DNA of 62,787 nucleotides, taken from a virus. Shown here piece after piece: positions 1-62,787 of this stretch. Each line of letters starts with the position of its first letter. The first letter of the stretch is position 1. Below the pieces are notes generated by a model that saw only the letters and a list, made by a program, of their open reading frames with translations, made no database searches and was not told where the DNA came from. Position numbers and translations under genes: made by a program. The DNA is taken from positions 1 to 62,787 of the IMG/VR virus record IMGVR_UViG_3300028423_000849. One strand, written 5' to 3'.

Positions 1-47
1 GCCCTTTCACGGCGGCAATCTCGGTTCGAATCCGGGTGGGAGTACCA
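1..47 (+). tRNA. tRNA-Glu(TTC), 5' end cut by window edge
   Basis: The 3' half of a tRNA is visible: an anticodon loop CTTTCAC (anticodon TTC, Glu), a T arm with the loop TTCGAAT, the 3' acceptor strand, discriminator A and an encoded CCA ending at 47. The D arm and 5' acceptor strand lie outside the window. It heads a four-tRNA cluster of the kind carried by many T4-like phages. Confidence 0.85.
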
Positions 48-53
48 GTTTGC

Positions 54-128
54 GGGTTCGTGGTGAAATGGTATCACAACAGACTTTTAATCTGTACGTT
101 CCGAGTTCGAGTCTCGGCGAACCCACCA
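54..128 (+). tRNA. tRNA-Lys(TTT)
   Basis: A complete cloverleaf of 75 nt. The 5' acceptor strand GGGTTCG pairs fully with CGAACCC. The anticodon stem AGA/TCT encloses CTTTTAA, giving anticodon TTT. The T loop is TTCGAGT and CCA is encoded. It lies 6 nt after tRNA-Glu. Confidence 0.95.
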
Positions 129-142
129 ATAAATAGAAGCAG

Positions 143-217
143 AGACGAGTAGCTCAGTGGTAGAGCAACTGATTTGTAATCAGTGGGTCGGGAGTTCGAA
201 TCTCTCAGCCGGCACCA
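143..217 (+). tRNA. tRNA-Thr(TGT) with unpaired acceptor stem
   Basis: D arm (GCTC/GAGC), anticodon arm (ACTGA/TCAGT around TTTGTAA, anticodon TGT) and T arm (GGGAG/CTCTC) are all well formed, and the 3' end AGCCGGC-A-CCA is normal for tRNA-Thr. The seven bases at the expected 5' acceptor position (AGACGAG, 143-149) do not pair with AGCCGGC, where GCCGGCT would be expected. The gene is therefore either non-functional as drawn, repaired after transcription, or a recombination or assembly artefact. A late-promoter-like AATAAATA (128-135) lies directly upstream. Confidence 0.7.
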
Positions 218-226
218 TTTTTATAT

Positions 227-303
227 CTGCCCGTAGCTCAGCTGGATAGAGCAAGAGCCTTCTAAGCTCTGGGTCGGGGGTTCGAATCCCTCCGGGCAGG
301 CCA
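227..303 (+). tRNA. tRNA-Arg(TCT)
   Basis: A complete 77-nt cloverleaf. Acceptor CTGCCCG pairs with CGGGCAG, the discriminator is G and CCA is encoded. Anticodon stem AGAGC/GCTCT encloses CTTCTAA (anticodon TCT). The T arm is intact. TCT-Arg is a common phage-borne tRNA. Confidence 0.95.
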
Positions 304-306
304 ACT

Positions 307-314
307 GATAAATA
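307..314 (+). promoter_or_regulatory. T4-type late promoter box GATAAATA
   Basis: GATAAATA lies 19 nt before the start at 333 and just after tRNA-Arg. It matches the NATAAATA late box used by T4-like marine phages. The following bases TCTGCAC recur after the box at 1559. Confidence 0.65.
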
Positions 315-332
315 TCTGCACAGGTAAAACAC

Positions 333-821
333 ATGCAATATTTCAAAAACCTCTTGTCCCCAGATACTGTTGATCAAGCATTTGATGTCTATCGAACATT
401 GCCAAATTTTGTTGAGCTTGATGGCAGTGAGCGCGATCGCCACAGCATAGCAAGCATCGGTTCGTTTATGCTGTCATCGTTTACCAGTGACGAACTGGGC
501 TTTGTGTGGGAGGAAATTTCAAATAAATTAGATCATCTGTATGTGCCAAAGTATTTTCGCATACTCAAATACACCAAGGGCTGTTATATTTCTGAACACA
601 TTGACACGTATGCACAAGGTCAAAAAACCAGCGATCACAGCCTGATCATACAGATGAACGATCCCAACAGTTTTGCAGGAGGTATTCCATCAGTGAACGG
701 CAAGATGCTGTATCTTGGCGTTGGCGATGCTGTGATGTATGAGTACGGAGAACCCCATGCAGTGTCCACTGTGCGCAAAGGTGTTCGCTATGTGATCAAT
801 CTGCGGCTCGAGTCACAGTAA
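333..821 (+). CDS. 2-oxoglutarate/Fe(II)-dependent oxygenase-like protein
   Basis: A 162-residue protein with a compact double-stranded beta-helix pattern. HxD is seen in HIDTY (about residue 90). A distal histidine occurs in PHAVS, and an arginine follows in KGVRYV, fitting the HxD...H...R metal and 2OG binding set. Such small oxygenases are common in marine T4-like phages, where substrates (protein, sugar or nucleobase) are mostly unknown. It is the first gene after the tRNA cluster and has its own late promoter box. The family call is fairly firm; the substrate is not predictable. Confidence 0.7.
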   Translation: MQYFKNLLSPDTVDQAFDVYRTLPNFVELDGSERDRHSIASIGSFMLSSFTSDELGFVWEEISNKLDHLYVPKYFRILKYTKGCYISEHIDTYAQGQKTSDHSLIIQMNDPNSFAGGIPSVNGKMLYLGVGDAVMYEYGEPHAVSTVRKGVRYVINLRLESQ

Positions 822-838
822 CATTTGTTGCTGATTGT

Positions 839-846
839 GATAAATA
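839..846 (+). promoter_or_regulatory. Late promoter box GATAAATA
   Basis: GATAAATA begins 30 nt before the ATG at 869, within the short gap after the oxygenase gene. Confidence 0.6.
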
Positions 847-868
847 GCTGTAAACCAGAGAACAGTTT

Positions 869-1195
869 ATGGCCAAATCCACAGGCAAAAAAAATTCACA
901 AGACCTCATTGAACAGTATAGCCACACAGACGCCTCTGAGGTCACGGATGCTGAGCTCACTCGTGCACAGGAACTGCTTGAAATTGAGCTCAGAGAAGAG
1001 AAAGCAGAAGCTCAGAAAAAAATGGCATGGGTCGCTATCTTCAGCATGATTGCATTTAGTGTTTTGCTGTTTTCGCCTGTTATACCCGAAAGCAGAGTAA
1101 CTGCCCTCAGTGATCTGCTGGGATTGTTCTATCTGGCACAGGCTGGTGTGGTGGGCGCCTATATGGGTTTCACCACATGGATGACGAGGTCTTAG
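869..1195 (+). CDS. Small membrane protein
   Basis: A 108-residue protein with a charged, helical N-terminal half rich in Glu and Lys (about 1-50), then two hydrophobic stretches: one around 53-71 and one around 85-103. This suggests two membrane spans with a cytoplasmic coiled N-terminus. I recognise no specific family; holin-like small membrane proteins have this shape, but nothing here proves that role. The start at 869 follows a late promoter box. The next gene begins one base after its stop. Confidence 0.65.
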   Translation: MAKSTGKKNSQDLIEQYSHTDASEVTDAELTRAQELLEIELREEKAEAQKKMAWVAIFSMIAFSVLLFSPVIPESRVTALSDLLGLFYLAQAGVVGAYMGFTTWMTRS

Positions 1196-1196
1196 T

Positions 1197-1520
1197 ATGA
1201 ATCTCAGAGAAGATGATGATCAGTTGGTCAAAGATTTCTGCCGACTAGTGGTAGACACAGAGCTGTCTGATGACACAGTGATTGAATTCTTTGACATTGT
1301 GCAGAGCGTGACTCCTGCAAAAATAGTGCAAGGCATCAGCAACGACGGTGACAAAGTTAATGTAGATGTCCTGGTCTATGAAATTGATCAGCATCATGTG
1401 TACGAAATTATACTGGAAGATCAGCTCAGCATGGATGAAAGCGAAGACATTGCCTATTATCTGGAAGAAGAATTTGATTTTGACTTTGAATTTGAAACCA
1501 GCCTAGAGATCTCACAGTAA
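1197..1520 (+). CDS. Hypothetical acidic protein
   Basis: A 107-residue very acidic protein (many Asp and Glu, e.g. an acidic C-terminus rich in DFDFEFE). It has no membrane segment and no motif I recognise. It starts directly after the preceding stop and is probably co-transcribed with the membrane protein. Acidic small phage proteins often bind host proteins or mimic DNA, but that is speculation here. Confidence 0.6.
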   Translation: MNLREDDDQLVKDFCRLVVDTELSDDTVIEFFDIVQSVTPAKIVQGISNDGDKVNVDVLVYEIDQHHVYEIILEDQLSMDESEDIAYYLEEEFDFDFEFETSLEISQ

Positions 1521-1558
1521 ACTCCTGCCACAACAAACACAAGCAGTTGATCCTCACA

Positions 1559-1566
1559 CATAAATA
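1559..1566 (+). promoter_or_regulatory. Late promoter box CATAAATA
   Basis: CATAAATA followed by TCTGCAC, the same downstream bases as at 307. It precedes the dsbA-like gene, whose ATG at 1611 has a ribosome site AAGGAG. Confidence 0.6.
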
Positions 1567-1610
1567 TCTGCACGTCAAAGCAAGTTTTCAACACACAAGG
1601 AGATTCACAG

Positions 1611-1874
1611 ATGGCGTTTAACCGCACATTCAACGAAGAAGAAAAAGCTCGTCTCAAAAAACTCATTGACGAGGGCTGTCAGGTCAAGTATGAGATGGAA
1701 GTACTCAACGAGGGACTTCGTGACACTGTAAAAGCCGTAGCCGAAGAAATGGATCTCAAACCCAGCACACTCAACAAAGCAATTCGCATTGCACACAAAG
1801 CCAGCTTCACTGATGAGCGTGACAACTTTGATGAACTAGAAACCATCTTGGAAACTGTGGGTCGCACCCTCTAA
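1611..1874 (+). CDS. dsbA: DsbA-like dsDNA-binding protein (late transcription)
   Basis: An 87-residue helical protein. The stretch from KKLIDEG through GLRDTVKAVAEEMDLKPSTLNKAI and AHKASF matches my memory of the DsbA proteins of T4-like marine phages. T4 DsbA is a small double-stranded DNA-binding protein reported to act at late promoters. The ribosome site AAGGAG sits 9 nt upstream of ATG. A strong terminator follows, so the gene ends its transcription unit. The family assignment is by sequence resemblance; no active residues can be checked. Confidence 0.7.
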   Translation: MAFNRTFNEEEKARLKKLIDEGCQVKYEMEVLNEGLRDTVKAVAEEMDLKPSTLNKAIRIAHKASFTDERDNFDELETILETVGRTL

Positions 1875-1894
1875 GTAAATTTGGTGTCAATCAG

Positions 1895-1932
1895 GCATGC
1901 CACATATTTTTGTAGTGTGGCATGCTGTTTTA
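1895..1932 (+). terminator. Rho-independent terminator
   Basis: A perfect 10-bp stem, GCATGCCACA (1895-1904) with TGTGGCATGC (1916-1925), an 11-nt loop and a T-rich tail (TGTTTTAT). It separates the dsbA-like gene from the DNA polymerase gene. Confidence 0.85.
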
Positions 1933-1991
1933 TATATACAACTGTTAGGCGTTTTGTCTGCCGAAAGATGACAAATTAAAAGGAGTACACA

Positions 1992-4718
1992 ATGAGCTAT
2001 GTAGATGCATTCTACGACAAGAACAAAGACTTGGTCCGTGTGGCTGAGCGAACCTCTCAGGGCCGTATACTGGTCGATCACAAACCCGAATACTTGTTTT
2101 ATGTGGCTGATCCCAAGGGCAGCCATCGCAGCGTGCACGGCGATCCTGTGTCAGAAATACGCTGTAAGAACCTCAAGGATTTTCGCAAAAATGTAGGCAT
2201 GAATCGTCACAACAAACTTTTTGAAAGTGACGTTAAGCCCTTGAACAAAACCATTGCTAGACACTATTCTAATGCAGAGCCTCCTCAGTTGCAGACTGCA
2301 TTTTTCGATATTGAGGTGGATTTTGATCCACAGCGTGGCTATGCCAGTCCCGAAGAAGCCTTCATGCCCATCACCAGCATTGGCGTGTATCTGCAGTGGA
2401 TGGAAGCCATGGTGTGTTTGGCTGTGCCTCCCAAGACCCTCACCAAACAACAGGCACAAAACATTGCAGACAGTGTGCCAGGTGTAATACTGTTTGACAC
2501 AGAAAAAGACATGCTGGATGCTTTCTTGAATCTCATTGAAGATGCTGATGTGCTCAGTGGCTGGAACTCAGAAGGCTATGATATTCCTTACACAGTGAAC
2601 AGAATCATCAAAACCCTAGGCAAATCCGAAACGCGCAAACTGTGTCTGTGGGATCAACTGCCCAAGGAGCGCAACTATGAGGCCTTTGGTCGTGAAAATC
2701 AAACCTATGATCTCATTGGCAGAGTGCATCTAGACTACATGCAACTGTATCGCAAATACAACTATGAAGAGCGACACAGCTATCGCCTGGACTACATCGG
2801 CGAGATGGAAGTAGGAGAGAAGAAAGTTGCCTATGAAGGCAGTCTAGACAGACTCTACAATCACGACTTCCAGCGTTTTCTAGAGTACAACATTCAAGAT
2901 ACACTGTTGCTGGACAAACTGGATCGCAAACTGCAGTTCATTGATCTGGCAAACACCATTGCACATGACAACACTGTGCTGATCCCCACAACCATGGGAG
3001 CAGTGGCAACCACAGAGCAGGCCATCATCAATGAAGCACATCGCAGAGGCTTTGTGGTGCCTGATCGTGTCAGAGAGGACAAAGAGAACACACAGGCTGC
3101 GGGTGCTTATGTGGCATTTCCCAAAAAAGGCTATCACGGCTGGGTAGGCAGCATGGACATCAACAGTCTATATCCCAGTGTGTTTCGTGCACTCAATATG
3201 GCACCTGAGACCATTGTGGGTCAAGTGAGAACCAACCACACAGAGTCAGAGATATCTGCCAAGATGGCCGGAGAATGGTGTGATCCCAACACAGGCAAAA
3301 CAGCAAAAAAATCCAGCTTTGCAGATGCATGGTTGGGCAAGTTTGGCACCAATGAGTTTGAGATGGTGCGCAACAGAGACAGCAATATCACCCTGCACCT
3401 AGACATGGAAGATGGCACACAACTAGAGCTCACAGGTTCAGACATATACAACTTGGTGTTCAACAGTGACCAGCCATGGAACATCTCAGCCAATGGCACC
3501 ATATTCCGCACAGATTTTCAGGGCATTGTGCCTGGGTTGCTGGAACGCTGGTATGCAGAACGACAAGAGTTGCAGAAGAAGAAAAAGTCTGCAGACACAG
3601 ACGAACAAGGAGCATTCTGGGACAAACGGCAGTTGGTGAAGAAGATTAACCTAAACAGTTTGTATGGTGCAATCTTGAATCCAGGTTGTAGGTTCTTTGA
3701 CAAACGCATCGGACAATCAACCACACTCACTGGCAGGCGCATTACCCGACACATGGGTGCAAAGACCAATGAACTGCTTGCAGGTGAATATGATCACACT
3801 GGCAAAACCATCATATATGGAGATACAGATAGTGTGTACTTCAGTGCAGTGCCAGTGCTACCCGATGACACTGAGCTGGATCTAGAAAGTGCACTCAAAC
3901 TCTATGATCATGTGTCAGACACAGTGAGTGAGAGTTTTCCTACGTTCCTCAAAGAAGAGTTCAATGTGCCACTGAGTGCTGGTGCTGTGATGCAAGCAGG
4001 ACGTGAAGTGGTTGGCCAAGCTGGCCTGTTTATAACCAAGAAACGCTATGCCATCAAGTGTTTGGACATAGAAGGATATCAGCCCGAAGGAGGCAAGTTA
4101 AAAATCATGGGCATGGATATCAAGCGATCTGACACGCCTGAGTTTATTCAAGAGTTTCTTGAGGAAGTCCTTGACGATGCACTCAGCGGTCTCACAGAGA
4201 AACAGGTGCTTGACAAGATCAGAGACTTCAAGTTACAATTTAAGGAAATGGATCCTTGGCTCAAAGGCATGCCCAAGCGTGTGAATAATCTCACACACTA
4301 TACCAAGAAGTATCAAAAGCTCAAAGGCACTGACAAAAGCGATCCTTTTGCTAGAAATAGGCTCAGCAAGCTCAAAGAACTTGAGCCTAAAAACAACATG
4401 ATACCCGGGCATGTCACTGCCAGCATACACTGGAATTATCTGAAAAGCATGCACAACGACAACTACTCAATGAGTATCACAGACGGCATGAAAGTGATTG
4501 TGTGCCGACTCAAAAGCAATCCCATGGGCTATGGATCTGTGGCATATCCTGTGGATGAGCTACACTTGCCAGACTGGTTCAAACAGTTGTCCTTTGACTG
4601 TGAAACTATGGAACAAGCAGTTCTCGACAAAAAGATCACCAATGTGCTAGGTGCAATGAAATGGGATCTCAGTCGCATCAATGACAGTGGCGCTCTCGAC
4701 GAATTTTTTGAATTTTAA
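1992..4718 (+). CDS. 43: Family B DNA polymerase (T4 gp43 type)
   Basis: A 908-residue replicative polymerase. The 3'-5' exonuclease motif FDIEVD lies near residue 105, motif A DINSLYPS near 389 and motif C YGDTDS near 609. Length matches T4 gp43 (about 900 residues). The start is supported by AAAAGGAG 6 nt upstream. The last residues are LDEFFEF, resembling the C-terminal peptide with which T4/RB69 gp43 binds the sliding clamp. The same seven residues end the DpdA-like protein at 7335. Its stop overlaps the start of the next gene (TAATG). Confidence 0.97.
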   Translation: MSYVDAFYDKNKDLVRVAERTSQGRILVDHKPEYLFYVADPKGSHRSVHGDPVSEIRCKNLKDFRKNVGMNRHNKLFESDVKPLNKTIARHYSNAEPPQLQTAFFDIEVDFDPQRGYASPEEAFMPITSIGVYLQWMEAMVCLAVPPKTLTKQQAQNIADSVPGVILFDTEKDMLDAFLNLIEDADVLSGWNSEGYDIPYTVNRIIKTLGKSETRKLCLWDQLPKERNYEAFGRENQTYDLIGRVHLDYMQLYRKYNYEERHSYRLDYIGEMEVGEKKVAYEGSLDRLYNHDFQRFLEYNIQDTLLLDKLDRKLQFIDLANTIAHDNTVLIPTTMGAVATTEQAIINEAHRRGFVVPDRVREDKENTQAAGAYVAFPKKGYHGWVGSMDINSLYPSVFRALNMAPETIVGQVRTNHTESEISAKMAGEWCDPNTGKTAKKSSFADAWLGKFGTNEFEMVRNRDSNITLHLDMEDGTQLELTGSDIYNLVFNSDQPWNISANGTIFRTDFQGIVPGLLERWYAERQELQKKKKSADTDEQGAFWDKRQLVKKINLNSLYGAILNPGCRFFDKRIGQSTTLTGRRITRHMGAKTNELLAGEYDHTGKTIIYGDTDSVYFSAVPVLPDDTELDLESALKLYDHVSDTVSESFPTFLKEEFNVPLSAGAVMQAGREVVGQAGLFITKKRYAIKCLDIEGYQPEGGKLKIMGMDIKRSDTPEFIQEFLEEVLDDALSGLTEKQVLDKIRDFKLQFKEMDPWLKGMPKRVNNLTHYTKKYQKLKGTDKSDPFARNRLSKLKELEPKNNMIPGHVTASIHWNYLKSMHNDNYSMSITDGMKVIVCRLKSNPMGYGSVAYPVDELHLPDWFKQLSFDCETMEQAVLDKKITNVLGAMKWDLSRINDSGALDEFFEF

Positions 4719-4993
4719 TGAAAAAGACTCTATCAACCACAGAACGCATGGCTCGCTATAGAGCATTTCGTGAAGCTGTTGCAGACACAGCAGTGGCATT
4801 TTCCATCAATGTGCCGCTGAACTTTGTGATGGTGTGGGTAGCATTTCAGCTGAAATTTTCAGCGTGGCAAACCAGTATAATGCTAACCACAGTGTTCACT
4901 GTTTTTGCAATAGTGAGAAAAACCTACATAAGATTGCATTTTCAAAAAAAATACCAGAAAACCGGCTCGTATGAGTCAAACGAACCTAAATAG
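4718..4993 (+). CDS. Small two-span membrane protein
   Basis: A 91-residue protein that starts inside the stop codon of the polymerase gene (TAATG), so it is likely translationally coupled. Residues about 25-44 and 48-66 are hydrophobic and look like two membrane helices. The N-terminus (RMARYRAFREAV) and C-terminus are basic. A similar RxRxFREAxxDT-type protein occurs in other phages as far as I recall, without known function. Confidence 0.7.
   Translation: MKKTLSTTERMARYRAFREAVADTAVAFSINVPLNFVMVWVAFQLKFSAWQTSIMLTTVFTVFAIVRKTYIRLHFQKKYQKTGSYESNEPK
4985..4992 (+). promoter_or_regulatory. Possible late promoter box CCTAAATA
   Basis: CCTAAATA overlaps the stop of the membrane protein gene and lies 24 nt before the clamp start. 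It differs from NATAAATA at one core position, so it is a weaker candidate. Confidence 0.35.
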
Positions 4994-5016
4994 AACACAC
5001 ACAGGAGAAAACACAC

Positions 5017-5772
5017 ATGGCAGACAACTATATCAAAGACACACTCAAGGATGTGCTCAAGCACACTCATAGCCTGGGCATTTTTGAGATGGTAAAAATC
5101 TCAGGCACCATGGACGAAACTGTGGTTGAAACAGTGGATGCTGAAAAAACAGTGATCTTCAAAGGCAAGATGACAAAACCAGTTCCGGACTTTGCTGACA
5201 ACACAGTGGGTCTAAGTCGCATGAGTGTGCTTGACGGTTACTTGAAATTTCCAGGATTTGATGATGATGCTGCCACTGTGCGTGTGACCACACAGGAGCG
5301 CAACGGTCAAACTGTGCCCACAGAAGTTGAATTTGTCGCAGAGGACGGCACCAATGCCAACTATAGGTTTATGCTGGCAGAAGTGATCAATCAACAGCTC
5401 AAGGAGATCAAATACAAAGGCGCAGACTTTGATGTGAACATTGTGCCCACGCAGAAAAATCTCAAGGACCTAGCATACTTCAACAGCGTGCTCGGACAGT
5501 TTGAGAGCACATTTTCACCCCGCACTGAGGATGGCAAATTGTATTTCTACATCGGCGACGGCGGCGGAGACAGAACAAAGATTCTTGTCAATGATTCTTC
5601 CGAAGGAGATATCACACATGAATTTCATTGGCCGTTGGACATTGTGCTGAAAATTCTACGTCTCAGTGAAAGCAGCAATGTGGTGATGAGTTTTAATGCC
5701 AAGGGATTGATGCAGATTGTGGTGCACAGTGGACTCAGCGAGTACACATATCTACTTCCAGCAAAAGGCTAA
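5017..5772 (+). CDS. 45: Sliding clamp (T4 gp45 type)
   Basis: A 251-residue protein, close to T4 gp45 (228). The predicted fold is alternating strands with the C-terminal SGLSEYTYLLPAKG typical of clamp C-termini. The ribosome site CAGGAGAA precedes the ATG. In T4 the trimeric clamp holds the polymerase on DNA and also activates late transcription. It lies between the polymerase and the DpdA-like gene, both of which end in a clamp-binding-like peptide. No clamp loader genes (44/62) are present in this window. Confidence 0.85.
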   Translation: MADNYIKDTLKDVLKHTHSLGIFEMVKISGTMDETVVETVDAEKTVIFKGKMTKPVPDFADNTVGLSRMSVLDGYLKFPGFDDDAATVRVTTQERNGQTVPTEVEFVAEDGTNANYRFMLAEVINQQLKEIKYKGADFDVNIVPTQKNLKDLAYFNSVLGQFESTFSPRTEDGKLYFYIGDGGGDRTKILVNDSSEGDITHEFHWPLDIVLKILRLSESSNVVMSFNAKGLMQIVVHSGLSEYTYLLPAKG

Positions 5773-5775
5773 AAC

Positions 5776-7335
5776 ATGGACCTAGCAAGACGCCAAAGAG
5801 ACTATGCAGTGTATCTGCCTGCTATTAGCAGTTTCTATGCCAAGCAGCTGGAAAAAATCACTGTGCGCAACCGTGAAAACAGCAGAGTGCCGGAAGGGTT
5901 TGAGCATGGCAACGAAGGACTTGATTTTCTCAAACCCAAAGACACTTACTTTCACTATCCCTATGGACTTTACAGTGCAGGGCATGCTCATCTAGACATT
6001 GACAAAAGCAACACCGATGAACCCATGATTCAAGATCGAGATAGATCAAACACAGTGATCTTGGGCGACTCGGGCGGTTTTCAGATTGCCACAGGTGTGC
6101 TCAAAATGGACTGGAGCAATGCCAAGGATCCAGAAGATCCTGCACGCATAAAAATCTGCCATGATATTCTACACTGGCTGGAACACACAGCAGACTGGAG
6201 CATGACCTTGGATATTCCTGCGTTTGCTGCAGTTGAACCCTTGAGCACAAAGACAGGCCTCACAGAGTTTGATGACACACTGGATATCAGCCTGTTGAAT
6301 TTGGATTACTTTGTAAAAAATCGCACACCAGGCAAAACCAAGTTTCTCAATGTGCTCAGTGGCACAGACGAGAGCACCAGCAAGCGTTGGTACGACAGTG
6401 TTAAGCATTTCAGCGATCCTGGCTTTGTGGAATCCAACTATGGCGACAAGGAGCGTGTGCTAGAAGGTTATGCGTTTGCTGGCATCAACATGAAGGATAT
6501 GAGCTGTGTGCTAAATCGCATACTTGACCTCAGAGCAGATGGATTGCTGGCAGGCAAGGACTGGATTCATTTCCTGGGCACAGGCAAACTGCAGTGGGCA
6601 TGCTATTTGACAGCAATTCAGAGACAGTTGCGCAAGCACGACAACCCCAATATCACACTGAGCTTTGATGCTGCATCACCGTTTGTGAACACTGCATATG
6701 GCCAAACCTATGCGCACAACTTTTTTGAGCCAGGCAAGTTTGGTTACTTCATGGACAGAGCTTTTGATTCACAGGAACTGAAGAACAGTGATTTACCTGT
6801 GCCATTTGCTCACTCGCCAATCATGAGTCGACTCACCATGGGCGATATCTGTGCTATGGCTGAAGGTGACAAGGACAAGAATGGCAAAATCAAGCGCACA
6901 CAAGGCCAGGTGCTCCTTGACAAAGAAGGCAAGCCCAAGTTGGATGCTGACGGCAATGAAACGTATGCAGAAAAAGACTGCACCAGCTGGGATACACAGA
7001 GCTATCTCTACTATATGGCACACAGCGTGTTCAATCACATCGATGCTGTGCAAGAAGCAAATCGTCTTGCAGATGTGGAATCATACAGAGAACATGTGGA
7101 CTACAGATACTGGAAAAAACCACAGAAAAGAAACAGCAAAGCAGGCGAAGTGTCTCCATATGTGCCTGTGAATATACTGCTGTTTAAGAACTTTGTAGAG
7201 GACCTGCTTGATCCACAGTGCAAAGACCCCAAAGGCATGGTGCAGGCATATTCTGAATTTCTGCAATACATTAGTTTTGGCAGTGACGACAACGACCGCA
7301 AAGAGGAAGTGTTAGATGAATTTTTTGAGTTTTGA
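5776..7335 (+). CDS. dpdA: DpdA-like DNA 7-deazaguanine transglycosylase
   Basis: A 519-residue TGT-superfamily protein. The motif GDSGGFQ (Asp near residue 98) matches the substrate-binding motif of tRNA-guanine transglycosylases, and SFDAASPF near 296 fits the position of the nucleophilic Asp. Phage TGT paralogues named DpdA exchange guanine in DNA for preQ0 or related bases. FolE, QueE and a QueD-like gene nearby support a DNA role. The C-terminus EVLDEFFEF repeats the last seven residues of the DNA polymerase (LDEFFEF). The gene starts 3 nt after the clamp stop. Assignment as DpdA rather than tRNA TGT rests on context and length. Confidence 0.82.
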   Translation: MDLARRQRDYAVYLPAISSFYAKQLEKITVRNRENSRVPEGFEHGNEGLDFLKPKDTYFHYPYGLYSAGHAHLDIDKSNTDEPMIQDRDRSNTVILGDSGGFQIATGVLKMDWSNAKDPEDPARIKICHDILHWLEHTADWSMTLDIPAFAAVEPLSTKTGLTEFDDTLDISLLNLDYFVKNRTPGKTKFLNVLSGTDESTSKRWYDSVKHFSDPGFVESNYGDKERVLEGYAFAGINMKDMSCVLNRILDLRADGLLAGKDWIHFLGTGKLQWACYLTAIQRQLRKHDNPNITLSFDAASPFVNTAYGQTYAHNFFEPGKFGYFMDRAFDSQELKNSDLPVPFAHSPIMSRLTMGDICAMAEGDKDKNGKIKRTQGQVLLDKEGKPKLDADGNETYAEKDCTSWDTQSYLYYMAHSVFNHIDAVQEANRLADVESYREHVDYRYWKKPQKRNSKAGEVSPYVPVNILLFKNFVEDLLDPQCKDPKGMVQAYSEFLQYISFGSDDNDRKEEVLDEFFEF

Positions 7336-7337
7336 TC

Positions 7338-7853
7338 ATGGATAGACCAGAACACAACAATGCAGATTTTTTTGTTGGCGTGGAAGTTGAGCGTACTCCT
7401 GCATATGGTCAGCGCACACTGTTTGTGGTTGGCCCTCAGGATCAACAGGAAATTCTATCACAGGCATTGAACAACGGTTGTGCACACATCTATCTAGGTG
7501 CCAACCACAGTTTTGCACCCAAAGATGAGCAACAGTGGCAACAGTGGCATAAGCTGATCAACGGTTTGCTGACGGATGGTATTTGGGTCACTCTAGACTA
7601 TGATGTATCTCTGAACAGTCGTGTCCTGGAGCGTGGATATCAACATTTTGATAATTTTATTGCCATGATCTCTGTGAAGCTGGCTCATATACGCGAGCAC
7701 AACTACAACGCCTCTGTGAAATTGGATGACAGTGATTTCAAACATTCAAACCCAGGTGTGTGGGTCCATTCACTGCACGAACTGCAAACTCGGAACACAT
7801 TCACAGACTGGAGTCGCTACGACAGTGACACAGTGATTGACAAAATCACATAA
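7338..7853 (+). CDS. Conserved hypothetical protein next to dpdA
   Basis: A 171-residue soluble protein beginning MDRPEHNNADFFVGVEVE. A TTG at 7332, overlapping the dpdA stop, is an alternative start adding two residues. Notable segments are RTLFVVG, HIYLGANHSF, WVTLDYDVS and SNPGVWVHSLHEL, which look like alternating strands and helices of a TIM-like or Rossmann-like fold. I recognise it as conserved in marine phages but know no function. Tight linkage to dpdA suggests a partner in base modification; this is inference only. Confidence 0.7.
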   Translation: MDRPEHNNADFFVGVEVERTPAYGQRTLFVVGPQDQQEILSQALNNGCAHIYLGANHSFAPKDEQQWQQWHKLINGLLTDGIWVTLDYDVSLNSRVLERGYQHFDNFIAMISVKLAHIREHNYNASVKLDDSDFKHSNPGVWVHSLHELQTRNTFTDWSRYDSDTVIDKIT

Positions 7854-7874
7854 GGGTTTTATACTGGTAACACT

Positions 7875-7997
7875 ATGAAAATGAATCTCAACATAGAAAT
7901 AGACACCGACAACATCAGTGACCGAGAACTCATTGAAGAGCTTGTTGATTCTCTAAAACAACTTGGTATCAAACACTCAGAAGAGGACACTGAATGA
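7875..7997 (+). CDS. Small acidic protein (40 aa)
   Basis: An ORF of 40 residues starting MKMNLNIEIDTDN, with an amphipathic helix (DRELIEELVDSLKQLG) in the middle. Its stop overlaps the ATG of the next gene (ATGA). The overlap and the tight spacing after the previous gene support it as real. Function unknown. Confidence 0.5.
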   Translation: MKMNLNIEIDTDNISDRELIEELVDSLKQLGIKHSEEDTE

Positions 7998-8377
7998 GAA
8001 CCATATGGATCACATTTCAACAGGAAGGTGTTCACAAGTACCCAGCTGCACTTGACGATGAGCGTCTAGCAACAGGCAACTGGGATGATGTCAGCTTCTT
8101 GGGCTATCCCCACAGGCACATGTTTCACTTTAAAGTATGGATTGAGGTGTTCCATGATGACCGAGACATTGAATTCATACAGTTCAAACGCTGGTTACAG
8201 AGATTGTACACTGTGGACGGTGTGCTAGATTTAGACTACAAGAGCTGTGAAATGATCGCTGACGACCTTGCAGAAAAGATTCAAGAAAAATATCCAGGTC
8301 GGTGGCTGAAGATTTCAGTTGCTGAGGATGATGAAAATGGGTGCGAGATTGACTATCCTGCACACGGCAAACTCTAG
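7994..8377 (+). CDS. Divergent QueD-like (T-fold) protein
   Basis: A 127-residue protein. It can be aligned by eye with 6-carboxytetrahydropterin synthase (QueD): PHRHMFHFKVWIEV matches the HGH-containing strand with zinc histidines, DIEFIQFKRWL matches the IIDF helix region, SCEMIADDLAEKI matches the TSEVLAKWIW helix, and VAEDDENGCEI matches VKET...GC. The catalytic Cys that precedes HGH in ordinary QueD is not seen. Context (FolE, QueE, DpdA) makes QueD the expected missing step, producing carboxytetrahydropterin from dihydroneopterin triphosphate. Overlaps the preceding small ORF by 4 nt. Confidence 0.5.
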   Translation: MRTIWITFQQEGVHKYPAALDDERLATGNWDDVSFLGYPHRHMFHFKVWIEVFHDDRDIEFIQFKRWLQRLYTVDGVLDLDYKSCEMIADDLAEKIQEKYPGRWLKISVAEDDENGCEIDYPAHGKL

Positions 8378-8463
8378 CAACGCAAAAACTCAGAGAGGCG
8401 GCTGTGACCTCACTGTTTGCACTACAACAATCACAGATAAAAACACAAAAACGGAGAAACACA

Positions 8464-8643
8464 ATGACAGAAACACATCTAAAAATCAAAGCATTGTTTG
8501 AAGAATACGCGGAAGAAAACGAGAAGTTCGAAGAGAAAGGCGTAAAAGCTGCAAGCTCTCGTGCACGCAAAGCACTCAGTGAGATCACCAAGTTGGCAAA
8601 AACTCGCCGTGCTGAAATCCAAGACAAAAAGAACAGCATGTAA
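8464..8643 (+). CDS. Small histone H1-like basic protein
   Basis: A 59-residue protein starting at the ATG after CGGAGAA. The segment EKGVKAASSRARKALSEITKLAKTRRAEIQ is a basic amphipathic helix pattern. It resembles the small histone H1/Hc1-like proteins annotated in marine T4-like phages. It may bind DNA or nucleoid, but that is inferred from composition. An upstream GTG in the same frame (8404) lacks a ribosome site. Confidence 0.65.
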   Translation: MTETHLKIKALFEEYAEENEKFEEKGVKAASSRARKALSEITKLAKTRRAEIQDKKNSM

Positions 8644-8652
8644 GGAATCGAT

Positions 8653-8805
8653 ATGACTGAGGAAAAAGACACGTCGTCACCAAAAAAAATTTCTCGCAAA
8701 GAGGCCAACCGCCTAAATAACTTTGCACAGGAACTTGATGATGAAATCACACATGTGGTCGACTATGGCACCATGGATGATCAAGAAGACAACACCAAGG
8801 ACTAA
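8653..8805 (+). CDS. Small hypothetical protein (50 aa)
   Basis: A 50-residue ORF beginning MTEEKDTSSPKKISRKEANR, with ribosome site TAAGGA in the stop of the previous gene. The N-terminal half is basic and the C-terminal half acidic. It ends 3 nt before the glycosyltransferase start, consistent with an operon. No family recognised. Confidence 0.55.
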   Translation: MTEEKDTSSPKKISRKEANRLNNFAQELDDEITHVVDYGTMDDQEDNTKD

Positions 8806-8808
8806 ACA

Positions 8809-10005
8809 ATGAGAAAACTCTACTACATGGGCTTAGAAAGCTATGAAGCACGCTACACACTGCAGTTACAGGACTGGAATGAGCAGGTGTTTCAGCTCAA
8901 CGGCATTGACTACGAAGTGATCACAGGTGAGGAACTAGACAATTCCAAGGCCATTGTCACTGGCTCAGTGTTGGATGCCCATGGGCGTAGCTACTATAGT
9001 CTCAGTCAGACCATGAACCTCATCCAGAAGATGAAAAACGGCGAAATCACCAAAGACGATGTGATCTTCTATGAAGATATGTTCACACCCGGACTTGAGT
9101 GTTTGCCATACATCATGGATCAATCACCCCCAGAGTATCGTCCTCAGGTGTATGTGCGTTTTCTTGCACAAACTGTTGATCCAGATGATTTTCTTGTCCG
9201 CGAAGGCATGTTCAAGTGGATGCGAAGATATGAACAGATGGTGGATGAGTTTGTAACTGGAATCTGTGTGGCCAGCGAAGAGTTTGTGGCACACCTGCGA
9301 ATCGCTGGCATACAGACTCCTATCTATGTCACAGGCTTGCCTTTTGGTAAATCTGAAGTAGAAAGCAGAGTCCCTGACCGCAAATCCTTGGATCAACGCT
9401 GTCAGCGTGTGGTATTCGCTGCTCGCTGGGATGACGAAAAGCAGCCTGACTTTTACATGGATCTTGCTGAACACTACTACAGCATTGATCCCAGTGTGGA
9501 GTTTGCTGTGTTGTGCGGTCATCCCGAGCTCAAAAGCAACAATCTCAGCTATGTGGAGCGCGCAAAGCAGTTAGAACAGGGCAGCACAGCAAACTTCCGT
9601 GTGTACACAGGACTCAAGAAAAATGACTACTACAGCCTGCTTGCAGACAGTCAGGTGTTGTTCAACTGTGCACTGCAGGACTGGGTTAGCAACACCGTGA
9701 GCGAAGCAGACACCATGGGCACGCTCACACTGTATCCTGCATATAGAAGTTTTCCTGAGGTGTTTGCCAACAACAACAGGCATCTCTATGTGCCCTGGAG
9801 CATCCAAGATGCTCAGCAAAAACTCACTGACATGTTTGATTCCATCAAAGACAACAATCTCAGCGAATACTCGCTGGGCAAAATCAGCGACTATCAAGAC
9901 GGAACAATTCAGAGAACCATTGATGTACTACAAGGCAAAGGAGCACAGTGGCAGAGAAACGATTGGAGTTTCAGACGCCACGTAGCTGAGGCAAAATATG
10001 AGTGA
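8809..10005 (+). CDS. GT-B fold glycosyltransferase
   Basis: A 398-residue protein with the two-domain pattern of GT-B enzymes. The C-terminal half has VVFAARWDDEKQPDFYMDLA (start of the nucleotide-sugar domain, about 203-225), FRVYTGLKKNDYYSLLADSQVLFNCALQDWVSNTVSEA and PAYRSFPEVF, as in GT4-like enzymes. Its last 8 bases overlap the epimerase gene. It sits in the replication and modification cluster, not in the late glycan block. It could act on modified DNA bases or on surface sugars; nothing in the sequence decides. Confidence 0.75.
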   Translation: MRKLYYMGLESYEARYTLQLQDWNEQVFQLNGIDYEVITGEELDNSKAIVTGSVLDAHGRSYYSLSQTMNLIQKMKNGEITKDDVIFYEDMFTPGLECLPYIMDQSPPEYRPQVYVRFLAQTVDPDDFLVREGMFKWMRRYEQMVDEFVTGICVASEEFVAHLRIAGIQTPIYVTGLPFGKSEVESRVPDRKSLDQRCQRVVFAARWDDEKQPDFYMDLAEHYYSIDPSVEFAVLCGHPELKSNNLSYVERAKQLEQGSTANFRVYTGLKKNDYYSLLADSQVLFNCALQDWVSNTVSEADTMGTLTLYPAYRSFPEVFANNNRHLYVPWSIQDAQQKLTDMFDSIKDNNLSEYSLGKISDYQDGTIQRTIDVLQGKGAQWQRNDWSFRRHVAEAKYE

Positions 10006-10975
10006 TCAAAAAACAGTATTAGTTACAGGCGGCAGTGGTTTCATTGGCACAATGGTGTGCCTGCAGTTGGTTGAAGCAGGCTACAATGTGATCAACATTG
10101 ACCGAGACAAGAAGAAAAAAGAGTTGCCAGGAACCACACTGTATCCGTTTGATATCAGCAATCACCAGGTGGATGGCATTATTCAACTCACCAAGCCCGA
10201 CACCATCATACATCTTGCTGCAGATCACGAAGTGGGTCGTAGTGTCCAAGAGCCCCATGTGTTCTATCAAAACAATGTGGCAAACACCATTGGCCTACTA
10301 AACAGTGCACTTGAAGCAGGAGTAAAAAACTTTGTGTTTTCCAGCACCAGCAGCGTTTACGGCGACACACACAGTTTTCCCACAGCAGAGACAGAACCTA
10401 TGCTGCCAGTTAGCCCCTACGGACGCAGCAAAGCATTTGTGGAAGATCTCCTGTGGGATTACACACACGCTCACAGTATGCGCTTTGTCAGCCTGCGCTA
10501 CTTTAACGCTGCTGGTGCTGACCCTGACATGAGGCACGGCTACACACAAGACCCTGCCAGCCACCTTGTGCCCATTGTGTGCAGAGGTGCGCTCAGTGGC
10601 GACACTCTCAGTGTGTATGGCAATGACTATGACACCACAGATGGCACCTGTGAACGTGACTACACGCATGTGTGGGATATTGCATCAGCACATCTCAGTG
10701 CCATGGAGTATCTAGACAACGGTGGCAACAGTGATGTGTTCAACATTGGTGCAGGCAACAGCACCAGTGTGCTGGGTATTGTAGATGCACTCGCAGAAAC
10801 CACAGGAGCCACAGTCAACTATGAGTTTGTTGATAGAAGACCAGGTGATCCTCCAAAGACCTACTCTAATATCTCAAAAGCACAAAAAGTGCTTGGTTGG
10901 TCACCCAAATACAATATCAACGACATTGTCCAACATGCTTATCAATGGGAACAAAACAAGAGGAAAAAACGCTGA
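9998..10975 (+). CDS. NAD-dependent sugar epimerase/dehydratase (GalE-like)
   Basis: A 325-residue extended short-chain dehydrogenase. GGSGFIG near residues 11-17 binds NAD, the catalytic pair is Y141/K145 in SPYGRSKAF, and RYFNAAGADPDMRHG is typical of UDP-glucose 4-epimerases. It probably interconverts UDP-hexoses for the upstream glycosyltransferase, with which it overlaps by 8 nt. The exact sugar cannot be read from sequence. Confidence 0.88.
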   Translation: MSDQKTVLVTGGSGFIGTMVCLQLVEAGYNVINIDRDKKKKELPGTTLYPFDISNHQVDGIIQLTKPDTIIHLAADHEVGRSVQEPHVFYQNNVANTIGLLNSALEAGVKNFVFSSTSSVYGDTHSFPTAETEPMLPVSPYGRSKAFVEDLLWDYTHAHSMRFVSLRYFNAAGADPDMRHGYTQDPASHLVPIVCRGALSGDTLSVYGNDYDTTDGTCERDYTHVWDIASAHLSAMEYLDNGGNSDVFNIGAGNSTSVLGIVDALAETTGATVNYEFVDRRPGDPPKTYSNISKAQKVLGWSPKYNINDIVQHAYQWEQNKRKKR

Positions 10976-11451
10976 TGTCGACCACCAAAGAATATATCAG
11001 CAGTGCACAGATGAATGGTTATTATCTAGATGTTATACAGGCCATGAGCAGTGCACAGTATCAACCAGATCAGATTGTGGCAGTGAGTCGAGGAGGTTTG
11101 GATTTCGGCGTCAAGCTCAGTCACTGGGTCGATGATGCAGACTTTGTGCCGCTCACATGGCAAACACGCGACGGGGCAGACAAGGATATTGAGCTGCTGA
11201 ATCGTGTGTTATCTAAATACTCAGGCTGCAACATACTGTTTGTGGATGACATCTGTGACAGTGGAAAGACATTGGGCGAAATTGAACAATATATCAACAG
11301 TGTAGACACAGATGTATACATAGATTACGCAGTGGCTATCCACAATCAGGATGCAGACTTTGCACCCACATGGTGTGGGAGAACCATCTACCGTAACATG
11401 GACACACAGTGGTTTGTGTTTCCTTGGGAAGAATGGTGGAGTACCAACTAG
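10975..11451 (+). CDS. Phosphoribosyltransferase-like protein
   Basis: A 158-residue protein starting at the ATG that overlaps the epimerase stop (ATGA). It has the PRPP-binding signature ILFVDDICDSGKTL near residues 86-100 and an N-terminal VAVSRGGLDFG, matching type I purine phosphoribosyltransferases (XGPRT/HGPRT-like). The substrate is unknown. Placement among deazaguanine genes makes a purine or deazapurine substrate attractive, as inference. A weak second PRPP site cannot be excluded. Confidence 0.75.
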   Translation: MSTTKEYISSAQMNGYYLDVIQAMSSAQYQPDQIVAVSRGGLDFGVKLSHWVDDADFVPLTWQTRDGADKDIELLNRVLSKYSGCNILFVDDICDSGKTLGEIEQYINSVDTDVYIDYAVAIHNQDADFAPTWCGRTIYRNMDTQWFVFPWEEWWSTN

Positions 11452-11462
11452 AGGAGAGAAAT

Positions 11463-11660
11463 GTGAACAATGCAAAAAAAATTGAACATAGAATCAAATG
11501 CCTAGAAGAACGCCACAGAGAACTAGACAAGGATATTCAGGTAGCCTATGACACATTCAAAGAAGACTGTGTGGTGGGCGCGCTCAAAAAACAGAAACTG
11601 CAGATCAAGGATAAAATTCAAGACCTCAAACAACAAATTGTTGACACACACCAGCAATAG
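11463..11660 (+). CDS. DUF465 (YdcH)-like small helical protein
   Basis: A protein of about 65 residues from a GTG start, chosen because GAGGAGAG lies 5-10 nt upstream. In-frame upstream starts exist (ATG at 11433). IEHRIKCLEERHRELDKDI and LKKQKLQIKDKIQDL form two coiled-coil helices like the DUF465 family of small bacterial proteins. The function of that family is unknown. Confidence 0.6.
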   Translation: MNNAKKIEHRIKCLEERHRELDKDIQVAYDTFKEDCVVGALKKQKLQIKDKIQDLKQQIVDTHQQ

Positions 11661-11669
11661 TGCTATGCT
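11641..11669 (+). promoter_or_regulatory. Possible sigma-70 promoter for folE
   Basis: TTGACA at 11641-11646, a 17-nt spacer and TATGCT at 11664-11669 preceded by TG (extended -10, TGcTATGCT). It lies in the 3' end of the previous gene and 28 nt before the folE start. It fits the pattern of other host-type promoters in this window. Confidence 0.5.
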
Positions 11670-11696
11670 ATACAACTACATGGAACACATACATCA

Positions 11697-12395
11697 ATGA
11701 AAAATCACAAATACAAATACCAAGAAATTGCAGATCGTATCCGAGATGCTGACGCCCCATACTGGGCCAAAGACAATATCAGCCGATTCATCCTTGAAGG
11801 CGAACAAGAAACGCTCATCGACGAGCTCACAGAAAAGTTTGAAGGTGTGTTGGATGCACTGATCATTGATCGTGACAATGATCCCAACAGTCACGGCACT
11901 GCTCAAAGATTGGCTAAAATGTATTTCAATGAGCTCATGCAGGGAAGATACTGTAATAAGCCTGCTGTGACCGCCTTTCCCAATGACGGCGATGATCCCT
12001 ACACAGGCATGTTGGTTGCGCGTGCGGAAATAAAAAGCATGTGCAGTCACCACCATCAGCCTGTGACAGGCGTGGCCTATATTGGCATTATTCCCAACGG
12101 GCAAGTCATCGGCCTCAGCAAGTACGTTCGACTGGCACAGTGGTGTGCTCGACGTGGCACATTGCAAGAAGAGTTGGCCAACGACATTGCCAGAGAAATC
12201 GTCTCAGAAACAGGCAGCAAAAATGTGGGTGTGTACGTACAGGCCACACATGGTTGCTGTGAGAATCGTGGCATTGGCGCACACAGCAGTCTCACACAGA
12301 CCACTGTGCTCAAAGGATCGTTTCTCAACGACGCAGGCACCAAGAAGGAGTTTTTTGACAACATCAATCTGCAACAACAGTTTTCTCCTAGGTGA
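11697..12395 (+). CDS. folE: GTP cyclohydrolase I (FolE)
   Basis: A 232-residue enzyme. The zinc ligands are seen as C116-SH-H119 (CSHHHQP) and the second Cys in GCCENRGI near 187. DNDPNSHGTAQRLAKMYFNEL matches the N-terminal helical region and the IGLSKYVRLAQWCARR block is the family core. FolE makes dihydroneopterin triphosphate from GTP, the first step to preQ0 as well as folate. With QueE and a QueD-like protein it supports 7-deazaguanine synthesis by the phage. Confidence 0.93.
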   Translation: MKNHKYKYQEIADRIRDADAPYWAKDNISRFILEGEQETLIDELTEKFEGVLDALIIDRDNDPNSHGTAQRLAKMYFNELMQGRYCNKPAVTAFPNDGDDPYTGMLVARAEIKSMCSHHHQPVTGVAYIGIIPNGQVIGLSKYVRLAQWCARRGTLQEELANDIAREIVSETGSKNVGVYVQATHGCCENRGIGAHSSLTQTTVLKGSFLNDAGTKKEFFDNINLQQQFSPR

Positions 12396-12499
12396 CACGC
12401 AGTAGGGTGTGCACTGTTGTTAAATATACTACACAAACACACAGAAGCCACTGTTATAGTATGCTACACACTCAAACCACACAAGCAGAGGAGCAGAAT

Positions 12500-13033
12500 A
12501 TGATCTCACTGAGAGGACCAAACAATGTAATGGTGGTAGATCGCACTGCTGTTCCGGTTGAACAGGTCTGCGAACAGGTTCTCAGCACACAGTTCGCTGA
12601 TCAAGTGCTAGAACAGTTTCCCATAACCACCGAAGAACTGTTTGCTTGTCTAGAGGTGTTCAGCGACACACAAGGACCCATAAACAATGACTTTGTTAGT
12701 ATTTCGTGTGTGAAAACAGATGACGGTGATGTTGAACTGGAGACCACGGCAGTCAGCGATTGGGTATACATTACCGCTGTATATCTAGGAGAGCAAGTCA
12801 CACAAAACGAAGAACGATTTGACACCTTGTATGCCTATGGCATGGAGAGTGTGATGTATGACTGCTTGCTGGATATGCAGAACGGCAGATCCAGTTTCAA
12901 TCACAGTGACATACACAGAATAGTGTTTGACGCATTTGTGGAAGCCTACGGCGATCTCACAGACGATGATGTGGTCAAACTCATAGAAAGTCTCAAAGAG
13001 GAAGGATTCCCCTATGACGACACTGAAGTATAG
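12500..13033 (+). CDS. Hypothetical acidic protein
   Basis: A 177-residue protein, start chosen at the ATG with GAGGAG 7-12 nt upstream; an in-frame ATG far upstream has no ribosome site. It is acidic with no recognised motif and no membrane span. Its last 20 nt overlap queE, so the two are probably translated together. The region upstream (12396-12499) holds only a weak late-box-like GTTAAATA at 12419. Confidence 0.6.
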   Translation: MISLRGPNNVMVVDRTAVPVEQVCEQVLSTQFADQVLEQFPITTEELFACLEVFSDTQGPINNDFVSISCVKTDDGDVELETTAVSDWVYITAVYLGEQVTQNEERFDTLYAYGMESVMYDCLLDMQNGRSSFNHSDIHRIVFDAFVEAYGDLTDDDVVKLIESLKEEGFPYDDTEV

Positions 13034-13937
13034 CGAAACATTTTATAGCTCACAGGGCGAAGGCCATTACATGGGCATACCCAGCCTATGGATGAGATTT
13101 TTCCTGTGTAATCTACAGTGCAACGGTTTTGGACAAGATGACCCCACTGATCCCGATAGCTGGGAGTTGCCCTATGAAAACATTGACATCTCAGATGTCA
13201 CAGATGTCACTGAGTTGCCTGTGTTCAGCAAAGGCTGTGACAGCTCATACACATGGGCCAAACGTTACAAGCATTTGATCACAGATCGCAGTGTGCCTGA
13301 TGCTGTTGATGAACTCACTGCACTGCTGCCAGGAGGCAAGTTTCAGCATCCTGCTACCCAACAGTGGGTTCACATGGTGTTCACAGGCGGCGAGCCCATG
13401 CTGAAAAACACACAGCCGGGCATGAGTGCTGTGCTTGAAGAATTTGCACAGCGTGATAATCCATGCCGCTTTGTGACCATTGAGACCAATGGCACCAAAC
13501 CTATTACCACAGAGCTTGCAGACTGGATTCAGCAGAGATTTCTAGGAAGCAGTGAATATGATGGCACAGTGCCAGACCACTTAGGTGAGCCGGAGTGGTT
13601 TTGGAGTGTGAGTCCCAAACTGTGGAGCACTGCGGGTGAGAAAACAGCCAAAGCCATACAACCCGAGGTTGTAGGTGAATATGCCAAAGCAAGCAATCGA
13701 GGTCAGCTGAAATATGTGGTCAATGGCAGCAAAGAAAGTTGGCGAGAAGTTGAGGAATACACACAGTGGTTCCGCGAAGCAGGAGTGGATTGGCCTGTGT
13801 GGATCATGGGCGTGGGTGGCACAGTGGAAGGACTCAAGCTCACAGAAGCAGACATTGCTGATGAAACCATACAGCGTGGATACAACTATACCACTCGTGC
13901 GCATGCACACATCTATGGCAACGCCATTGGCAAATAA
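13014..13937 (+). CDS. queE: QueE-like 7-carboxy-7-deazaguanine synthase
   Basis: A 307-residue radical SAM enzyme. The N-terminus SETFYSSQGEG and GIPSLWMRFFLCNLQC are typical of QueE, as are FTGGEP near 124 and FVTIETNGT. The iron-sulfur cysteines appear as C32-x3-C36 with the third, C75 in GCDSSYTW, displaced by an insertion of about 38 residues; ordinary QueE has CxxC at this place. The enzyme rearranges carboxytetrahydropterin to carboxydeazaguanine. The C-terminal half WFWSVSPKLW and QLKYVV fits the family. Confidence 0.88.
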   Translation: MTTLKYSETFYSSQGEGHYMGIPSLWMRFFLCNLQCNGFGQDDPTDPDSWELPYENIDISDVTDVTELPVFSKGCDSSYTWAKRYKHLITDRSVPDAVDELTALLPGGKFQHPATQQWVHMVFTGGEPMLKNTQPGMSAVLEEFAQRDNPCRFVTIETNGTKPITTELADWIQQRFLGSSEYDGTVPDHLGEPEWFWSVSPKLWSTAGEKTAKAIQPEVVGEYAKASNRGQLKYVVNGSKESWREVEEYTQWFREAGVDWPVWIMGVGGTVEGLKLTEADIADETIQRGYNYTTRAHAHIYGNAIGK

Positions 13938-13963
13938 CACGCATTGATTAAGAGGAACATGCA

Positions 13964-14518
13964 ATGACTATTTTTAACAAACTGTTTGGCAACCACAGAG
14001 ATCGTGCTGTTGCCGATGCAAAAAAAACACTGTCCGGATACGATCTAGAGAAACGCATATTGGAAATTGATCTAGAGCACAACAACATTAGCCGTTTGGA
14101 GTATCAGCAGGCACTAGATGATCTGGAAATCAAAGAGCTGGGTAAAAAAGCACACAGTCAACAACATCTTGAAGAACTCAAGCTGGAGCACAGTCTCAAG
14201 CAAGGCAGTATCTCACACACAGACTATGAGCGTGAGTTGGCCACACTCAGAGGTGAGCCTTATGTGAACGTGCTCAACATGGATGTCAACCGAGAAAATG
14301 TTGTGCAGGGATACATCGAGCTGGACTGGAACGATGAGTTTGTGAAAATGCTCACTGAAGCTGGCATCACAGGAACCAGCGACGATGATGTGGTCAACAA
14401 ATGGTTCAATGGTGTATGCCGTACTGTGCTGTGGCAGGAGCAAGCAGACCTAGATTATGGCATGGACAGCGAACAAGGAAGACCAGATGTCGAATATAGA
14501 TCAGAAAGCAAAGACTAA
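13964..14518 (+). CDS. Conserved hypothetical protein with SHOCT-like repeats
   Basis: A 184-residue protein preceded by AGAGGAAC. The N-terminal half carries two short helical units, EIDLEHNNISRLEYQQALDD and KLEHSLKQGSISHTDYERE, each with the pattern hydrophobic-x-x-G/N-x-I-S-x-x-[ED]-Y-x-x-x-L seen in SHOCT-like short domains. The C-terminal half is unfamiliar. It overlaps the next gene by 32 nt. Function unknown. Confidence 0.65.
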   Translation: MTIFNKLFGNHRDRAVADAKKTLSGYDLEKRILEIDLEHNNISRLEYQQALDDLEIKELGKKAHSQQHLEELKLEHSLKQGSISHTDYERELATLRGEPYVNVLNMDVNRENVVQGYIELDWNDEFVKMLTEAGITGTSDDDVVNKWFNGVCRTVLWQEQADLDYGMDSEQGRPDVEYRSESKD

Positions 14519-14729
14519 GCTAGCGGAATTGCTCAGTGCTGTTCAGCCAGTGATCAAAGGCTGTATTAAACAGATGAGCCAAAGAGAAGTAGAATACATA
14601 TTGGAAAACTACAGCAAGTTCTTGAAACTGGATCTAGAACGTGATTTCCAGGAGGTCAAGAAAGAGGTCAACAGTGATTCCAACAACATTGACGATTTGT
14701 TTTCTGGACTGACCAAAGATAAAGACTAG
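14487..14729 (+). CDS. Small hypothetical protein with C-terminal IDDLFSGL motif
   Basis: An 80-residue protein; the ATG at 14487 is chosen because AAGGAAG lies upstream, ahead of an in-frame ATG at 14457 without one. It is largely helical and charged. Near the C-terminus, NNIDDLFSGL is a short acidic-hydrophobic patch. Clamp-binding tails of T4-type proteins have a related character, but the match is weak and not at the very end. Overlaps the preceding gene. Confidence 0.6.
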   Translation: MSNIDQKAKTKLAELLSAVQPVIKGCIKQMSQREVEYILENYSKFLKLDLERDFQEVKKEVNSDSNNIDDLFSGLTKDKD

Positions 14730-14734
14730 CACTC

Positions 14735-14742
14735 TATAAACA
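14735..14742 (+). promoter_or_regulatory. Possible late promoter box TATAAACA
   Basis: TATAAACA, one base from the T4 late consensus TATAAATA, lies 16 nt before the start of the secreted protein gene. Confidence 0.45.
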
Positions 14743-14757
14743 CCTAGGAGAAGCCGC

Positions 14758-15132
14758 ATGAAACAGTTTTTCGTTATAGTGATCACAATCTCAGCACTTT
14801 GGTTATCAAACCATGCACAGGCACAGACCTATCATGTGATTCCAAGTACATGCACACATGTGTACTGGAGTTATACCAAAGATCGATTTGGTCGCACCAT
14901 AAAACGGCCTGTGTGCTTGAACTATTCTAGACCACAGACCGTTGTGATTCCTGATCGACGCAGATACAATCGCAGCAACGACATTCTCAGTGCTATCATT
15001 GCGGGTGTAGCCAGCTACTATATTATTGATCGCAGCAATCGCTGGTACTACAAGAACAATCATCGGAGTAGACATCCCCACAGCAATTTCACACAGTGCG
15101 TGCATTGGCATAGAAATCGCCCTTGCAGATAA
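14758..15132 (+). CDS. Small exported basic protein
   Basis: A 124-residue protein with a classic signal peptide: basic MK, hydrophobic FFVIVITISALWLS and an AQAQ cleavage region near 20-23. The mature part is rich in Arg, Tyr and His, with four Cys that could form disulfides, and a short hydrophobic segment (ILSAIIAGVASYYII). Ribosome site TAGGAGAA. Exported phage proteins can act in the periplasm during lysis or superinfection control; no specific role is shown. Confidence 0.7.
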   Translation: MKQFFVIVITISALWLSNHAQAQTYHVIPSTCTHVYWSYTKDRFGRTIKRPVCLNYSRPQTVVIPDRRRYNRSNDILSAIIAGVASYYIIDRSNRWYYKNNHRSRHPHSNFTQCVHWHRNRPCR

Positions 15133-15133
15133 C

Positions 15134-15161
15134 TTGACAACACAGAGAAGATCTGTATAAT
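15134..15161 (+). promoter_or_regulatory. Sigma-70 promoter, near consensus
   Basis: TTGACA at 15134-15139, a 16-nt spacer and TATAAT at 15156-15161: both hexamers are perfect. It lies just after the stop of the exported protein and upstream of the exonuclease gene, so it is likely an early phage promoter read by the host polymerase. Confidence 0.85.
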
Positions 15162-15189
15162 ACAAGTATACACACACTGCAGCAAGCAC

Positions 15190-16125
15190 GTGGGAGGCGG
15201 CCGTGATATTGACATGCGTGTGGGCATGGCCATGCACATCATGTTCAACAGCGTAAAAAAAGCCTGGCGGGACTTTAATGGCGATCATGTAGTGTTCTGC
15301 TTGGAAGGACGCAGTTGGCGCAAAGACTACTATGAGCCTTACAAAAAGAACCGCAAAGCCATTGCCAACAAACGCACGCCCAAAGAAATCGAAGATGATG
15401 AGATCTTCTTTGAAAGCTACAATGCCATGGTAGACTACTTTCGCGACAAGACCAACGCCAGCGTACTGCAATGCAGTGATGCAGAGGCAGATGATCTTAT
15501 TGCTACCTGGATACAATCGCATCCCAACGACGATCATGTGATTGTGAGCACAGACAGCGACTTCCTGCAACTGCTTGCACCCAACGTGCGTCAGTACAAT
15601 GGCACCACGGAACAGATTATCTCATTGGAAGGCTACACAGATGCTAAAACAGGCAAGCCTGTGATAGACAAGAAAACAGGCGAAGCCAAAACTGTGCCAG
15701 AACCAGAATGGTTGCTGTTTGAGAAGTGTATACGTGGCGATACATCAGACAACATATTCAGTGCTTATCCAGGTGCCCGTAAAAAAGGTAGCAAGAACAA
15801 AACAGGCATGATGGAAGCATTTGAAGATCGCAACTCGGGTGGTTACAACTGGAACAACTTTATGTTACAGCGTTGGACAGACCACGAGGAAGCGGAACAC
15901 CGTGTCAAAGATGACTATGAGCGCAACAGACAACTTATTGACCTCACAATGCAGCCCGAAGAAATAAAACAAGCATGTACAAATGTCATGGAAGAGGCCA
16001 AAAATAAGCCTCATGTGCCTCAGGTGGGCATACACTTTATGAAGTTTTGTTCACAATGGAATTTAGTAAGACTCAGCGAAAACCCCACAGAATTTGCAGA
16101 AATACTCAATGCCGGACTACAGTAA
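15190..16125 (+). CDS. 5'-3' exonuclease / RNase H (flap endonuclease family), atypical N-terminus
   Basis: A 311-residue protein in the T4 RNase H/FEN size range (305). EGRSWRKDYYEPYKKNRK is the helical clamp region, DAEADDLIATWI carries clustered acidic metal ligands, and STDSDFLQLL plus GDTSDNI follow the family order. The conserved first Asp of the family (an N-terminal LIDxxx strand) is not visible: translation can start only at GTG 15190 or ATG 15214, and no coding sequence for that strand lies upstream in any frame before a stop. The near-perfect promoter ends 28 nt before 15190. It would remove RNA primers during replication. Confidence 0.85.
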   Translation: MGGGRDIDMRVGMAMHIMFNSVKKAWRDFNGDHVVFCLEGRSWRKDYYEPYKKNRKAIANKRTPKEIEDDEIFFESYNAMVDYFRDKTNASVLQCSDAEADDLIATWIQSHPNDDHVIVSTDSDFLQLLAPNVRQYNGTTEQIISLEGYTDAKTGKPVIDKKTGEAKTVPEPEWLLFEKCIRGDTSDNIFSAYPGARKKGSKNKTGMMEAFEDRNSGGYNWNNFMLQRWTDHEEAEHRVKDDYERNRQLIDLTMQPEEIKQACTNVMEEAKNKPHVPQVGIHFMKFCSQWNLVRLSENPTEFAEILNAGLQ

Positions 16126-16411
16126 CTCTGACAACTGGACCGAAGCCGAAAAGGCACAGTGGATACTTGAGAATCAATGGGATTCTTCTGCTATTACCTA
16201 TATCTACGAGCGTGTAGGAGATACAGTGTACCGCAGACCCATAGAAATAGAAGTATTACCGCCCTGGATGAGCAAAGACAGAGAAGCCTGTATCCAATTT
16301 CATGAAACAGAAGATCCGGATTTTTCGGGACCTAATATTGTGGTCACAGACTCAGAAGATACTGCCAAAGAGATCTTTGAAGCGATGTTTGGCGAAACCG
16401 CAGATAAATAA
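16109..16411 (+). CDS. Hypothetical protein
   Basis: A 100-residue acidic protein starting MPDYSNSDNWTEAEKAQW inside the end of the exonuclease gene; an in-frame ATG at 16094 would add five residues. It has a central strand-rich part (ITYIYERVGDTVYRRPIEIEVLPPW). The overlap suggests coupled translation. No family recognised. Confidence 0.6.
   Translation: MPDYSNSDNWTEAEKAQWILENQWDSSAITYIYERVGDTVYRRPIEIEVLPPWMSKDREACIQFHETEDPDFSGPNIVVTDSEDTAKEIFEAMFGETADK
16403..16410 (+). promoter_or_regulatory. Late promoter box GATAAATA
   Basis: GATAAATA overlaps the end of the previous gene and lies 26 nt before the ATG at 16436. Confidence 0.6.
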
Positions 16412-16435
16412 TCAACACGCACAGGAGTAACACAC

Positions 16436-16960
16436 ATGGAAAATCAGCAAGAAAAAACCATGCTCCAACAGATCTCAGATGTAGCCTGGTTGGTACATCA
16501 GGGAAAAAAGAATTTGGGCATTCTCAACAAAGATGTCCAAGAGCATTACACCTATATCACTGGCAAAGAGTTGGTGAGCTTTTCAGATGCGCACGAAGTA
16601 AAAAACCACTTTGGCAATCTCAGTCTTTTTGAGGAACAGACTTCTACTCCCACGCAAATACAAGACAAGTATTACATCAAAGGCTATGAAGTCAACTATG
16701 AAGAACCTTATGCACTGGAACCTAACCACCCAGACTACAGAGAAGACTTGCCGCTGTATACCAAAATCGAAGGCTCAGACGTCTACTATGCAGCAGGTTT
16801 CTACTGTGTGCATTTTGCCAAAGGCTGGAAACATGCACATGGCCCCAAACTGGCCACACTGGAAAAATATGGCTACGAAGGTCCATTCAAGTCAGAAATG
16901 GAAATGCGACATCGTCTCAAGATGCTCAACAGGCAAAAGCGTGTAGATGAAAGACCTTAG
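16436..16960 (+). CDS. Conserved phage hypothetical protein
   Basis: A 174-residue soluble protein with ribosome site AGGAGTAA. The C-terminal part (DLPLYTKIEGSDVYYAAGFY, GWKHAHGPKLATLEKY, YEGPFKSEMEM) is a block I associate with proteins widely conserved in T4-like cyanophages. Function unknown. A late promoter box precedes it. Confidence 0.7.
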   Translation: MENQQEKTMLQQISDVAWLVHQGKKNLGILNKDVQEHYTYITGKELVSFSDAHEVKNHFGNLSLFEEQTSTPTQIQDKYYIKGYEVNYEEPYALEPNHPDYREDLPLYTKIEGSDVYYAAGFYCVHFAKGWKHAHGPKLATLEKYGYEGPFKSEMEMRHRLKMLNRQKRVDERP

Positions 16961-17144
16961 GCAGTTCGAACAGCACCTACGTAGTCTCAGAGCACAGGGT
17001 AACACTGAAATAACAGTAAACATTGACATGCTGTTGAATATTCTCAGCCAAGCCAAGCATCGCAATGAGGACACCCAAGCTGTTTGGTCAGCCCCTAGAT
17101 CCATTCAAGTAGACGGCGGAGACTTTTCCAGTGATAACGGGTGA
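16947..17144 (+). CDS. Small hypothetical protein
   Basis: A 65-residue protein starting within the last codons of the previous gene (14-nt overlap). The first 45 residues are helical and charged (MKDLRQFEQHLRSLR). No recognised motif. Confidence 0.5.
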   Translation: MKDLRQFEQHLRSLRAQGNTEITVNIDMLLNILSQAKHRNEDTQAVWSAPRSIQVDGGDFSSDNG

Positions 17145-17379
17145 GCAGTTTCCCTTGGGATATCCGTGCAAAGGCTGTGATGTGAGATTTCAGCACGATT
17201 GGCATCTCAGAGGAGTTACTGGGTTACCGCAAGCTCAAATAGCAACAATCAACAGTTTGTGCAAAGGCTGGTGGAGTTGGAGATTCACTGATGGTCCTGC
17301 TTTGCACCTGGTGCTCAGCTTCGAACATGAAGACGATCTTGTGCAATGCAAGTTGTGTGTTGACACCAGCACTTGGTGA
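17131..17379 (+). CDS. Small Cys-pair protein
   Basis: An 82-residue protein from a GTG start overlapping the previous gene by 14 nt. It carries CKGC (residues 13-16) and CKLC near the C-terminus, which could bind a metal or form disulfides, and a central WWSWRF segment. The start is uncertain. Function unknown. Confidence 0.5.
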   Translation: MITGEQFPLGYPCKGCDVRFQHDWHLRGVTGLPQAQIATINSLCKGWWSWRFTDGPALHLVLSFEHEDDLVQCKLCVDTSTW

Positions 17380-17410
17380 AAACATAAAACAGTTGTTTAC
17401 AAGCTGATCA

Positions 17411-17418
17411 GATAAATA
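17411..17418 (+). promoter_or_regulatory. Late promoter box GATAAATA
   Basis: GATAAATA in the intergenic gap, 39 nt before the ATG at 17457. Confidence 0.65.
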
Positions 17419-17456
17419 CATGTGTACGCACACAAAGACCACAGGAGACAGTACAC

Positions 17457-17753
17457 ATGAGCAGGCCCAAACCCGAGGTGCTCCTTGAAGCAGTAAACAA
17501 AAACACCTACAAAGCAGAACAGGTTCTCAAAGCAGATGCCATCTACAGTGTGTTTTATGAAGGTTCGCCTATTAACCTAAGGACTCTCAATGTGCTGGTC
17601 AGCTATCCTGGTCCCAAGTACAAAAAAGTCAGCTTTTCAAACCCCGGACATGCTTTTAATCTTGCTGAACGTCTCAACAAGATCTTTGGCACAGATCAAT
17701 TTCAGGTGGTCAAGCTCACACAAGGCGAAGTTATCTCTGAAGACAGCGTATGA
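17457..17753 (+). CDS. Conserved phage hypothetical protein
   Basis: A 98-residue protein with ribosome site AGGAGAC. Segments YKAEQVLKADAIYSVFYEG and YPGPKYKKVSFSNPGHAFNLAERLNK resemble a small protein that recurs in T4-like cyanophage genomes, as I recall. No function is known. A late promoter box stands upstream. Confidence 0.7.
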   Translation: MSRPKPEVLLEAVNKNTYKAEQVLKADAIYSVFYEGSPINLRTLNVLVSYPGPKYKKVSFSNPGHAFNLAERLNKIFGTDQFQVVKLTQGEVISEDSV

Positions 17754-17763
17754 TCTTGCATAG

Positions 17764-18501
17764 ATGAGAAACATACTGTTAAAAAGTCTCTACAAAATAC
17801 ACAAGCAAGGCGATATGCCTGCTCCTTCTCGTGCAATGACCAGTGAAAAATCTTTTGCATGTTATCAGGAAATGCAAAAGCTGAGTGTTGAAAGTTTTAA
17901 GAGTCACATGGCAGGTAACTGGAGTCTAGTTGAGCTAGGTGGTTCTTTTGGCAACCTGCAACAAGCCTTCAAATACACCTTACACAAAACCAAACAGATA
18001 CACCAAGACAACTATCCCTGCAACATACTGTATGCAGACCCTGACGTGCTGTGCTTGGAACCCATTGATCCTTGGGGAGATCACAAAAATTTGGATTTTC
18101 ATGTGTTTGGTGCTGGCAATTGTGGCGTTAGATATTTCAAGAACAGCATGACCAACAAATTGTGGAAACATGCTATCTCTGTGTCACGAAAGTGGGACAA
18201 TCACAATTATAATTTTGAACAGGATCTCTATATTAGCCTTGAAAAACAAGCGATAAAACAGTTGTCTGGCACACTGGAAGACGCTGTGAGTGCATGTGAG
18301 CTCTGGAACCAAGTAGATCAAGTACCAAACATTGATGCAACGCACCAGGACTGCTCTAGCCAGGAGATCCACGACATGGTAGAACAATTAGAGTATCACT
18401 ATGATGTGCCAGTTGTGCATTTTCACTCGTCTAGAATTCCATGTGCAACACTGTTATTGATGAAAAAAGTATGGAAACATCATCAGCGCACACAGCAATG
18501 A
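17764..18501 (+). CDS. GT-A glycosyltransferase-like protein (DxD motif)
   Basis: A 245-residue protein. NILYADPDVLCLEPI (Asp at about 92 and 94) is a DxD nucleotide-sugar and metal site in the GT8/GT32 style. NFEQDLYISLE further on resembles the conserved acceptor-side segment, and VVHFHSSR is near the C-terminus, where such enzymes have a conserved His. No ribosome site is clear. The next gene overlaps its stop (ATGA). Confidence 0.6.
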   Translation: MRNILLKSLYKIHKQGDMPAPSRAMTSEKSFACYQEMQKLSVESFKSHMAGNWSLVELGGSFGNLQQAFKYTLHKTKQIHQDNYPCNILYADPDVLCLEPIDPWGDHKNLDFHVFGAGNCGVRYFKNSMTNKLWKHAISVSRKWDNHNYNFEQDLYISLEKQAIKQLSGTLEDAVSACELWNQVDQVPNIDATHQDCSSQEIHDMVEQLEYHYDVPVVHFHSSRIPCATLLLMKKVWKHHQRTQQ

Positions 18502-18881
18502 TCGCTATGCACAAAAAACTGCTTTCTGTGATACGCGACGATCTTGTAAAAATGCTCAGTAAAACACAAGAGTCCCAGGATTGCTCTGACAATTATCTGT
18601 TGAAAAAAATTTTCAAAAACCATCGCTACAACAAAACAACCAACCAACACCATGGCATACGATTGAGCACACTGGGCAATCAACTTCTAAGAAAGCACTA
18701 TCAAGCCTATGACTATGTGATAGATCACAAAGTGTCAAACAAATCTCTGTTGCTCATGGACCAACACATGACTTGGCCCTACTATGTGGGGAGAACACGT
18801 GTTAGCTTTTACAGCGAAAATGATGCAGCTTGGTTTTCTTTGAATGGCAAAAACCTAGATGATTATGCGGATTATTTGTAG
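18498..18881 (+). CDS. Hypothetical protein
   Basis: A 127-residue protein, start chosen at the ATG overlapping the upstream stop (ATGA); in-frame upstream starts exist within the glycosyltransferase gene. Basic N-terminal half, aromatic C-terminal half (MTWPYYVGRTRVSFYSENDAAWFSL). No recognised motif. Its stop abuts the HNH gene. Confidence 0.55.
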   Translation: MIAMHKKLLSVIRDDLVKMLSKTQESQDCSDNYLLKKIFKNHRYNKTTNQHHGIRLSTLGNQLLRKHYQAYDYVIDHKVSNKSLLLMDQHMTWPYYVGRTRVSFYSENDAAWFSLNGKNLDDYADYL

Positions 18882-19388
18882 ATGCACACCCTGATTCTAA
18901 ACAACGATGCAGCTCCTCTGAGTGTGATACCTCTGAGCACAGTGGACTGGCAGGATGCAATCACATATATGTATCTGGATCGTGTTACGGTGCTTGAGTG
19001 GTATGACGATTGGATTGTGAGATCACACCAATGGGAAACACGTGTGCCTGCAGTGATCATGTTCAAGAAGTTTATCAGACGCAATCTCAGGCCTAGATTC
19101 AGCAAATACAACATATTGCTCAGAGATCATTTCCAGTGTCAATACTGTGGCACGAGTCTCAGCAAAGACACTGCCACCATGGATCATGTGATTCCTGTGA
19201 GTCGCGGAGGCAAAACACACTGGAAAAACATTGTGAGCAGTTGTGGATCCTGCAATACTCACAAAGGCAACCGCTTGATTGCTCCCTCGACTCGGCCACA
19301 GATACCCACCTACTACGATTTAGCAGGTGTGCGAAAAGCCATGGGTATTGAGGTGTCACACCCCAGCTGGCAAGACTATATCAGCTAA
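18882..19388 (+). CDS. HNH endonuclease
   Basis: A 168-residue protein. C-x2-C (CQYC) is followed by TMDHVIPVSRGGKTHWKNIV and a second C-x2-C (CGSC) then NTHKGNR, the canonical HNH/zinc layout of the Cas9- or McrA-type HNH subfamily found in many free-standing phage and bacterial proteins. The N-terminal 75 residues (PLSVIPLSTVDWQDAI) match the usual extension of this family. It may be a homing-type or host-degrading nuclease. It starts directly at the previous stop. Confidence 0.88.
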   Translation: MHTLILNNDAAPLSVIPLSTVDWQDAITYMYLDRVTVLEWYDDWIVRSHQWETRVPAVIMFKKFIRRNLRPRFSKYNILLRDHFQCQYCGTSLSKDTATMDHVIPVSRGGKTHWKNIVSSCGSCNTHKGNRLIAPSTRPQIPTYYDLAGVRKAMGIEVSHPSWQDYIS

Positions 19389-19441
19389 GTGCTTGATTTT
19401 ACAGAGATTTTTCGGTCTGATCAAGCTGCGGTTGACAGGTG

Positions 19442-19450
19442 TGCTATACT
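19442..19450 (+). promoter_or_regulatory. Extended -10 promoter (TGcTATACT)
   Basis: TGC followed by TATACT, 34 nt before the ATG at 19484. A TTGACA at 19432 is only 7 nt upstream and cannot serve as its -35. Confidence 0.5.
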
Positions 19451-19483
19451 AGTAATACACAGTGAGAAATCAGAGGTACAATT

Positions 19484-19753
19484 ATGTCAGACAATGTTAT
19501 TCAGTTTCCTCAGGCTCCCAGTGAGCCCAAAGAGCCCAACACCACCTGGAGTTTCGAAATGCAAGATGAAACAGGCAGCATTTTTCAGGTGACCTATGAC
19601 ACAGAACACAGAGATCTACAGATGGTAGAAGTGTCAGATGGATATATCCAACACCTCTGTGAAAAACTCTGTGAGTGTGTGAAAAACAATCCCGAACTTG
19701 AAGAATATGTGTCCACCATGCTGGAACGAGCAATCAAGAAAATTTCCGGTTGA
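19484..19753 (+). CDS. Small acidic hypothetical protein
   Basis: An 89-residue acidic protein (MSDNVIQFPQAPSEPKEP) with ribosome site AGAGG. The C-terminal helix contains three Cys in LCEKLCECV. No recognised family. It stands between two promoters and probably forms its own unit. Confidence 0.6.
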   Translation: MSDNVIQFPQAPSEPKEPNTTWSFEMQDETGSIFQVTYDTEHRDLQMVEVSDGYIQHLCEKLCECVKNNPELEEYVSTMLERAIKKISG

Positions 19754-19777
19754 CAACCCCACAAAACCTGCTATAAT
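19750..19777 (+). promoter_or_regulatory. Sigma-70 promoter
   Basis: TTGACA at 19750-19755, a 16-nt spacer and TATAAT at 19772-19777, with TG one base ahead of the -10. It overlaps the end of the previous gene and is the first of two tandem promoters. Confidence 0.85.
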
Positions 19778-19831
19778 GTGTGTACATGTTAGGCGAACTG
19801 CTGACAACTACAATTTTCTATTGCATAGAGG

Positions 19832-19859
19832 TTGACACAGTGAGCTTTTCATGTATAAT
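19832..19859 (+). promoter_or_regulatory. Sigma-70 promoter (tandem)
   Basis: TTGACA at 19832-19837, a 16-nt spacer and TATAAT at 19854-19859. It lies 82 nt downstream of the first promoter and 75 nt before the small DNA-binding protein gene. Confidence 0.85.
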
Positions 19860-19934
19860 GTAGATAAGTTGGCAAAACGTCAACGACCGGCATATTGTAT
19901 GCCATTTTGTTTAACTACCAAAGAGGTAAAAACT

Positions 19935-20147
19935 ATGAGTAATGCAACGACCAAGAAAGCACGTGTATTGGAAGGTCTGCGCTCTAACAGCAACGGCTTG
20001 ACTGGCGCGCAAATTGAAGCACGTTATCGTGTTGGCAATGCAAGTGCTACAGTAAGTGACTTGCGCATGGATGGTGTCAACATCAACACTGTGCAGCGCA
20101 CTGACACAAAAGGTCGCACCAGGACTTTCTATAGTCTGGGTCGCTAA
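19935..20147 (+). CDS. Small winged-helix-like DNA-binding protein
   Basis: A 70-residue protein. KARVLEGLRSNSNGLTGAQIEARYRVGNASATVSDLRMDG is a helix-turn-helix layout and NTVQRTDTKGRTRTFYSL a beta wing, so a winged helix is likely. The start at 19935 follows AGAGG; the same frame extends to 19851 inside the promoter. Two perfect-type promoters lie upstream and a strong terminator downstream, so it forms a single-gene unit and may be an early regulator. Confidence 0.7.
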   Translation: MSNATTKKARVLEGLRSNSNGLTGAQIEARYRVGNASATVSDLRMDGVNINTVQRTDTKGRTRTFYSLGR

Positions 20148-20169
20148 GAGCAACTCTTAGACCGTCTGC

Positions 20170-20197
20170 AAAAGGCGCCCAGTGCGCCTTTTGTTTT
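20170..20197 (+). terminator. Rho-independent terminator
   Basis: AAAAGGCGC (20170-20178) and GCGCCTTTT (20184-20192) form a perfect 9-bp stem with a 5-nt loop followed by GTTTT. Confidence 0.9.
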
Positions 20198-20278
20198 GAC
20201 TAAAACGTCTGCCAAAGAGTCACAGAATAGCCACATTGTCATAAGTAGTGTGTCAATCAAACACACAGGAGACACGCC

Positions 20279-20572
20279 ATGAAAGCACTGATTCCCAGCA
20301 TCATAGATTTTGTCAAACGTGACTGGCAGGAAAGTCCTGTGCGCTGTGGGCTAGAAATTGCTGCTTGGTTTATGAGCATTGGTGCTGCTATTCTCATGGG
20401 TGTGACACTGCCCGATCCACCCTGGCTCATACTGTATCCGCTGTTTATTGTGCAATGCAGTATTTTTGCCTGGGCCAGCAGGACCCGCGGAAGCACTGGA
20501 TTGCTGGCAAATTACATGATTTTGGTCACAATTGACACCATAGCCTTGGGCAAATATCTCACTACTCTCTGA
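20279..20572 (+). CDS. Small multi-span membrane protein
   Basis: A 97-residue protein with ribosome site CAGGAG. Hydrophobic stretches near residues 25-41, 46-62 and 76-95 suggest three membrane helices; SPVRCGLEIAAWFMSIGAAI, DPPWLILYPLFI and LANYMILVTIDTI are segments I associate with a small membrane protein common in marine T4-like phages. Function unknown. It lies between a terminator and a promoter. Confidence 0.7.
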   Translation: MKALIPSIIDFVKRDWQESPVRCGLEIAAWFMSIGAAILMGVTLPDPPWLILYPLFIVQCSIFAWASRTRGSTGLLANYMILVTIDTIALGKYLTTL

Positions 20573-20603
20573 AAAACCCTGAGAAATCAAGGGGTTACAA
20601 CTG

Positions 20604-20631
20604 TTGACAATGACTCTTAATCTGCTACAAT
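20604..20631 (+). promoter_or_regulatory. Sigma-70 promoter with conserved leader, copy 1
   Basis: TTGACA at 20604-20609, a 16-nt spacer and TACAAT at 20626-20631 preceded by TGC. The leader downstream reads GTGTAGGTTAACAAAACA then GGAG, shared with the promoters at 22432 and 23700. Confidence 0.85.
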
Positions 20632-20665
20632 AGTGGTGTAGGTTAACAAAACAGGAGAGTAGCAA

Positions 20666-21115
20666 ATGGCTTATATCAACACACAAGACGTTAAACGCAT
20701 CCGAGAAGCACTCAAGGTGGCATTCCCAGAATTTCGCTTCAGTGTACGCAAAGGCTACGGCAGCATGTCTGTGACAGTGTCTATTCAGTCGGGTCCCGTA
20801 GACTTCTCAGATATTCACAACTATCGCGACGACTATGTGGATGTGAACCACTTTCACACCCACCAGTATGACAAACATCAGGAATTGTTTGATGCGATCA
20901 TTGCTGTGATCAAGCAGGCGCCCAGTAGCAAGTGGTACGACAAATCAGATGCACAGTATGACCATTTTGATACTGCATTTTATTTTCACCTGCATGTAGG
21001 ACAGTTTGACAAACCCTATGAGATCCGCTACCCCCGCAAGGGTATCTACCATGTGCCTGAGAGCTATATGCAACAGGCACAAACAGCACTTGCACTCACA
21101 GAGATGACGGCTTAA
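20666..21115 (+). CDS. LPD29-like phage protein
   Basis: A 149-residue protein with ribosome site CAGGAGAG. The N-terminus DVKRIREALKVAFPEFRFSV then KGYGSMSVTVSIQSGP resembles the Large Polyvalent protein-associated Domain 29 family, found in phages and mobile elements without firm function. Acidic, His-rich centre. It is driven by promoter copy 1 and followed closely by a small ORF. Confidence 0.6.
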   Translation: MAYINTQDVKRIREALKVAFPEFRFSVRKGYGSMSVTVSIQSGPVDFSDIHNYRDDYVDVNHFHTHQYDKHQELFDAIIAVIKQAPSSKWYDKSDAQYDHFDTAFYFHLHVGQFDKPYEIRYPRKGIYHVPESYMQQAQTALALTEMTA

Positions 21116-21130
21116 AAGGAGGAAAACATC

Positions 21131-21307
21131 ATGCCAGACTTTGAATTCATCTACGACGCCAACAACACTGCCGAAGAAAACTTTCAATGCTGGTACCAGC
21201 TCAATGCACAAGAGCGCGGTGCCTACAATGAGCAAATCATGAGCATTGACCAAGCACGTGAAGTTTTCAGCAAATATTTTGATGTAGATTTCGGTGGCAC
21301 AGAATAA
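21131..21307 (+). CDS. Small acidic protein (58 aa)
   Basis: A 58-residue ORF with a strong ribosome site (AAAAGGAGG) ten bases upstream. MPDFEFIYDANNTAEENF and the C-terminal SKYFDVDF are acidic and aromatic. It lies in the gap between the LPD29-like and methyltransferase genes. Function unknown. Confidence 0.65.
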   Translation: MPDFEFIYDANNTAEENFQCWYQLNAQERGAYNEQIMSIDQAREVFSKYFDVDFGGTE

Positions 21308-21313
21308 TACATT

Positions 21314-22435
21314 ATGCTGGAGCGAATCTATCAAACCTGGAACATAGAGCCTGCACACATCACAGGCGATGAGTTCACAGGCTACGAGCATCTGTACCCC
21401 AAGTTTGATCAGTTCACCAAAGAAGTCTATGATGCAGATCCTGAGGGCACCATTGAAGCAGTGTTTGATCTATATCGCAGCGTGAACCTGGTGCCCATGG
21501 ACTATTACACAGAAGCAGGCTTGATCAAAGCAATCCGTGACTTCCGTGACGCCAGCTACAAGAATGTCAGGGACCATCGCATAGGATTAGGCAACAACCG
21601 TGGTCAGAAGATCAGCAGGTTCCTGTTTCCCAACATGATGACTGCTGAGCCCAAAGGCCGTGGCAGCAACAGTCTCAGAGATCGCTTCCTAGACGATGCC
21701 AAACTGCGCAGAGCCATACGCATCTGTTTTGAATTTCGTGAAGGCAATGCATTGGTTTATCCCACAGCCATGCGCCGTTCTTTGGAGTTGGTCACTGGCG
21801 AAAATGTGCAGAACTTCAAGCCTCAGCATGCGCGTGCCATTGTGGAGTATCTGTGTCCTACATTGTGGGGTCGTGTGTACGACTACAGTTGTGGTTATGG
21901 AGGCAGGTTGTTGGGCATTACCAGCAGCAATCTCAGGTATGAGTATGTGGGCATAGATCCCAACACAGAAACCACAGAAAACTTGCAGCTACTAAATCAA
22001 TTCATTGAGCTGGCAGGTGGCACACCAGGTGAGATACATCAGAGTGTAAGCGAACAGTTTGTGCCTGAGCGCATAGACTGTGCATTTAGCTCACCGCCCT
22101 ACTTCAACTTGGAAAAGTATTCCGATGAACCCACACAGTGCATGAATCAGTTTCACACACTGGATGAGTGGTTTGAGGGCTATGTGGTTCCCACCATGAA
22201 GAACATACGCACAGGTCTCAACTCTGATGGTGTATTTGCTACCAACATTGCAGACTACAAGGTCCCAGGAGCAGAATTCCAAGTGGTTGATCGTTGGATT
22301 CACACAGCAGAACAACTTGGCTTTCGGCACACAGAAACCATCCGTATGATGCTGAATACCCGCCCCGGAGTGGGCAATGGCAAGCAGGATGGGGTAGAGA
22401 AATTCGAGGGAATTTATGTGTTTTCCAGAGGTTGA
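21314..22435 (+). CDS. DNA N4/N6-type methyltransferase
   Basis: A 373-residue protein. Motif IV is seen as SSPPYF near residue 259 (SPPY, more often N4-cytosine), and motif I as YDYSCGYGGRLLG near 190, followed by YVGIDPNTET. The order I then IV fits a beta-like class. The N-terminal 160 residues are unfamiliar and may read DNA. No restriction partner is adjacent. It might protect phage DNA from host nucleases along with the deazaguanine modification. Confidence 0.8.
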   Translation: MLERIYQTWNIEPAHITGDEFTGYEHLYPKFDQFTKEVYDADPEGTIEAVFDLYRSVNLVPMDYYTEAGLIKAIRDFRDASYKNVRDHRIGLGNNRGQKISRFLFPNMMTAEPKGRGSNSLRDRFLDDAKLRRAIRICFEFREGNALVYPTAMRRSLELVTGENVQNFKPQHARAIVEYLCPTLWGRVYDYSCGYGGRLLGITSSNLRYEYVGIDPNTETTENLQLLNQFIELAGGTPGEIHQSVSEQFVPERIDCAFSSPPYFNLEKYSDEPTQCMNQFHTLDEWFEGYVVPTMKNIRTGLNSDGVFATNIADYKVPGAEFQVVDRWIHTAEQLGFRHTETIRMMLNTRPGVGNGKQDGVEKFEGIYVFSRG

Positions 22436-22459
22436 CACCCCGGATATTTCGTGTACAAT
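22432..22459 (+). promoter_or_regulatory. Sigma-70 promoter with conserved leader, copy 2
   Basis: TTGACA at 22432-22437 overlapping the methyltransferase stop, a 16-nt spacer and TACAAT at 22454-22459. The leader GTGTAGGTTAACAAAACA then AAGGAG follows. Confidence 0.85.
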
Positions 22460-22495
22460 AGCAGTGTAGGTTAACAAAACAAAGGAGTAGTACAA

Positions 22496-23596
22496 ATGGA
22501 TACACTAACAGTAAAACCCACACAAGTCGCCAGCATTGTAGGTCGCGCGGCACAGGTACAACGCCCCATCTTTATTTGGGGTCCTCCAGGCATTGGCAAA
22601 AGTGAGCTAGTGCAGAACATCACAGATGGGTTGGGCAACAGCACGCTGATTGATCTCAGATTGGCTCTGATGGAGCCTACAGATCTACGAGGCTTCCCTT
22701 TCCGTAATCCAGAAACCAATACCATGGAATGGGCACCGCCAGCGGACTTGCCCGGCCAGGAGTTTGCTGATCAATATGATCATGTGGTGCTGTTCCTGGA
22801 CGAGCTCAACAGTGCTCCGCCCAGTGTGCAGAGTGCTGCCTATCAGTTGATCCTGAACCGCAGAATCGGTCAGTACCAGTTACCGAAGAATGTGATCATG
22901 ATTGCCGCAGGCAACCGTGAAACAGACCGTGGTGTAACATATCGCATGCCAGCACCACTGGCAAACCGTTTCCGTCATGTGAACATGGCTGTGGACTTTG
23001 GCGACTGGCAACAGTGGGCCATCAACAATGATGTGCACCCTGATGTGTTAGGCTATCTCAGCTATGCCAAGCAGGATCTCTTTGACTTTGATCCCAAGAC
23101 CAGTTCACAGGCATTTGCCACACCGCGCAGTTGGACGTTTGTCAGTGAGATGCTCACAGACACTGAGTTTGACAGTGCTGACATCTCAGAGCAGAAAGCA
23201 GAGATTGCAGGTGCAGTTGGTGAGGGCATGGCAGGCAAGTTCATTGAACACAGACGCATTGCCAGCAAACTGCCTAACCCAGAAAACATCTTGGATGGCA
23301 CAGTGACCAAGTTGGACGACAAGCTGAGTACAGAACTCAGCGCCAAGTACAGTCTCGTGGTTGGCCTAACCTATGAGATCAATCAACTCTACAAAGAGCA
23401 AGGTCTCAAAGCAGACTTCAAGAAAAAATTCAACACTGCTGTGAGATTTGCATATGACAACTTTGAGCCTGAGATGGTGGTGCTACTGTTCAAGACCATC
23501 ATGTCGGACTACAAGATCAAGTTCAATATTCGCACCGATTTGGACAAAGATGTCTACAAGGTGTTCTCAGAGCGTTACACCAGATACATCGTGTAA
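22496..23596 (+). CDS. MoxR-like AAA+ ATPase (CobS-like)
   Basis: A 366-residue AAA+ protein. Walker A GPPGIGKS lies near residues 29-36, Walker B VVLFLDELNSAP near 97-108, and sensor 1 MIAAGN near 139-144. Phage relatives are often labelled CobS, the cobalt chelatase ATPase, because of similarity. Here it is paired with a VWA-metallopeptidase-like protein, the usual MoxR partner. It has its own promoter and is followed by a terminator, so it is regulated alone. Confidence 0.9.
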   Translation: MDTLTVKPTQVASIVGRAAQVQRPIFIWGPPGIGKSELVQNITDGLGNSTLIDLRLALMEPTDLRGFPFRNPETNTMEWAPPADLPGQEFADQYDHVVLFLDELNSAPPSVQSAAYQLILNRRIGQYQLPKNVIMIAAGNRETDRGVTYRMPAPLANRFRHVNMAVDFGDWQQWAINNDVHPDVLGYLSYAKQDLFDFDPKTSSQAFATPRSWTFVSEMLTDTEFDSADISEQKAEIAGAVGEGMAGKFIEHRRIASKLPNPENILDGTVTKLDDKLSTELSAKYSLVVGLTYEINQLYKEQGLKADFKKKFNTAVRFAYDNFEPEMVVLLFKTIMSDYKIKFNIRTDLDKDVYKVFSERYTRYIV

Positions 23597-23660
23597 CACA
23601 GTCAATGGTGCTGGGTCCTACTACTCCTACTCCTCCGACCTACAACCCAGCACCAGTGTC

Positions 23661-23684
23661 GCCCCCCGCATAAGGGGGGCTTTT
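23661..23684 (+). terminator. Rho-independent terminator
   Basis: GCCCCCC (23661-23667) and GGGGGGC (23674-23680) form a perfect stem with a 6-nt loop, followed by TTTT. Confidence 0.92.
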
Positions 23685-23699
23685 AATAACAAATGTAGG

Positions 23700-23727
23700 T
23701 TGACACAGCAGACAATTCTGCTACAAT
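23700..23727 (+). promoter_or_regulatory. Sigma-70 promoter with conserved leader, copy 3
   Basis: TTGACA at 23700-23705, a 16-nt spacer and TACAAT at 23722-23727 preceded by TGC. The leader is a shorter version (GTGTAGGTAACA then AGGAG) of copies 1 and 2. Confidence 0.85.
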
Positions 23728-23754
23728 AGTAGTGTAGGTAACAAGGAGTAAACA

Positions 23755-25041
23755 ATGAGCACAGACATTAGCAAATCAGCAAGCCAGGTAGCAACGCCAG
23801 ATATTCCTGAGACTGCTAAAACATCAGCACAAGTTGAAGACATGCTGATCAAAGCTCGGGTAAAAATGCTGCTGAGTGCGCCTTTCTTCGGCAACTTGGC
23901 AACTCGCTTGCACTTCATTGATGCCACAGAGTGGTGTCCCACTGCTGCCACAGACGGCAAAAACTTCTACTACAATCGCAACTTTGTGGATGCACTAACT
24001 GAAAGTGAGCTGATCTTTTTGATGGGTCATGAGGTTCTGCACTGTGTGTATGATCACGTGAATCCAGACCATGTGAACAACCGAGATCGTCGTTTGCTGA
24101 ATGTTGCACAGGACTATGTGATCAATCATGACCTAGTTGAGGCACGCATCGGCGACATGATCCGCTTGGTAGATATCTGCTACAATCCTGCATACCAGAG
24201 CTACACTGCAGATGAAATCTATGATATCTTGTTCAAGCAAGCAGAGGAAGAAGGTCGTGTGGTTGAAATGCCCACATTGGACATGCACTTGGACAGCGAA
24301 GGTGAAGGTGACAGCGACAGTGAAGGCGGCGAAGGCAACCAAGATGGTGCCAAAGGCCCAATACAATACAGCAAGGAAGAGCTAGAGCAAATTCGCAACG
24401 AGATGCAGAGCGCTGTGATGCAGAGCGCAAAAGTCAGCGGCGCAGGCAATATGCCAGGCGGCGTGCGTAGGCTTTTGGACAAACTGTTGAACCCACAACT
24501 GGACTGGCGTGAGCTGCTGGCAATGCAGATTCAAAGTGTGGTCAAGTCCGACTACACCTGGATGCGTCCCAGCCGCAAAGCACAGAGCGCAGACATGTAC
24601 ATGCCAGGCATGGACAATGAGAACACTGTGGACCTTGCTGTGGCCATTGACACATCGGGTTCCATTTCAGAAGACATGCTGCGTGACTTCCTCAGCGAAA
24701 TTCACAGCATCATGAGCCAGTACAATGACTTTACACTCCGTCTGTGGTGCTTTGATACTGCAGTACACAATCCACAAAAGTTCACAGCAGACATCAGTGC
24801 AGACCTCCTAGAGTATGACATCCAAGGCGGAGGCGGCACTGACTTTGATTGTAACTGGGCATACATGAAGGACGAAGGCATTGCGCCAAAGAAGTTTGTG
24901 ATGTTCACAGACGGATACCCTTGGAACAGCTGGGGCGACGAAAGCTACTGTGACACACTGTTTATTGTGCACGGCGGGCATGGCGGTGAAACACCCACAG
25001 CACCGTTTGGCATTACTGTGCCCTACACCAGAGAGCAATAA
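23755..25041 (+). CDS. DUF2201-type metallopeptidase plus VWA domain protein
   Basis: A 428-residue protein. The N-terminal part has the zinc-peptidase signature HEVLH near residues 92-96 (MGHEVLHCVYDH). A Glu/Asp/Gly-rich linker spans about 178-200. The C-terminal VWA domain carries the MIDAS motif DTSGS near 299-303 and GGTDF near 361. This is the layout of VWA-like metallopeptidase proteins that partner MoxR AAA+ ATPases. It probably forms a chaperone or protease-like complex with the ATPase upstream. Confidence 0.85.
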   Translation: MSTDISKSASQVATPDIPETAKTSAQVEDMLIKARVKMLLSAPFFGNLATRLHFIDATEWCPTAATDGKNFYYNRNFVDALTESELIFLMGHEVLHCVYDHVNPDHVNNRDRRLLNVAQDYVINHDLVEARIGDMIRLVDICYNPAYQSYTADEIYDILFKQAEEEGRVVEMPTLDMHLDSEGEGDSDSEGGEGNQDGAKGPIQYSKEELEQIRNEMQSAVMQSAKVSGAGNMPGGVRRLLDKLLNPQLDWRELLAMQIQSVVKSDYTWMRPSRKAQSADMYMPGMDNENTVDLAVAIDTSGSISEDMLRDFLSEIHSIMSQYNDFTLRLWCFDTAVHNPQKFTADISADLLEYDIQGGGGTDFDCNWAYMKDEGIAPKKFVMFTDGYPWNSWGDESYCDTLFIVHGGHGGETPTAPFGITVPYTREQ

Positions 25042-25042
25042 C

Positions 25043-25597
25043 ATGTATAGTGCAGAACCAAAAAACACATACCTCTATAGTGTTACATCTGATCTTGCCA
25101 CTAACATCATCAAAGACATCAATGCCAAACATCCACTTGATGGATTTCTTTGGAGACTGAGGTGGCATGACTCATACACTGACCATCAACTTGCAGATAG
25201 CAGAGCCGGTTGGAGCGTGGCGATTTGGACCAAGTTCTTGTCAAAAAAACCTGATGTAGTTATAGTGCAGAAGCATTTTGAGAACACTCCCATAGAGTTA
25301 TTTCAGCTTCGAGAACACACACTAGCCGCATCCGAATGGGAGTATCTATGCTCAAACTATTATGAAGAGCCTAAGAGCAACTTTCAAGATTTGTGTGAAC
25401 AAATACATTCCTGGGAAGGTTTTATCAGTGCAAACAACTTGCTTGGTGCGCCTAACAGCGCAGAGACCATAAAGGCATTTGCTAGTATTGCAGGTGAACA
25501 TATCCACAGTGATCTACCTATGTTTTTCTGGAACCAATCGTGCACTAAGAACTATAATTGTAGCCTCAATAACCACATAGAGATGCATGCGACATGA
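25043..25597 (+). CDS. Hypothetical protein
   Basis: A 184-residue protein starting at the ATG one base after the VWA stop; a longer frame begins at 24950 inside the VWA gene and is unlikely. It is mixed alpha/beta by eye, with six Cys. No recognised motif. It overlaps the next gene by 4 nt, so the two are coupled. Confidence 0.6.
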   Translation: MYSAEPKNTYLYSVTSDLATNIIKDINAKHPLDGFLWRLRWHDSYTDHQLADSRAGWSVAIWTKFLSKKPDVVIVQKHFENTPIELFQLREHTLAASEWEYLCSNYYEEPKSNFQDLCEQIHSWEGFISANNLLGAPNSAETIKAFASIAGEHIHSDLPMFFWNQSCTKNYNCSLNNHIEMHAT

Positions 25598-25884
25598 GTA
25601 AAAAGTTAGACAGAGCAGAGTTTGAATTACTTGCACACACTGAAGCCATGGTGCAGATGATCAGCAACAAACTGGTGGTCAATGATTACACAAATTTCAA
25701 AAGTACGCCAGCAGTACAAGAAGTGATCGAAACACTGGAACCAGTTATGACCTATCTGCAATCCAATGCACAAGGCATGTATTATTGTTATGTGGGTCAA
25801 GGCTTCGGCGGCCAGGTAACCATGTATTTCGAACATTCTATGGACCGTGCCAATGTAATAGAGTTAATAAAAACTCTAGACTAA
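25594..25884 (+). CDS. Small hypothetical protein
   Basis: A 96-residue protein overlapping the preceding stop (ATGA). The first half is helical; the second contains YYCYVGQGFGGQVTMYFEH. No recognised family. Confidence 0.55.
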   Translation: MSKKLDRAEFELLAHTEAMVQMISNKLVVNDYTNFKSTPAVQEVIETLEPVMTYLQSNAQGMYYCYVGQGFGGQVTMYFEHSMDRANVIELIKTLD

Positions 25885-25931
25885 ACCTCAAATAACATAA
25901 CCAAAAAACATTTCAACATCCTCAGATCAAC

Positions 25932-25939
25932 TGTAAATA
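25932..25939 (+). promoter_or_regulatory. Possible late promoter box TGTAAATA
   Basis: TGTAAATA lies 40 nt before the ATG at 25979; it differs from NATAAATA at one core position. Confidence 0.4.
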
Positions 25940-25978
25940 TATAGTTGTATACACAAACACACAAAGGAGTTATAACTC

Positions 25979-26227
25979 ATGGCAAAAGCAGAAGACACCC
26001 CAGAACAAACACAAGAACCACAAGATGCACCGGAGTCAATCAGTTTAAACGACCTGCAACTGCTGTTGCAGATTGTGGATCTCGCAAGCAACAGAGGCGC
26101 GTTTCGAGGCGCAGAGCTCACACAGGTTGGCGGAATTTTTGACAAACTCAATGTGTTCCTCAGCTATGTTGCAGAACAGCAGGAAGGTGCTGAAGCATCT
26201 CAAGACGCCGAAGAAACAGAGGAGTAA
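25979..26227 (+). CDS. Conserved phage hypothetical protein
   Basis: An 82-residue protein with ribosome site AAAGGAG. Acidic ends flank a helical centre LNDLQLLLQIVDLASNRGAFRGAELTQVGG, a pattern I recall as common in T4-like cyanophages. Function unknown. It is followed after 3 nt by the next gene. Confidence 0.7.
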   Translation: MAKAEDTPEQTQEPQDAPESISLNDLQLLLQIVDLASNRGAFRGAELTQVGGIFDKLNVFLSYVAEQQEGAEASQDAEETEE

Positions 26228-26230
26228 TAC

Positions 26231-26887
26231 ATGGCTAAGATTACAAAACATGTCGGAAAAAACGGACAAAAACCCTGTGTGGTAGTATTCCGTGAAATTC
26301 CAGAAGAGCCAGAAAACTGTTTAATTGTTGAAACAGAAACACTGGACGAGCAGTCCCATGACGATCTAATGAACGTTGTGCAGAGTCCCGAAGCACAAGA
26401 AGGCAACAACCTCAGTGACATCTTACATCGTAGGCATTTTAAAAACGGCGACAACATGCTGAGTTCATTGCATCACGGCAAAAAAATGAGGAAAGTGCCT
26501 GTGAGCCAAGTGGTGTTGATGCCTGTGCCTAATCAAGAAGTAGCACTGTCTGAGGTCAATGCAGAGATTCGCAAACTCGAAGGAGGCTACGAGCCGCCAA
26601 AGACAGATCCAGCACATCTCAATAATCAAGGAACATCACTGGAAACGGACCCGGGCCTGAATCAGCAACGCATTGACGAAGATGCATCTTCCACAGACAA
26701 CGGTTCAGATCCCACGGCTATTGCACAGGGTTTGCTTAATCAAGCGGCGCTTCTCAGGCATGATGCAGAAGCACTGCAGAATGATGCAGAAACCAAAATG
26801 GCAGAAGCATACAAACTTGATCCGTCTCTGAAGCCGAAGACTGCTACCAAAAAAAAATCCGCAAAGAAAAAAGCTGCTAAAAAGTAA
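26231..26887 (+). CDS. Conserved phage protein with lysine-rich tail
   Basis: A 218-residue protein. The N-terminal 100 residues (KPCVVVFREIPEEPENCLIVETETL, HDDLMNVVQSPEAQE) match a family I recall from T4-like cyanophages. The C-terminal tail is a run of Lys and Ala (KKKSAKKKAAKK), like a histone tail, suggesting nucleic acid contact. Ribosome site GAGGAG overlaps the previous stop. Confidence 0.7.
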   Translation: MAKITKHVGKNGQKPCVVVFREIPEEPENCLIVETETLDEQSHDDLMNVVQSPEAQEGNNLSDILHRRHFKNGDNMLSSLHHGKKMRKVPVSQVVLMPVPNQEVALSEVNAEIRKLEGGYEPPKTDPAHLNNQGTSLETDPGLNQQRIDEDASSTDNGSDPTAIAQGLLNQAALLRHDAEALQNDAETKMAEAYKLDPSLKPKTATKKKSAKKKAAKK

Positions 26888-26899
26888 CAGCGGATCTGA

Positions 26900-26907
26900 G
26901 ATAAATA
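26900..26907 (+). promoter_or_regulatory. Late promoter box GATAAATA
   Basis: GATAAATA lies 25 nt before the GTG start at 26933. Confidence 0.6.
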
Positions 26908-26932
26908 TCTCATATAACACAAGGAGATCAGT

Positions 26933-27268
26933 GTGGGAGAAGATACGCCGAAAATTCTTATTGTGGGGGTAGGACAAAAAGGAGAATCTAGCACAGTAAA
27001 TGACATCATCAGTACTGTAGAACCCACACAGATCCCTTGCTCGTTGTTGGAAAACCTATATGTTACGCTCACTGATGGCACCAAGTACAGAGTTGAAAAA
27101 ACCTACTTGGGTGAAGGCATCGATTATAAAAATATAGAACAGAGTCTAAGCAACCTGGGTATTCGCAAAGACGTCAAGCTCATTGAGATTGTAATTGACC
27201 TTGATGCAGCACACAAACTGTTTAGCCGCCACAGTGCCGATATTCTTGATCCCATATTTGAGGAATAA
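26933..27268 (+). CDS. Conserved phage hypothetical protein (GTG start)
   Basis: A 111-residue protein. GTG at 26933 is chosen because AAGGAG lies 7-12 nt upstream. IPCSLLENLYVTLTDGTKYRVEKTYLGEGIDYKNIEQSL and VIDLDAAHK are segments conserved, as I recall, in marine T4-like phages. Function unknown; acidic C-terminus. Confidence 0.7.
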   Translation: MGEDTPKILIVGVGQKGESSTVNDIISTVEPTQIPCSLLENLYVTLTDGTKYRVEKTYLGEGIDYKNIEQSLSNLGIRKDVKLIEIVIDLDAAHKLFSRHSADILDPIFEE

Positions 27269-27521
27269 CATCTCTGCACCTATCAAACAAGTAGAGCTAT
27301 CTGAGACTTCTCATCTTGCATGGAAGGGGCGTGTTACTGTGCATTGGCAGAACCGTAGAAATAAAAAAGAGAAAGGTCGCTACTTGGAGAAATCCATGCA
27401 AGAACTCACTGGTATATCACGCAAGGACTGGAATTTCAGACACGACTTGAATTTTGGTGCCAGCTACATGTATTTTCGCAACAGAGAAGACGCAGTTAGT
27501 TTTTACTTCTATCACAGTTGA
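27258..27521 (+). CDS. Conserved phage hypothetical protein, start uncertain
   Basis: About 87 residues from a TTG at 27258 overlapping the previous gene; an ATG at 27195 in this frame lies deep in the previous gene. The body (ISAPIKQVELSETSHLAWKGRV then RKDWNFRHDLNFGASYMYFRNREDAV) looks like a conserved phage protein. Its stop is directly next to the stop of the convergent minus-strand gene, with no terminator between. Confidence 0.6.
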   Translation: MRNNISAPIKQVELSETSHLAWKGRVTVHWQNRRNKKEKGRYLEKSMQELTGISRKDWNFRHDLNFGASYMYFRNREDAVSFYFYHS

Positions 27522-28205
27522 TTATTTGAATCCAATCTGCATATATCGGGTGTAGATGGGCAATTCTAGTTTGCCTTCAAATAACACTTCACTCATTGGA
27601 TACCTTTCACGCATCTCTGCTCTACTTGCGCACACATTGGTGTGCCCGTCGAAGTGTTCACTGTTGTTGGTCTGCATGATCACAAGTTGGTCCTCTGCTA
27701 CACTGTCAAACCATTCTGTGCTCATGTGTTCACTGCTGGTGTTAATAACAACATCGGGCGTGACTTCTATGAGTTCGCCACTGGTTTGAAACTGCATAAA
27801 TGCACAGTCGAGCATGTTTACGTCTGCTACTACGCCCTTGTAAAGCCAATCTTGTTGTACTAGCCTTTGATTGAACTTTTCGCTGAGTTCAATGGCACGA
27901 GGATCTTGATCAAATCCATATACTTTGTTTATGCGTGGAGTTAGGTCGATCAGTGGCTCTACCAGTGTGCCAATCCAACAACCCAGTATAGCCACAGTAA
28001 GATTCGACTTTGACAGTCCTACAGCATCGGCATGCTGAAGTAACCATGCTTTGCTGGCCAGCTGACCTAGGCTAAATGCATCTCTGGGGTATTCAGGTTT
28101 GCTTGCTCTCTCAAGATAGCTGGGCCGGATCCACATTCCGCTTTCTGTGTCTAGCCACTGCTCGACCTGCTGCCAATCACTTAATGTTGTGCTGATATTC
28201 ATCAT
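27522..28205 (-). CDS. Class I SAM-dependent methyltransferase-like protein
   Basis: A 227-residue protein starting at ATGATG with AAGGAG upstream; it overlaps the end of the repeat protein gene by 29 nt. VAILGCWIGTLVEPLI is a motif I-like strand-turn-helix and KVYGFDQDPRAIEL the acidic loop, typical of class I methyltransferases; VVINTSSEHM follows. It is the last gene of the minus-strand block and could methylate a sugar or small molecule made there. Substrate unknown. Confidence 0.7.
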   Translation of the reverse strand: MMNISTTLSDWQQVEQWLDTESGMWIRPSYLERASKPEYPRDAFSLGQLASKAWLLQHADAVGLSKSNLTVAILGCWIGTLVEPLIDLTPRINKVYGFDQDPRAIELSEKFNQRLVQQDWLYKGVVADVNMLDCAFMQFQTSGELIEVTPDVVINTSSEHMSTEWFDSVAEDQLVIMQTNNSEHFDGHTNVCASRAEMRERYPMSEVLFEGKLELPIYTRYMQIGFK

Positions 28206-31200
28206 ACTGCTCCTTGAGCCACTCATAGTCATTGATTTTGGCTAACCTCATGGGTTTGTTAGCATTGGCTTCGGCATAGTCGATGCCTGCTTGAGCGCCT
28301 GCTTTGGCTTCTTCTCTGTAATCCACCCCCGGTATAGGAAACAGCCAGCTCTGCAATCTCACACGTGAATCTTCATCGTCTTTCATGCTGAGTTTCACAC
28401 ACTCTCTGAATGCACTGCGCCATGTGCTGAAGCCGTCGGTGTTAAACTTAGTGGTACAGCTGATTTCGGGCATGGCTTTGAATCTACTGCTAAGGCCTGT
28501 GGTAAAGTCTAGACCCCAGCTGGTAGCATCACGAACCTGCTCGGTGTTAAACAGCTTTATGCCTCCGTAGCCATACTCGTGACCTGTGAGAGGATTTCGC
28601 GCATTCCACACGTGTGTAACTTCTTGATCATATACATCAGGAATATAGCTAAAGTCAAAGTCTTCGGAAACCTCGGCATCAGCATCTACGACCCAAAACA
28701 TAGTGCTCTGTACCTGCATAGCTGCTTGTTTGTGCGCTTCGAATATGCCTTCTACATCTTTGATCCAATGCGTATCAAAACGCTGTGTAAGACGTTTGTA
28801 TGCAGTCTCAGCCCCTGGTTCGTGATAGCTGATAAACACAATTTCATAGGATTTATATGTGCAACCTGGTGTTTGCATGTACTGCAGCTGTTTGAAACGG
28901 TTCAATCTGAGGTCGTCGCTGGTGGTTTCGGAGTAGTCTCTGTGAGTGGGCCACAGTCGAAGTCCGCCATAGCCGTGCACTTTCTCTGTGGTAGGGTTAA
29001 TCTTCTGCCACACATGAATTTTGTTGATGTTTGTGATCTCAGGCACAAAACCAGACTTTACAACCTGTTTCTGTTCTTCCACGTCTGGATCCACTGTCCA
29101 CATATAGTCATAGCCCTGCTGTTTGTATTCTTGTATTTTTTCCAAGAATTCGTCTCTCTTGAATTCAGTGATATGATAGATGGGCCATTCCTGCGTGGTG
29201 CTGGCAACAGTGTTTATCAATTTGAGATTGGGGAAACTGTTGTTGTTGATTTCTTTGGTAGTGTACTCGTGGCCTTGTGCATAAGTGCCCTTGGGATACA
29301 GTCTCACCCCTGTGTAGACATCTGCTGATGTGGAAAACACATGCACATTGTTTGCATCCCACTGAGTAGGATAGTAGTCGAAATCAAAATCTTCGTCGAG
29401 TTTCACAAAAGGGTCAACTACCCAATACATGTCTACGTCTGTGCTTGCTTCAAACTTTTCTAACTGTGCTACAATATCTTCTCTGTTATCCAAGTAATAG
29501 GTAGGATATGTTTTGTGTACACTGGCCGGCTCTCTGATATACTTGGGCCTCCCTTTGGTCTTGGGCTCTCGTGGACACAGCATCACACCGCCATAGTCAT
29601 ATTGCCTCTGAGTTTTTGGATTCAGTTTCTGCCACACATGTGTTTTGCCCTCGTCCCACACTTCTGGCACATAGTTGAAACTGAAGTCATCCATAACGTC
29701 AACATTGGGGTCTACCACCCAGAACCAGGCCTGTGATGTTTTTTCTCTGCCTTCTTCTTGACTGTGAAATACCTCATACTCTACTCTGCTGTTTCTCAGC
29801 TCGCCTCTGTGCACCACAGGCGCTTCTTTGGGATTAGATCTGGGCACCAAGTAGATGCCGCCTTCCTTGTCCGGGTATTTTTCTGTGAGTTGACCACTGA
29901 GCTTGAAGTTGATAATGTTGGTCTGTTCATCAAAGTCAGGCACATAATCCAGTTGATCAATGCGGTATCCCGAGTCTACCATCCAGAACATTTTTGTTCT
30001 GCTCTTCTTGGCATAGGTTTCAAACTGTGTGACATTGTTGGTGCGAAACACATCATATTTCAGAGGTGTTACACCTGCATGATACTTTTGCTTGGTTATG
30101 TCAAAGTCTCGATGTACCAGTCGAATACCTCCGCATCTTGAATCATATGGCTCTGTGATATTTTCTGGATAGCGAAAGTCTAGATGTCCGGGCAACTTGA
30201 ACACATGTATGTATTCCTGTTCGTGTTTGGCCGGCACATATAACAGTTTGCCATTGAAGCGAAAGTTTCTGTCAACCATCCAAAACCACTCGGTGCGGCT
30301 ACGCTGTGCATATTCTGTGTATGTGTCAGCAGTGAATTCATCGCTGTCAATGTAGAATACATCATAGTTGATGTCTTCAATGGGGCAATCTTGATGCACT
30401 TTGAGATCTGCATTTTTCCACTTTTTGGGAACAAGTCGAATACCGCCCATGGCTTTTGGATATTTCTCAGTGAGTTGGTTGGGCATGCGAAAACTGTGTA
30501 TCATCTGATCCTCAAACGGATTAGGCACCCAGTCTAGTGTGTTTGACTGCAGTTGATATTCTCTGTCAACAATCCACACATACTCTTCTGAGTACACATC
30601 ACGCTGAGTGTAGTCATCAACATCCTCACACCATATCACTGGGTATTCAACACCAGCATCCAAAAAACCATGATACTTGATATTAGCATCTTGCCACTCT
30701 CTGGGGTATAGCTTGATGCCGCCTTCCAGTTCCGGGTACTTGTGCTCCAGTTGATTTCTCAGATGAAAACTGTGTATGTACTTGGGCTCAAAGTTATCTG
30801 GTGCCCAGTCAATGTGATCGTTGAGTTTGTATTCTGGGTCCACACACCACACATGTGTGGCATAGGGATTGCGATCAAAGTATTTGCCCGGTGTCTTGGT
30901 GTTTACTATGTCAAAGCGTTTGCGGCACACAATGCGATTTACTTCTTTGATGCCTTGACTTTCACTGCGAGGCATGAGTTTGATGCCTCCATAGTTGTTG
31001 TTGTCCCATTTCCAAATATGTGTGTAGACTTGATCGTGATCAGGTGGGCGATACTCCAGCACGTCGTAGTTTAGCAATTCAACGTTGGGTTCGATAAGCC
31101 AGAACATTTTGGTGTTGGCTTCTACTTCTCTTTCACTGTCAATCCTCTGAGCAAAAGGTATATGCTCGCACAAGCTGGAATTTTCCCCTATATAGTATAC

Positions 31201-31218
31201 ATCAAACAATGTGTTCAC
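28177..31218 (-). CDS. Giant repeat protein: nine GT-A-like modules
   Basis: A 1013-residue protein built of nine related units. Each has an aromatic-W-x-[VI]-[DE]-x-x core (near residues 38, 122, 213, 311, 410, 498, 597, 705 and 840), then a [YW]xP block, an IH/HVW or HxF block and GG[IV]+L. The last unit is the most complete, with VFISYHEPGAE before it and a C-terminal part like the GT-A-type protein at 54786. DxD-like residues (VDADAE, VDPDVE) survive in only some units, so most are probably degenerate. Overlaps its neighbours by 4 and 29 nt. Confidence 0.8.
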   Translation of the reverse strand: MNTLFDVYYIGENSSLCEHIPFAQRIDSEREVEANTKMFWLIEPNVELLNYDVLEYRPPDHDQVYTHIWKWDNNNYGGIKLMPRSESQGIKEVNRIVCRKRFDIVNTKTPGKYFDRNPYATHVWCVDPEYKLNDHIDWAPDNFEPKYIHSFHLRNQLEHKYPELEGGIKLYPREWQDANIKYHGFLDAGVEYPVIWCEDVDDYTQRDVYSEEYVWIVDREYQLQSNTLDWVPNPFEDQMIHSFRMPNQLTEKYPKAMGGIRLVPKKWKNADLKVHQDCPIEDINYDVFYIDSDEFTADTYTEYAQRSRTEWFWMVDRNFRFNGKLLYVPAKHEQEYIHVFKLPGHLDFRYPENITEPYDSRCGGIRLVHRDFDITKQKYHAGVTPLKYDVFRTNNVTQFETYAKKSRTKMFWMVDSGYRIDQLDYVPDFDEQTNIINFKLSGQLTEKYPDKEGGIYLVPRSNPKEAPVVHRGELRNSRVEYEVFHSQEEGREKTSQAWFWVVDPNVDVMDDFSFNYVPEVWDEGKTHVWQKLNPKTQRQYDYGGVMLCPREPKTKGRPKYIREPASVHKTYPTYYLDNREDIVAQLEKFEASTDVDMYWVVDPFVKLDEDFDFDYYPTQWDANNVHVFSTSADVYTGVRLYPKGTYAQGHEYTTKEINNNSFPNLKLINTVASTTQEWPIYHITEFKRDEFLEKIQEYKQQGYDYMWTVDPDVEEQKQVVKSGFVPEITNINKIHVWQKINPTTEKVHGYGGLRLWPTHRDYSETTSDDLRLNRFKQLQYMQTPGCTYKSYEIVFISYHEPGAETAYKRLTQRFDTHWIKDVEGIFEAHKQAAMQVQSTMFWVVDADAEVSEDFDFSYIPDVYDQEVTHVWNARNPLTGHEYGYGGIKLFNTEQVRDATSWGLDFTTGLSSRFKAMPEISCTTKFNTDGFSTWRSAFRECVKLSMKDDEDSRVRLQSWLFPIPGVDYREEAKAGAQAGIDYAEANANKPMRLAKINDYEWLKEQYDEYQHNIK

Positions 31219-32732
31219 CTCTGATCATCTGTGTGTACTTTAACACCATAGTGTTCTGCAAAAGCATGTGCATCTAACTCGTCATTCACAATGGGCTGAC
31301 CTTTGATGTTGAGACTGGTATTTACCAGCATAGGACAGCCTGACTGTTTTTCAAATTCTGTGAGCAGTTTGAACAAGCCCGGATGCTGAGTTTGGTTCAC
31401 TGTTTGCACACGACTGGTACCATCGTGGTGTATGATAGCAGGAAACTCTTCGGGTCGTTTGCACTTGGCCACAAACTGCATGTAGGGACTAGCGCCTTTG
31501 CTGGGCATTTCAAAATACTCCTGTGCACGGTGCTCCAAAATCACAGGAGCAAACGGACGAAATTTTTGTCGAAACTTGATTTCGTTCATGCGATCCTTTA
31601 TGTGATCGCCTCTGGGATCAGCACACAAGCTACGATTGCCCAATGCTCTAGGACCAAATTCTGCTCTCCCGTTGGCTATACCAAAAATTTCATTGCGCGC
31701 CAGACTCTGTAGACATTTTTTCACAGGATAGGTGCCCGGGATATCTGTGCCCAAGTAAGGGCCTTGCCACTGTACAGGATTCCCAGTTAGATTATAATAG
31801 TCTAATGCTGCTGCACCCAGACTGCTGCCAGCATCGCCAGGATTAGGCATGATGTGCACATCATCGTAGAGCCCAAACAATCTGCTGTTTGCCACACAGT
31901 TCAGTGCAACGCCGCCCATAAACACAAGATTGCGATGTCCTGTGAGTGTGCGTGCATATCGAGCATATTCGTAGATGCGTTTTTCTACTATATTTTGTGC
32001 CGCCATGGCCAGATCAAAGTGATCAGCATCAGTGAATATGCCCCGAGGGATGCCGCGTTGTAGGTTACGTTTCATGTCAATGGCACGATACCCCGACTGC
32101 CAGCCATAGCTGACGTCAAAGAATCTGTCTTCCATAATTTCTTCGAGCTCACGAGCACGTTCTGGGTCGCCATAGGCTGCCATTCCCATCAGTATGTACT
32201 CGTCTTCCATGGGTTTGAGTCCTACGTGTGCTGTGACAGCACTGTAGAACAGTCCTAGGCTGCTGGGAAAACGCACACTGTGCAGTTTTTTTAGCTCACC
32301 GTCTTGCCAGTTCCAAATAGAAGCAGTGTCCCACTCACCAATAGCATCTATTACCATCACTGCTGCACTGTCAAGAGTCGACGTTAGCACACCTGCAGCA
32401 GCATGTGTTTGGTGATGCCAGTAGCTTTGCTGTGGCACTTCGCAGAGCTTGGGATAGAACTTCTTCATCCACTGTTGCTGTGATGGTTCTCTGAGTGCAC
32501 GCCAATTGCCACCTCGCATTTGTCTCAGCAGCTTTGCCCAGTGTTTCTCATGATATACAATGCGATCTGGTACACCATAGAACAGTGCATCAGATATCAA
32601 CATAGGATTAACAAAGGCATCGTTTTTGTGCTTGCTGTATCTTTCTGCGTGTCCTGCAAAAACAATTTTGCCGTTGTCTATCATTGTAACAGCAGCGTCA
32701 TGAAACATGCTGCTAATACCCATTATTCTCAT
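31215..32732 (-). CDS. O-carbamoyltransferase (NodU/CmcH/TobZ family)
   Basis: A 505-residue enzyme. GISSMFHDAAVTMIDNG opens the family's ASKHA-like domain, with AERYSKHK and MGGVALNCVANSRL later. The C-terminal GRAEFGPRALGNRSLCADPR, FRPFAPVIL and MLVNTSLNIKGQPIV blocks are diagnostic. Such enzymes transfer carbamoyl from carbamoyl phosphate to a hydroxyl, often of a sugar (Nod factors, tobramycin). Ribosome site GAGGA. It overlaps the repeat protein gene start (ATGA). Confidence 0.93.
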   Translation of the reverse strand: MRIMGISSMFHDAAVTMIDNGKIVFAGHAERYSKHKNDAFVNPMLISDALFYGVPDRIVYHEKHWAKLLRQMRGGNWRALREPSQQQWMKKFYPKLCEVPQQSYWHHQTHAAAGVLTSTLDSAAVMVIDAIGEWDTASIWNWQDGELKKLHSVRFPSSLGLFYSAVTAHVGLKPMEDEYILMGMAAYGDPERARELEEIMEDRFFDVSYGWQSGYRAIDMKRNLQRGIPRGIFTDADHFDLAMAAQNIVEKRIYEYARYARTLTGHRNLVFMGGVALNCVANSRLFGLYDDVHIMPNPGDAGSSLGAAALDYYNLTGNPVQWQGPYLGTDIPGTYPVKKCLQSLARNEIFGIANGRAEFGPRALGNRSLCADPRGDHIKDRMNEIKFRQKFRPFAPVILEHRAQEYFEMPSKGASPYMQFVAKCKRPEEFPAIIHHDGTSRVQTVNQTQHPGLFKLLTEFEKQSGCPMLVNTSLNIKGQPIVNDELDAHAFAEHYGVKVHTDDQR

Positions 32733-32747
32733 TGTGTGTCCTCTGTG

Positions 32748-32909
32748 TTAGTCGCCAAACAATCTGTGTGGCAGTTCTGTGATTATCTGTTCACGCTGTT
32801 GATCTGTGTAGGTTCGCCAGTGTGAGATTTCTGTGCCTGTGCGTCCGCATCCATTGCAGAATCCTGTGACAGGATTCATCTCACAGATGTTGATGCACGG
32901 CGATTTCAT
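32748..32909 (-). CDS. DUF1289 family small Cys protein
   Basis: A 53-residue protein starting MKSPCINICEMNPVTGFCNG and containing GCGRTGTEISHW. This SPCIxxCxMN...GxCxGCGRTxxEIxxW pattern is the DUF1289 family, found in many proteobacteria; the four Cys could bind a metal. The ATG shares one base with the upstream stop (TGATG), so it is co-translated with the SGNH-like gene. Function unknown. Confidence 0.85.
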   Translation of the reverse strand: MKSPCINICEMNPVTGFCNGCGRTGTEISHWRTYTDQQREQIITELPHRLFGD

Positions 32910-33976
32910 CAACGATAGATAAATGGGTCTCGTTTGCGCAATTCTTCAATGCGGCGTTTGAGTTCTGCTTCTTGCTCTTCTTTTTCTGTGCCACTGGGGG
33001 GATTGCGATCAGTGCCCAGTGAGCCTTCGTGTGCTTCTTCGTTGTTATTGTTGTCATCTGACATAGCATTCTCCTTGTTGAGTATTTTGTAAAGTATATC
33101 AAATATTTTATGTTCAATTTGATCATCGCTGCAGTATCTGCGATTTCTTGACTGTTTGGGTATATTGAGTTTTCCATTGTTAAAATAGGGAATTATTTCA
33201 TTGTGCACAATATCGGCAATACAAGCATGATTTTTTATGCCGTGATGCGTGAGGTCTCTGGCAAAGTCAAGTTCATAATTATAGTGTTCGATGTCGATGT
33301 CTCTGGGTATTTCCAGAACATCAAAGTCGGCCAAAGGCTCTTCGCCGTCTGTGCTGAAAGTCCAGTGGTACACAGGAATACCTATGCTGTTCCACAACAA
33401 CGTAACTATATTTGTGTGCATGCTGGATTGAAACAGTGTGCTGATGTCAAAATTCTCAAATTCTTCAATTTCTGTGTAACGATCAATTTGGTCTTTGACA
33501 CGCACGCAAATATCGTGGTGATTATCGTGCTCCACAATTTCAGCATGCACTTTTCTTGCGCGTTCAGGATGCTGTATAATCACAAACTCGGGGCGCGGAA
33601 GGTTATTGTGAATATACAAATAGCTATTATAAAGAATAAATTGCAGACCTTGACCGGCTGCGCCAAGATTCAGAACATCAAGATCCATTGACCTTGATAA
33701 CACATTGCACCAGATGTTGTCCTCGGGCAAACCAGTGCCTTCGGTGTGACTACAGCCCATTGCAATGAAAAACTTTTCGTTGAGTTCTGTGAATTCTTTG
33801 GTGCGATATCCCAGAGAGTTGTATGTGTAACTTACGTTGGCACTGTGGTAAAACTCATCAACTTGACTCTTGTTTCTGAGATATTCTTCTTTTTCGTGCT
33901 CACTGAGCCATTCGCCAGAGAAGTTCATCAGCATGTCTCTGTGTATAATTGAATCGGCTCGGTGATTGTAGTGCAT
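32909..33976 (-). CDS. SGNH-hydrolase-like protein (copy 1)
   Basis: A 355-residue protein. FIAMGCSHTEGTGLPEDNIWCNVLS (near residue 71) is the nucleophile block of an SGNH/GDSL-like fold; NLGAAGQGLQF follows as the glycine block. The final 60 residues are highly charged and low complexity, with repeated Glu and Lys, and look disordered. In this family such enzymes remove or add acyl groups on sugars. A late promoter box sits 8 nt before the start, leaving almost no leader. Confidence 0.6.
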   Translation of the reverse strand: MHYNHRADSIIHRDMLMNFSGEWLSEHEKEEYLRNKSQVDEFYHSANVSYTYNSLGYRTKEFTELNEKFFIAMGCSHTEGTGLPEDNIWCNVLSRSMDLDVLNLGAAGQGLQFILYNSYLYIHNNLPRPEFVIIQHPERARKVHAEIVEHDNHHDICVRVKDQIDRYTEIEEFENFDISTLFQSSMHTNIVTLLWNSIGIPVYHWTFSTDGEEPLADFDVLEIPRDIDIEHYNYELDFARDLTHHGIKNHACIADIVHNEIIPYFNNGKLNIPKQSRNRRYCSDDQIEHKIFDILYKILNKENAMSDDNNNNEEAHEGSLGTDRNPPSGTEKEEQEAELKRRIEELRKRDPFIYR

Positions 33977-33983
33977 AATGCTC

Positions 33984-33991
33984 TATTTATC
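33984..33991 (-). promoter_or_regulatory. Late promoter box GATAAATA (minus)
   Basis: TATTTATC on the plus strand reads GATAAATA on the minus strand, 7 nt before the ATG at 33976. It probably drives 33976 down to 27522. Confidence 0.6.
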
Positions 33992-34058
33992 TGCTGTTTT
34001 TACTACAGCACAGTGTTTGTGATTTTTTCATGTTGTTCTAGTGTCTGATGTGCAGACG

Positions 34059-34066
34059 CATAAATA
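34059..34066 (+). promoter_or_regulatory. Late promoter box CATAAATA (plus)
   Basis: CATAAATA lies 26 nt before the ATG at 34093 and is divergent from the minus-strand box at 33984. Confidence 0.6.
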
Positions 34067-34092
34067 TATGTTTATTACCAATATTCACGTCT

Positions 34093-34689
34093 ATGAGCTT
34101 TTCTACTGTGTCACAATTTGAAACTGTGGTTGCTGATTTCTTTGGTGCGCCATATGCTGTGGCTGTTGACTGTTGCACTCACGGAATTGAATTGTGCTTG
34201 AGATTACAACAATCAGACAATGTGAGCTGCCCCAAACACACATATCCCAGTGTGCCATTTGTGTTTGAAAAATTAAACCTGCAGTGGCATTTCCGTGATC
34301 TCAAGTGGCAGGACTATTATCGCATAGGCAACACAAATATTTTTGATGCGGCAGTTCTCTGGAGAGAACACAGTTACATGCCCGGCACACAGATGTGTTT
34401 GAGTTTTCAATTCAAAAAACATCTCAGTCTTGGCAGAGGCGGCATGATTTTACTGGATGACCAGCAGTCATGCAGACAATTAAAAAAGATGCGCTATGAC
34501 GGCAGAGACGATGACCTGCCATGGGTACAACAAAACATTGACACAGTGGGGTATCACTATTACATGACCCCGGAAACTGCTCAGCGTGGTCTAGATCTTT
34601 TTGCCAATGCATGTGCCACAGAGCCTCCTAGATGGGACGACAGCTGCTACCCCGATCTCAGCACAATGAAAGTGTTCAATGATGTCTAA
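34093..34689 (+). CDS. Short DegT/DnrJ-like sugar aminotransferase
   Basis: A 198-residue protein; ATG 34093 is chosen because upstream sequence to 34048 overlaps the promoter. FETVVADFFGAPYAVAVDCCTHGIELCL resembles the N-terminal block, PKHTYPSVPF the next, and SFQFKKHLSLGRGGMILL the PLP-lysine segment of DegT/DnrJ/EryC1 enzymes. Ordinary family members have about 370 residues; here the C-terminal small domain is largely missing. It may still bind PLP. Overlaps the next gene by 11 nt. Confidence 0.7.
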   Translation: MSFSTVSQFETVVADFFGAPYAVAVDCCTHGIELCLRLQQSDNVSCPKHTYPSVPFVFEKLNLQWHFRDLKWQDYYRIGNTNIFDAAVLWREHSYMPGTQMCLSFQFKKHLSLGRGGMILLDDQQSCRQLKKMRYDGRDDDLPWVQQNIDTVGYHYYMTPETAQRGLDLFANACATEPPRWDDSCYPDLSTMKVFNDV

Positions 34690-35692
34690 GAAAAAACACA
34701 TAATTCTTCCTTACAAGGACTTCAGCAGTCTCAGGCACTTGCTTGCATATGTCATGAAACAAAAAAATGCATACATAGTAGTTATGCAGCCACAGGAATT
34801 TGCTCCTTTAGTTGAATCACTATGGCGTTTTGACAGATTTGTTTCGTACATCGGAGAGATAATCAAGGAAAACAATCTCGATGTAGAAATATGGATTGGC
34901 ACATTTGAGTCCGATCCGTTTTCATGGCTCAATGACATTGGTATCACAATCAAAACATGGCCAATGTACTGGGCTTTTCACACAGAGGGTTCTACCAATT
35001 ATAGCACCTATGATCCCAATGCAACAGTGGACAGACTGTTTGTGAGTTTGAACTGTCGCTGTCATCCGCACAGAAGTTTTCTCATAGACAGTGTTTTCCA
35101 GAGAGGCCTACAGGACGTGGGCTATATCTCATGGCACAATGTTAATAGACATGTCGAGCTTGAGCACTTTGATGGCGCGGAAATGACCCTAACTGAACCC
35201 GAAAATGACATTCCGGACCACGATTTTTTTCAGCACGCACCTCCCTATGAATACTGTCGTGCGGCCTTTGCACTAATTTCTGAGACATCCGTGGAACAGC
35301 TGGATATCAGTGAAAAGACATTCACTGCTATACTTTATAAGATGCCTTTTATCTTACAGGCTACTCCTGGAATACACAAAATACTGGAGGACTATGGCTT
35401 TAGATTATACACTGAGCTCTTTGACTATGAGTTTGACAGCGTAAAAGATACTTATATGCGCACAAACATGATACTGGATCAAGTAGAACAGTATAGAAAC
35501 AGTGACTATGGCAAACTAAAGCAACTTGCTGCTGAGACAGCACAGCACAATTACGATCGTCTCATGGATATTGTCTATGACAAAGATCACAGATATGTGC
35601 CCAAAGAAATTATCAAACACTTTCCCAGAGCCGGACTAACTTTGCCCGGTAATCTCACCGAGCGACTGGGCTTTGATGTTAACCATCAATGA
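34679..35692 (+). CDS. GT-like protein with SEKxF motif (copy 1)
   Basis: A 337-residue protein. ISEKTFTAILYKMPFILQATPGIHKILEDYGFRLYTELFDYEFD matches in position and pattern three minus-strand proteins of this window (36412, 42169, 44476): S-E-K-x-[FL]-x-P/A-I, then PF[IV]..., then GF/GY and an acidic W/L-D-Y/E stretch. The pattern recalls the C-terminal donor domain of GT-B enzymes such as fucosyltransferase-like proteins, which is inference. Its 3' end overlaps the convergent SGNH-like gene by 14 nt. Confidence 0.6.
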   Translation: MMSKKKHIILPYKDFSSLRHLLAYVMKQKNAYIVVMQPQEFAPLVESLWRFDRFVSYIGEIIKENNLDVEIWIGTFESDPFSWLNDIGITIKTWPMYWAFHTEGSTNYSTYDPNATVDRLFVSLNCRCHPHRSFLIDSVFQRGLQDVGYISWHNVNRHVELEHFDGAEMTLTEPENDIPDHDFFQHAPPYEYCRAAFALISETSVEQLDISEKTFTAILYKMPFILQATPGIHKILEDYGFRLYTELFDYEFDSVKDTYMRTNMILDQVEQYRNSDYGKLKQLAAETAQHNYDRLMDIVYDKDHRYVPKEIIKHFPRAGLTLPGNLTERLGFDVNHQ

Positions 35693-36419
35693 ATTCGTTT
35701 AGGCGTTCTGCTTGCAAACGATGTGGCTCTTCGCCTAGGTGCCAATAGCGTGCATTGGGATTTTCATAGCCCTGATTTCTATAGTGCCAGTAAAACACCT
35801 GGTCGCCATCTAGCATCTTGAAATATTTTCTACGGTCCACAAGATTGAAATAGAAAGTTAGATATTTGTTGGGCACAGTGAACATGTGCATGGTGTTGCA
35901 CATCACATAGTCAATGTTGTGCATGCCAAAAAAGTATTGCAGTTGTAGCACTGCATTCACAGATATCATTTCAAGCATAGTAGGATGTTTTACTTGAAAC
36001 TCGTGCCAGTAGGGTATTAGTTGTTTTTCAACATCGTTGTTGCCGTGCCAGCCTGAATTGATTTGTAAAAATTCACTGGTGTGTTCACAGTAGAAATCAA
36101 CAGCGGGGTTGTTGGATTGATAGTCAACCACAAATGGCGAAGGAAAATCTATCCTAGTACTCTCTGTCCAGCCAACACACACAAATACCTCCATGCTGTC
36201 TGGATCATAGTTCTTGGCAAACCAATCAAGGATGCCTCTTGCTATGGCAGGATTACTCTGACTGCCCAGTGCAATATTCACAGGTGTATAACCACGAATC
36301 TCAGCCAGTTGATTTCCAAAACTCTTGGAACGATTGTATTTGCTGTCGTCGGTTCCGTCAATTTCATAGCCAGCAGTGTGACTGCAGCCATTGACTAGCA
36401 TAATTTTTTGTTTACTCAT
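35679..36419 (-). CDS. SGNH-hydrolase-like protein (copy 2)
   Basis: A 246-residue protein. MLVNGCSHTAGYEIDGT (near residue 10) is the nucleophile block and VNIALGSQSNPAIARGIL the glycine block. VFVCVGWTESTRIDFP fits the third block. A C-terminal HLGEEPHRLQAERL may carry the catalytic His. It overlaps the 36412 GT-like gene by 8 nt and ends inside the plus-strand gene 34679. Confidence 0.65.
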   Translation of the reverse strand: MSKQKIMLVNGCSHTAGYEIDGTDDSKYNRSKSFGNQLAEIRGYTPVNIALGSQSNPAIARGILDWFAKNYDPDSMEVFVCVGWTESTRIDFPSPFVVDYQSNNPAVDFYCEHTSEFLQINSGWHGNNDVEKQLIPYWHEFQVKHPTMLEMISVNAVLQLQYFFGMHNIDYVMCNTMHMFTVPNKYLTFYFNLVDRRKYFKMLDGDQVFYWHYRNQGYENPNARYWHLGEEPHRLQAERLNEFIDG

Positions 36420-37755
36420 TGTCGTCGCCTAGTATTCCATGATCCTTTGATATCCACTGCTGATACACTGTAAAGCCAGGGTCATCGGGTGCTAGTTCTA
36501 TGATACCAAAAACTTCGTCTAGCATATTGTAATTGTGATTGAGCACGTCTGTCATCTCAGTGTAAACTGCATGTGTTTTTTCGTTGCTCCAGGAGTCAAT
36601 CATCTCAATGATGTCAACTATTTTTTGCATGCGAGCACTGTGATTTTCTTCGAAGTCATAGCTTTCATCCCACCAGCGGTGGAATGTTTCAAAGCCAAAC
36701 TCTCTGAGATACTGTAGACTGTACGGCGGCGCAACCAACACAAACGGTGTCATAAAATGTATTGGCTGTAAGGTCTTTTCAGAGAGGTTACCTGTGGGCT
36801 GTGCATATCTGCTCTCACAGACTATATCCACAAAACTTTCTCTGTAAAACTGTTGCAGTGTAGCGTAGTCTCTGTTGTGGAACACAGGATTAAAATGCTC
36901 CTCACAGTCTTCAAACAGGCTGTTGGGATAGTAATGACCCACAGATTCTTCAACTTCAAATGTGTCATAGGCCTTGAGATCCAGTGACCACGGACTGCTG
37001 GCATTGAGCTTGTCCACGGACATCACAAGTTTTTTATAGTAGTTGGCTTTGGCCTTTGCTTGATGGTTTATGTCAAACCAAGGAGTATCATTCAATATTT
37101 CAGGTTTGAATTGATAAAACCAACTGAGATGACAGGACTTTTTGCACAATATAGAGCTTATAATTGCTCTGTGTGCTGTGAATCTCCAGTTTGTGGAGAT
37201 AAACTTTTTTTGAAATTGTGGTTTAGGTTCTTTTAACACTCTATCAACAAATGTGTAACTCTTGAGAAACAGGTCATTGCAAACCAGTTTTATATGTGGA
37301 GTATAATGCGGATAGTAATCAGCCACATTGTAGTCGCCGGTGTGCACAACCACGTTGTTTAGGTTGTTGTTGTTTGCATATATGAGCACACTGTCGAGTT
37401 CTGCAGCTCTGACTTTGTCTAGATCTATGCTGTTTGGAAATTCACTGTAGAATCCGTTGTTGAAAATTGTATGAGTATTCACAAACTCATCATCAACTAT
37501 ATACGAGCACAGTGGTTCATAGAGATACACATGAACATGCTGATTGTTCAAGAGCTTTTGTTCCTGTTTGCTGTGAACCACTGTTTCTAGATCATGTATT
37601 CTGCCGTTGGCCATATATATGTAGGAAGGTTCGCTGTGATCTATGACTCTGGCCATGTTATCGCCAAGAGAGTCGTTGGCGTCGTTTAGCCCCGGAGGCA
37701 CATGATCAAACTGATATGCCAACAGTGACGAGTTGTGAATTTCAATATCACTCAC
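36412..37755 (-). CDS. GT-like protein with SEKxF motif (copy 2)
   Basis: A 447-residue protein. Near 325-365 it has LSEKTLQPIHFMTPFVLVAPPYSLQYLREFGFETFHRWWDESYD, the same pattern as the other three copies. The middle KKFISTNWRFTAHRAIISSILC resembles the start of the donor domain. Overlaps both neighbours by 4-8 nt. Function as a glycosyltransferase is inferred from fold-level resemblance and context. Confidence 0.6.
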   Translation of the reverse strand: MSDIEIHNSSLLAYQFDHVPPGLNDANDSLGDNMARVIDHSEPSYIYMANGRIHDLETVVHSKQEQKLLNNQHVHVYLYEPLCSYIVDDEFVNTHTIFNNGFYSEFPNSIDLDKVRAAELDSVLIYANNNNLNNVVVHTGDYNVADYYPHYTPHIKLVCNDLFLKSYTFVDRVLKEPKPQFQKKFISTNWRFTAHRAIISSILCKKSCHLSWFYQFKPEILNDTPWFDINHQAKAKANYYKKLVMSVDKLNASSPWSLDLKAYDTFEVEESVGHYYPNSLFEDCEEHFNPVFHNRDYATLQQFYRESFVDIVCESRYAQPTGNLSEKTLQPIHFMTPFVLVAPPYSLQYLREFGFETFHRWWDESYDFEENHSARMQKIVDIIEMIDSWSNEKTHAVYTEMTDVLNHNYNMLDEVFGIIELAPDDPGFTVYQQWISKDHGILGDDNE

Positions 37756-38249
37756 AGATCTAACTCGCCTGTGATTTGCAGTGTGTATCGGGGTTCAATG
37801 CCAATGTTGCTGGCAGCATGAGGAACTTCTTCGCTCCACACTGCATAGTCGCCGGCCTTCCAGGTGCACCAGCTTGATCCATTGGCTTCAAAGTAATGGC
37901 CGCTTTTCCAATCTTCTAGGAACACCAAGGCACGGCCTACACGTTCTCGATCCACACCGAACACCTTCATGTAAGTTTCAAAGTGATCTGTGTGCACAGG
38001 CATGATGTCTAGGGTATTCATGCGGTAGATCACAAAGCCGGGTTTAGCAAGTCCAATTTGTTCTGCAATGGGTTCTACCCACCCAGGCATAGGATTCTTG
38101 CTGCTATACATGCTACCCGAAAAACTTTCGTTGTAGTAGCCTTGTTCTCTCCACTGTGTGATTTCGCTTTCTTTGATAGGTTGTTTGACAAACTCCAGCT
38201 GTTTGTAGCTGTCGTCCCAGGTGGGTTTTACTGATCCATATTTTAGCAT
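37752..38249 (-). CDS. 2OG/Fe(II) or aspartyl-hydroxylase-like oxygenase
   Basis: A 165-residue protein; the ATG at 38249 is chosen because it overlaps the amidinotransferase stop by 7 nt. The metal-binding pattern is HTDHF with PHAASNIGIEPRYTLQ, i.e. HxD...H...R, and the jelly-roll strand WTWKAGDYAVW sits between. This resembles small aspartyl/asparaginyl-hydroxylase-like oxygenases. It could hydroxylate a sugar or amino acid in the same pathway. Confidence 0.65.
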   Translation of the reverse strand: MLKYGSVKPTWDDSYKQLEFVKQPIKESEITQWREQGYYNESFSGSMYSSKNPMPGWVEPIAEQIGLAKPGFVIYRMNTLDIMPVHTDHFETYMKVFGVDRERVGRALVFLEDWKSGHYFEANGSSWCTWKAGDYAVWSEEVPHAASNIGIEPRYTLQITGELDL

Positions 38250-39211
38250 CTTTTTGTATCCAATGTAACGCAGTGAAACCCTCCGCCTAGTGTGCGCTGA
38301 TGTCTCATAGGCAACATTGCACATTCAATGCCATGGGCTTCTAGTTGTTTTCTCAAGCTATGCTGATGTTCTTCTAGTGCTACTAGCTTTGTATTTACAC
38401 TAAACAAATTCATGTTGATCCAGTTGCTGGCGTTGCAGTAATTGCCATAGTAATCAATGGGTTCGGGCTCAGCACACCATATTACATCCCAGTCACAGAA
38501 CGGTTTGGGAAGTTGATCCACGCTTTTGATCCTTGACGGATTCAGCAGCATCAGGCCTTCTCTGAGAAAAGCCACAGTGCTGTCAATGTGCATGTAACTG
38601 TATACGCCCTCTAGAGTGTGCACTTTTGCAGTGTTGCCAAGATGATCCTGCAATAGTCGAGCACCAGCATGGTTGCCAGAATTGCTGACCAAATACAAAA
38701 CATGATCGTTTGCACGTATTGCATTGGCCGCGTCAAACGCAGGGGCTTGCTCGGTGAGTGCAAGTACTTCGGGGTTGCCCACACAGGATAACTGGTAGAG
38801 GTCATCCTCTATATACCTATCAGGAACAACCATATCGGGTATATGCGGCAGGATTCCGTTGTAATCGCTGTGGCGTGCACGTATCGGCATCGGGGTTGCC
38901 ATTGCAAGATCACCGTGTGCAAAAACCACATCCCTGGGACAGTAGTGATAGTATCCTGTGGGTGTTCTGCTAGGACGCACAACTTCTACACCTTCGCCAG
39001 TTAGAAAATCACAGAAGTTTTCTAGGTCTTCGTGTGCTTCTTCGATGACAGTTTGGGGATAAGCACCTGTGTTTATTTCTGAGATATCTGGCTTGTCAGC
39101 ATAGTTCACAGTTCGCACACTGATATCTATGTCAGGAACCTTGGCATCTTCGGCTATGCCCACAATCACCTGCTTTAGTTGATCCCATTCGTTGGTTGCA
39201 TATTCTGTCAT
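38243..39211 (-). CDS. Arginine:x amidinotransferase-like enzyme
   Basis: A 322-residue protein of the guanidino-modifying fold. CPRDVVF near 92, AFDAANAIRANDHVLYLVSNSGNHAG, the His of YMHIDSTV near 214 and the nucleophile Cys C314 in GGGFHCVTLDT match amidinotransferases such as StrB and AGAT. These move an amidino group from arginine to an amine (glycine or an aminocyclitol). Presence in a glycan-like operon favours a sugar or aminocyclitol acceptor, which is inference. Confidence 0.85.
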   Translation of the reverse strand: MTEYATNEWDQLKQVIVGIAEDAKVPDIDISVRTVNYADKPDISEINTGAYPQTVIEEAHEDLENFCDFLTGEGVEVVRPSRTPTGYYHYCPRDVVFAHGDLAMATPMPIRARHSDYNGILPHIPDMVVPDRYIEDDLYQLSCVGNPEVLALTEQAPAFDAANAIRANDHVLYLVSNSGNHAGARLLQDHLGNTAKVHTLEGVYSYMHIDSTVAFLREGLMLLNPSRIKSVDQLPKPFCDWDVIWCAEPEPIDYYGNYCNASNWINMNLFSVNTKLVALEEHQHSLRKQLEAHGIECAMLPMRHQRTLGGGFHCVTLDTKRC

Positions 39212-39213
39212 TT

Positions 39214-39903
39214 TTATCTCTGTGTAATAAGATTGTATAGTTTGTCTGCAATGACCTGATGGCCTAGCTGATTGGGATGATTGTCTTCGTGCAGAAAATA
39301 CTCGCTTTCTGAAAAGTTTTGAAAAGCTGGTGCACAGTGTTCCGAGCCATCGTCGGTGATTTCGAGTTGATATACATCAGATCCTATGAGCCAATAGGTC
39401 ATGCTGTGATTTTGATCTGCAAAACTTTCTTTGACAAATTCCAGTTCGGGAACAAGATCTAGACTGCCATAGTTGTGTTGCATGACCAAGTGACATCCCA
39501 GTCTCTGGGCATGATAATAGATCATAGACAGGAATAAACTGTGATGCCAGGTAAACCAATATGTGTTTGCATGAATCAGCTCAACAAACTTTTGATAGTC
39601 GTGATCAGTTGAGTATATGGGTTTTAACACCTCCACTGGATGCTCTGACGCTTTGTACCAGCGGCTGTCTGGGGGCACAGTAACCAATACTAGATCATCT
39701 GATGATATACCATCGCTTTTTCTTACAAATTTATGTGCAATTTCGCCTAGGCTGACGCCCGGATCTGAAAAATTACACAGAGGCATGTTGAGTTTTTCAG
39801 ACAATATTTCACTGTAGTTTTGATGATGCTCTGGGAGATTCCAGCCGACGCCCCAGCTATCTCCAAAACTCCACAATGTGCTTGTACCATCTGTGTTAAT
39901 CAT
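39214..39903 (-). CDS. SGNH-hydrolase-like protein (copy 3)
   Basis: A 229-residue protein. LWSFGDSWGVGW (near residue 10) is a true GDS nucleophile block; LCNFSDPGVSLGEIAH is the glycine block and DLVLVTVPPDSRW the next. The C-terminal HEDNHPNQLGHQVIA carries the DxxH catalytic pair, the clearest of the five copies. It overlaps the B12-type radical SAM gene by 4 nt. Confidence 0.75.
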   Translation of the reverse strand: MINTDGTSTLWSFGDSWGVGWNLPEHHQNYSEILSEKLNMPLCNFSDPGVSLGEIAHKFVRKSDGISSDDLVLVTVPPDSRWYKASEHPVEVLKPIYSTDHDYQKFVELIHANTYWFTWHHSLFLSMIYYHAQRLGCHLVMQHNYGSLDLVPELEFVKESFADQNHSMTYWLIGSDVYQLEITDDGSEHCAPAFQNFSESEYFLHEDNHPNQLGHQVIADKLYNLITQR

Positions 39904-42167
39904 AGCTGCTTGATCTCAATTGCATCGAGACCAATGATTTCTTTTTTGGGCGCAAGAGGCACATTGGTTTGTGTAACACCAGGGCCAATTTTATCAGGAA
40001 CATCTATGTTGTGATTTCGATTCCATTTGCCTGCGCCTTTGTAGTGGTAGTCAAAGGAAAAATCAATGGTTTCGTTGAGCATGGCTTCCTCTTCTAGAAG
40101 ATCAGTGAAGTCTTGGTCACTGCGTCCTTGCTCTTTGTCCCAGTCTGGCTTGGCCAGTTTGCGTGCACGTTTGGCTGCATTGGACTGCATGCGTGAATAA
40201 TCTTGTGCATAAAACGGTCCTTTTCTGCCGCCGTCTTCTCTGGGTATGCGTTCGTCCCAGGGGTTGTCAATCTGCTTGAAATCATATGTGAAGTCTGCTT
40301 TCCAGTATCCTTCATCTGAGATTTTAAACTTGTACACACCTGAAAACATACCCGGTCCAAACTGACCGCCAAACTCTTTGAGGTCAATCTCAGGATTAAA
40401 GTGTATCTCTGCGTTAAAGCCGCCTCGAGAAAGCCATAGCATGCGCAGAAACGGCCAAATTTCATTGACTAGATTGTCTGCAAACGGTGAAATGTCGGGC
40501 TCGATGATATTGTAATCAAAGTCCTCAAATTCAATCTCATATATGGTATCTGGATTGTTAAGCTCTATATCATAGTGTTCTTGCCTGAGGCTAAAGCGCA
40601 CAGGATAACCAAACTCGATTTCCGTGCATCCAGTCATGAAGTCCAGGAAGGTGTGAAACAGTTTTACACGATGCATCACATGTGTGCCTGCAATAGTGAA
40701 GTCATTGGCAATCCAGTGACCCTGATACTTGTGGTAGCTCACATTGTATTTGTGAGGATTCTGCCCCACAATGGTCTCTGGTCCCACAGCCATGCCTACG
40801 CCGGCACCCACATTGTTGATGTTGTTGTCTCTGTTGCGCCACAGGAACTGCATGGTCTGTGCAAAGTCGTTGCGCTTCTCTGTGGGGAAGCCCACAATCC
40901 AGTTGGTGGCTGCCATGATGCCATACTTCTTGCCGCTTTTGAGATTGTCTTCCATCTCTTTAATGGTCACACCTTTGGCCATGTCATCAAGCACTTTCTG
41001 TGATCCTGACTCACAGCCGTAGTTAAGCATTATGCAACCGCCTTCAGCGAGATCTTTGAAATACTCGTCGTCCATTTTTCCGTCGCAGCGAGAATAGCCT
41101 GTCCATCGAGTAGGTAGATTTTTTGCCTTGATTGCCTTTGCAAACGCCCTCAGTTCTTTGACATTGCCGTTTAGCAAACTGTCAATGAACCACACAATGT
41201 CGGTGCCTTTGTTGTACCACAACCACTCCATTTCTTTGACAGCATCAACTGCTTGTCGCTGTCGATAACGCCAAAAGTGAGTTTCCTCACAGAACGTGCA
41301 TTTTGCTGTGCAGCCTCGACTGAACTCTGAAGTCACGCCATTGGGCACACGATACAATGAGAAGTCAATGCCTTCGTAGTCGGGCATAGGCAAGTCATTG
41401 ATGTTGATACGTTCAACTTCGGGTTGCTTGATTACCTGAATTTCTTCATGTGAAACACCTTGCTCTAGTTCTTCGAGCATGTCTAGAATAACTGCTTCGC
41501 CTTCACCTGTGACCACATAGTCATAGAAATCATGCACCGAAAACCAATCTTTTTGCACATTGCTGCCGCCCACTGCAATCTTGATATGCGGAGCACGTTC
41601 TTTGAGTTGTGCACACATCCATTTGGTAGGCTCTTCGGAGATATAATATTGTGTAAATCCAATAATGTCTGGATTGTAATCAATGAGTTCTTGTATGGCT
41701 TCTTCCAACAAAGGTTCTAACACAGGGTGAATATCTTGCATGTATGTGTCGCCTAACCAATGCCAGCTTGCACTAGGATCCCACAGGCGAAAAGGAATTT
41801 TCTCATTGGGCTGCCAGTCTTCTTCATGTTGACGCCATGCTTTGACGTTGAGGTCCCAGATGCGACTCTCATATCCTGCTGCCTTGCACACGCCACTCAG
41901 TCGTGCCAGGTTAAAAGGAGGAAACTCTGGAGCCCATTCTGGACACAATACCCAGGCGATTTTTGTGTTGCGAGTCTTGTAATCCACATACACAGGCGTC
42001 ATGTTCTTTTGCTGTGTGGCACGTGCATAGGGCGCAATGGCTTCCATCATGGCCTTGTCACGCGCATTGGCAGTATCAGTTGCAGGCTCTGGGGGCAACT
42101 CGACATTGGTTTTAGCAAGACTTGTTAGATTAAAATCAATTGCTTTTGTCTTATTCTCATCGTCCAT
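39900..42167 (-). CDS. B12-binding-type radical SAM protein
   Basis: A 755-residue enzyme. Residues about 68-230 look like a cobalamin-binding Rossmann domain (IAWVLCPEWAPEFPPFNLARLSGVC, PDIIGFTQYY, IKIAVGGSNV) and the radical SAM cysteines are C286-x3-C290-x2-C293 (GCTAKCTFC). The classical DxHxxG cobalamin ligand is not seen; DLNVKAW stands at that place. GCESGSQKVLDDM and NWIVGFPTE are normal for the family. The C-terminal 250 residues are unfamiliar. Such enzymes methylate unactivated carbons or remodel sugars and peptides. The partner substrate is unknown. Confidence 0.88.
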   Translation of the reverse strand: MDDENKTKAIDFNLTSLAKTNVELPPEPATDTANARDKAMMEAIAPYARATQQKNMTPVYVDYKTRNTKIAWVLCPEWAPEFPPFNLARLSGVCKAAGYESRIWDLNVKAWRQHEEDWQPNEKIPFRLWDPSASWHWLGDTYMQDIHPVLEPLLEEAIQELIDYNPDIIGFTQYYISEEPTKWMCAQLKERAPHIKIAVGGSNVQKDWFSVHDFYDYVVTGEGEAVILDMLEELEQGVSHEEIQVIKQPEVERININDLPMPDYEGIDFSLYRVPNGVTSEFSRGCTAKCTFCEETHFWRYRQRQAVDAVKEMEWLWYNKGTDIVWFIDSLLNGNVKELRAFAKAIKAKNLPTRWTGYSRCDGKMDDEYFKDLAEGGCIMLNYGCESGSQKVLDDMAKGVTIKEMEDNLKSGKKYGIMAATNWIVGFPTEKRNDFAQTMQFLWRNRDNNINNVGAGVGMAVGPETIVGQNPHKYNVSYHKYQGHWIANDFTIAGTHVMHRVKLFHTFLDFMTGCTEIEFGYPVRFSLRQEHYDIELNNPDTIYEIEFEDFDYNIIEPDISPFADNLVNEIWPFLRMLWLSRGGFNAEIHFNPEIDLKEFGGQFGPGMFSGVYKFKISDEGYWKADFTYDFKQIDNPWDERIPREDGGRKGPFYAQDYSRMQSNAAKRARKLAKPDWDKEQGRSDQDFTDLLEEEAMLNETIDFSFDYHYKGAGKWNRNHNIDVPDKIGPGVTQTNVPLAPKKEIIGLDAIEIKQL

Positions 42168-42168
42168 A

Positions 42169-43680
42169 CTATAATCCTAGGTCAAAGTATTTTAGTGCCT
42201 GTTTGTCATAGCTCAGGTCTTTCTTTTCCAACAAACGATTGAAGTTGTGTTCTATGGTATCTCTTATACCGTGTTGCCATTCCAACCATTGCTGATCTGT
42301 CTGTGAGCTCAGCCGCTGTATCTCATCCACAATGCATAGCAGTCGTTTTTCGTCATCTTCAATTTGGTCGTAGTCCTCATTGATCCACGGAGAAAATGTT
42401 CTATAACCTAGATGTTGCAAAACTTTCAGCGTACCCGGAAATGCTACTGCAATAAACGGATGCTTTGTAGCAAACGGCTTGAATATTTTCTCACTTAGAA
42501 ACACAGTGTCATAACTACTTATCATGTTTCTAGTACTGCCCGTACAAGTATGATAAAATATGGTTTCACATATCACACTAAAATAGCTGTTTCTGTAGTA
42601 TTTCAAATCATCAAATTCTATTTGCACTGGATTTTCTCGTTCTGGTGTGCGATTCAGCACCAACGGAAAACGATGTTTGTGATGTTCCGTGATCTTCTTT
42701 GCAAAGTCAGACAATTCTGCGCAGTTGCTTGCAAAATCAAACGAGTAAAAACTTTGATCAACGAGATCTCGGTCTAGCATGTGCGACAAGAGCTCAACAC
42801 GATGTGGTCTAGGAACTCTGTTGAAACAGAGAAACTTTTTTGCTTTTGTCTTGATCTCATAGGGATCATAGAGATTTTTTAGGTCACTGCCTTCTTTAAA
42901 ATCAAAGTTTGTTAGTGTTACAAGTTCAAAACTGGCACCAGTGATCATGTGCATATAGTAGGTGAATCCTTCGAGACTGTGAACGTTCTTGTAGATTTTT
43001 CCTGCATCTAAGCCACTGGTAAAATAGAAGAATGTGTTTTCAGGCATTTCATCAGCAAGATATTCACAGATTCTCTGGCAAGGAAACAGATATGGCTGGT
43101 TTATGGTTTCGTCACCGTTCCAAAAAACAAATTTTGTTGTGCCTTCACTGTAGAGTTGACGTATTCTCTGTATTACTTGTTCAAAAGGAATAAGATCAAT
43201 GCGATGTTCCTGCGTAGCGCCAGCATAGATTACATGATATTTGTGCTTGGTATTTTTTATATCAGGCAAAATTCTTTCCAGTCTCGGAGCAAAAAATTCA
43301 TGCTCAAGCACAGGCGGAGTTGCCTGATTTTTTGTTTTCACAGAAAACTCACTGCCTGTTAACAGTCTGTAATCAAACTCGTTTACATCTTCTTGCAAAA
43401 AGTACTCGCTGTAGTTCACAGTGTCAAACACAGTAACACACGGAGGCAAAGACAGAAAGCCTTTGAGCGATTCAGCAGGGTTGTCTAATTCCAATACCAG
43501 CACAGCAACAAAGTGATCAACACAGGAGCCGTCATCAGTGACATTGTGTGAGATGTTGTTTTTGCTGAGATACTCTGCGACTGTTGTTAGATAACTGCTT
43601 TGACTGCCCAGCACTGTTATGTGACGAGCAGTCAGCCGGCAGGCATCAACTACTTGTGCAACAGTCAAAGAATCATGCAC
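42169..43680 (-). CDS. GT-like protein with SEKxF motif (copy 3)
   Basis: A 503-residue protein. Near 395-440: LSEKIFKPFATKHPFIAVAFPGTLKVLQHLGYRTFSPWINEDYD, with a trailing ENDxxRLLCIVDEIQRL-like acidic helix. KKFLCFNRVPRPHRVELLSHML near 285 resembles the donor-domain start. It has one base of space after the radical SAM gene start and overlaps the SGNH copy by 16 nt. Glycosyltransferase function is inferred. Confidence 0.6.
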   Translation of the reverse strand: MHDSLTVAQVVDACRLTARHITVLGSQSSYLTTVAEYLSKNNISHNVTDDGSCVDHFVAVLVLELDNPAESLKGFLSLPPCVTVFDTVNYSEYFLQEDVNEFDYRLLTGSEFSVKTKNQATPPVLEHEFFAPRLERILPDIKNTKHKYHVIYAGATQEHRIDLIPFEQVIQRIRQLYSEGTTKFVFWNGDETINQPYLFPCQRICEYLADEMPENTFFYFTSGLDAGKIYKNVHSLEGFTYYMHMITGASFELVTLTNFDFKEGSDLKNLYDPYEIKTKAKKFLCFNRVPRPHRVELLSHMLDRDLVDQSFYSFDFASNCAELSDFAKKITEHHKHRFPLVLNRTPERENPVQIEFDDLKYYRNSYFSVICETIFYHTCTGSTRNMISSYDTVFLSEKIFKPFATKHPFIAVAFPGTLKVLQHLGYRTFSPWINEDYDQIEDDEKRLLCIVDEIQRLSSQTDQQWLEWQHGIRDTIEHNFNRLLEKKDLSYDKQALKYFDLGL

Positions 43681-44474
43681 GGGTGATGGTCCTCTAGTTG
43701 ACTGCGATTTGAAATGTTCATCATTCGCTCGTGTTCTGCTCTAGCATAACTCTCAGTTTCACTGGAAAACTCAAAGCCCAGTGTTTCCAGATAGCTTTTG
43801 TATTGAAGAACACTGGGATGATAATCTGGATACATGGTGCCCTCGGAGTCATCAAAATATTTGTAGCAGGTGTCCCAGCCCTCTGGAAACTGTGTGTCCA
43901 TCAACGGTGGCAAAAGTTTGGTGTTCACTTCACTGTATAACTGCTTTATGTCATCCATTGGTGGCCCACTGTTAGGTGGCAACCCTGCAGTCCAGTCTTG
44001 GTGATCTAGACCCACCCCTAGCATAGCAAAACTGTCAAACTCGCTGTGTTCCAACATGCGCATTGTCGTGTCGATAATGGCCATGTCTCTCACAAACATT
44101 CCACGTGTGCACACATAGTTATCTATGTATTCCTGTGGAACTTCGTGCTGTGCTGTTAAAATGTTGCCCGGTGTGCTCCAATTATCACTGGCACGCTGAT
44201 ACATATAACGATCTTCTCTGTAAAATGTGCTCCACATTATGCCAACTAAATCGTTTTCGCCGATGTTGTAGTGATTGATGCACTGGCTTAACTGAGACAG
44301 TATATACAGTTGTCCTGCGCCACTACGCCCCACGTTCACATACTCTGCATGTGGCATTTCACGTGCTATGAGATCTGCCCAGGTGGCCCAGCGATAGCCT
44401 GTAAAACTACAACCAAAGACAAAGAATCTCTGATATTTGGAAAGATCAATTTGTTGAGCGCTGGTATATAACAT
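43665..44474 (-). CDS. SGNH-hydrolase-like protein (copy 4)
   Basis: A 269-residue protein. FFVFGCSFTGYRWATWADLIA (near residue 20) is the nucleophile block, VNVGRSGAGQLYIL the glycine block and LVGIMWSTFYRED the third. YPDYHPSVLQYKSYLETLGF supplies a D-x-H pair near the C-terminus. It lies between two GT-like copies, so SGNH and GT genes alternate here. Confidence 0.7.
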   Translation of the reverse strand: MLYTSAQQIDLSKYQRFFVFGCSFTGYRWATWADLIAREMPHAEYVNVGRSGAGQLYILSQLSQCINHYNIGENDLVGIMWSTFYREDRYMYQRASDNWSTPGNILTAQHEVPQEYIDNYVCTRGMFVRDMAIIDTTMRMLEHSEFDSFAMLGVGLDHQDWTAGLPPNSGPPMDDIKQLYSEVNTKLLPPLMDTQFPEGWDTCYKYFDDSEGTMYPDYHPSVLQYKSYLETLGFEFSSETESYARAEHERMMNISNRSQLEDHHPCMIL

Positions 44475-44475
44475 A

Positions 44476-45681
44476 TCAATAATTTAGTCTATGTGTAAAC
44501 TGTGTTTTTGACAAAAATGCATTGTGATTGTAATCACAAATTTCTCTGCAACCTCCTAGAAAATCTTTGAGCTCACGGTTGCTGAGATTGCAAAGACGTT
44601 TTGTTTCTTCTAGAATTGCCAGCATTCTGTCGCCGTCATTTTCAATGTTGTCGTAATCTTCGTTGATGAGTGGATCAAAACTCTGATAACCAATCTGCTT
44701 CATTGCTGAGACCATCTTGGGCGTGCTGATGAAAATATGAGGATGTTTGAACACAATGGGCTTAAATGCCTTTTCACTGAAGAATCTTGATTTTTCAAAG
44801 CCTTCGTGACAGGTATAATAGTTGGTTTCAGCAATGAGACTGAAATAGGTTTGTTCATAGAGATAGCTGGTATCATCCATGAGATAAGCCCGATTGGTAA
44901 CTAGATCATTTGTATCTAGATACAAAGGCGGCATGTTGATAATTTCGCCTCGGTGCTTCTTGAGTAACTCCAGTACATCATCAAACATATGATTTATGTG
45001 TATAAGATTTTGCCAATAGTCAGGCCATTTGTTGCCACAGTCGCTGGGTGCTAGGCTCACATAACCCTGGTCAATGAGTCCGTAAGCAATCAACAGTCCT
45101 ACAAAAGTGGGACGCGCTGGGCGCCAGCGTCGATTGAAATTGATAAATTTTTTGGGATAAGGTTTGTACACAAGAGTCTCTGGAATTTCAAACTTTCTGG
45201 AAAACTCACTTTCGAAGTGTAAAAACGTGTGCTTGGTGGCAGCTTCAAAATCCATGCATAGCTCGGCTTTGAGTTTGCCTCGCTGAAACTTGTCACTGGC
45301 TGCTTCAACTGTTTCTGCTAGATCAAAGCTGCCCGAAACCACAATGACTTTTTCTGGGGGTATATGATGTGACAATACTACGTGCTTGTAGATAGGTTCC
45401 ACAATGCTGTCAAATGCCTCGTGACTATTACATATCATCAGATAAGTGGGGTCATTGGGATCTCTGATTTTAAGTATCAAATCCCAGTCTACCAGCGATC
45501 TCAGAGTAAATCTGCCAAGAGCTTCGCCGTCTTTGATTTCAATGTAATAGTAGTCGTTGGCGTCGTCAAAGTCTCTGTAATAGAAAATAAAGGGATCACT
45601 GTCTCTGTGTTCACAGTAGGGCTCCTCTGTGGTGCTACACAAAAAGTAGTAGTTGTTGCGATTAATCACTGCCAACTGCAA
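44476..45681 (-). CDS. GT-like protein with SEKxF motif (copy 4)
   Basis: A 401-residue protein. FFSEKAFKPIVFKHPHIFISTPKMVSAMKQIGYQSFDPLINEDYD near 293-337 mirrors copy 3, including INEDYDNIENDGDRMLAILEE. PKKFINFNRRWRPARPTFVGLLI begins the donor-like domain. Its start lies 20 nt inside the radical SAM gene. Function inferred from the shared pattern. Confidence 0.6.
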   Translation of the reverse strand: MQLAVINRNNYYFLCSTTEEPYCEHRDSDPFIFYYRDFDDANDYYYIEIKDGEALGRFTLRSLVDWDLILKIRDPNDPTYLMICNSHEAFDSIVEPIYKHVVLSHHIPPEKVIVVSGSFDLAETVEAASDKFQRGKLKAELCMDFEAATKHTFLHFESEFSRKFEIPETLVYKPYPKKFINFNRRWRPARPTFVGLLIAYGLIDQGYVSLAPSDCGNKWPDYWQNLIHINHMFDDVLELLKKHRGEIINMPPLYLDTNDLVTNRAYLMDDTSYLYEQTYFSLIAETNYYTCHEGFEKSRFFSEKAFKPIVFKHPHIFISTPKMVSAMKQIGYQSFDPLINEDYDNIENDGDRMLAILEETKRLCNLSNRELKDFLGGCREICDYNHNAFLSKTQFTHRLNY

Positions 45682-46657
45682 TTACCTCCTCTTCCGCAAC
45701 TCTGCGTTTGGGTATGATAATGTCAGTGCCACAGTGACAATGATATTTGTCACAGAGTATGCTCTGTGGTGCAATACTTGAGACATCTTCGAGAATATGT
45801 CCCACAGTGCCACTTTGGCCACAACTGGCCAGACTGATTGATCCCGTGGGGCCAATGAAGATAGCATCGCCAATATCGCACTCCCAGCCTTTGAAAAAGT
45901 TTTGCTTGGCAATGATGATATCATTGCTGTTGGCTGGATTGCTGAGACCGTCTTCATAGGTTGCATAGCTCACGCAGTTGTTCTCACTGTGTGGTTTGTC
46001 TATGGTGAATTGCATTTCGCAGCTGTGAGTGTTGATGAACTCTTCTTTGTCTGCATCATTGTACTGCCATGGTCCAGTATTCACGCTCATTTCATCAAAC
46101 AGTGGTGTCCACTCAATGAAGTAGTTGGGCATGACTTTTTTGAGTCTCTCGCCAAACTCTACCACTTCCCAAAATCTCTCATCGTGCATGAGCATTTTAC
46201 TACTGAGATAGTTGACTTTGTCGCACAAGTAAATGCTTTTTTCTTCATATGCATCTTTGTCCACAAACTCAATGTGAAAACTGGCCACAATGTCATCAAA
46301 TAGATGATGATGTTTTTCCCACCATGCCAGTGGTCGACTAAGGTTGGTGTTTACAGCTATTGTGCATCCAGGCACACGTTCACGCAGCCACTCACAAATT
46401 GGAATAAAGTTCTTCCATGCTGTGGGTTCACCACCCGAGAAGAAAAACTTGAAATACTTGTAGTCTGCTTCTTCATAGCGGTTGATCATATAACCAAGGT
46501 TCTTTACATAAACATCAAGATTGCCTTCGTTGCGATGATCGCCCAGCCAGTTGCCTGGATTACAATAACTGCACTCATAGTTACAGAAGTTGTTGACCTG
46601 CCAATTTACGCTCATATAGCGCCGCGGTGCTTCGATTTCTACGAGTCGTGCGTCCAT
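45662..46657 (-). CDS. Radical SAM protein with C-terminal Cys cluster
   Basis: A 331-residue enzyme. The radical SAM cysteines are C25-x3-C29-x2-C32 (FCNYECSYC) and FFSGGEPTAWKNF carries the SAM-binding GGEP. The C-terminal 90 residues hold further Cys (GWECDIG, LASCGQSG, CDKYHCHCG), suggesting an auxiliary iron-sulfur site in a SPASM/twitch-like region. It differs from the four N-twitch proteins upstream. It is coupled to its neighbours by 19-20-nt overlaps. Confidence 0.85.
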   Translation of the reverse strand: MDARLVEIEAPRRYMSVNWQVNNFCNYECSYCNPGNWLGDHRNEGNLDVYVKNLGYMINRYEEADYKYFKFFFSGGEPTAWKNFIPICEWLRERVPGCTIAVNTNLSRPLAWWEKHHHLFDDIVASFHIEFVDKDAYEEKSIYLCDKVNYLSSKMLMHDERFWEVVEFGERLKKVMPNYFIEWTPLFDEMSVNTGPWQYNDADKEEFINTHSCEMQFTIDKPHSENNCVSYATYEDGLSNPANSNDIIIAKQNFFKGWECDIGDAIFIGPTGSISLASCGQSGTVGHILEDVSSIAPQSILCDKYHCHCGTDIIIPKRRVAEEEVIAVGSD

Positions 46658-47910
46658 TCGTATACCTCTACTAAATCAGGAATAACCTGTGTAAGATTTT
46701 CTGAGCGTACTCTGTCAACAACTGCTTGATCCTCAAAAAACTGTTTTAGTTTATCGCGATCTTCTGCGCCTTTGTACAGTGATTGCACAATAACACGAAA
46801 ACCATTCATCACGCTTTCGTCTTCTTCATTCTCTGCATAACGATTCACATACTGCTTGTAGAGACGTATAAGCTTCATCCGAATATGATCTGGCAATATG
46901 CCAATGCTAGCATAGTCCGGATAACTCAGTATGTTTACCCTAGGTGCATAGTCTTTACTTATCAAATCATTGTCATAGAGATAATCAAACAGTTTGTGAT
47001 ACTCAAACACGTTCCAAATGCTAATGGTGGGTGTGATCTGCAGTTTCACATGAGGACAATGCTCTCGGATAGCGCGGAGATTTTCCTCGATTTTATCCCA
47101 CTGTGTTCCCGAGCGTATAACTTCTGCTACTTCGCCCATGGCGTCAAGACTGGCCCATACTTCAATCTCTGGAAACTGTTTCCAGTAATCAAACAGATTC
47201 CATTTCTTGTAGCTGAGTTTGCTCATGTTAGTAGTATAATTGAGCTTGACCTGCTCTGTGAGGCCATTCTCTACCCAATAGTCCAAGCATTCATAGTGCT
47301 CTGGGGTTACCAAAATCTCACCGCCGGCCATGTAGGCTTCTTCAACGTCAGCCAAATATGGCTTCAGCTTGCTCATAAAGTCGCCGTCTTCGTTGTTGCT
47401 TACCAGTGTTTTTTTGGTGCCGAACTTGGTGTAGAAATCTGCTTCGCCTACTCGTTTGATTTCTTCATCGCCCCAGAGGTTAGAACAGCCTGGACCACAA
47501 CTGCGGCACTTGAAGTTACAGAGGTTGCTGAAGCGGATATCCATGTACTTGAGTTTGAATTCGTCGATGCTGCCGTCATCGTTGGTGAGCTCAACAAGAT
47601 CAATGTTGTCGATGCCTCGAACCATATTTTGACTGTTTCTCAGTGTCCATACACCGCGATCTTCTAGCTCATAACAGCGTTTGCACACATCAACATACTC
47701 GTCGTTGAGCATTTTCAAACGCATGTCCTTGTACGCTGGTGAGTTGAGCACGTCGAGAAGATCTTTTTCTGGGTCGAGCTCACTGACAGGATTATCTGAA
47801 TCCGCTACACAGCATGGCATTACTCGCTTGTCTGGCCAAGCATGAAAGTGAATCCAAGGCAATATGCAGAAGTGCTTTCCTTCATTGATTAACTGTTTGG
47901 CTGTTTTCAT
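46639..47910 (-). CDS. N-twitch radical SAM protein (copy 1)
   Basis: A 423-residue enzyme. An N-terminal Cys cluster comes first: C15 (FCILPWIHFH), C33-C34 (MPCC) and C76/C79 (CKRCY). Then comes the radical SAM site C131-x3-C135-x2-C138 (LCNFKCRSC) and YMAGGEILV as the SAM segment. This order (auxiliary cluster before the SAM domain) is the N-terminal twitch radical SAM family, whose reaction is unknown. The C-terminal RSENLTQVIPDLVEV resembles the ends of its three paralogues. Confidence 0.85.
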   Translation of the reverse strand: MKTAKQLINEGKHFCILPWIHFHAWPDKRVMPCCVADSDNPVSELDPEKDLLDVLNSPAYKDMRLKMLNDEYVDVCKRCYELEDRGVWTLRNSQNMVRGIDNIDLVELTNDDGSIDEFKLKYMDIRFSNLCNFKCRSCGPGCSNLWGDEEIKRVGEADFYTKFGTKKTLVSNNEDGDFMSKLKPYLADVEEAYMAGGEILVTPEHYECLDYWVENGLTEQVKLNYTTNMSKLSYKKWNLFDYWKQFPEIEVWASLDAMGEVAEVIRSGTQWDKIEENLRAIREHCPHVKLQITPTISIWNVFEYHKLFDYLYDNDLISKDYAPRVNILSYPDYASIGILPDHIRMKLIRLYKQYVNRYAENEEDESVMNGFRVIVQSLYKGAEDRDKLKQFFEDQAVVDRVRSENLTQVIPDLVEVYEWTHDS

Positions 47911-49154
47911 CTATGCTCGGCCTCCAGTGGCTGTAATTCAGGAAATGTGGCAAAAAAATCTTCACTGCGTATGTCGTCCAACCGCAGTGTGTTGTGAAAG
48001 AATGCTTCCTTGACCTCAGGCCAAAGATCTTCTTGCTCAGCAAAGTGCATTGCTTCGTGTGCCAGTCTGTCAATGCAACTTCTTCCTGTGAATCTCTGTT
48101 CAATCTTTTCTCGTGCAACTGCTTTCATCTCAGGTGGCAATGCTCTTGCACTATAGTGACTTGGATGCACTGCTTGATAGAGACTGTGATACCAGTCTTT
48201 TTGTAGGTCAATCAGCCCTAGATCAATCATGTGATCATAGAAATCCACCAGAGTCATATAATTGAATATGCTGAGCACAGTGTTGATTTGAAAATCCACA
48301 CACTTGAGCCCACGCAGCACAGTCATGTTTTGCTTGACCTTGTCCCAATCGGTGCCATGGCGCATCAGCTCTGCCCGCTCACCGTAGTGATCAATGCTAC
48401 AGCTGACTTCTACTCGATCAAAGTGACTCCAGAGATCCACAATATCATAGTGTTTGTAGTTGAGAGTGCTTGCATTAGTGTTGTAGCGCAACACTGTGTC
48501 GGTTTTGCCTTGGCGTATAAGCTCTTCAAGTATAACATAGTGTTCCTGTGTGATCAATGGCTCGCCACCTGCAAAGTATGCCAGATCAACATGCTCTACC
48601 TGATCGAGCATTTCCTGCAGTACATCGCCCTTCTGATCATCAACATGAATAATCACAGGACCGTCAGGGTTGTAGGTTTTCTTGTCTTCCATGGCCCACT
48701 GTGAACTGAACTCTGTGCCACAGGTTCGACACTTGAAGTTGCAGATGTTAGAAAATCTGATATCAAAGTAACGCATCCGGAATTCATCCACAGTGCCGTC
48801 TGTGCGTGTCATATCCATCACTTCATCAAAGTGTTTGCTAAAGTGATCCATACTGTATGTGCGAAAGCTATGCGGACCTGCTTTTTCATGATTGTAGCAG
48901 AACGTACAGATATTGCTCTCTTTGCCAGCAAGCATGTTGAGCCTGAGTTCTTTCATGTAGTCAGAGTTGAATGCTTGTTCCAGTGTCATCTCTGAGGTGT
49001 TGCCAATGGAATTTGTGTAGTCGTTGCTACAACAGGGATAGATGTCACCTTTGGGCGTAGCGTTGAGGTGCAACCACGGAAACATGCAGAACACTTTGCT
49101 TTCACTGAGAAGATGCTCCTTGTCAATGTCTGTTATTTCTATGCGTTCCGTCAA
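47907..49154 (-). CDS. N-twitch radical SAM protein (copy 2)
   Basis: A 415-residue paralogue: C23 (CMFPWLHLN), C41-C42 (YPCC), C83/C86 (CTFCY), then C138-x3-C142-x2-C145 (CNFKCRTC) and FAGGEPLIT. The C-terminus RSEDFFATFPELQPL carries the shared [RN]xxxFxxxFPEL signature. It overlaps both neighbours by 4 nt. In its paralogues the order of Cys clusters is the same, so duplication is likely. Confidence 0.85.
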   Translation of the reverse strand: MTERIEITDIDKEHLLSESKVFCMFPWLHLNATPKGDIYPCCSNDYTNSIGNTSEMTLEQAFNSDYMKELRLNMLAGKESNICTFCYNHEKAGPHSFRTYSMDHFSKHFDEVMDMTRTDGTVDEFRMRYFDIRFSNICNFKCRTCGTEFSSQWAMEDKKTYNPDGPVIIHVDDQKGDVLQEMLDQVEHVDLAYFAGGEPLITQEHYVILEELIRQGKTDTVLRYNTNASTLNYKHYDIVDLWSHFDRVEVSCSIDHYGERAELMRHGTDWDKVKQNMTVLRGLKCVDFQINTVLSIFNYMTLVDFYDHMIDLGLIDLQKDWYHSLYQAVHPSHYSARALPPEMKAVAREKIEQRFTGRSCIDRLAHEAMHFAEQEDLWPEVKEAFFHNTLRLDDIRSEDFFATFPELQPLEAEHR

Positions 49155-50401
49155 AACACCATCTCCTCAAGTTCAGGAAAAACATCAATGAAGTTCTCAT
49201 TGCGAATTTCGTCAACTCTTGATATTTCAGCTAAAAAGTCCTTCTTCACTGTGAGCCACAGATCCTCTGAATGAGGAATATCTGGAAACTCCAACACAAG
49301 ATCAAGCATAGCTTGACCACTTTTTTCTATGCCCAGGCTGCGAGCACACTGTTTGACCACTGTTCTAAGTTTATCAGTGCCCTGCTGTTTGAGGTCTTCA
49401 GGCAAAGCTGCAGGCGAAAAATACTGAGGATCCCACACAGGATTCAACTGCCAGGCACCGTCGGGCCACAAACCGTTTTCCATAAAGTAGGAAAACATAT
49501 CGCCCAGTGTCACATAATTCAGTGATGTTACTGTGCTTGTGATGCAGTATTTGACATTGTCTAGTTTTTTCACAGTGCGAATATTTTCTTCGACATCTGA
49601 CCACACTGTGCCACTTCGTATATACTCGGCACGACTTCCGTAGTGATCCAAACTTGCATAGAGTTCTATGGGCTTTTTGAAGTTTTTCCACAGTTCAACA
49701 ATATCGTGGTTTTTGAAATTCAAGTTACTGAGATTTGTGTTATATGACAATTGTACATCGGTGCGTTTTTGACGTATCAGCTCTTCTAGTATCACATAGT
49801 GTTCTTCTGTAATCAATGGCTCACCGCCTGCAAAGTATGCGCTGTCTACATAGGGTATATGCTGTAGAATTTCGTCTACCAAACCAGAAATGTTTTTGTG
49901 TTTTTTTACACCTGATCTGTCTAGATTGTTTTTGATGTCTTCGGCTTCCCACATACTGCTATAGCCGCTGTTGCAACTTCTGCACTTGAAGTTACAGACA
50001 TTGGAAAACCGTATGTCATAGTAGCGCATTTTGAAGTTGTGCAAAGTACCATCTGCGCCTGTGTTTTCAATCACTTCGTCAATGTATTGGCCGTAGTTTT
50101 TGTTTGCTTCTTGTCTAAAACTAGGACCAGTTTTTTCTGCTTTATAGCAGGTCTTGCACATGGCAGTTCTCCTGCCTGACAGCATGTTAAGTCTCAGCTC
50201 TTTCATAAAGTCTGTGTTCATGGTGTCTTCGATGCTGAGTCCTCCGGGAATCACATTTTTGTACTTGAAGTTGCCGATGCAACAGGGCAACACAGTGGTG
50301 TCCGGAGTCATGTGAATATGTATCCAGGGCAACATGCAGAACGTGTCATTGTCAGACAACAGTTTTTCAGTGTCTATGTTGCGTGCAGGAATACGTTCCA
50401 T
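49151..50401 (-). CDS. N-twitch radical SAM protein (copy 3)
   Basis: A 416-residue paralogue; the start is taken at the ATG sharing one base with the upstream stop (TGATG), since upstream in-frame codons lie within the neighbouring gene. C22, C40-C41, C82/C85 form the N-terminal cluster and C136-x3-C140-x2-C143 (CNFKCRSC) the radical SAM site; FAGGEPLIT follows. C-terminus RNENFIDVFPELEEM. Closest by eye to copy 2. Confidence 0.85.
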   Translation of the reverse strand: MERIPARNIDTEKLLSDNDTFCMLPWIHIHMTPDTTVLPCCIGNFKYKNVIPGGLSIEDTMNTDFMKELRLNMLSGRRTAMCKTCYKAEKTGPSFRQEANKNYGQYIDEVIENTGADGTLHNFKMRYYDIRFSNVCNFKCRSCNSGYSSMWEAEDIKNNLDRSGVKKHKNISGLVDEILQHIPYVDSAYFAGGEPLITEEHYVILEELIRQKRTDVQLSYNTNLSNLNFKNHDIVELWKNFKKPIELYASLDHYGSRAEYIRSGTVWSDVEENIRTVKKLDNVKYCITSTVTSLNYVTLGDMFSYFMENGLWPDGAWQLNPVWDPQYFSPAALPEDLKQQGTDKLRTVVKQCARSLGIEKSGQAMLDLVLEFPDIPHSEDLWLTVKKDFLAEISRVDEIRNENFIDVFPELEEMVF

Positions 50402-51825
50402 CAGTTCACACTCACAATGGGGATTTCGCCCTTGGCTAACTCTTTGCACTCGTTCCAGAAGTTTTCATACTCTGGGAATGTTTTCAAGAAGTCAGTACCT
50501 CGCCTGCGATCATATTCAGTGAACCAATTGTAAAAGTCAATTCTCCCTTCTCTCACTCGTGCTTCGTCGTACTGTGTGCTAGCAAAGTAATCTCTCACAC
50601 GGCGGAAACGCTCATACTCGATTTCAGAGAACTTTTTAGTGTCTGATTCGTCAATGTTGTCCTGAATAAACTTCAAGCAATCATCAAAGTAGGGCATGAA
50701 CTCTTCCTTGGGCAGGATATGCATGTCATACTGTATGGGCTCTTTGAGATAGGGTGTGTCAAAACGGATCTTGCGCACTGTGGGGTCACTGCCTAGATTA
50801 TCAGGTATGATGTCATCATAGCGTTCGCGCCACACCAGCATCTGCTCCAAGTACTCTTTGAATGTGGTTACACTGAGTATGTTGAACGTGCACATGTGTG
50901 TGATATGACTCTTAATACCACGCAGATAGATGTCCTGATTGCGATCCCAGGTTTCTAGATCCATGCCTGTGCGCATATACTCCACGCTTTCGCCCCAGCC
51001 GTCAATGCTACTGAACATCTTGAATTGTCGTATTTTGTTGCTTTCAAGTAGATCGTTTACATTTTCCACAAGTCGCTCCACATGGCGACTCTTCATGCCA
51101 AGGTTACTGTTTACATTGATTTCTAAATGTGGCTTGGGATCGTTTCTAAGCTCGTCAAACAGTCTCCAGGTGCTGGCATGCAACAGTGGTTCACCGCCTG
51201 TGATTCTGAGAATATTCAAGGTCTTGCTCACTTCAGGCCACCACCGCCACCATGCTTCCAAATAAGGATTGTTGTCTTCGGTGTACACATCAAACCAGTC
51301 GATGTCGTTGCGATGATTTTTGACCATGTCATAGGCGCCATGCTTTTTGATCTCTTGATAATAGCTGCTGCTGTGCATTGGATGACAATAACCACACTTG
51401 AAGTTACACTCGTTGGAGAATGCAATCTCAATGTACTCGGGATTAATTTTGAGATCAGGTGGGCCATAGAGAATTTCATCATAGCGATCCTCAGTGTAGA
51501 TACTGCTGTTGCGTATCAAGCGGTCGCTTACATAGTCATCGCCCATGTCTTCCACGTTCCAGCAATACTGACAGCCTTCGGGCCGTTCGCCGTTGAGCAT
51601 CTGTATGCGTTCATCGATCTTTTGAGGAGTGTTATGAAGCGTACTGGGATCAAACTTGAGTTCCTCCACAGGGATATCATGTGGCTTGGGATGATAGCAA
51701 CTGTGAGTCTGGCCTCGGTGTAGATAGATGGTGGTGTGATGCCATTTGGCCAAGCAGAAAGTTGGACTGATGTCCTCCTTCATCATGGTGTTGATTTCAC
51801 GCATACGATCGATGCGGTCACTCAT
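50401..51825 (-). CDS. N-twitch radical SAM protein (copy 4, divergent)
   Basis: A 474-residue protein. N-terminal cluster C24, C43 (SCYHP), C85/C88 (CQYCW); radical SAM site C140-x3-C144-x2-C147 (CNFKCGYC); ITGGEPLL. It differs from the others by a longer body and by HHTTIYLHRGQTHSCYHP in place of the PCC motif. C-terminus RGTDFLKTFPEYENF keeps the family end signature. It is the first gene of the long minus-strand operon, with a late promoter box 36 nt before its start. Confidence 0.85.
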   Translation of the reverse strand: MSDRIDRMREINTMMKEDISPTFCLAKWHHTTIYLHRGQTHSCYHPKPHDIPVEELKFDPSTLHNTPQKIDERIQMLNGERPEGCQYCWNVEDMGDDYVSDRLIRNSSIYTEDRYDEILYGPPDLKINPEYIEIAFSNECNFKCGYCHPMHSSSYYQEIKKHGAYDMVKNHRNDIDWFDVYTEDNNPYLEAWWRWWPEVSKTLNILRITGGEPLLHASTWRLFDELRNDPKPHLEINVNSNLGMKSRHVERLVENVNDLLESNKIRQFKMFSSIDGWGESVEYMRTGMDLETWDRNQDIYLRGIKSHITHMCTFNILSVTTFKEYLEQMLVWRERYDDIIPDNLGSDPTVRKIRFDTPYLKEPIQYDMHILPKEEFMPYFDDCLKFIQDNIDESDTKKFSEIEYERFRRVRDYFASTQYDEARVREGRIDFYNWFTEYDRRRGTDFLKTFPEYENFWNECKELAKGEIPIVSVN

Positions 51826-51860
51826 AGTATATCCTGTGATGTCTGATTTGTGTTACAGTG

Positions 51861-52571
51861 CTATTTATCAGGGGAGACCAGCCAGTCGTATAATATACTT
51901 GCCAACAATTCATGACCTAGCTGAGAGGGGTGATGGCACCCAGTAATATACGGTGATTTTTTGGCAAATCTTTCAGACAAATATCTATATGTTTCACGAG
52001 ATACTCCTGTGTGAGGATGTTCATTGTGTTCAAAATGGCCCTGTTTAACGTCACCGGCTGTCTTGTCTTTTACACATAGATCGTAGAGCGTTGAATAGGG
52101 TTTATCGTACCACAGCCAGTTTCTAGTGCAATGCTCCGGCACAGGTTTTGGTGCGGAAAGCCTATAATCTTGAAAAGAACTCAGATAGTAGTATTCACAG
52201 CCAATGTTATCTAGATAATCGGTGGTTTTTAGTATAGCATTAAGCCACATTGATGGACTATAATAATCCTTGTCATAATAAAGATTTTTTCTGCTTGTGC
52301 CTGACCATGATACTATTACTAGGTCGGCCTTGCTGACTCCCATGGTTAACAATGTGTTGTATATGTCCCAGTTGCTTGCACCACGTCTGCCATAATCTAG
52401 ATAGTTAAGTTTGAGATTTTTGGCGAGTATTTCCGTGAAGGGTTCTGCTTGTTGAAAACCTCTGCGTCCCCGATAGTCTACAGGGTCTTTGATACACCCC
52501 CACACAAAGCTATCTCCAACTGCAACGAGACGCCTGGCATCATCTTGTTGGGAATAGTTATAACAGTACAC
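51861..52571 (-). CDS. SGNH-hydrolase-like protein (copy 5)
   Basis: A 236-residue protein from a GTG start. LVAVGDSFVWGC (near residue 15) is a GDS nucleophile block, YLDYGRRGASNWDIYN the glycine block, ADLVIVSWSG the third and CHHPSQLGHELLA the C-terminal His block. No ribosome site is seen; the late-type box GCTAAATA ends 6 nt before the GTG. The rarer start and the missing leader suggest translation of a leaderless message. Confidence 0.65.
   Translation of the reverse strand: MYCYNYSQQDDARRLVAVGDSFVWGCIKDPVDYRGRRGFQQAEPFTEILAKNLKLNYLDYGRRGASNWDIYNTLLTMGVSKADLVIVSWSGTSRKNLYYDKDYYSPSMWLNAILKTTDYLDNIGCEYYYLSSFQDYRLSAPKPVPEHCTRNWLWYDKPYSTLYDLCVKDKTAGDVKQGHFEHNEHPHTGVSRETYRYLSERFAKKSPYITGCHHPSQLGHELLASILYDWLVSPDK
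51862..51869 (-). promoter_or_regulatory. Late promoter box GATAAATA (minus)
   Basis: TATTTATC on the plus strand reads GATAAATA on the minus strand; it overlaps the stop of the SGNH copy 5 gene. It probably starts the operon from 51825 to 35679, in which almost all genes overlap or abut. Confidence 0.65.
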
Positions 52572-52577
52572 TCATAC

Positions 52578-52585
52578 TATTTAGC
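52578..52585 (-). promoter_or_regulatory. Possible late promoter box GCTAAATA (minus)
   Basis: GCTAAATA on the minus strand, 6 nt before the GTG at 52571, one base from NATAAATA. Confidence 0.4.
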
Positions 52586-52594
52586 ACAGAAGAA

Positions 52595-52618
52595 ATACAG
52601 GGCGCGAACGCCCTGTAT
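52595..52618 (-). terminator. Hairpin terminator (minus)
   Basis: ATACAGGGCG and CGCCCTGTAT form a perfect 10-bp stem around a 4-nt loop (TTCG on the minus strand), followed on the minus strand by TTCTTC. It lies after the UDP-sugar dehydrogenase gene. Confidence 0.8.
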
Positions 52619-52641
52619 GCTCTGCTCAACAGCAAGGCTTT

Positions 52642-53949
52642 TTAGCGAGGTGCTTCAGTGCGTGTGTTGCCATAATGGACCACACGCACACCATCCATGG
52701 TAGGGAGTTTTCTCCAGGGATCAACCACTACACTGCCGGGTGCAAACTTGAGTTCAGACCCGTTGGCTGTGGCCACCGTGAGTGCTTCATCGCAGTCTGT
52801 GATACGATGATCACCATACCAGTTACCCACAAAATCCAGTTGCTCACCATAGGTGATTTCTGGGTTGTGTGCTATCAGGTACACAGCAGAGTTTTCTAGC
52901 ACTTCTGCAGGCGGTGTTTCGCCGATTACTTCGTCCAGATAGTACATGGGCACGTCTGATAGCTCTTCAACATAGTGGCCCACCAGCATGCTGCTACTGC
53001 CTGTTTCATAAGGAACTAGTGGCTTGTAGGCCTTGCCCACAATGACCACAGGCGCACCCAGTTGCTTGGCTTCTGAGATCAGCCTATGTGCCATGTTCTT
53101 GGCTTGAACTTCACGTGAGTGCATCACTGAGTCAAACAGATCATAGCCCAGATCCAGTTGCTCTGCCATCCAACGCAGTGCAATGTTGTCTCTGGGATGA
53201 CAAGCACCGCCGTCACCCATACCAGGCTTCATGTATGCTGGACCCATGATGCGTCTGTCTGATGCAGCAAGAGCATCACACACCAACTCTGCGTTGATAT
53301 TGCCCTGCTTTTCTGCAACGTCCTGAATCATGTTTACCAGGCTGACCTTGGCACTGATGAAGGTGTTGTAGAACACCTTGATTGCTTCAACTTCGTCCCA
53401 GGTACCAGTCACATAACGAGGTTCGTTCTGCATGATGGTCTTGTAGAAGTCCACTAGCTGTTTGGCATCGCCTGTTTCTGCACCGTCTTCTGTGCCAATC
53501 ATGATCATCTCTGGATTAACCATGTCCCACTTCACAGTGCCCATGGCAATCAGATAGGGATTGTACACAAATCTTGTGTTGGTCATAATGGGCACAAACT
53601 CTCTGCGAGTTGTGCCGGGCAGGACTGTGCTGATTAGTACTATTAGCTGGTCCTGGGTTGCTACTGCATTTACCTCTGACAGAACCTGCTTGACAATAGT
53701 GTAATCAAAGTCCTTGTTGGGTAAATGGCTGGTTGGCGCATTGCCATCATATTGTGGATCATGCGGTGTTTCCACAGCAATGAATACAATATCGCGACCT
53801 ACTACTGCTTCCTGCAGTGTAGGAACCATTGAAAAGTTTTCTGGTTCACGTGGTGCAATATCATAACCCACAACATCATGGCGCTCAGCGACCATTTCGG
53901 CGCAAGCCTGTCCTAGCTTGCCGACTCCGATAAATCCGATCGAGGCCAT
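52642..53949 (-). CDS. UDP-glucose/UDP-ManNAc 6-dehydrogenase family
   Basis: A 435-residue enzyme; ATG 53949 is chosen because AAAAGGAG stands just upstream, leaving out a 42-residue extension. The NAD motif GFIGVGKLG lies near 5-13. The catalytic Cys is C250 in GGACHPRD, and IKVFYNTF carries the conserved Lys near 191. It oxidises a UDP-sugar to a uronic acid, giving an acidic sugar. A terminator follows. The exact sugar cannot be set. Confidence 0.9.
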   Translation of the reverse strand: MASIGFIGVGKLGQACAEMVAERHDVVGYDIAPREPENFSMVPTLQEAVVGRDIVFIAVETPHDPQYDGNAPTSHLPNKDFDYTIVKQVLSEVNAVATQDQLIVLISTVLPGTTRREFVPIMTNTRFVYNPYLIAMGTVKWDMVNPEMIMIGTEDGAETGDAKQLVDFYKTIMQNEPRYVTGTWDEVEAIKVFYNTFISAKVSLVNMIQDVAEKQGNINAELVCDALAASDRRIMGPAYMKPGMGDGGACHPRDNIALRWMAEQLDLGYDLFDSVMHSREVQAKNMAHRLISEAKQLGAPVVIVGKAYKPLVPYETGSSSMLVGHYVEELSDVPMYYLDEVIGETPPAEVLENSAVYLIAHNPEITYGEQLDFVGNWYGDHRITDCDEALTVATANGSELKFAPGSVVVDPWRKLPTMDGVRVVHYGNTRTEAPR

Positions 53950-53992
53950 TTTTTTCTCCTTTTGTTGTTTTTTGTGCACTAAGCACAGTGTG

Positions 53993-54000
53993 TATTTACT
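53993..54000 (-). promoter_or_regulatory. Possible late promoter box AGTAAATA (minus)
   Basis: AGTAAATA on the minus strand, overlapping the stop of the NeuB-like gene and 43 nt before the dehydrogenase start. Confidence 0.4.
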
Positions 54001-54772
54001 GGTTTTCTGAGGATTTGTCCATAGTTTCTGAATCGTTTGCCTGTGTGAGTATTTCCATGTACTTGTAGAAATCATAGAACTGATCTGGCGTGAGCACAGC
54101 AGGATTGTCGCTGTCCGGGTCGCCTAGGTATTTTTCAATGTAGTCCACGCCCTTGTATACCACTGCTGAACCAGGAAAAAGACCAGCATCTCTGCTTTCA
54201 TAGCCCACTGTGTGTCCTTGTGCTATTAGATCATCGATGCTGCTGAGATTCATGTCTGTGATATCAGGCGGAAACTCAGGTGTTGTGTAATACACACTGT
54301 AATGAGGATTTTGCTCTTTGTGATAGAGCACATTATATTCACTGTGATGATGATGATTGTATATCACCCAGAGAAACTTGTCTTTGCAATAGCGACTAAG
54401 TTCGTAGACATTGACACTGTCATAGTGCAGTTTTACAGTGTCACAGTTGGTGTGTTCTTTGACAAACTCTGCTGCCTGGCTGTCAGTGACACTCCAGTAT
54501 AAAGGAATACCGATGTGTTCGCAGAGTTTTGCAATGTGTTCAGCATTGTCAGCTGTTATTTCACTGCGATTGGCCACTTCCAGATATGAAAGTCCTCCCC
54601 AGCGACTCTGCACCGACACATACTTTTTTTCGTCAGGAATGATCAGTGCCGGTGTGGCTTTGTTGATAATTACAGCATCAGCATTGCACTGTGCTGCTGC
54701 AACAATTCGACTTTCAAGCACACTTATAGAATTTTCGTGAGCAATGCCAATGTTAGCATACAGCTTGGACAT
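53996..54772 (-). CDS. NeuB-like (sialic acid synthase family) protein, short
   Basis: A 258-residue protein. YANIGIAHENSISVLESRIVAAAQCNADAVIINKAT parallels the NeuB start (IAEIGINHNG...A..AGADAVKFQ). LSYLEVANRSE, YYTTPEFPPDITDMNLSSIDDLIAQGHTVGYESR and GVDYIEKYL follow the same order. True NeuB is about 340 residues with a C-terminal antifreeze-like SAF domain, which is missing here. It may make a nonulosonate-like sugar or have lost activity. Confidence 0.65.
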   Translation of the reverse strand: MSKLYANIGIAHENSISVLESRIVAAAQCNADAVIINKATPALIIPDEKKYVSVQSRWGGLSYLEVANRSEITADNAEHIAKLCEHIGIPLYWSVTDSQAAEFVKEHTNCDTVKLHYDSVNVYELSRYCKDKFLWVIYNHHHHSEYNVLYHKEQNPHYSVYYTTPEFPPDITDMNLSSIDDLIAQGHTVGYESRDAGLFPGSAVVYKGVDYIEKYLGDPDSDNPAVLTPDQFYDFYKYMEILTQANDSETMDKSSENQ

Positions 54773-54785
54773 TGTGTCCCCTTTA

Positions 54786-55784
54786 TTATCCTAGCAGGCC
54801 TTTTTCCAATAGCTCTTGTATTTGTTTTTCTCGAATCATCACACCCCAGCGTCTAGGATTCACAAATGTTTTCTTGAAGAATCTGCACATCTGTGGATCA
54901 GGATCAAACAGCATCATTTCTCTGATATTTTCATTGAGTCTCCGTCCTAGATCCTTGATTGCAATATATAACATATCGTTGTCCCAGGTGACTTTTGTGT
55001 ATCTACATTTGTGGCTGTCGCCAGGAAATCTGGGCAATACATCATTGTAGAAAAATTGCTTGAACCACTCGTAGTCTGCAATGTGATTTGCCTCCCACTG
55101 TGAAAGCACTGTCATTTCACAGCCTAGGCGAGCACCATAGATGGCCCATAGGCCGTTTTCTACATCTGAGCCAATGTTACACCATGTTTGCAGCCTATTG
55201 TAGTTCTGCCACCATACGCGGTTTATAAACTCGTCGGGCTCCACACGATTGCCCTGATCCAAACTCATTTTTACACCTTCGCGGAACCCTGCGCGAAATG
55301 CCTGAAAAGGCGATGCAGTTTGATGTACTTCTGAAAAAGTGTCATTCAGCTGAATATAGTTGAGCTTCCAGCAAAACTCCATGCCTTCGTCATCATCGGA
55401 TGCTTCGTGAGTGCGAATTGTTTTGGTGTATTCCGTGGGCCAGCATTTGAGACCGCCATTGCCATACACCAAGCCGTTTAACAGATTCTTGGCATTCCAT
55501 GAAAAAATACTCTCTGATACATCATTGCCATCGTGGTCTGTGTCGGGGATATCCAATGTTTGCTCAAAGAAGTCATCCATCACAATGTTGTCACCATCCA
55601 CTGTGATAAATCGTTCTGTTTCGCTTTGTTCTGCGGCTGCTTTGTGTGCAGAATCAAAACCTTTGACACCATGTATACGTTTTGCCCAAGGCACTTTGTT
55701 GAGCAGGTCCGCCCAGTGCTCTTCGCAGTTGGGCTCATCGTAGCTAATATAGAAAATATCTAGTTCTGTGACGTCGATCTTCAT
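54786..55784 (-). CDS. GT-A-like family protein
   Basis: A 332-residue protein. IFYISYDEPNCEEHWADLLNKVPWAKRIHGVKGFDSAHKAAAEQS then FITVDGDNIVMDDFF (a D-x-D near 78-80) and GNGGLKCWP is the single-module version of the repeats in the 1013-residue protein at 28177. The C-terminal FQAFRAGFREGVKMSLDQ matches the C-terminal block of that protein. A late promoter box precedes it. Glycosyltransferase function is inferred from the DxD and fold pattern. Confidence 0.65.
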   Translation of the reverse strand: MKIDVTELDIFYISYDEPNCEEHWADLLNKVPWAKRIHGVKGFDSAHKAAAEQSETERFITVDGDNIVMDDFFEQTLDIPDTDHDGNDVSESIFSWNAKNLLNGLVYGNGGLKCWPTEYTKTIRTHEASDDDEGMEFCWKLNYIQLNDTFSEVHQTASPFQAFRAGFREGVKMSLDQGNRVEPDEFINRVWWQNYNRLQTWCNIGSDVENGLWAIYGARLGCEMTVLSQWEANHIADYEWFKQFFYNDVLPRFPGDSHKCRYTKVTWDNDMLYIAIKDLGRRLNENIREMMLFDPDPQMCRFFKKTFVNPRRWGVMIREKQIQELLEKGLLG

Positions 55785-55799
55785 GAGGTGTCCTGTGTG

Positions 55800-56468
55800 T
55801 TATGTTCTCAGGTATTTATCGAAAATCTTATTGGTGTATAGCCCACAGTGTTCGAGATCAATGCCGAGATCAAACTCTACTTTGTCGTTGATCAAGAGAT
55901 CTGCAATGCCTGTGTTTTTGTATTCGTACATGATGTGTGGGTCGCCGGGCTTGGTGATATAGAATCTCAATATGCGATAGCCATTGCGTGTAGCACTCAC
56001 AGGATACACACCCTCATACTCATCTTTGATCCGTTGACTCATCTCCACAGTGAGTTTTTTCCCTTTGATGTTGCACTTGATATCAAAGTCCTCTGTGTCG
56101 CCAAACTCAACCTCTTGTAAAAACTGATCGTTGGAAAGTATTTTAACTGTGTCAATGGGTTTGAGTTCTACATGAAATATATTTTTGTCTTTGGTGTCTT
56201 GCACCACTTGATATCTGCGCAGATCTTTGTCAATGAGGTTTTCTAGATCTTCCTGCGGAAAATCATAGGTGTGCCAGTCTGGAGCAACATCTTCTACTTC
56301 GTTTTGTGTCAAGCACTCAATTGTGCCTTCTGAACTGAAATACAGCTTCCAGGGTCGCGTCTTTAGCTCTTTCATGAGAGCATCTGCACTGCCGCCGCTT
56401 TCCTGTTTTCTACTCATGAATTTTTGTCTGCGTTTTTCTGCAGCACTTGTAATGTCATTGTCTGACAT
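55800..56468 (-). CDS. Conserved phage hypothetical protein
   Basis: A 222-residue protein. A basic helical N-terminus (AAEKRRQKFMSRKQ) is followed by strand-rich acidic sequence (RPWKLYFSSEGTIECL, HVELKPIDTVKILS, FYITKPGDPHIMYEYK). No membrane span. I recognise it only as a phage-type protein. Its start lies 14 nt inside the neighbouring GT-A gene, so it is coupled to the GT genes. Confidence 0.6.
   Translation of the reverse strand: MSDNDITSAAEKRRQKFMSRKQESGGSADALMKELKTRPWKLYFSSEGTIECLTQNEVEDVAPDWHTYDFPQEDLENLIDKDLRRYQVVQDTKDKNIFHVELKPIDTVKILSNDQFLQEVEFGDTEDFDIKCNIKGKKLTVEMSQRIKDEYEGVYPVSATRNGYRILRFYITKPGDPHIMYEYKNTGIADLLINDKVEFDLGIDLEHCGLYTNKIFDKYLRT
55813..55820 (-). promoter_or_regulatory. 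Late promoter box GATAAATA (minus)
   Basis: TATTTATC on the plus strand; GATAAATA on the minus strand, 28 nt before the ATG at 55784. Confidence 0.65.
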
Positions 56469-57321
56469 AGTCGTTCTCCATTTGCTTGATCATGCTGTTG
56501 GTGATCCAATCTTTGTCCACATAGTGAAAAGGCAGTGTCTGCTGATAATTGCCAACCTTGAAACTGTTGTATTTGCTGTAATACACAGGTAGACTATTGG
56601 TCCATAGATCGGATATTTGCACCTGTTTGATGTTTTGCACATGACTTTTCATGTGCACAAAAGTTGGCATGCTGTCGATGTTTTCACGCACGCAGTGATG
56701 CTCAATCCCCAACAGTTGCATTGCTAATGCGTATGCAACGTCCCCGCTTAACCAGTCGGGTTTTCCTCGTGGCATATACTTGTAGAAAAATCGCTCCCAG
56801 TGCTGAAACACAATTTCTATCATGTGAAATAGTTCTGCTGAGAGATCGCATTTCTTGAAATAGAAGAATGCTGTGTACACATTGGGAAGGTTGTTGTTAA
56901 CAAAGTATTCTCTGTAGTAGTTGCTGTCTACTACCTCGCCGCGATAGTTTCTCACAGTGGTAGTGGCCCATACATCGCGTTGACACAGGATATCCCACCA
57001 ATGACTAACATCTGTGGGAAACAACATGTCTGTGTCAAGTATTACTGTTTCGTCATAGGGAGACATGTAAAAGTATTTCCACTTGTTGTGTATTTTCCAC
57101 TGTTTGTTCACAGCAGCGTCAGCCCAGGGTATATCCACAATGTGATCAAAAACTTCTCGGTGTTTCTGTGTGATTTTTTTCTTGGTTTCTGCATCTACGC
57201 ACACAGTGAGATTGTTCACTGTGCTTTGTGTGAGTTTGAGATTCAGTGCTAATGCATATGCTTGACGCAGATAATCTACGTCATCTGTGTTCTGTGCAAT
57301 TACCACATAACCGCGGCTCAT
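56455..57321 (-). CDS. GT-A glycosyltransferase (GT8-like, DxD), copy 1
   Basis: A 288-residue protein; ATG 57321 is chosen with AAGGAAA upstream and an ATGA-type overlap with the next gene. The N-terminus GYVVIAQNTDDVDYLRQAYALALN is the Rossmann-like start, YDETVILDTDMLF the DxD site and FVHMKSH a late His block. It is paralogous with the gene at 57318. Both probably use a nucleotide-sugar; the acceptor is unknown. Confidence 0.75.
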   Translation of the reverse strand: MSRGYVVIAQNTDDVDYLRQAYALALNLKLTQSTVNNLTVCVDAETKKKITQKHREVFDHIVDIPWADAAVNKQWKIHNKWKYFYMSPYDETVILDTDMLFPTDVSHWWDILCQRDVWATTTVRNYRGEVVDSNYYREYFVNNNLPNVYTAFFYFKKCDLSAELFHMIEIVFQHWERFFYKYMPRGKPDWLSGDVAYALAMQLLGIEHHCVRENIDSMPTFVHMKSHVQNIKQVQISDLWTNSLPVYYSKYNSFKVGNYQQTLPFHYVDKDWITNSMIKQMENDYVRQ

Positions 57322-58286
57322 GTTGTTTTCCTTCTGACAGATTTTTTCTTGTTGGCTTTGCTGTTTGACCCGGATTTGTCTTCTTGATCGGGGCTCATCA
57401 ACTGCATGAGCTTGCCGCTTATGCGATCTATTGCCCATTTATTCATCACGTGTATGTCTACGCCTTTCCAGTTTGTCAAGATAAATTCGTTGGGTGCAGT
57501 GGGTTTCTGCAGATAAAAAACAACTTCATCAGCAGACATCACATCATAGATATCATCAACATCAAAGGTTTTATGCAGTGTCACTGGCAGTTGATGAACT
57601 GCACAATTTTGAAATCCGCCTAGCATATGAGCTGCAATGCTAAAACTGTAGTCGTTGCGGTAGAATTTTGTGTTCCAATCATAGAGATCCTTGTGATATT
57701 CTGGGTTGTCTCTGACATACTTCACTATTTCAAAAAAGCTCTCTGCATAGGCAGTCTTCTGAAAGTATACCACAGTTGCCCAATACATATTAGGACCCGT
57801 AGGCGAAATTCGATCAAGTCCTCTGAATTTTCTGCCAGCATAGATATCGTTGAACTCATAGTTCATCATGAGATCGTTTTTGTGCCCCCAACATCGATTC
57901 AAGCTATCACTGAAAATCAAATAATCACAGTCTATGAGAATGGTTTCATCATAGGGAGACAGCTCAAAAGCATCACAGCGATCCACATTGTAAAATGAAA
58001 GTTTTTCGGCAGACTGAATAGAATCCTTGTATACCTTGATGTTTTTGTTTTCAAAGTCGCTGTCTTTTTCGATGCATAGAATGTTCGAGCTGGCTGACTC
58101 AATCAGAGTTTTGTCCAAGGTGTTGTTGGCGTTTTCAATGGTTTGGGAGTTTGACACAATGGTAATCTGATCAGCAGTTAGGCCAAGATGCTTTTGTGCC
58201 AAGAGAGCATTCATCACTGCCATGCGAAAATAATCAATGCTGCCATTGTTGTGGGCAAACATTATGATGCCGCGACTATCAGTCAT
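57318..58286 (-). CDS. GT-A glycosyltransferase (GT8-like, DxD), copy 2
   Basis: A 322-residue paralogue of the preceding gene: GIIMFAHNNGSIDYFRMAVMNALLAQ, YDETILIDCDYLIF (D-x-D) and DIHVMNKW. Its C-terminus is a basic, low-complexity tail (SGSNSKANKKKSVRRK). Overlaps the 117-residue protein by 8 nt and copy 1 by 4 nt. The tandem arrangement suggests duplication. Confidence 0.75.
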   Translation of the reverse strand: MTDSRGIIMFAHNNGSIDYFRMAVMNALLAQKHLGLTADQITIVSNSQTIENANNTLDKTLIESASSNILCIEKDSDFENKNIKVYKDSIQSAEKLSFYNVDRCDAFELSPYDETILIDCDYLIFSDSLNRCWGHKNDLMMNYEFNDIYAGRKFRGLDRISPTGPNMYWATVVYFQKTAYAESFFEIVKYVRDNPEYHKDLYDWNTKFYRNDYSFSIAAHMLGGFQNCAVHQLPVTLHKTFDVDDIYDVMSADEVVFYLQKPTAPNEFILTNWKGVDIHVMNKWAIDRISGKLMQLMSPDQEDKSGSNSKANKKKSVRRKTT

Positions 58287-58632
58287 CGATGATATCTACA
58301 ATTTTGTGTACTTTGCGAGCCTTTCTTAGCTTTTCGTACTCAGCATAATAGTCGTTGGTGACTTCAAAATACCTGCTAAGTATTTCATCGTAGAATTCTC
58401 TGAGATCCACTTGGATTGGGTTGTCATAGATATCCAAGAGCACTGCTTGTTTTTTCTTGTCATCCAGCAACAATTTACAGAATGTAAGTAGCTCTCGATT
58501 AATGGTGAATGTGCCGCCATTGATGCTGTAGCTCAACAGACTCTGTGTTTTTGATTTCAACACCTGTTGTTGATTGTTTAAAGTTGCTCGATAGTTGGCA
58601 AATTCAAGTGCTTTGGTAAGTTTTGCGCTCAT
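58279..58632 (-). CDS. Conserved phage hypothetical protein
   Basis: A 117-residue helical protein. ALEFANYRATLNNQQQVLKSKTQ, NGGTFTINRELLTFCKLLL and AVLLDIYDNPIQVDLREFYDEIL are blocks I recall from T4-like marine phages near structural genes. Function unknown. It opens the leftward operon behind a late promoter box. Confidence 0.65.
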   Translation of the reverse strand: MSAKLTKALEFANYRATLNNQQQVLKSKTQSLLSYSINGGTFTINRELLTFCKLLLDDKKKQAVLLDIYDNPIQVDLREFYDEILSRYFEVTNDYYAEYEKLRKARKVHKIVDIIDD

Positions 58633-58675
58633 GATTGTACTACTTTGTGTGTTTGTTTTTGTGTGTTGACTGTTG

Positions 58676-58683
58676 TATTTATT
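58676..58683 (-). promoter_or_regulatory. Late promoter box AATAAATA (minus)
   Basis: TATTTATT on the plus strand; AATAAATA on the minus strand, 43 nt before the ATG at 58632. Confidence 0.6.
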
Positions 58684-58718
58684 TCGCTCAACAGAGCTCT
58701 GTGATATTTTTCAGCCAT

Positions 58719-58760
58719 AAAAAACCCCCGAGCAGTCCTTGTGAAAGTAACCGACGGGGG
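58719..58760 (-). terminator. Rho-independent terminator (minus)
   Basis: On the minus strand CCCCCG (58760-58755) pairs with CGGGGG (58730-58725) across a 24-nt loop, followed by six T's (58724-58719). It stops transcription from the tail-fibre genes. Confidence 0.8.
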
Positions 58761-58773
58761 CCGTGTCAGAGGT

Positions 58774-58781
58774 TATTTATT
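58774..58781 (-). promoter_or_regulatory. Late-box-like AATAAATA (minus), directly before the terminator
   Basis: AATAAATA on the minus strand lies between the stop of the structural gene and the terminator. If used, it would give a very short RNA ending at 58719. Confidence 0.35.
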
Positions 58782-58793
58782 TTCAGTGCTGTA

Positions 58794-59771
58794 TCAGCTA
58801 CCTGAAATTGAACCTGCGCTCACGCTGCTCGGTGAAATCACAGTAAACCCTGAGCCGTTTTCATTGGGAAGATTGCGTCGAGCGTTAATGGTCAGTGTGC
58901 CGTCAACCACATCATCAAGCACGTTATCGCCTGCATCATTGAGCTCTGTGGTGATAATCACTTCGGTGGGAGCAGATGTGCTGTTAACTCGAGCAAATAT
59001 CTGTATGTAATCCGAGCCATATGGTGCTGGACTACCAAAGTATTGCAACAGCGACTGATCAGAGGTTGTGAGATCATAAAAGCCTAGGCTCGAAGGAGAA
59101 CCTGCACTGGACGATACGTTGTTGTGCGACATGAACACATCGCCTATAGCATTCAGTTTATTGGTCCAGTTGGTGTTCTGATCTCTAGTGTGGCCGCCTG
59201 TTCTGCTGGCACTGACACCTAATGCACCGCCGAGATTGAAAAATGCACGTGCATCCTCTGCAGTGGAAAATGTCCATGTGGTGATTTGCGTCAGTGTGTT
59301 GGTCCAGCTGGTGGTTCTCTGTGCGTTGTCTTGGGTAGTAGCTGTAAGGCTGGCGGGTGAAAAACGAGCATTCCAGATATCTTGAACATTCAGCATCAGG
59401 TTATTCCATGTGGCCGCGTCAATAACTGTGCTTGACGTTACGTCAGTGCCTACCCCGGCACGCAGTGATAGTCCTAGATATGCACATGCGGCCTGCACAT
59501 CATCCTGCAATCGCTTGAAACCACCGTCTGCATCATCTGCATAGACCAGCTCGCCTGCACTTGCTGCATTAACGCCTGCTCCGCCCTGGCTCCAACCATA
59601 TGTGTTATCAGCTACATAGCCGCCGGTGCTAATTGATTGTGCTGCACCAAAAAGACTGTCAATGTTAGTGCGTGCATTGTTGAAATCTGCAGGTTCTACT
59701 AGATCGGTGCCACCAACAACCTGTGTCATTGTTTGCATACCACCTGCTGTAATTGTACTGCCTGAAGCCAT
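58794..59771 (-). CDS. Virion structural / tail-fibre-like protein
   Basis: A 325-residue Ser/Thr/Gly/Asn-rich protein. Repeated NTYGWSQGG, TTSWTNTLTQITTW and NTNWTNKLNAIG segments with AEDARAFFNLGGALGVSASRTGG are typical of virion proteins in marine T4-like phages. Ribosome site GGGAGA. A terminator follows it. Role in tail or fibre assembly is inferred from composition and its neighbour. Confidence 0.75.
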   Translation of the reverse strand: MASGSTITAGGMQTMTQVVGGTDLVEPADFNNARTNIDSLFGAAQSISTGGYVADNTYGWSQGGAGVNAASAGELVYADDADGGFKRLQDDVQAACAYLGLSLRAGVGTDVTSSTVIDAATWNNLMLNVQDIWNARFSPASLTATTQDNAQRTTSWTNTLTQITTWTFSTAEDARAFFNLGGALGVSASRTGGHTRDQNTNWTNKLNAIGDVFMSHNNVSSSAGSPSSLGFYDLTTSDQSLLQYFGSPAPYGSDYIQIFARVNSTSAPTEVIITTELNDAGDNVLDDVVDGTLTINARRNLPNENGSGFTVISPSSVSAGSISGS

Positions 59772-59789
59772 TTGTTTATCTCCCGAATA

Positions 59790-61778
59790 TTATTTGATGC
59801 CGATTACTGCTTCGACTATGCCGGCATCATCTGAATTTTTGTCTTCCAATGCTCTTCCAATCACAAACCTAGGATCATAGGGTTGACTGTGATCAAAAGC
59901 ACATGCTGTGCCTGGCTGATCTGCTGATACCAAACGCTCACCTTTTTTCACTGTGCCTACTACTTTCACAGGCACTCGTCCTTGTAATGCCACAGGTAAA
60001 CCTGTGGCTTTGTTGTTCATCAAATAAGCAGGTTCTGTGGATATCACACCAAACACATCAACATCAAGGTATTTTTCTGTGACTGTGATTTCTGCATCGC
60101 CGCCTATTTTAACCACTGTGCCAGGCGCATACTCTGAGTCACTGGCATAGATTTCAGCCAAGTCAGCGTACTGTGCCTGTGTAGCTGTGCCTTCAAAGAA
60201 GTTGGCAGTTACGTTGCCTGTGGCATTTACGTTGCCAGCACTTACATTGCCTGAAAATGATGCGCTAACACCAAAATAGTTTTCAATGCGCTCTGAGCTC
60301 GAGCCGATGTTTTGAGTATTTACACCATTCACAGTAAGCTGACCATTGATGGTAGTGTCTGTGTTTAGAATTGTACTGGTGTTTACAACTAAATTTTCTG
60401 TGGTAAGCGTGTTAGAGAAGGTGCCTGATTCGCCGTCAATGTTGGCCAACACTGTGCCTACACTGAGACTGCCAAACGATGTTGCACCGCTCACATTCAG
60501 TGACTGTGCTTCTAGCAAACCAGTAACATTGGCACTGGCCAATGTGGTATCACCGGTGACTGTGAGATTGCCTGTGACGTCGGCACTGTTCTCCACAGTG
60601 ACATTAGAGGTTGTGATGTTATTGCCAAAATAGTCTTCAATGACATTGCCACTTGAACCCAAACTCTGTGTGTTTACACCGTTGACACTGAGGTTGCCGT
60701 TTATAGCTGTATTGCCATTAAGTGTGCTGTCATTGTTTACCACTAGACTGTCAAAGTCTGCGGCGTCTGCTGTTATTGTGCCAACAGTTGCAGTATCACT
60801 GATGTTGGCATTAGCAAGAGTGATCTCAGATCCTTCAGCATCAATATCACCGCCAAACGAACCACCGCCGATGATGTCAAAGGTAGTCGCATTTATTGGT
60901 CCATCAACACTGATACTATTGGTGTCAATGGTAGTGAAGAATCCCTCTGAAACAGGGGTGTCCACGCTGCCAATCTTGGTTACAAACAGTGTGTCTGCAG
61001 CCGCAATAGCACTGCTCTCTGCTTCTGCGCGAACATTTATGCCTTTGAGTATTTGTCCAATGCTCCTGCCTGCCCGTGCTTGTGCAATTCCACCTGTGGC
61101 TGTGAGTTCCGAATAATAGAGATTGTTGTCTGGCGAACCTGTGTTGTCAACTACAAAATCAACATCAGAGAACAAAGCCATTATGGTCTCGTCTTGGGCA
61201 GGTTCAACATCCTCGGTCTTGCCTTGATTGTTGGTGCCAGAGTTTACATATACCAGTGCCAACACAGGATGTATTTGGCTACTGCCCGACTCCTTGAGTA
61301 GAAGGTTGCGCATGCGTGATCCATAGAACGCAGGGCTACCTTGATTGGTGTCGTTTTCAAACTCAGTGGTAATTTCTCCAGGATAACTGGCGTTTTGCCA
61401 GTCACTGCCATTGTAGATCTGCAAGGTCTTGGTTGTGAGATTTAGGAATCCTTCGCCGCCTACTAGACCGGATGTGGGCCGTTGACTCTGTTGGTCAACC
61501 ACGTTGTTGGTTGCACGTTTCCACACACTGCCGTCCCACACACGCAGTACCTGCTCGCTTTTGTCGAACCAAAGTTGACCAATCAATCTCACACTGGGGC
61601 TAGGCGCAACAGTGTCTGCAAAATTTTCTAGATGACGTATGGTATTTTGTGCAAAAAACTGACCATAGTTCGAAACGTTACGGCCTACCAAAGCAAGAGA
61701 ATACGTGGTGGTGTCTACTGTGTTGTCAGCAACAGTTACCGTTAGGCTTCCGTCGCTGTTGTTTACAATGTATGGCAT
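59790..61778 (-). CDS. Tail fibre-like protein
   Basis: A 662-residue protein. The N-terminus (about 1-100, DTTTYSLALVGRNVSNYGQFFAQN, IGQLWFDKSEQVLRVWDG) is an attachment domain found in cyanophage tail proteins, as I recall. The middle is beta-helix-like, with repeated NVTGNLTVTGDTTL units and a doubled block VNGVNTQ...GSS...IE+YFG. The C-terminal AQYADLAEIYASDSEYAPGTVVKIGG and VGTVKKGERLVSAD resemble an end domain of phage fibres. A late promoter precedes it. Confidence 0.85.
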   Translation of the reverse strand: MPYIVNNSDGSLTVTVADNTVDTTTYSLALVGRNVSNYGQFFAQNTIRHLENFADTVAPSPSVRLIGQLWFDKSEQVLRVWDGSVWKRATNNVVDQQSQRPTSGLVGGEGFLNLTTKTLQIYNGSDWQNASYPGEITTEFENDTNQGSPAFYGSRMRNLLLKESGSSQIHPVLALVYVNSGTNNQGKTEDVEPAQDETIMALFSDVDFVVDNTGSPDNNLYYSELTATGGIAQARAGRSIGQILKGINVRAEAESSAIAAADTLFVTKIGSVDTPVSEGFFTTIDTNSISVDGPINATTFDIIGGGSFGGDIDAEGSEITLANANISDTATVGTITADAADFDSLVVNNDSTLNGNTAINGNLSVNGVNTQSLGSSGNVIEDYFGNNITTSNVTVENSADVTGNLTVTGDTTLASANVTGLLEAQSLNVSGATSFGSLSVGTVLANIDGESGTFSNTLTTENLVVNTSTILNTDTTINGQLTVNGVNTQNIGSSSERIENYFGVSASFSGNVSAGNVNATGNVTANFFEGTATQAQYADLAEIYASDSEYAPGTVVKIGGDAEITVTEKYLDVDVFGVISTEPAYLMNNKATGLPVALQGRVPVKVVGTVKKGERLVSADQPGTACAFDHSQPYDPRFVIGRALEDKNSDDAGIVEAVIGIK

Positions 61779-61808
61779 GCTTGAATCCTTAAAAGTCTCT
61801 GATGCTAT

Positions 61809-61816
61809 TATTTATC
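61809..61816 (-). promoter_or_regulatory. Late promoter box GATAAATA (minus)
   Basis: TATTTATC on the plus strand; GATAAATA on the minus strand, 30 nt before the tail-fibre ATG at 61778. Confidence 0.65.
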
Positions 61817-61870
61817 ATATATAGATAAAATATGCTTTATCTGTATTTTGTAGGACACGAAACTTAACTG

Positions 61871-61878
61871 TATTTATC
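61871..61878 (-). promoter_or_regulatory. Second late-box GATAAATA (minus)
   Basis: A second minus-strand GATAAATA, 92 nt before the tail-fibre start, in the divergent intergenic region 61779-61898. Confidence 0.5.
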
Positions 61879-61884
61879 ACTGCT

Positions 61885-61892
61885 TATAAATA
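61885..61892 (+). promoter_or_regulatory. Late promoter box TATAAATA (plus)
   Basis: An exact T4 late box, ending 6 nt before the ATG at 61899. In T4 the start of transcription lies about 6 nt after the box, so the message would be leaderless or nearly so. Confidence 0.7.
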
Positions 61893-61898
61893 TGCTGT

Positions 61899-62774
61899 AT
61901 GAAACAAAAACACACACATATTCCCGATGACTGGGTTAACTGGATTCGTCTCTGCTACGAAAAAAAGAGTGATTTCATGCAGATGATGAAAACACTTCGT
62001 GAACACTTTGATGACACTGCTGTTTATCACTGGGTATCGCAGATATGGCAGCATCTAGACGTGCCCTTAAACTCAGAGTATAATCTAGATCACAGCTGGT
62101 TGAACGTTGAAAACAAATGTGTTGGAGGCATAGAAATCCAACATTTACATCAGCGGCCCACTGTTGCTGTGTTCAAAAATATTCTCAGTGAAGCAGAATG
62201 TGACACGATTGTAAACTCGTACACAGACAGCTCCAGAGAAACAAGAGCATCGGTGTACGATAACAACACAGGAGGAAGTCGCATAGACAATGCAAGGACC
62301 AACACCTTGACACACATCAACTACGGCGAGCACCCTGTTGTTGTAGAGCTGGAAAAGCGCATTGCAAAAGTGACAAACCTGCATGTGCAAAGAGGAGAAT
62401 CCTGCCAGTTGCTCCACTATCAATCAGGCGAGCAGTACACCCCACATGACGATTTCTTTCACAGCAACGGAGCCAGCAGTAACATTTCAGCATACGGCCA
62501 GCGTCTGGCCACAGTAATCACATATCTCAACGATGTCGATGAAGGCGGAGAAACTGACTTTCCTAACCTTGGAATTACTGTGCCGCCAACCAAGGGCGAT
62601 GCCTTGTATTTTGAATACACAGATCCAGAAGGTTGTTCTACCACACTATGCCGACATGCTGGCATGCCTGTGTTGCAGGGAGAGAAATGGGCCATTACCA
62701 AATGGCTCCGGTTGGGGTTTCCTATGCCCAGCGAACATTTTCTAGCATCTTATAGCCGTAATAGTCTATTGTAA
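61899..62774 (+). CDS. 2OG/Fe(II) prolyl-4-hydroxylase-like oxygenase
   Basis: A 291-residue protein. After a 75-residue N-terminal extension, VAVFKNILSEAECDTIV opens the hydroxylase domain. YTPHDDFF (HxD near 182), YLNDVDEGGETDFPNLGI, PTKGDALYFEY and HAGMPVLQGEKWAITKWL (distal His and Lys) follow in P4H order. P4H-like phage proteins may hydroxylate Pro residues or sugars. It is read divergently from the tail-fibre gene and may start without a leader. Confidence 0.9.
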   Translation: MKQKHTHIPDDWVNWIRLCYEKKSDFMQMMKTLREHFDDTAVYHWVSQIWQHLDVPLNSEYNLDHSWLNVENKCVGGIEIQHLHQRPTVAVFKNILSEAECDTIVNSYTDSSRETRASVYDNNTGGSRIDNARTNTLTHINYGEHPVVVELEKRIAKVTNLHVQRGESCQLLHYQSGEQYTPHDDFFHSNGASSNISAYGQRLATVITYLNDVDEGGETDFPNLGITVPPTKGDALYFEYTDPEGCSTTLCRHAGMPVLQGEKWAITKWLRLGFPMPSEHFLASYSRNSLL

Positions 62775-62787
62775 ATCGATTATAACG

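Follow-up and report, generated by a model that had tools for sequence, protein, structure and literature searches.

A polymerase-type clamp-interacting peptide predicted on a DpdA-like transglycosylase of a giant-phage family

The family-B DNA polymerase and a DpdA-like transglycosylase encoded on one stretch of phage DNA end in the same heptapeptide, LDEFFEF, and the gene for a sliding clamp lies between them. The analysed DNA, here called the window, comprises 62,787 nt of IMG/VR record IMGVR_UViG_3300028423_000849 (positions 1-62,787). Judged from conservation in related loci, the DpdA tail probably binds the clamp. We consider it likely that DpdA is tethered through a polymerase-type pocket and exchanges guanine processively with replication or soon after it. 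The earlier note knew of no clamp-tethered DpdA, and literature searches likewise found none. The relevant features of the window are as follows.

1992-4718, + strand: family-B DNA polymerase, gp43-like, 908 aa (PF00136, PF03104; phrog_262, E 7.5e-199; RB69 gp43 in PDB, E 8e-57)
4695-4715, + strand: predicted C-terminal clamp-interacting peptide LDEFFEF of the polymerase (sequence; h-x-x-[LF]-F spacing as in T4 gp43 SLDFLF, PMC12746103)
4718-4993, + strand: small DUF7220 protein between polymerase and clamp (PF23858, E 4e-7)
5017-5772, + strand: sliding clamp of PCNA/gp45 fold, 251 aa (phrog_12062, of unknown function; Foldseek PCNA, E 8e-11; homologue annotation)
5776-7335, + strand: DpdA-like transglycosylase, 519 aa, folded core residues 1-502 (AlphaFold, Foldseek, DSGGFQ)
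7282-7311, + strand: acidic, variable, disordered linker from DpdA core to tail (pLDDT <50 from residue 503; variable columns in the clade)
7312-7332, + strand: predicted C-terminal clamp-interacting peptide LDEFFEF of DpdA (sequence; conservation in relatives)
11697-12395, + strand: GTP cyclohydrolase I (FolE), first step of 7-deazaguanine synthesis (PF01227, E 3.6e-38)
13014-13937, + strand: QueE-like radical-SAM protein, 7-carboxy-7-deazaguanine synthase (phrog_2076, E 9e-50)

Polymerase and DpdA end in an identical heptapeptide

The polymerase ORF (1992-4718) terminates in NDSGALDEFFEF and the DpdA-like ORF (5776-7335) in RKEEVLDEFFEF; both translations bear out the common LDEFFEF end, and the clamp gene reported between the two is indeed present at 5017-5772, with a PCNA/gp45 fold by Foldseek. 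A peptide start given earlier as 4698 was one codon late, the LDEFFEF codons occupying 4695-4715 in the polymerase and 7312-7332 in DpdA. The two coding stretches agree at 17 of 21 bases, and three codons differ synonymously. Among the 340 window ORFs of at least 60 aa, this is the only pair with a common 7-residue C-terminus; from composition, 0.00016 such pairs are expected. Within the window's clade, the DpdA tail is no closer to the polymerase tail of its own genome than to that of another (p 0.58 and 0.33), leaving no signal of genome-specific matching of the exact heptapeptide, and the 7/7 identity is thus partly luck. By these sequence comparisons, the conserved entity is the motif and not the heptapeptide.

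The motif is conserved across related loci

We compared about 180 related loci, with identities down to ~30%, from a large family of giant-phage genomes. DpdA of the relatives has a polymerase-like peptide, h-x-x-[LF]-F-[DE], just past the folded core, which forms the very C-terminus in the window's clade, lies internally in most other relatives, is kept both with and without a C-terminal extension, and is surrounded by flanks that vary across ~145 diverged pairs. The motif fits 103 of 105 distinct polymerase tails. The pattern [LIMFV]xx[LF]F occurs in 90 of 114 distinct DpdA tails (79%), versus 93 of 1666 control ORF tails (5.6%), 4 of 1011 DpdA core windows and 10% of shuffled tails. A score matrix trained on polymerase tails only distinguishes the DpdA tails from control ORFs at an AUC of 0.93. 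Across ~95 loci (5,844 ORFs of at least 60 aa), the strict terminal clamp motif is confined to polymerase and DpdA, with the exception of one antisense ORF.

The survey of other phage DpdA C-termini against their own polymerases that the earlier note had proposed yielded 147 polymerase/DpdA pairs in which both C-termini are present; 145 of them carry a motif. Immediately ahead of the anchor Phe, 69 of these 145 have Leu in both proteins (L/L) and 66 have Phe in both (F/F). The LF and FF classes of the two proteins hence match in 135 of 145, a count that reflects few independent events; after correction for the tree, two independent pairs are concordant and none is opposite, numbers too small to reach significance. 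In the distantly related Vibrio phage 2.275.O, the polymerase ends in NNTDLFDW and DpdA in NNNDLFGW. In the Pseudomonas phages PA5oct and Paride, the DpdA motif is internal and reads FNSLFD. The clamp gene directly adjoins dpdA in most loci. The motif is absent or degenerate in some relatives, namely the Phosso-type, in which dpdA lies far from the clamp gene, and loci L105 and L089. Scans with Vibrio 2.275.O DpdA or PA5oct DpdA as the single query found no loci.

A second conserved acidic element follows the motif in DpdA of many relatives. As for other candidate clamp clients, near-complete sequences (PA5oct, two large contigs and Vibrio phage 2.275.O) contain few further ORFs with such ends; an 89-aa Vibrio-phage ORF has the C-terminus SSLFEW.

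The DpdA-like protein has a transglycosylase fold

The DpdA core folds alone in the AlphaFold model (pLDDT 87, pTM 0.87), and the last 17 residues (503-519), containing VLDEFFEF, lie outside it and are disordered (pLDDT <50). By Foldseek, the model has a TGT-type (beta/alpha)8 fold: tRNA-guanine transglycosylases take ranks 1-3 against PDB (E 5e-4 to 1e-3, probability 1.0), with modest TM-scores of 0.31-0.37 by query. Asp-98 together with the following SGGFQ, Asp-146 and Asp-298 are invariant in a 12-sequence alignment reaching down to 30% identity; by analogy with TGT, we take the three aspartates to be catalytic. Sequence searches of Pfam, NCBIfam, PHROG and PDB with DpdA gave no match, PF01702 included, and hhalign comparisons with nt-1 DpdA2 (E 0.039) and 9g DpdA (E 0.51) were both insignificant. 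The identity proposed for the protein in the earlier note is thus supported by fold and the DSGGFQ motif, and by no sequence family.

Gene content ties the protein to 7-deazaguanine synthesis. The order is pol-clamp-dpdA, and folE (11697-12395) and the queE-like gene (13014-13937) follow downstream in the same gene run; QueD and QueC were not found in the window fragment. Phage PA5oct, whose homologue is 50% identical to the window DpdA, has been described as having a system for making and incorporating deazaguanine (PMC7824862).

The clamp fold and known clamp clients

The clamp part of the structural model matches PCNA by Foldseek (E 8e-11, TM 0.6-0.7 by target) and has the two-domain clamp fold. 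Its sequence gave no Pfam or PDB match, and its homologues are annotated as clamp or PCNA. In an AlphaFold model of a clamp-DpdA read-through chain, the tail stayed undocked (pLDDT <50, pTM 0.61); this model came from a shallow alignment, a single clamp subunit and a forced fusion, all of which weaken it as a docking test.

The anatomy of the DpdA tail resembles that of known clamp clients. T4/RB69 gp43, gp55 and gp33 likewise carry a short peptide of hydrophobic and acidic residues that lies at the C-terminus or close to it, behind a variable flexible linker. The SLDFLF peptide of T4 gp43, which has the same h-x-x-[LF]-F core as the window DpdA, binds a gp45-type clamp, and a T4 gp55-gp33 fusion tolerates internal placement of the motif (PMC2988020, PMC12746103). 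The gp43, gp55 and gp33 motifs are interchangeable (PMC2988020). The T4/RB69 carriers differ from DpdA in being a polymerase and transcription factors rather than a base-exchanging enzyme, and binding is proven for them and predicted for DpdA.

T4 alpha-glucosyltransferase provides a precedent for a phage DNA-modifying enzyme bound to the phage sliding clamp in vitro: it co-purifies with gp45 (PMC13216743, citing Sommer et al. 2004). The share of modification in T4 was found to be set mostly by expression level and promoter, not by gp45 binding of this enzyme (PMC13216743). It differs from DpdA in being a glucosyltransferase that acts on hydroxymethylcytosine. In eukaryotes, the DNA-base-modifying enzyme DNMT1 is held on the replication clamp PCNA by a PIP box; this system serves maintenance of cytosine methylation, and DNMT1 has no homology to DpdA.

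Proposed mechanism and alternatives

In the mechanism we propose, the DpdA-like enzyme would carry its clamp-interacting peptide at the end of a flexible acidic linker that follows the transglycosylase core, and the clamp encoded directly upstream would bind this peptide in the pocket that takes the polymerase tail. Since the ring-shaped clamp encircles duplex DNA, DpdA would be held on DNA that is freshly synthesised or has otherwise been loaded with clamp. There it could work processively during replication or shortly afterwards, replacing guanine by a 7-deazaguanine base; we infer a coupling of base exchange to the fork. Clamp binding, as suggested earlier, is favoured by the anatomy, the conservation in ~145 pairs, the class matching and the spacing shared with T4 SLDFLF (PMC12746103); the undocked tail in the read-through model speaks against it.

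A possible, though less probable, alternative keeps the clamp and drops replication: the tail may gather DpdA on all clamp-bearing phage DNA, such as late-transcription sites or recombination intermediates, or may make polymerase and DpdA mutually exclusive by competition for one pocket. The gp45 trimer has several binding sites, which counts for such roles. Clamps of T4 further serve late transcription by tracking along DNA, with gp43, gp55 and gp33 sharing the motif (PMC2988020), and gp45 binding by alpha-glucosyltransferase did not set the modification share (PMC13216743). The order pol-clamp-dpdA favours a replication role without excluding these others. It is improbable that the peptide binds some other partner held in common with the polymerase, for example a single-strand-binding protein, the phage RNA polymerase or a helicase. 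The tail left off the clamp in the co-fold and the conserved acidic element behind the motif would fit such a partner, but the structurally known partner of the T4/RB69 polymerase tail is the clamp, and in most loci dpdA sits right beside the clamp gene.

It is unlikely that the protein, instead of being a DNA-modifying DpdA, rides the clamp as a TGT-fold protein that acts on something else (tRNA or nucleotides) or as an inactive subunit. Such a protein would account for the missing sequence match to TGT, DpdA or DpdA2, for the non-catalytic QTRT2 subunit among the best structural matches and for the failure to find QueD and QueC in the fragment; against it stand the invariance of the putative active-site aspartates, folE and queE in the same gene run, the system credited to PA5oct with its 50% identical homologue (PMC7824862), and a clamp tail that fits a DNA substrate. 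We give almost no weight to chance, or to a functionless gene end copied from one neighbour to the other through a recent 3'-end duplication or recombination. The two genes lie close together and their coding stretches are largely alike, but the expected number of pairs is minute and the motif persists, mostly internally, in ~145 diverged pairs; the synonymous differences and the deep conservation lead us to reject recent copying. We likewise reject a DNA-level constraint from overlapping stop/start signals, since most relatives carry the motif internally.

Other phage 7-deazaguanine insertion enzymes

The 9g-type DpdA (Queuovirinae) is also a 7-deazaguanine insertion enzyme whose gene lies beside a clamp gene and the polymerase, and its C-terminal tip has LF in 12 of 12 compared; in E. 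coli phage 9g the terminus reads QDLFDE. It differs in its length of 317 aa and in that no sequence relationship with the window DpdA could be detected, clamp binding by its tip is putative, and the polymerase of 9g-type phages lacks that peptide at its end. DpdA2 of the T4-like Vibrio phage nt-1, encoded beside preQ0 genes, has weak local likeness to the window DpdA at IHFLGTG...SFDAA, with no significant profile match and no clamp-like tail; its modification level is low, ~0.11% of G as dPreQ0 (PMC6884629). The one Rosebush-type DpdA examined has no clamp-like tail either, and Rosebush DNA contains 96,530 dPreQ0 per million nucleotides (PMC6884629), so the tail is dispensable for heavy modification in general. 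We regard the chances as about even that clamp tethering is a general, repeatedly evolved trait of phage 7-deazaguanine insertion enzymes, in both jumbo-phage and 9g-type forms, with replication-coupled exchange.

The shared peptide points to a link between DNA replication and the presumed exchange of guanine for a protective 7-deazaguanine base. It would give a simple, testable answer to how DpdA picks phage over host DNA, namely by following the phage's own clamp, and would bear on when in infection the enzyme acts. The tail peptide may serve as a sequence mark for unrecognised DpdA families missed by profile libraries, and its mutation would be a clean way to ask whether the timing of modification matters for escape from restriction. 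If true, clamp tethering would be a recurring design of phage DNA modification, beside T4 alpha-glucosyltransferase.

The polymerase and the DpdA-like protein share a C-terminus

1992-4718 (+), gp43-type family-B DNA polymerase, 908 aa (PF00136; phrog_262; RB69 gp43 in the PDB, E 8e-57)
5017-5772 (+), sliding clamp, as judged from its structural model
5776-7335 (+), DpdA-like transglycosylase, 519 aa

Both the polymerase and DpdA end in LDEFFEF, as the earlier note had claimed. This is the sole seven-residue C-terminus common to two ORFs among the 340 window ORFs compared, where 0.00016 such pairs are expected from composition, and its codons differ synonymously at three of seven positions. 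The claim that a gp45-type clamp gene lies between the two was also borne out: by sequence the intervening protein matches solely an unnamed PHROG, and its model matches PCNA (E 8e-11), on which basis we call it a sliding clamp.

The window's DpdA-like protein has no sequence match in Pfam, PHROGs, NCBIfam or the PDB. Structure prediction gave a confident model for its residues 1-502 (mean pLDDT 87), and a fold search placed tRNA-guanine transglycosylases as the best three of 350,542 PDB chains, with E values of 5e-4 to 1e-3 and modest TM-scores. Relatives down to 30% identity all retain DSGGFQ and Asp 98, 146 and 298, and folE followed by a queE-like gene lies downstream. "DpdA-like" is therefore a fair name for an enzyme that presumably acts on DNA. 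The homologue from phage PA5oct, which is credited with a system for making and incorporating deazaguanine (PMC7824862), is 50% identical.

Other features of the window were also recorded.

150-206 (+), third tRNA-like match, to Rfam RF00005 at 50 bits, flanked by the two ARAGORN tRNAs; ARAGORN itself gives no call there
22496-25041 (+), MoxR-type AAA ATPase adjoining a DUF2201 metallopeptidase/VWA protein
28177-31218 (-), 1013-aa protein with, by eye, apparent repeats of ~80-100 residues and recurring FW-VD ... HVW/HSF ... GGI-L motifs
45662-51825 (-), five consecutive genes resembling, by eye, radical-SAM proteins with CxxxCxxC-type motifs, together with glycosyltransferase-like genes and one carbamoyltransferase-like gene

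The motif is conserved in DpdA tails and matches the polymerase

Residues 503-519 of DpdA are predicted by the model to be disordered. IMG/VR scans recovered relatives with identities ranging from 78% to about 35%. Among the 18 distinct tails of the window's own clade the motif is terminal and FFEF nearly constant, with phenylalanine at each of the two F positions in 17, while the linker is variable and entropy is high a few residues upstream. Most other clades carry the motif, in the forms FFEE, SLFE or TFxxLFD, 20-40 residues from the C-terminus, immediately past the folded core. The earlier note had proposed searching such C-termini; with sequences counted as they stand, ignoring kinship by descent, the pattern [LIMFV]xx[LF]F occurs within the final 45 residues of 90 of 114 distinct DpdA tails, against 93/1666 control ORFs, 10.4% of shuffled tails and 4/1011 DpdA-core windows, and a matrix trained solely on polymerase tails separates DpdA tails from control ORFs with an AUC of 0.93.

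DpdA proteins with an internal motif terminate in a further conserved acidic element (related loci L127, L133, L040, L027 and L065); it is of the DETKLEDLEDEQL type in LF clades, of the IMSGDFE / IMRADFDGE / MMDPAMTGDFFEE type in others, and absent from the window's clade.

The proposed comparison with each genome's own polymerase, whose motif is at its end, found matching classes, as in TFHSLFEF with TFGSLFET, TLSTFFEF with GFGAFFEE and TFNKFFKF with NFKKFFSP (polymerase first). The motif is present in 145/147 pairs, again counted irrespective of descent, and the residue before the anchor phenylalanine is L/L in 69 and F/F in 66 of the 145. Even the very distant Vibrio phage 2.275.O pairs NNTDLFDW with NNNDLFGW. 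A tree built from 91 DpdA cores shows four changes of class in the polymerase and five in DpdA, giving two concordant and no opposite independent pairs; the co-variation is thus consistent, though it does not reach significance. In the window's own clade, DpdA tails do not follow their own polymerase's tail beyond the common motif.

In 2.275.O, an 89-aa ORF (L183:4668-4934, +) ends in SSLFEW, resembling DLFDW of the polymerase and DLFGW of DpdA; from its sequence it is possibly a further clamp client, e.g. a gp33-like factor. In PA5oct a gene annotated as a Hef-like homing endonuclease splits the polymerase gene (L001:1605-6831), leaving the tail FDSLFGW on the C-terminal piece.

A second DpdA family and DpdA proteins without the tip

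The DpdA of Enterobacteria phage 9g has experimental support (PMC6884629) and no detectable sequence relation to the window protein. Polymerase, clamp and dpdA lie in a row in 9g, and most 9g-type regions examined have a gene annotated as clamp or beta subunit that either adjoins dpdA or lies one gene away. 9g DpdA ends in QDLFDE, and ends such as QELF, QGLF and MELF occur in its relatives; all 12 sequences compared keep L and F at the tip, with variable residues preceding them. The opening 30 kb of 9g contains 49 minus-strand ORFs of at least 80 aa, and of these DpdA alone has LF at its tip. The tip resembles the bacterial clamp-binding peptide and suggests that this independent family has arrived at the same solution.

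As negative controls, neither DpdA2 of the T4-like phage nt-1 nor DpdA of Mycobacterium phage Lars (Rosebush species) has such a tip. Rosebush DNA contains 96,530 dPreQ0 per million nucleotides (PMC6884629) although the Rosebush-type DpdA examined here, that of Lars, lacks a tail, so clamp tethering is no general need for modification.

Clamp tethering as a proposed mechanism

Clamp-tethered DNA modification as a kind is already known, from T4 alpha-glucosyltransferase and from DNMT1-PCNA. The T4 polymerase peptide SLDFLF binds as one turn of helix in a hydrophobic pocket flanked by the clamp's two domains (PMC12746103), and the gp43, gp55 and gp33 tails are exchangeable, an internal position being functional in a fusion (PMC2988020). 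T4 alpha- but not beta-glucosyltransferase co-purifies with gp45; as a warning for the present proposal, the share of modification in T4 was not mainly set by clamp binding (PMC13216743).

A single TAA separates the clamp gene from dpdA and both are in the same reading frame, which allowed the pair to be modelled as a read-through chain. In that model the tail had pLDDT <50. The alignment comprised 31 sequences, and the chain contained a single clamp subunit under a forced fusion, all of which weaken the test; the result nevertheless weighs against rather than for docking.

A search of open-access full text found no paper linking DpdA with clamp binding, in keeping with the earlier note, which knew of no description of a clamp-tethered DpdA; DpdA as the carrier, the breadth of the motif and the second family appear new. 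By analogy with the T4 clamp peptides and alpha-glucosyltransferase, the tail of DpdA would be expected to bind the phage's own clamp, thereby keeping the enzyme on phage DNA; as a natural next step of this proposal, tethering would place base exchange at the replication fork.
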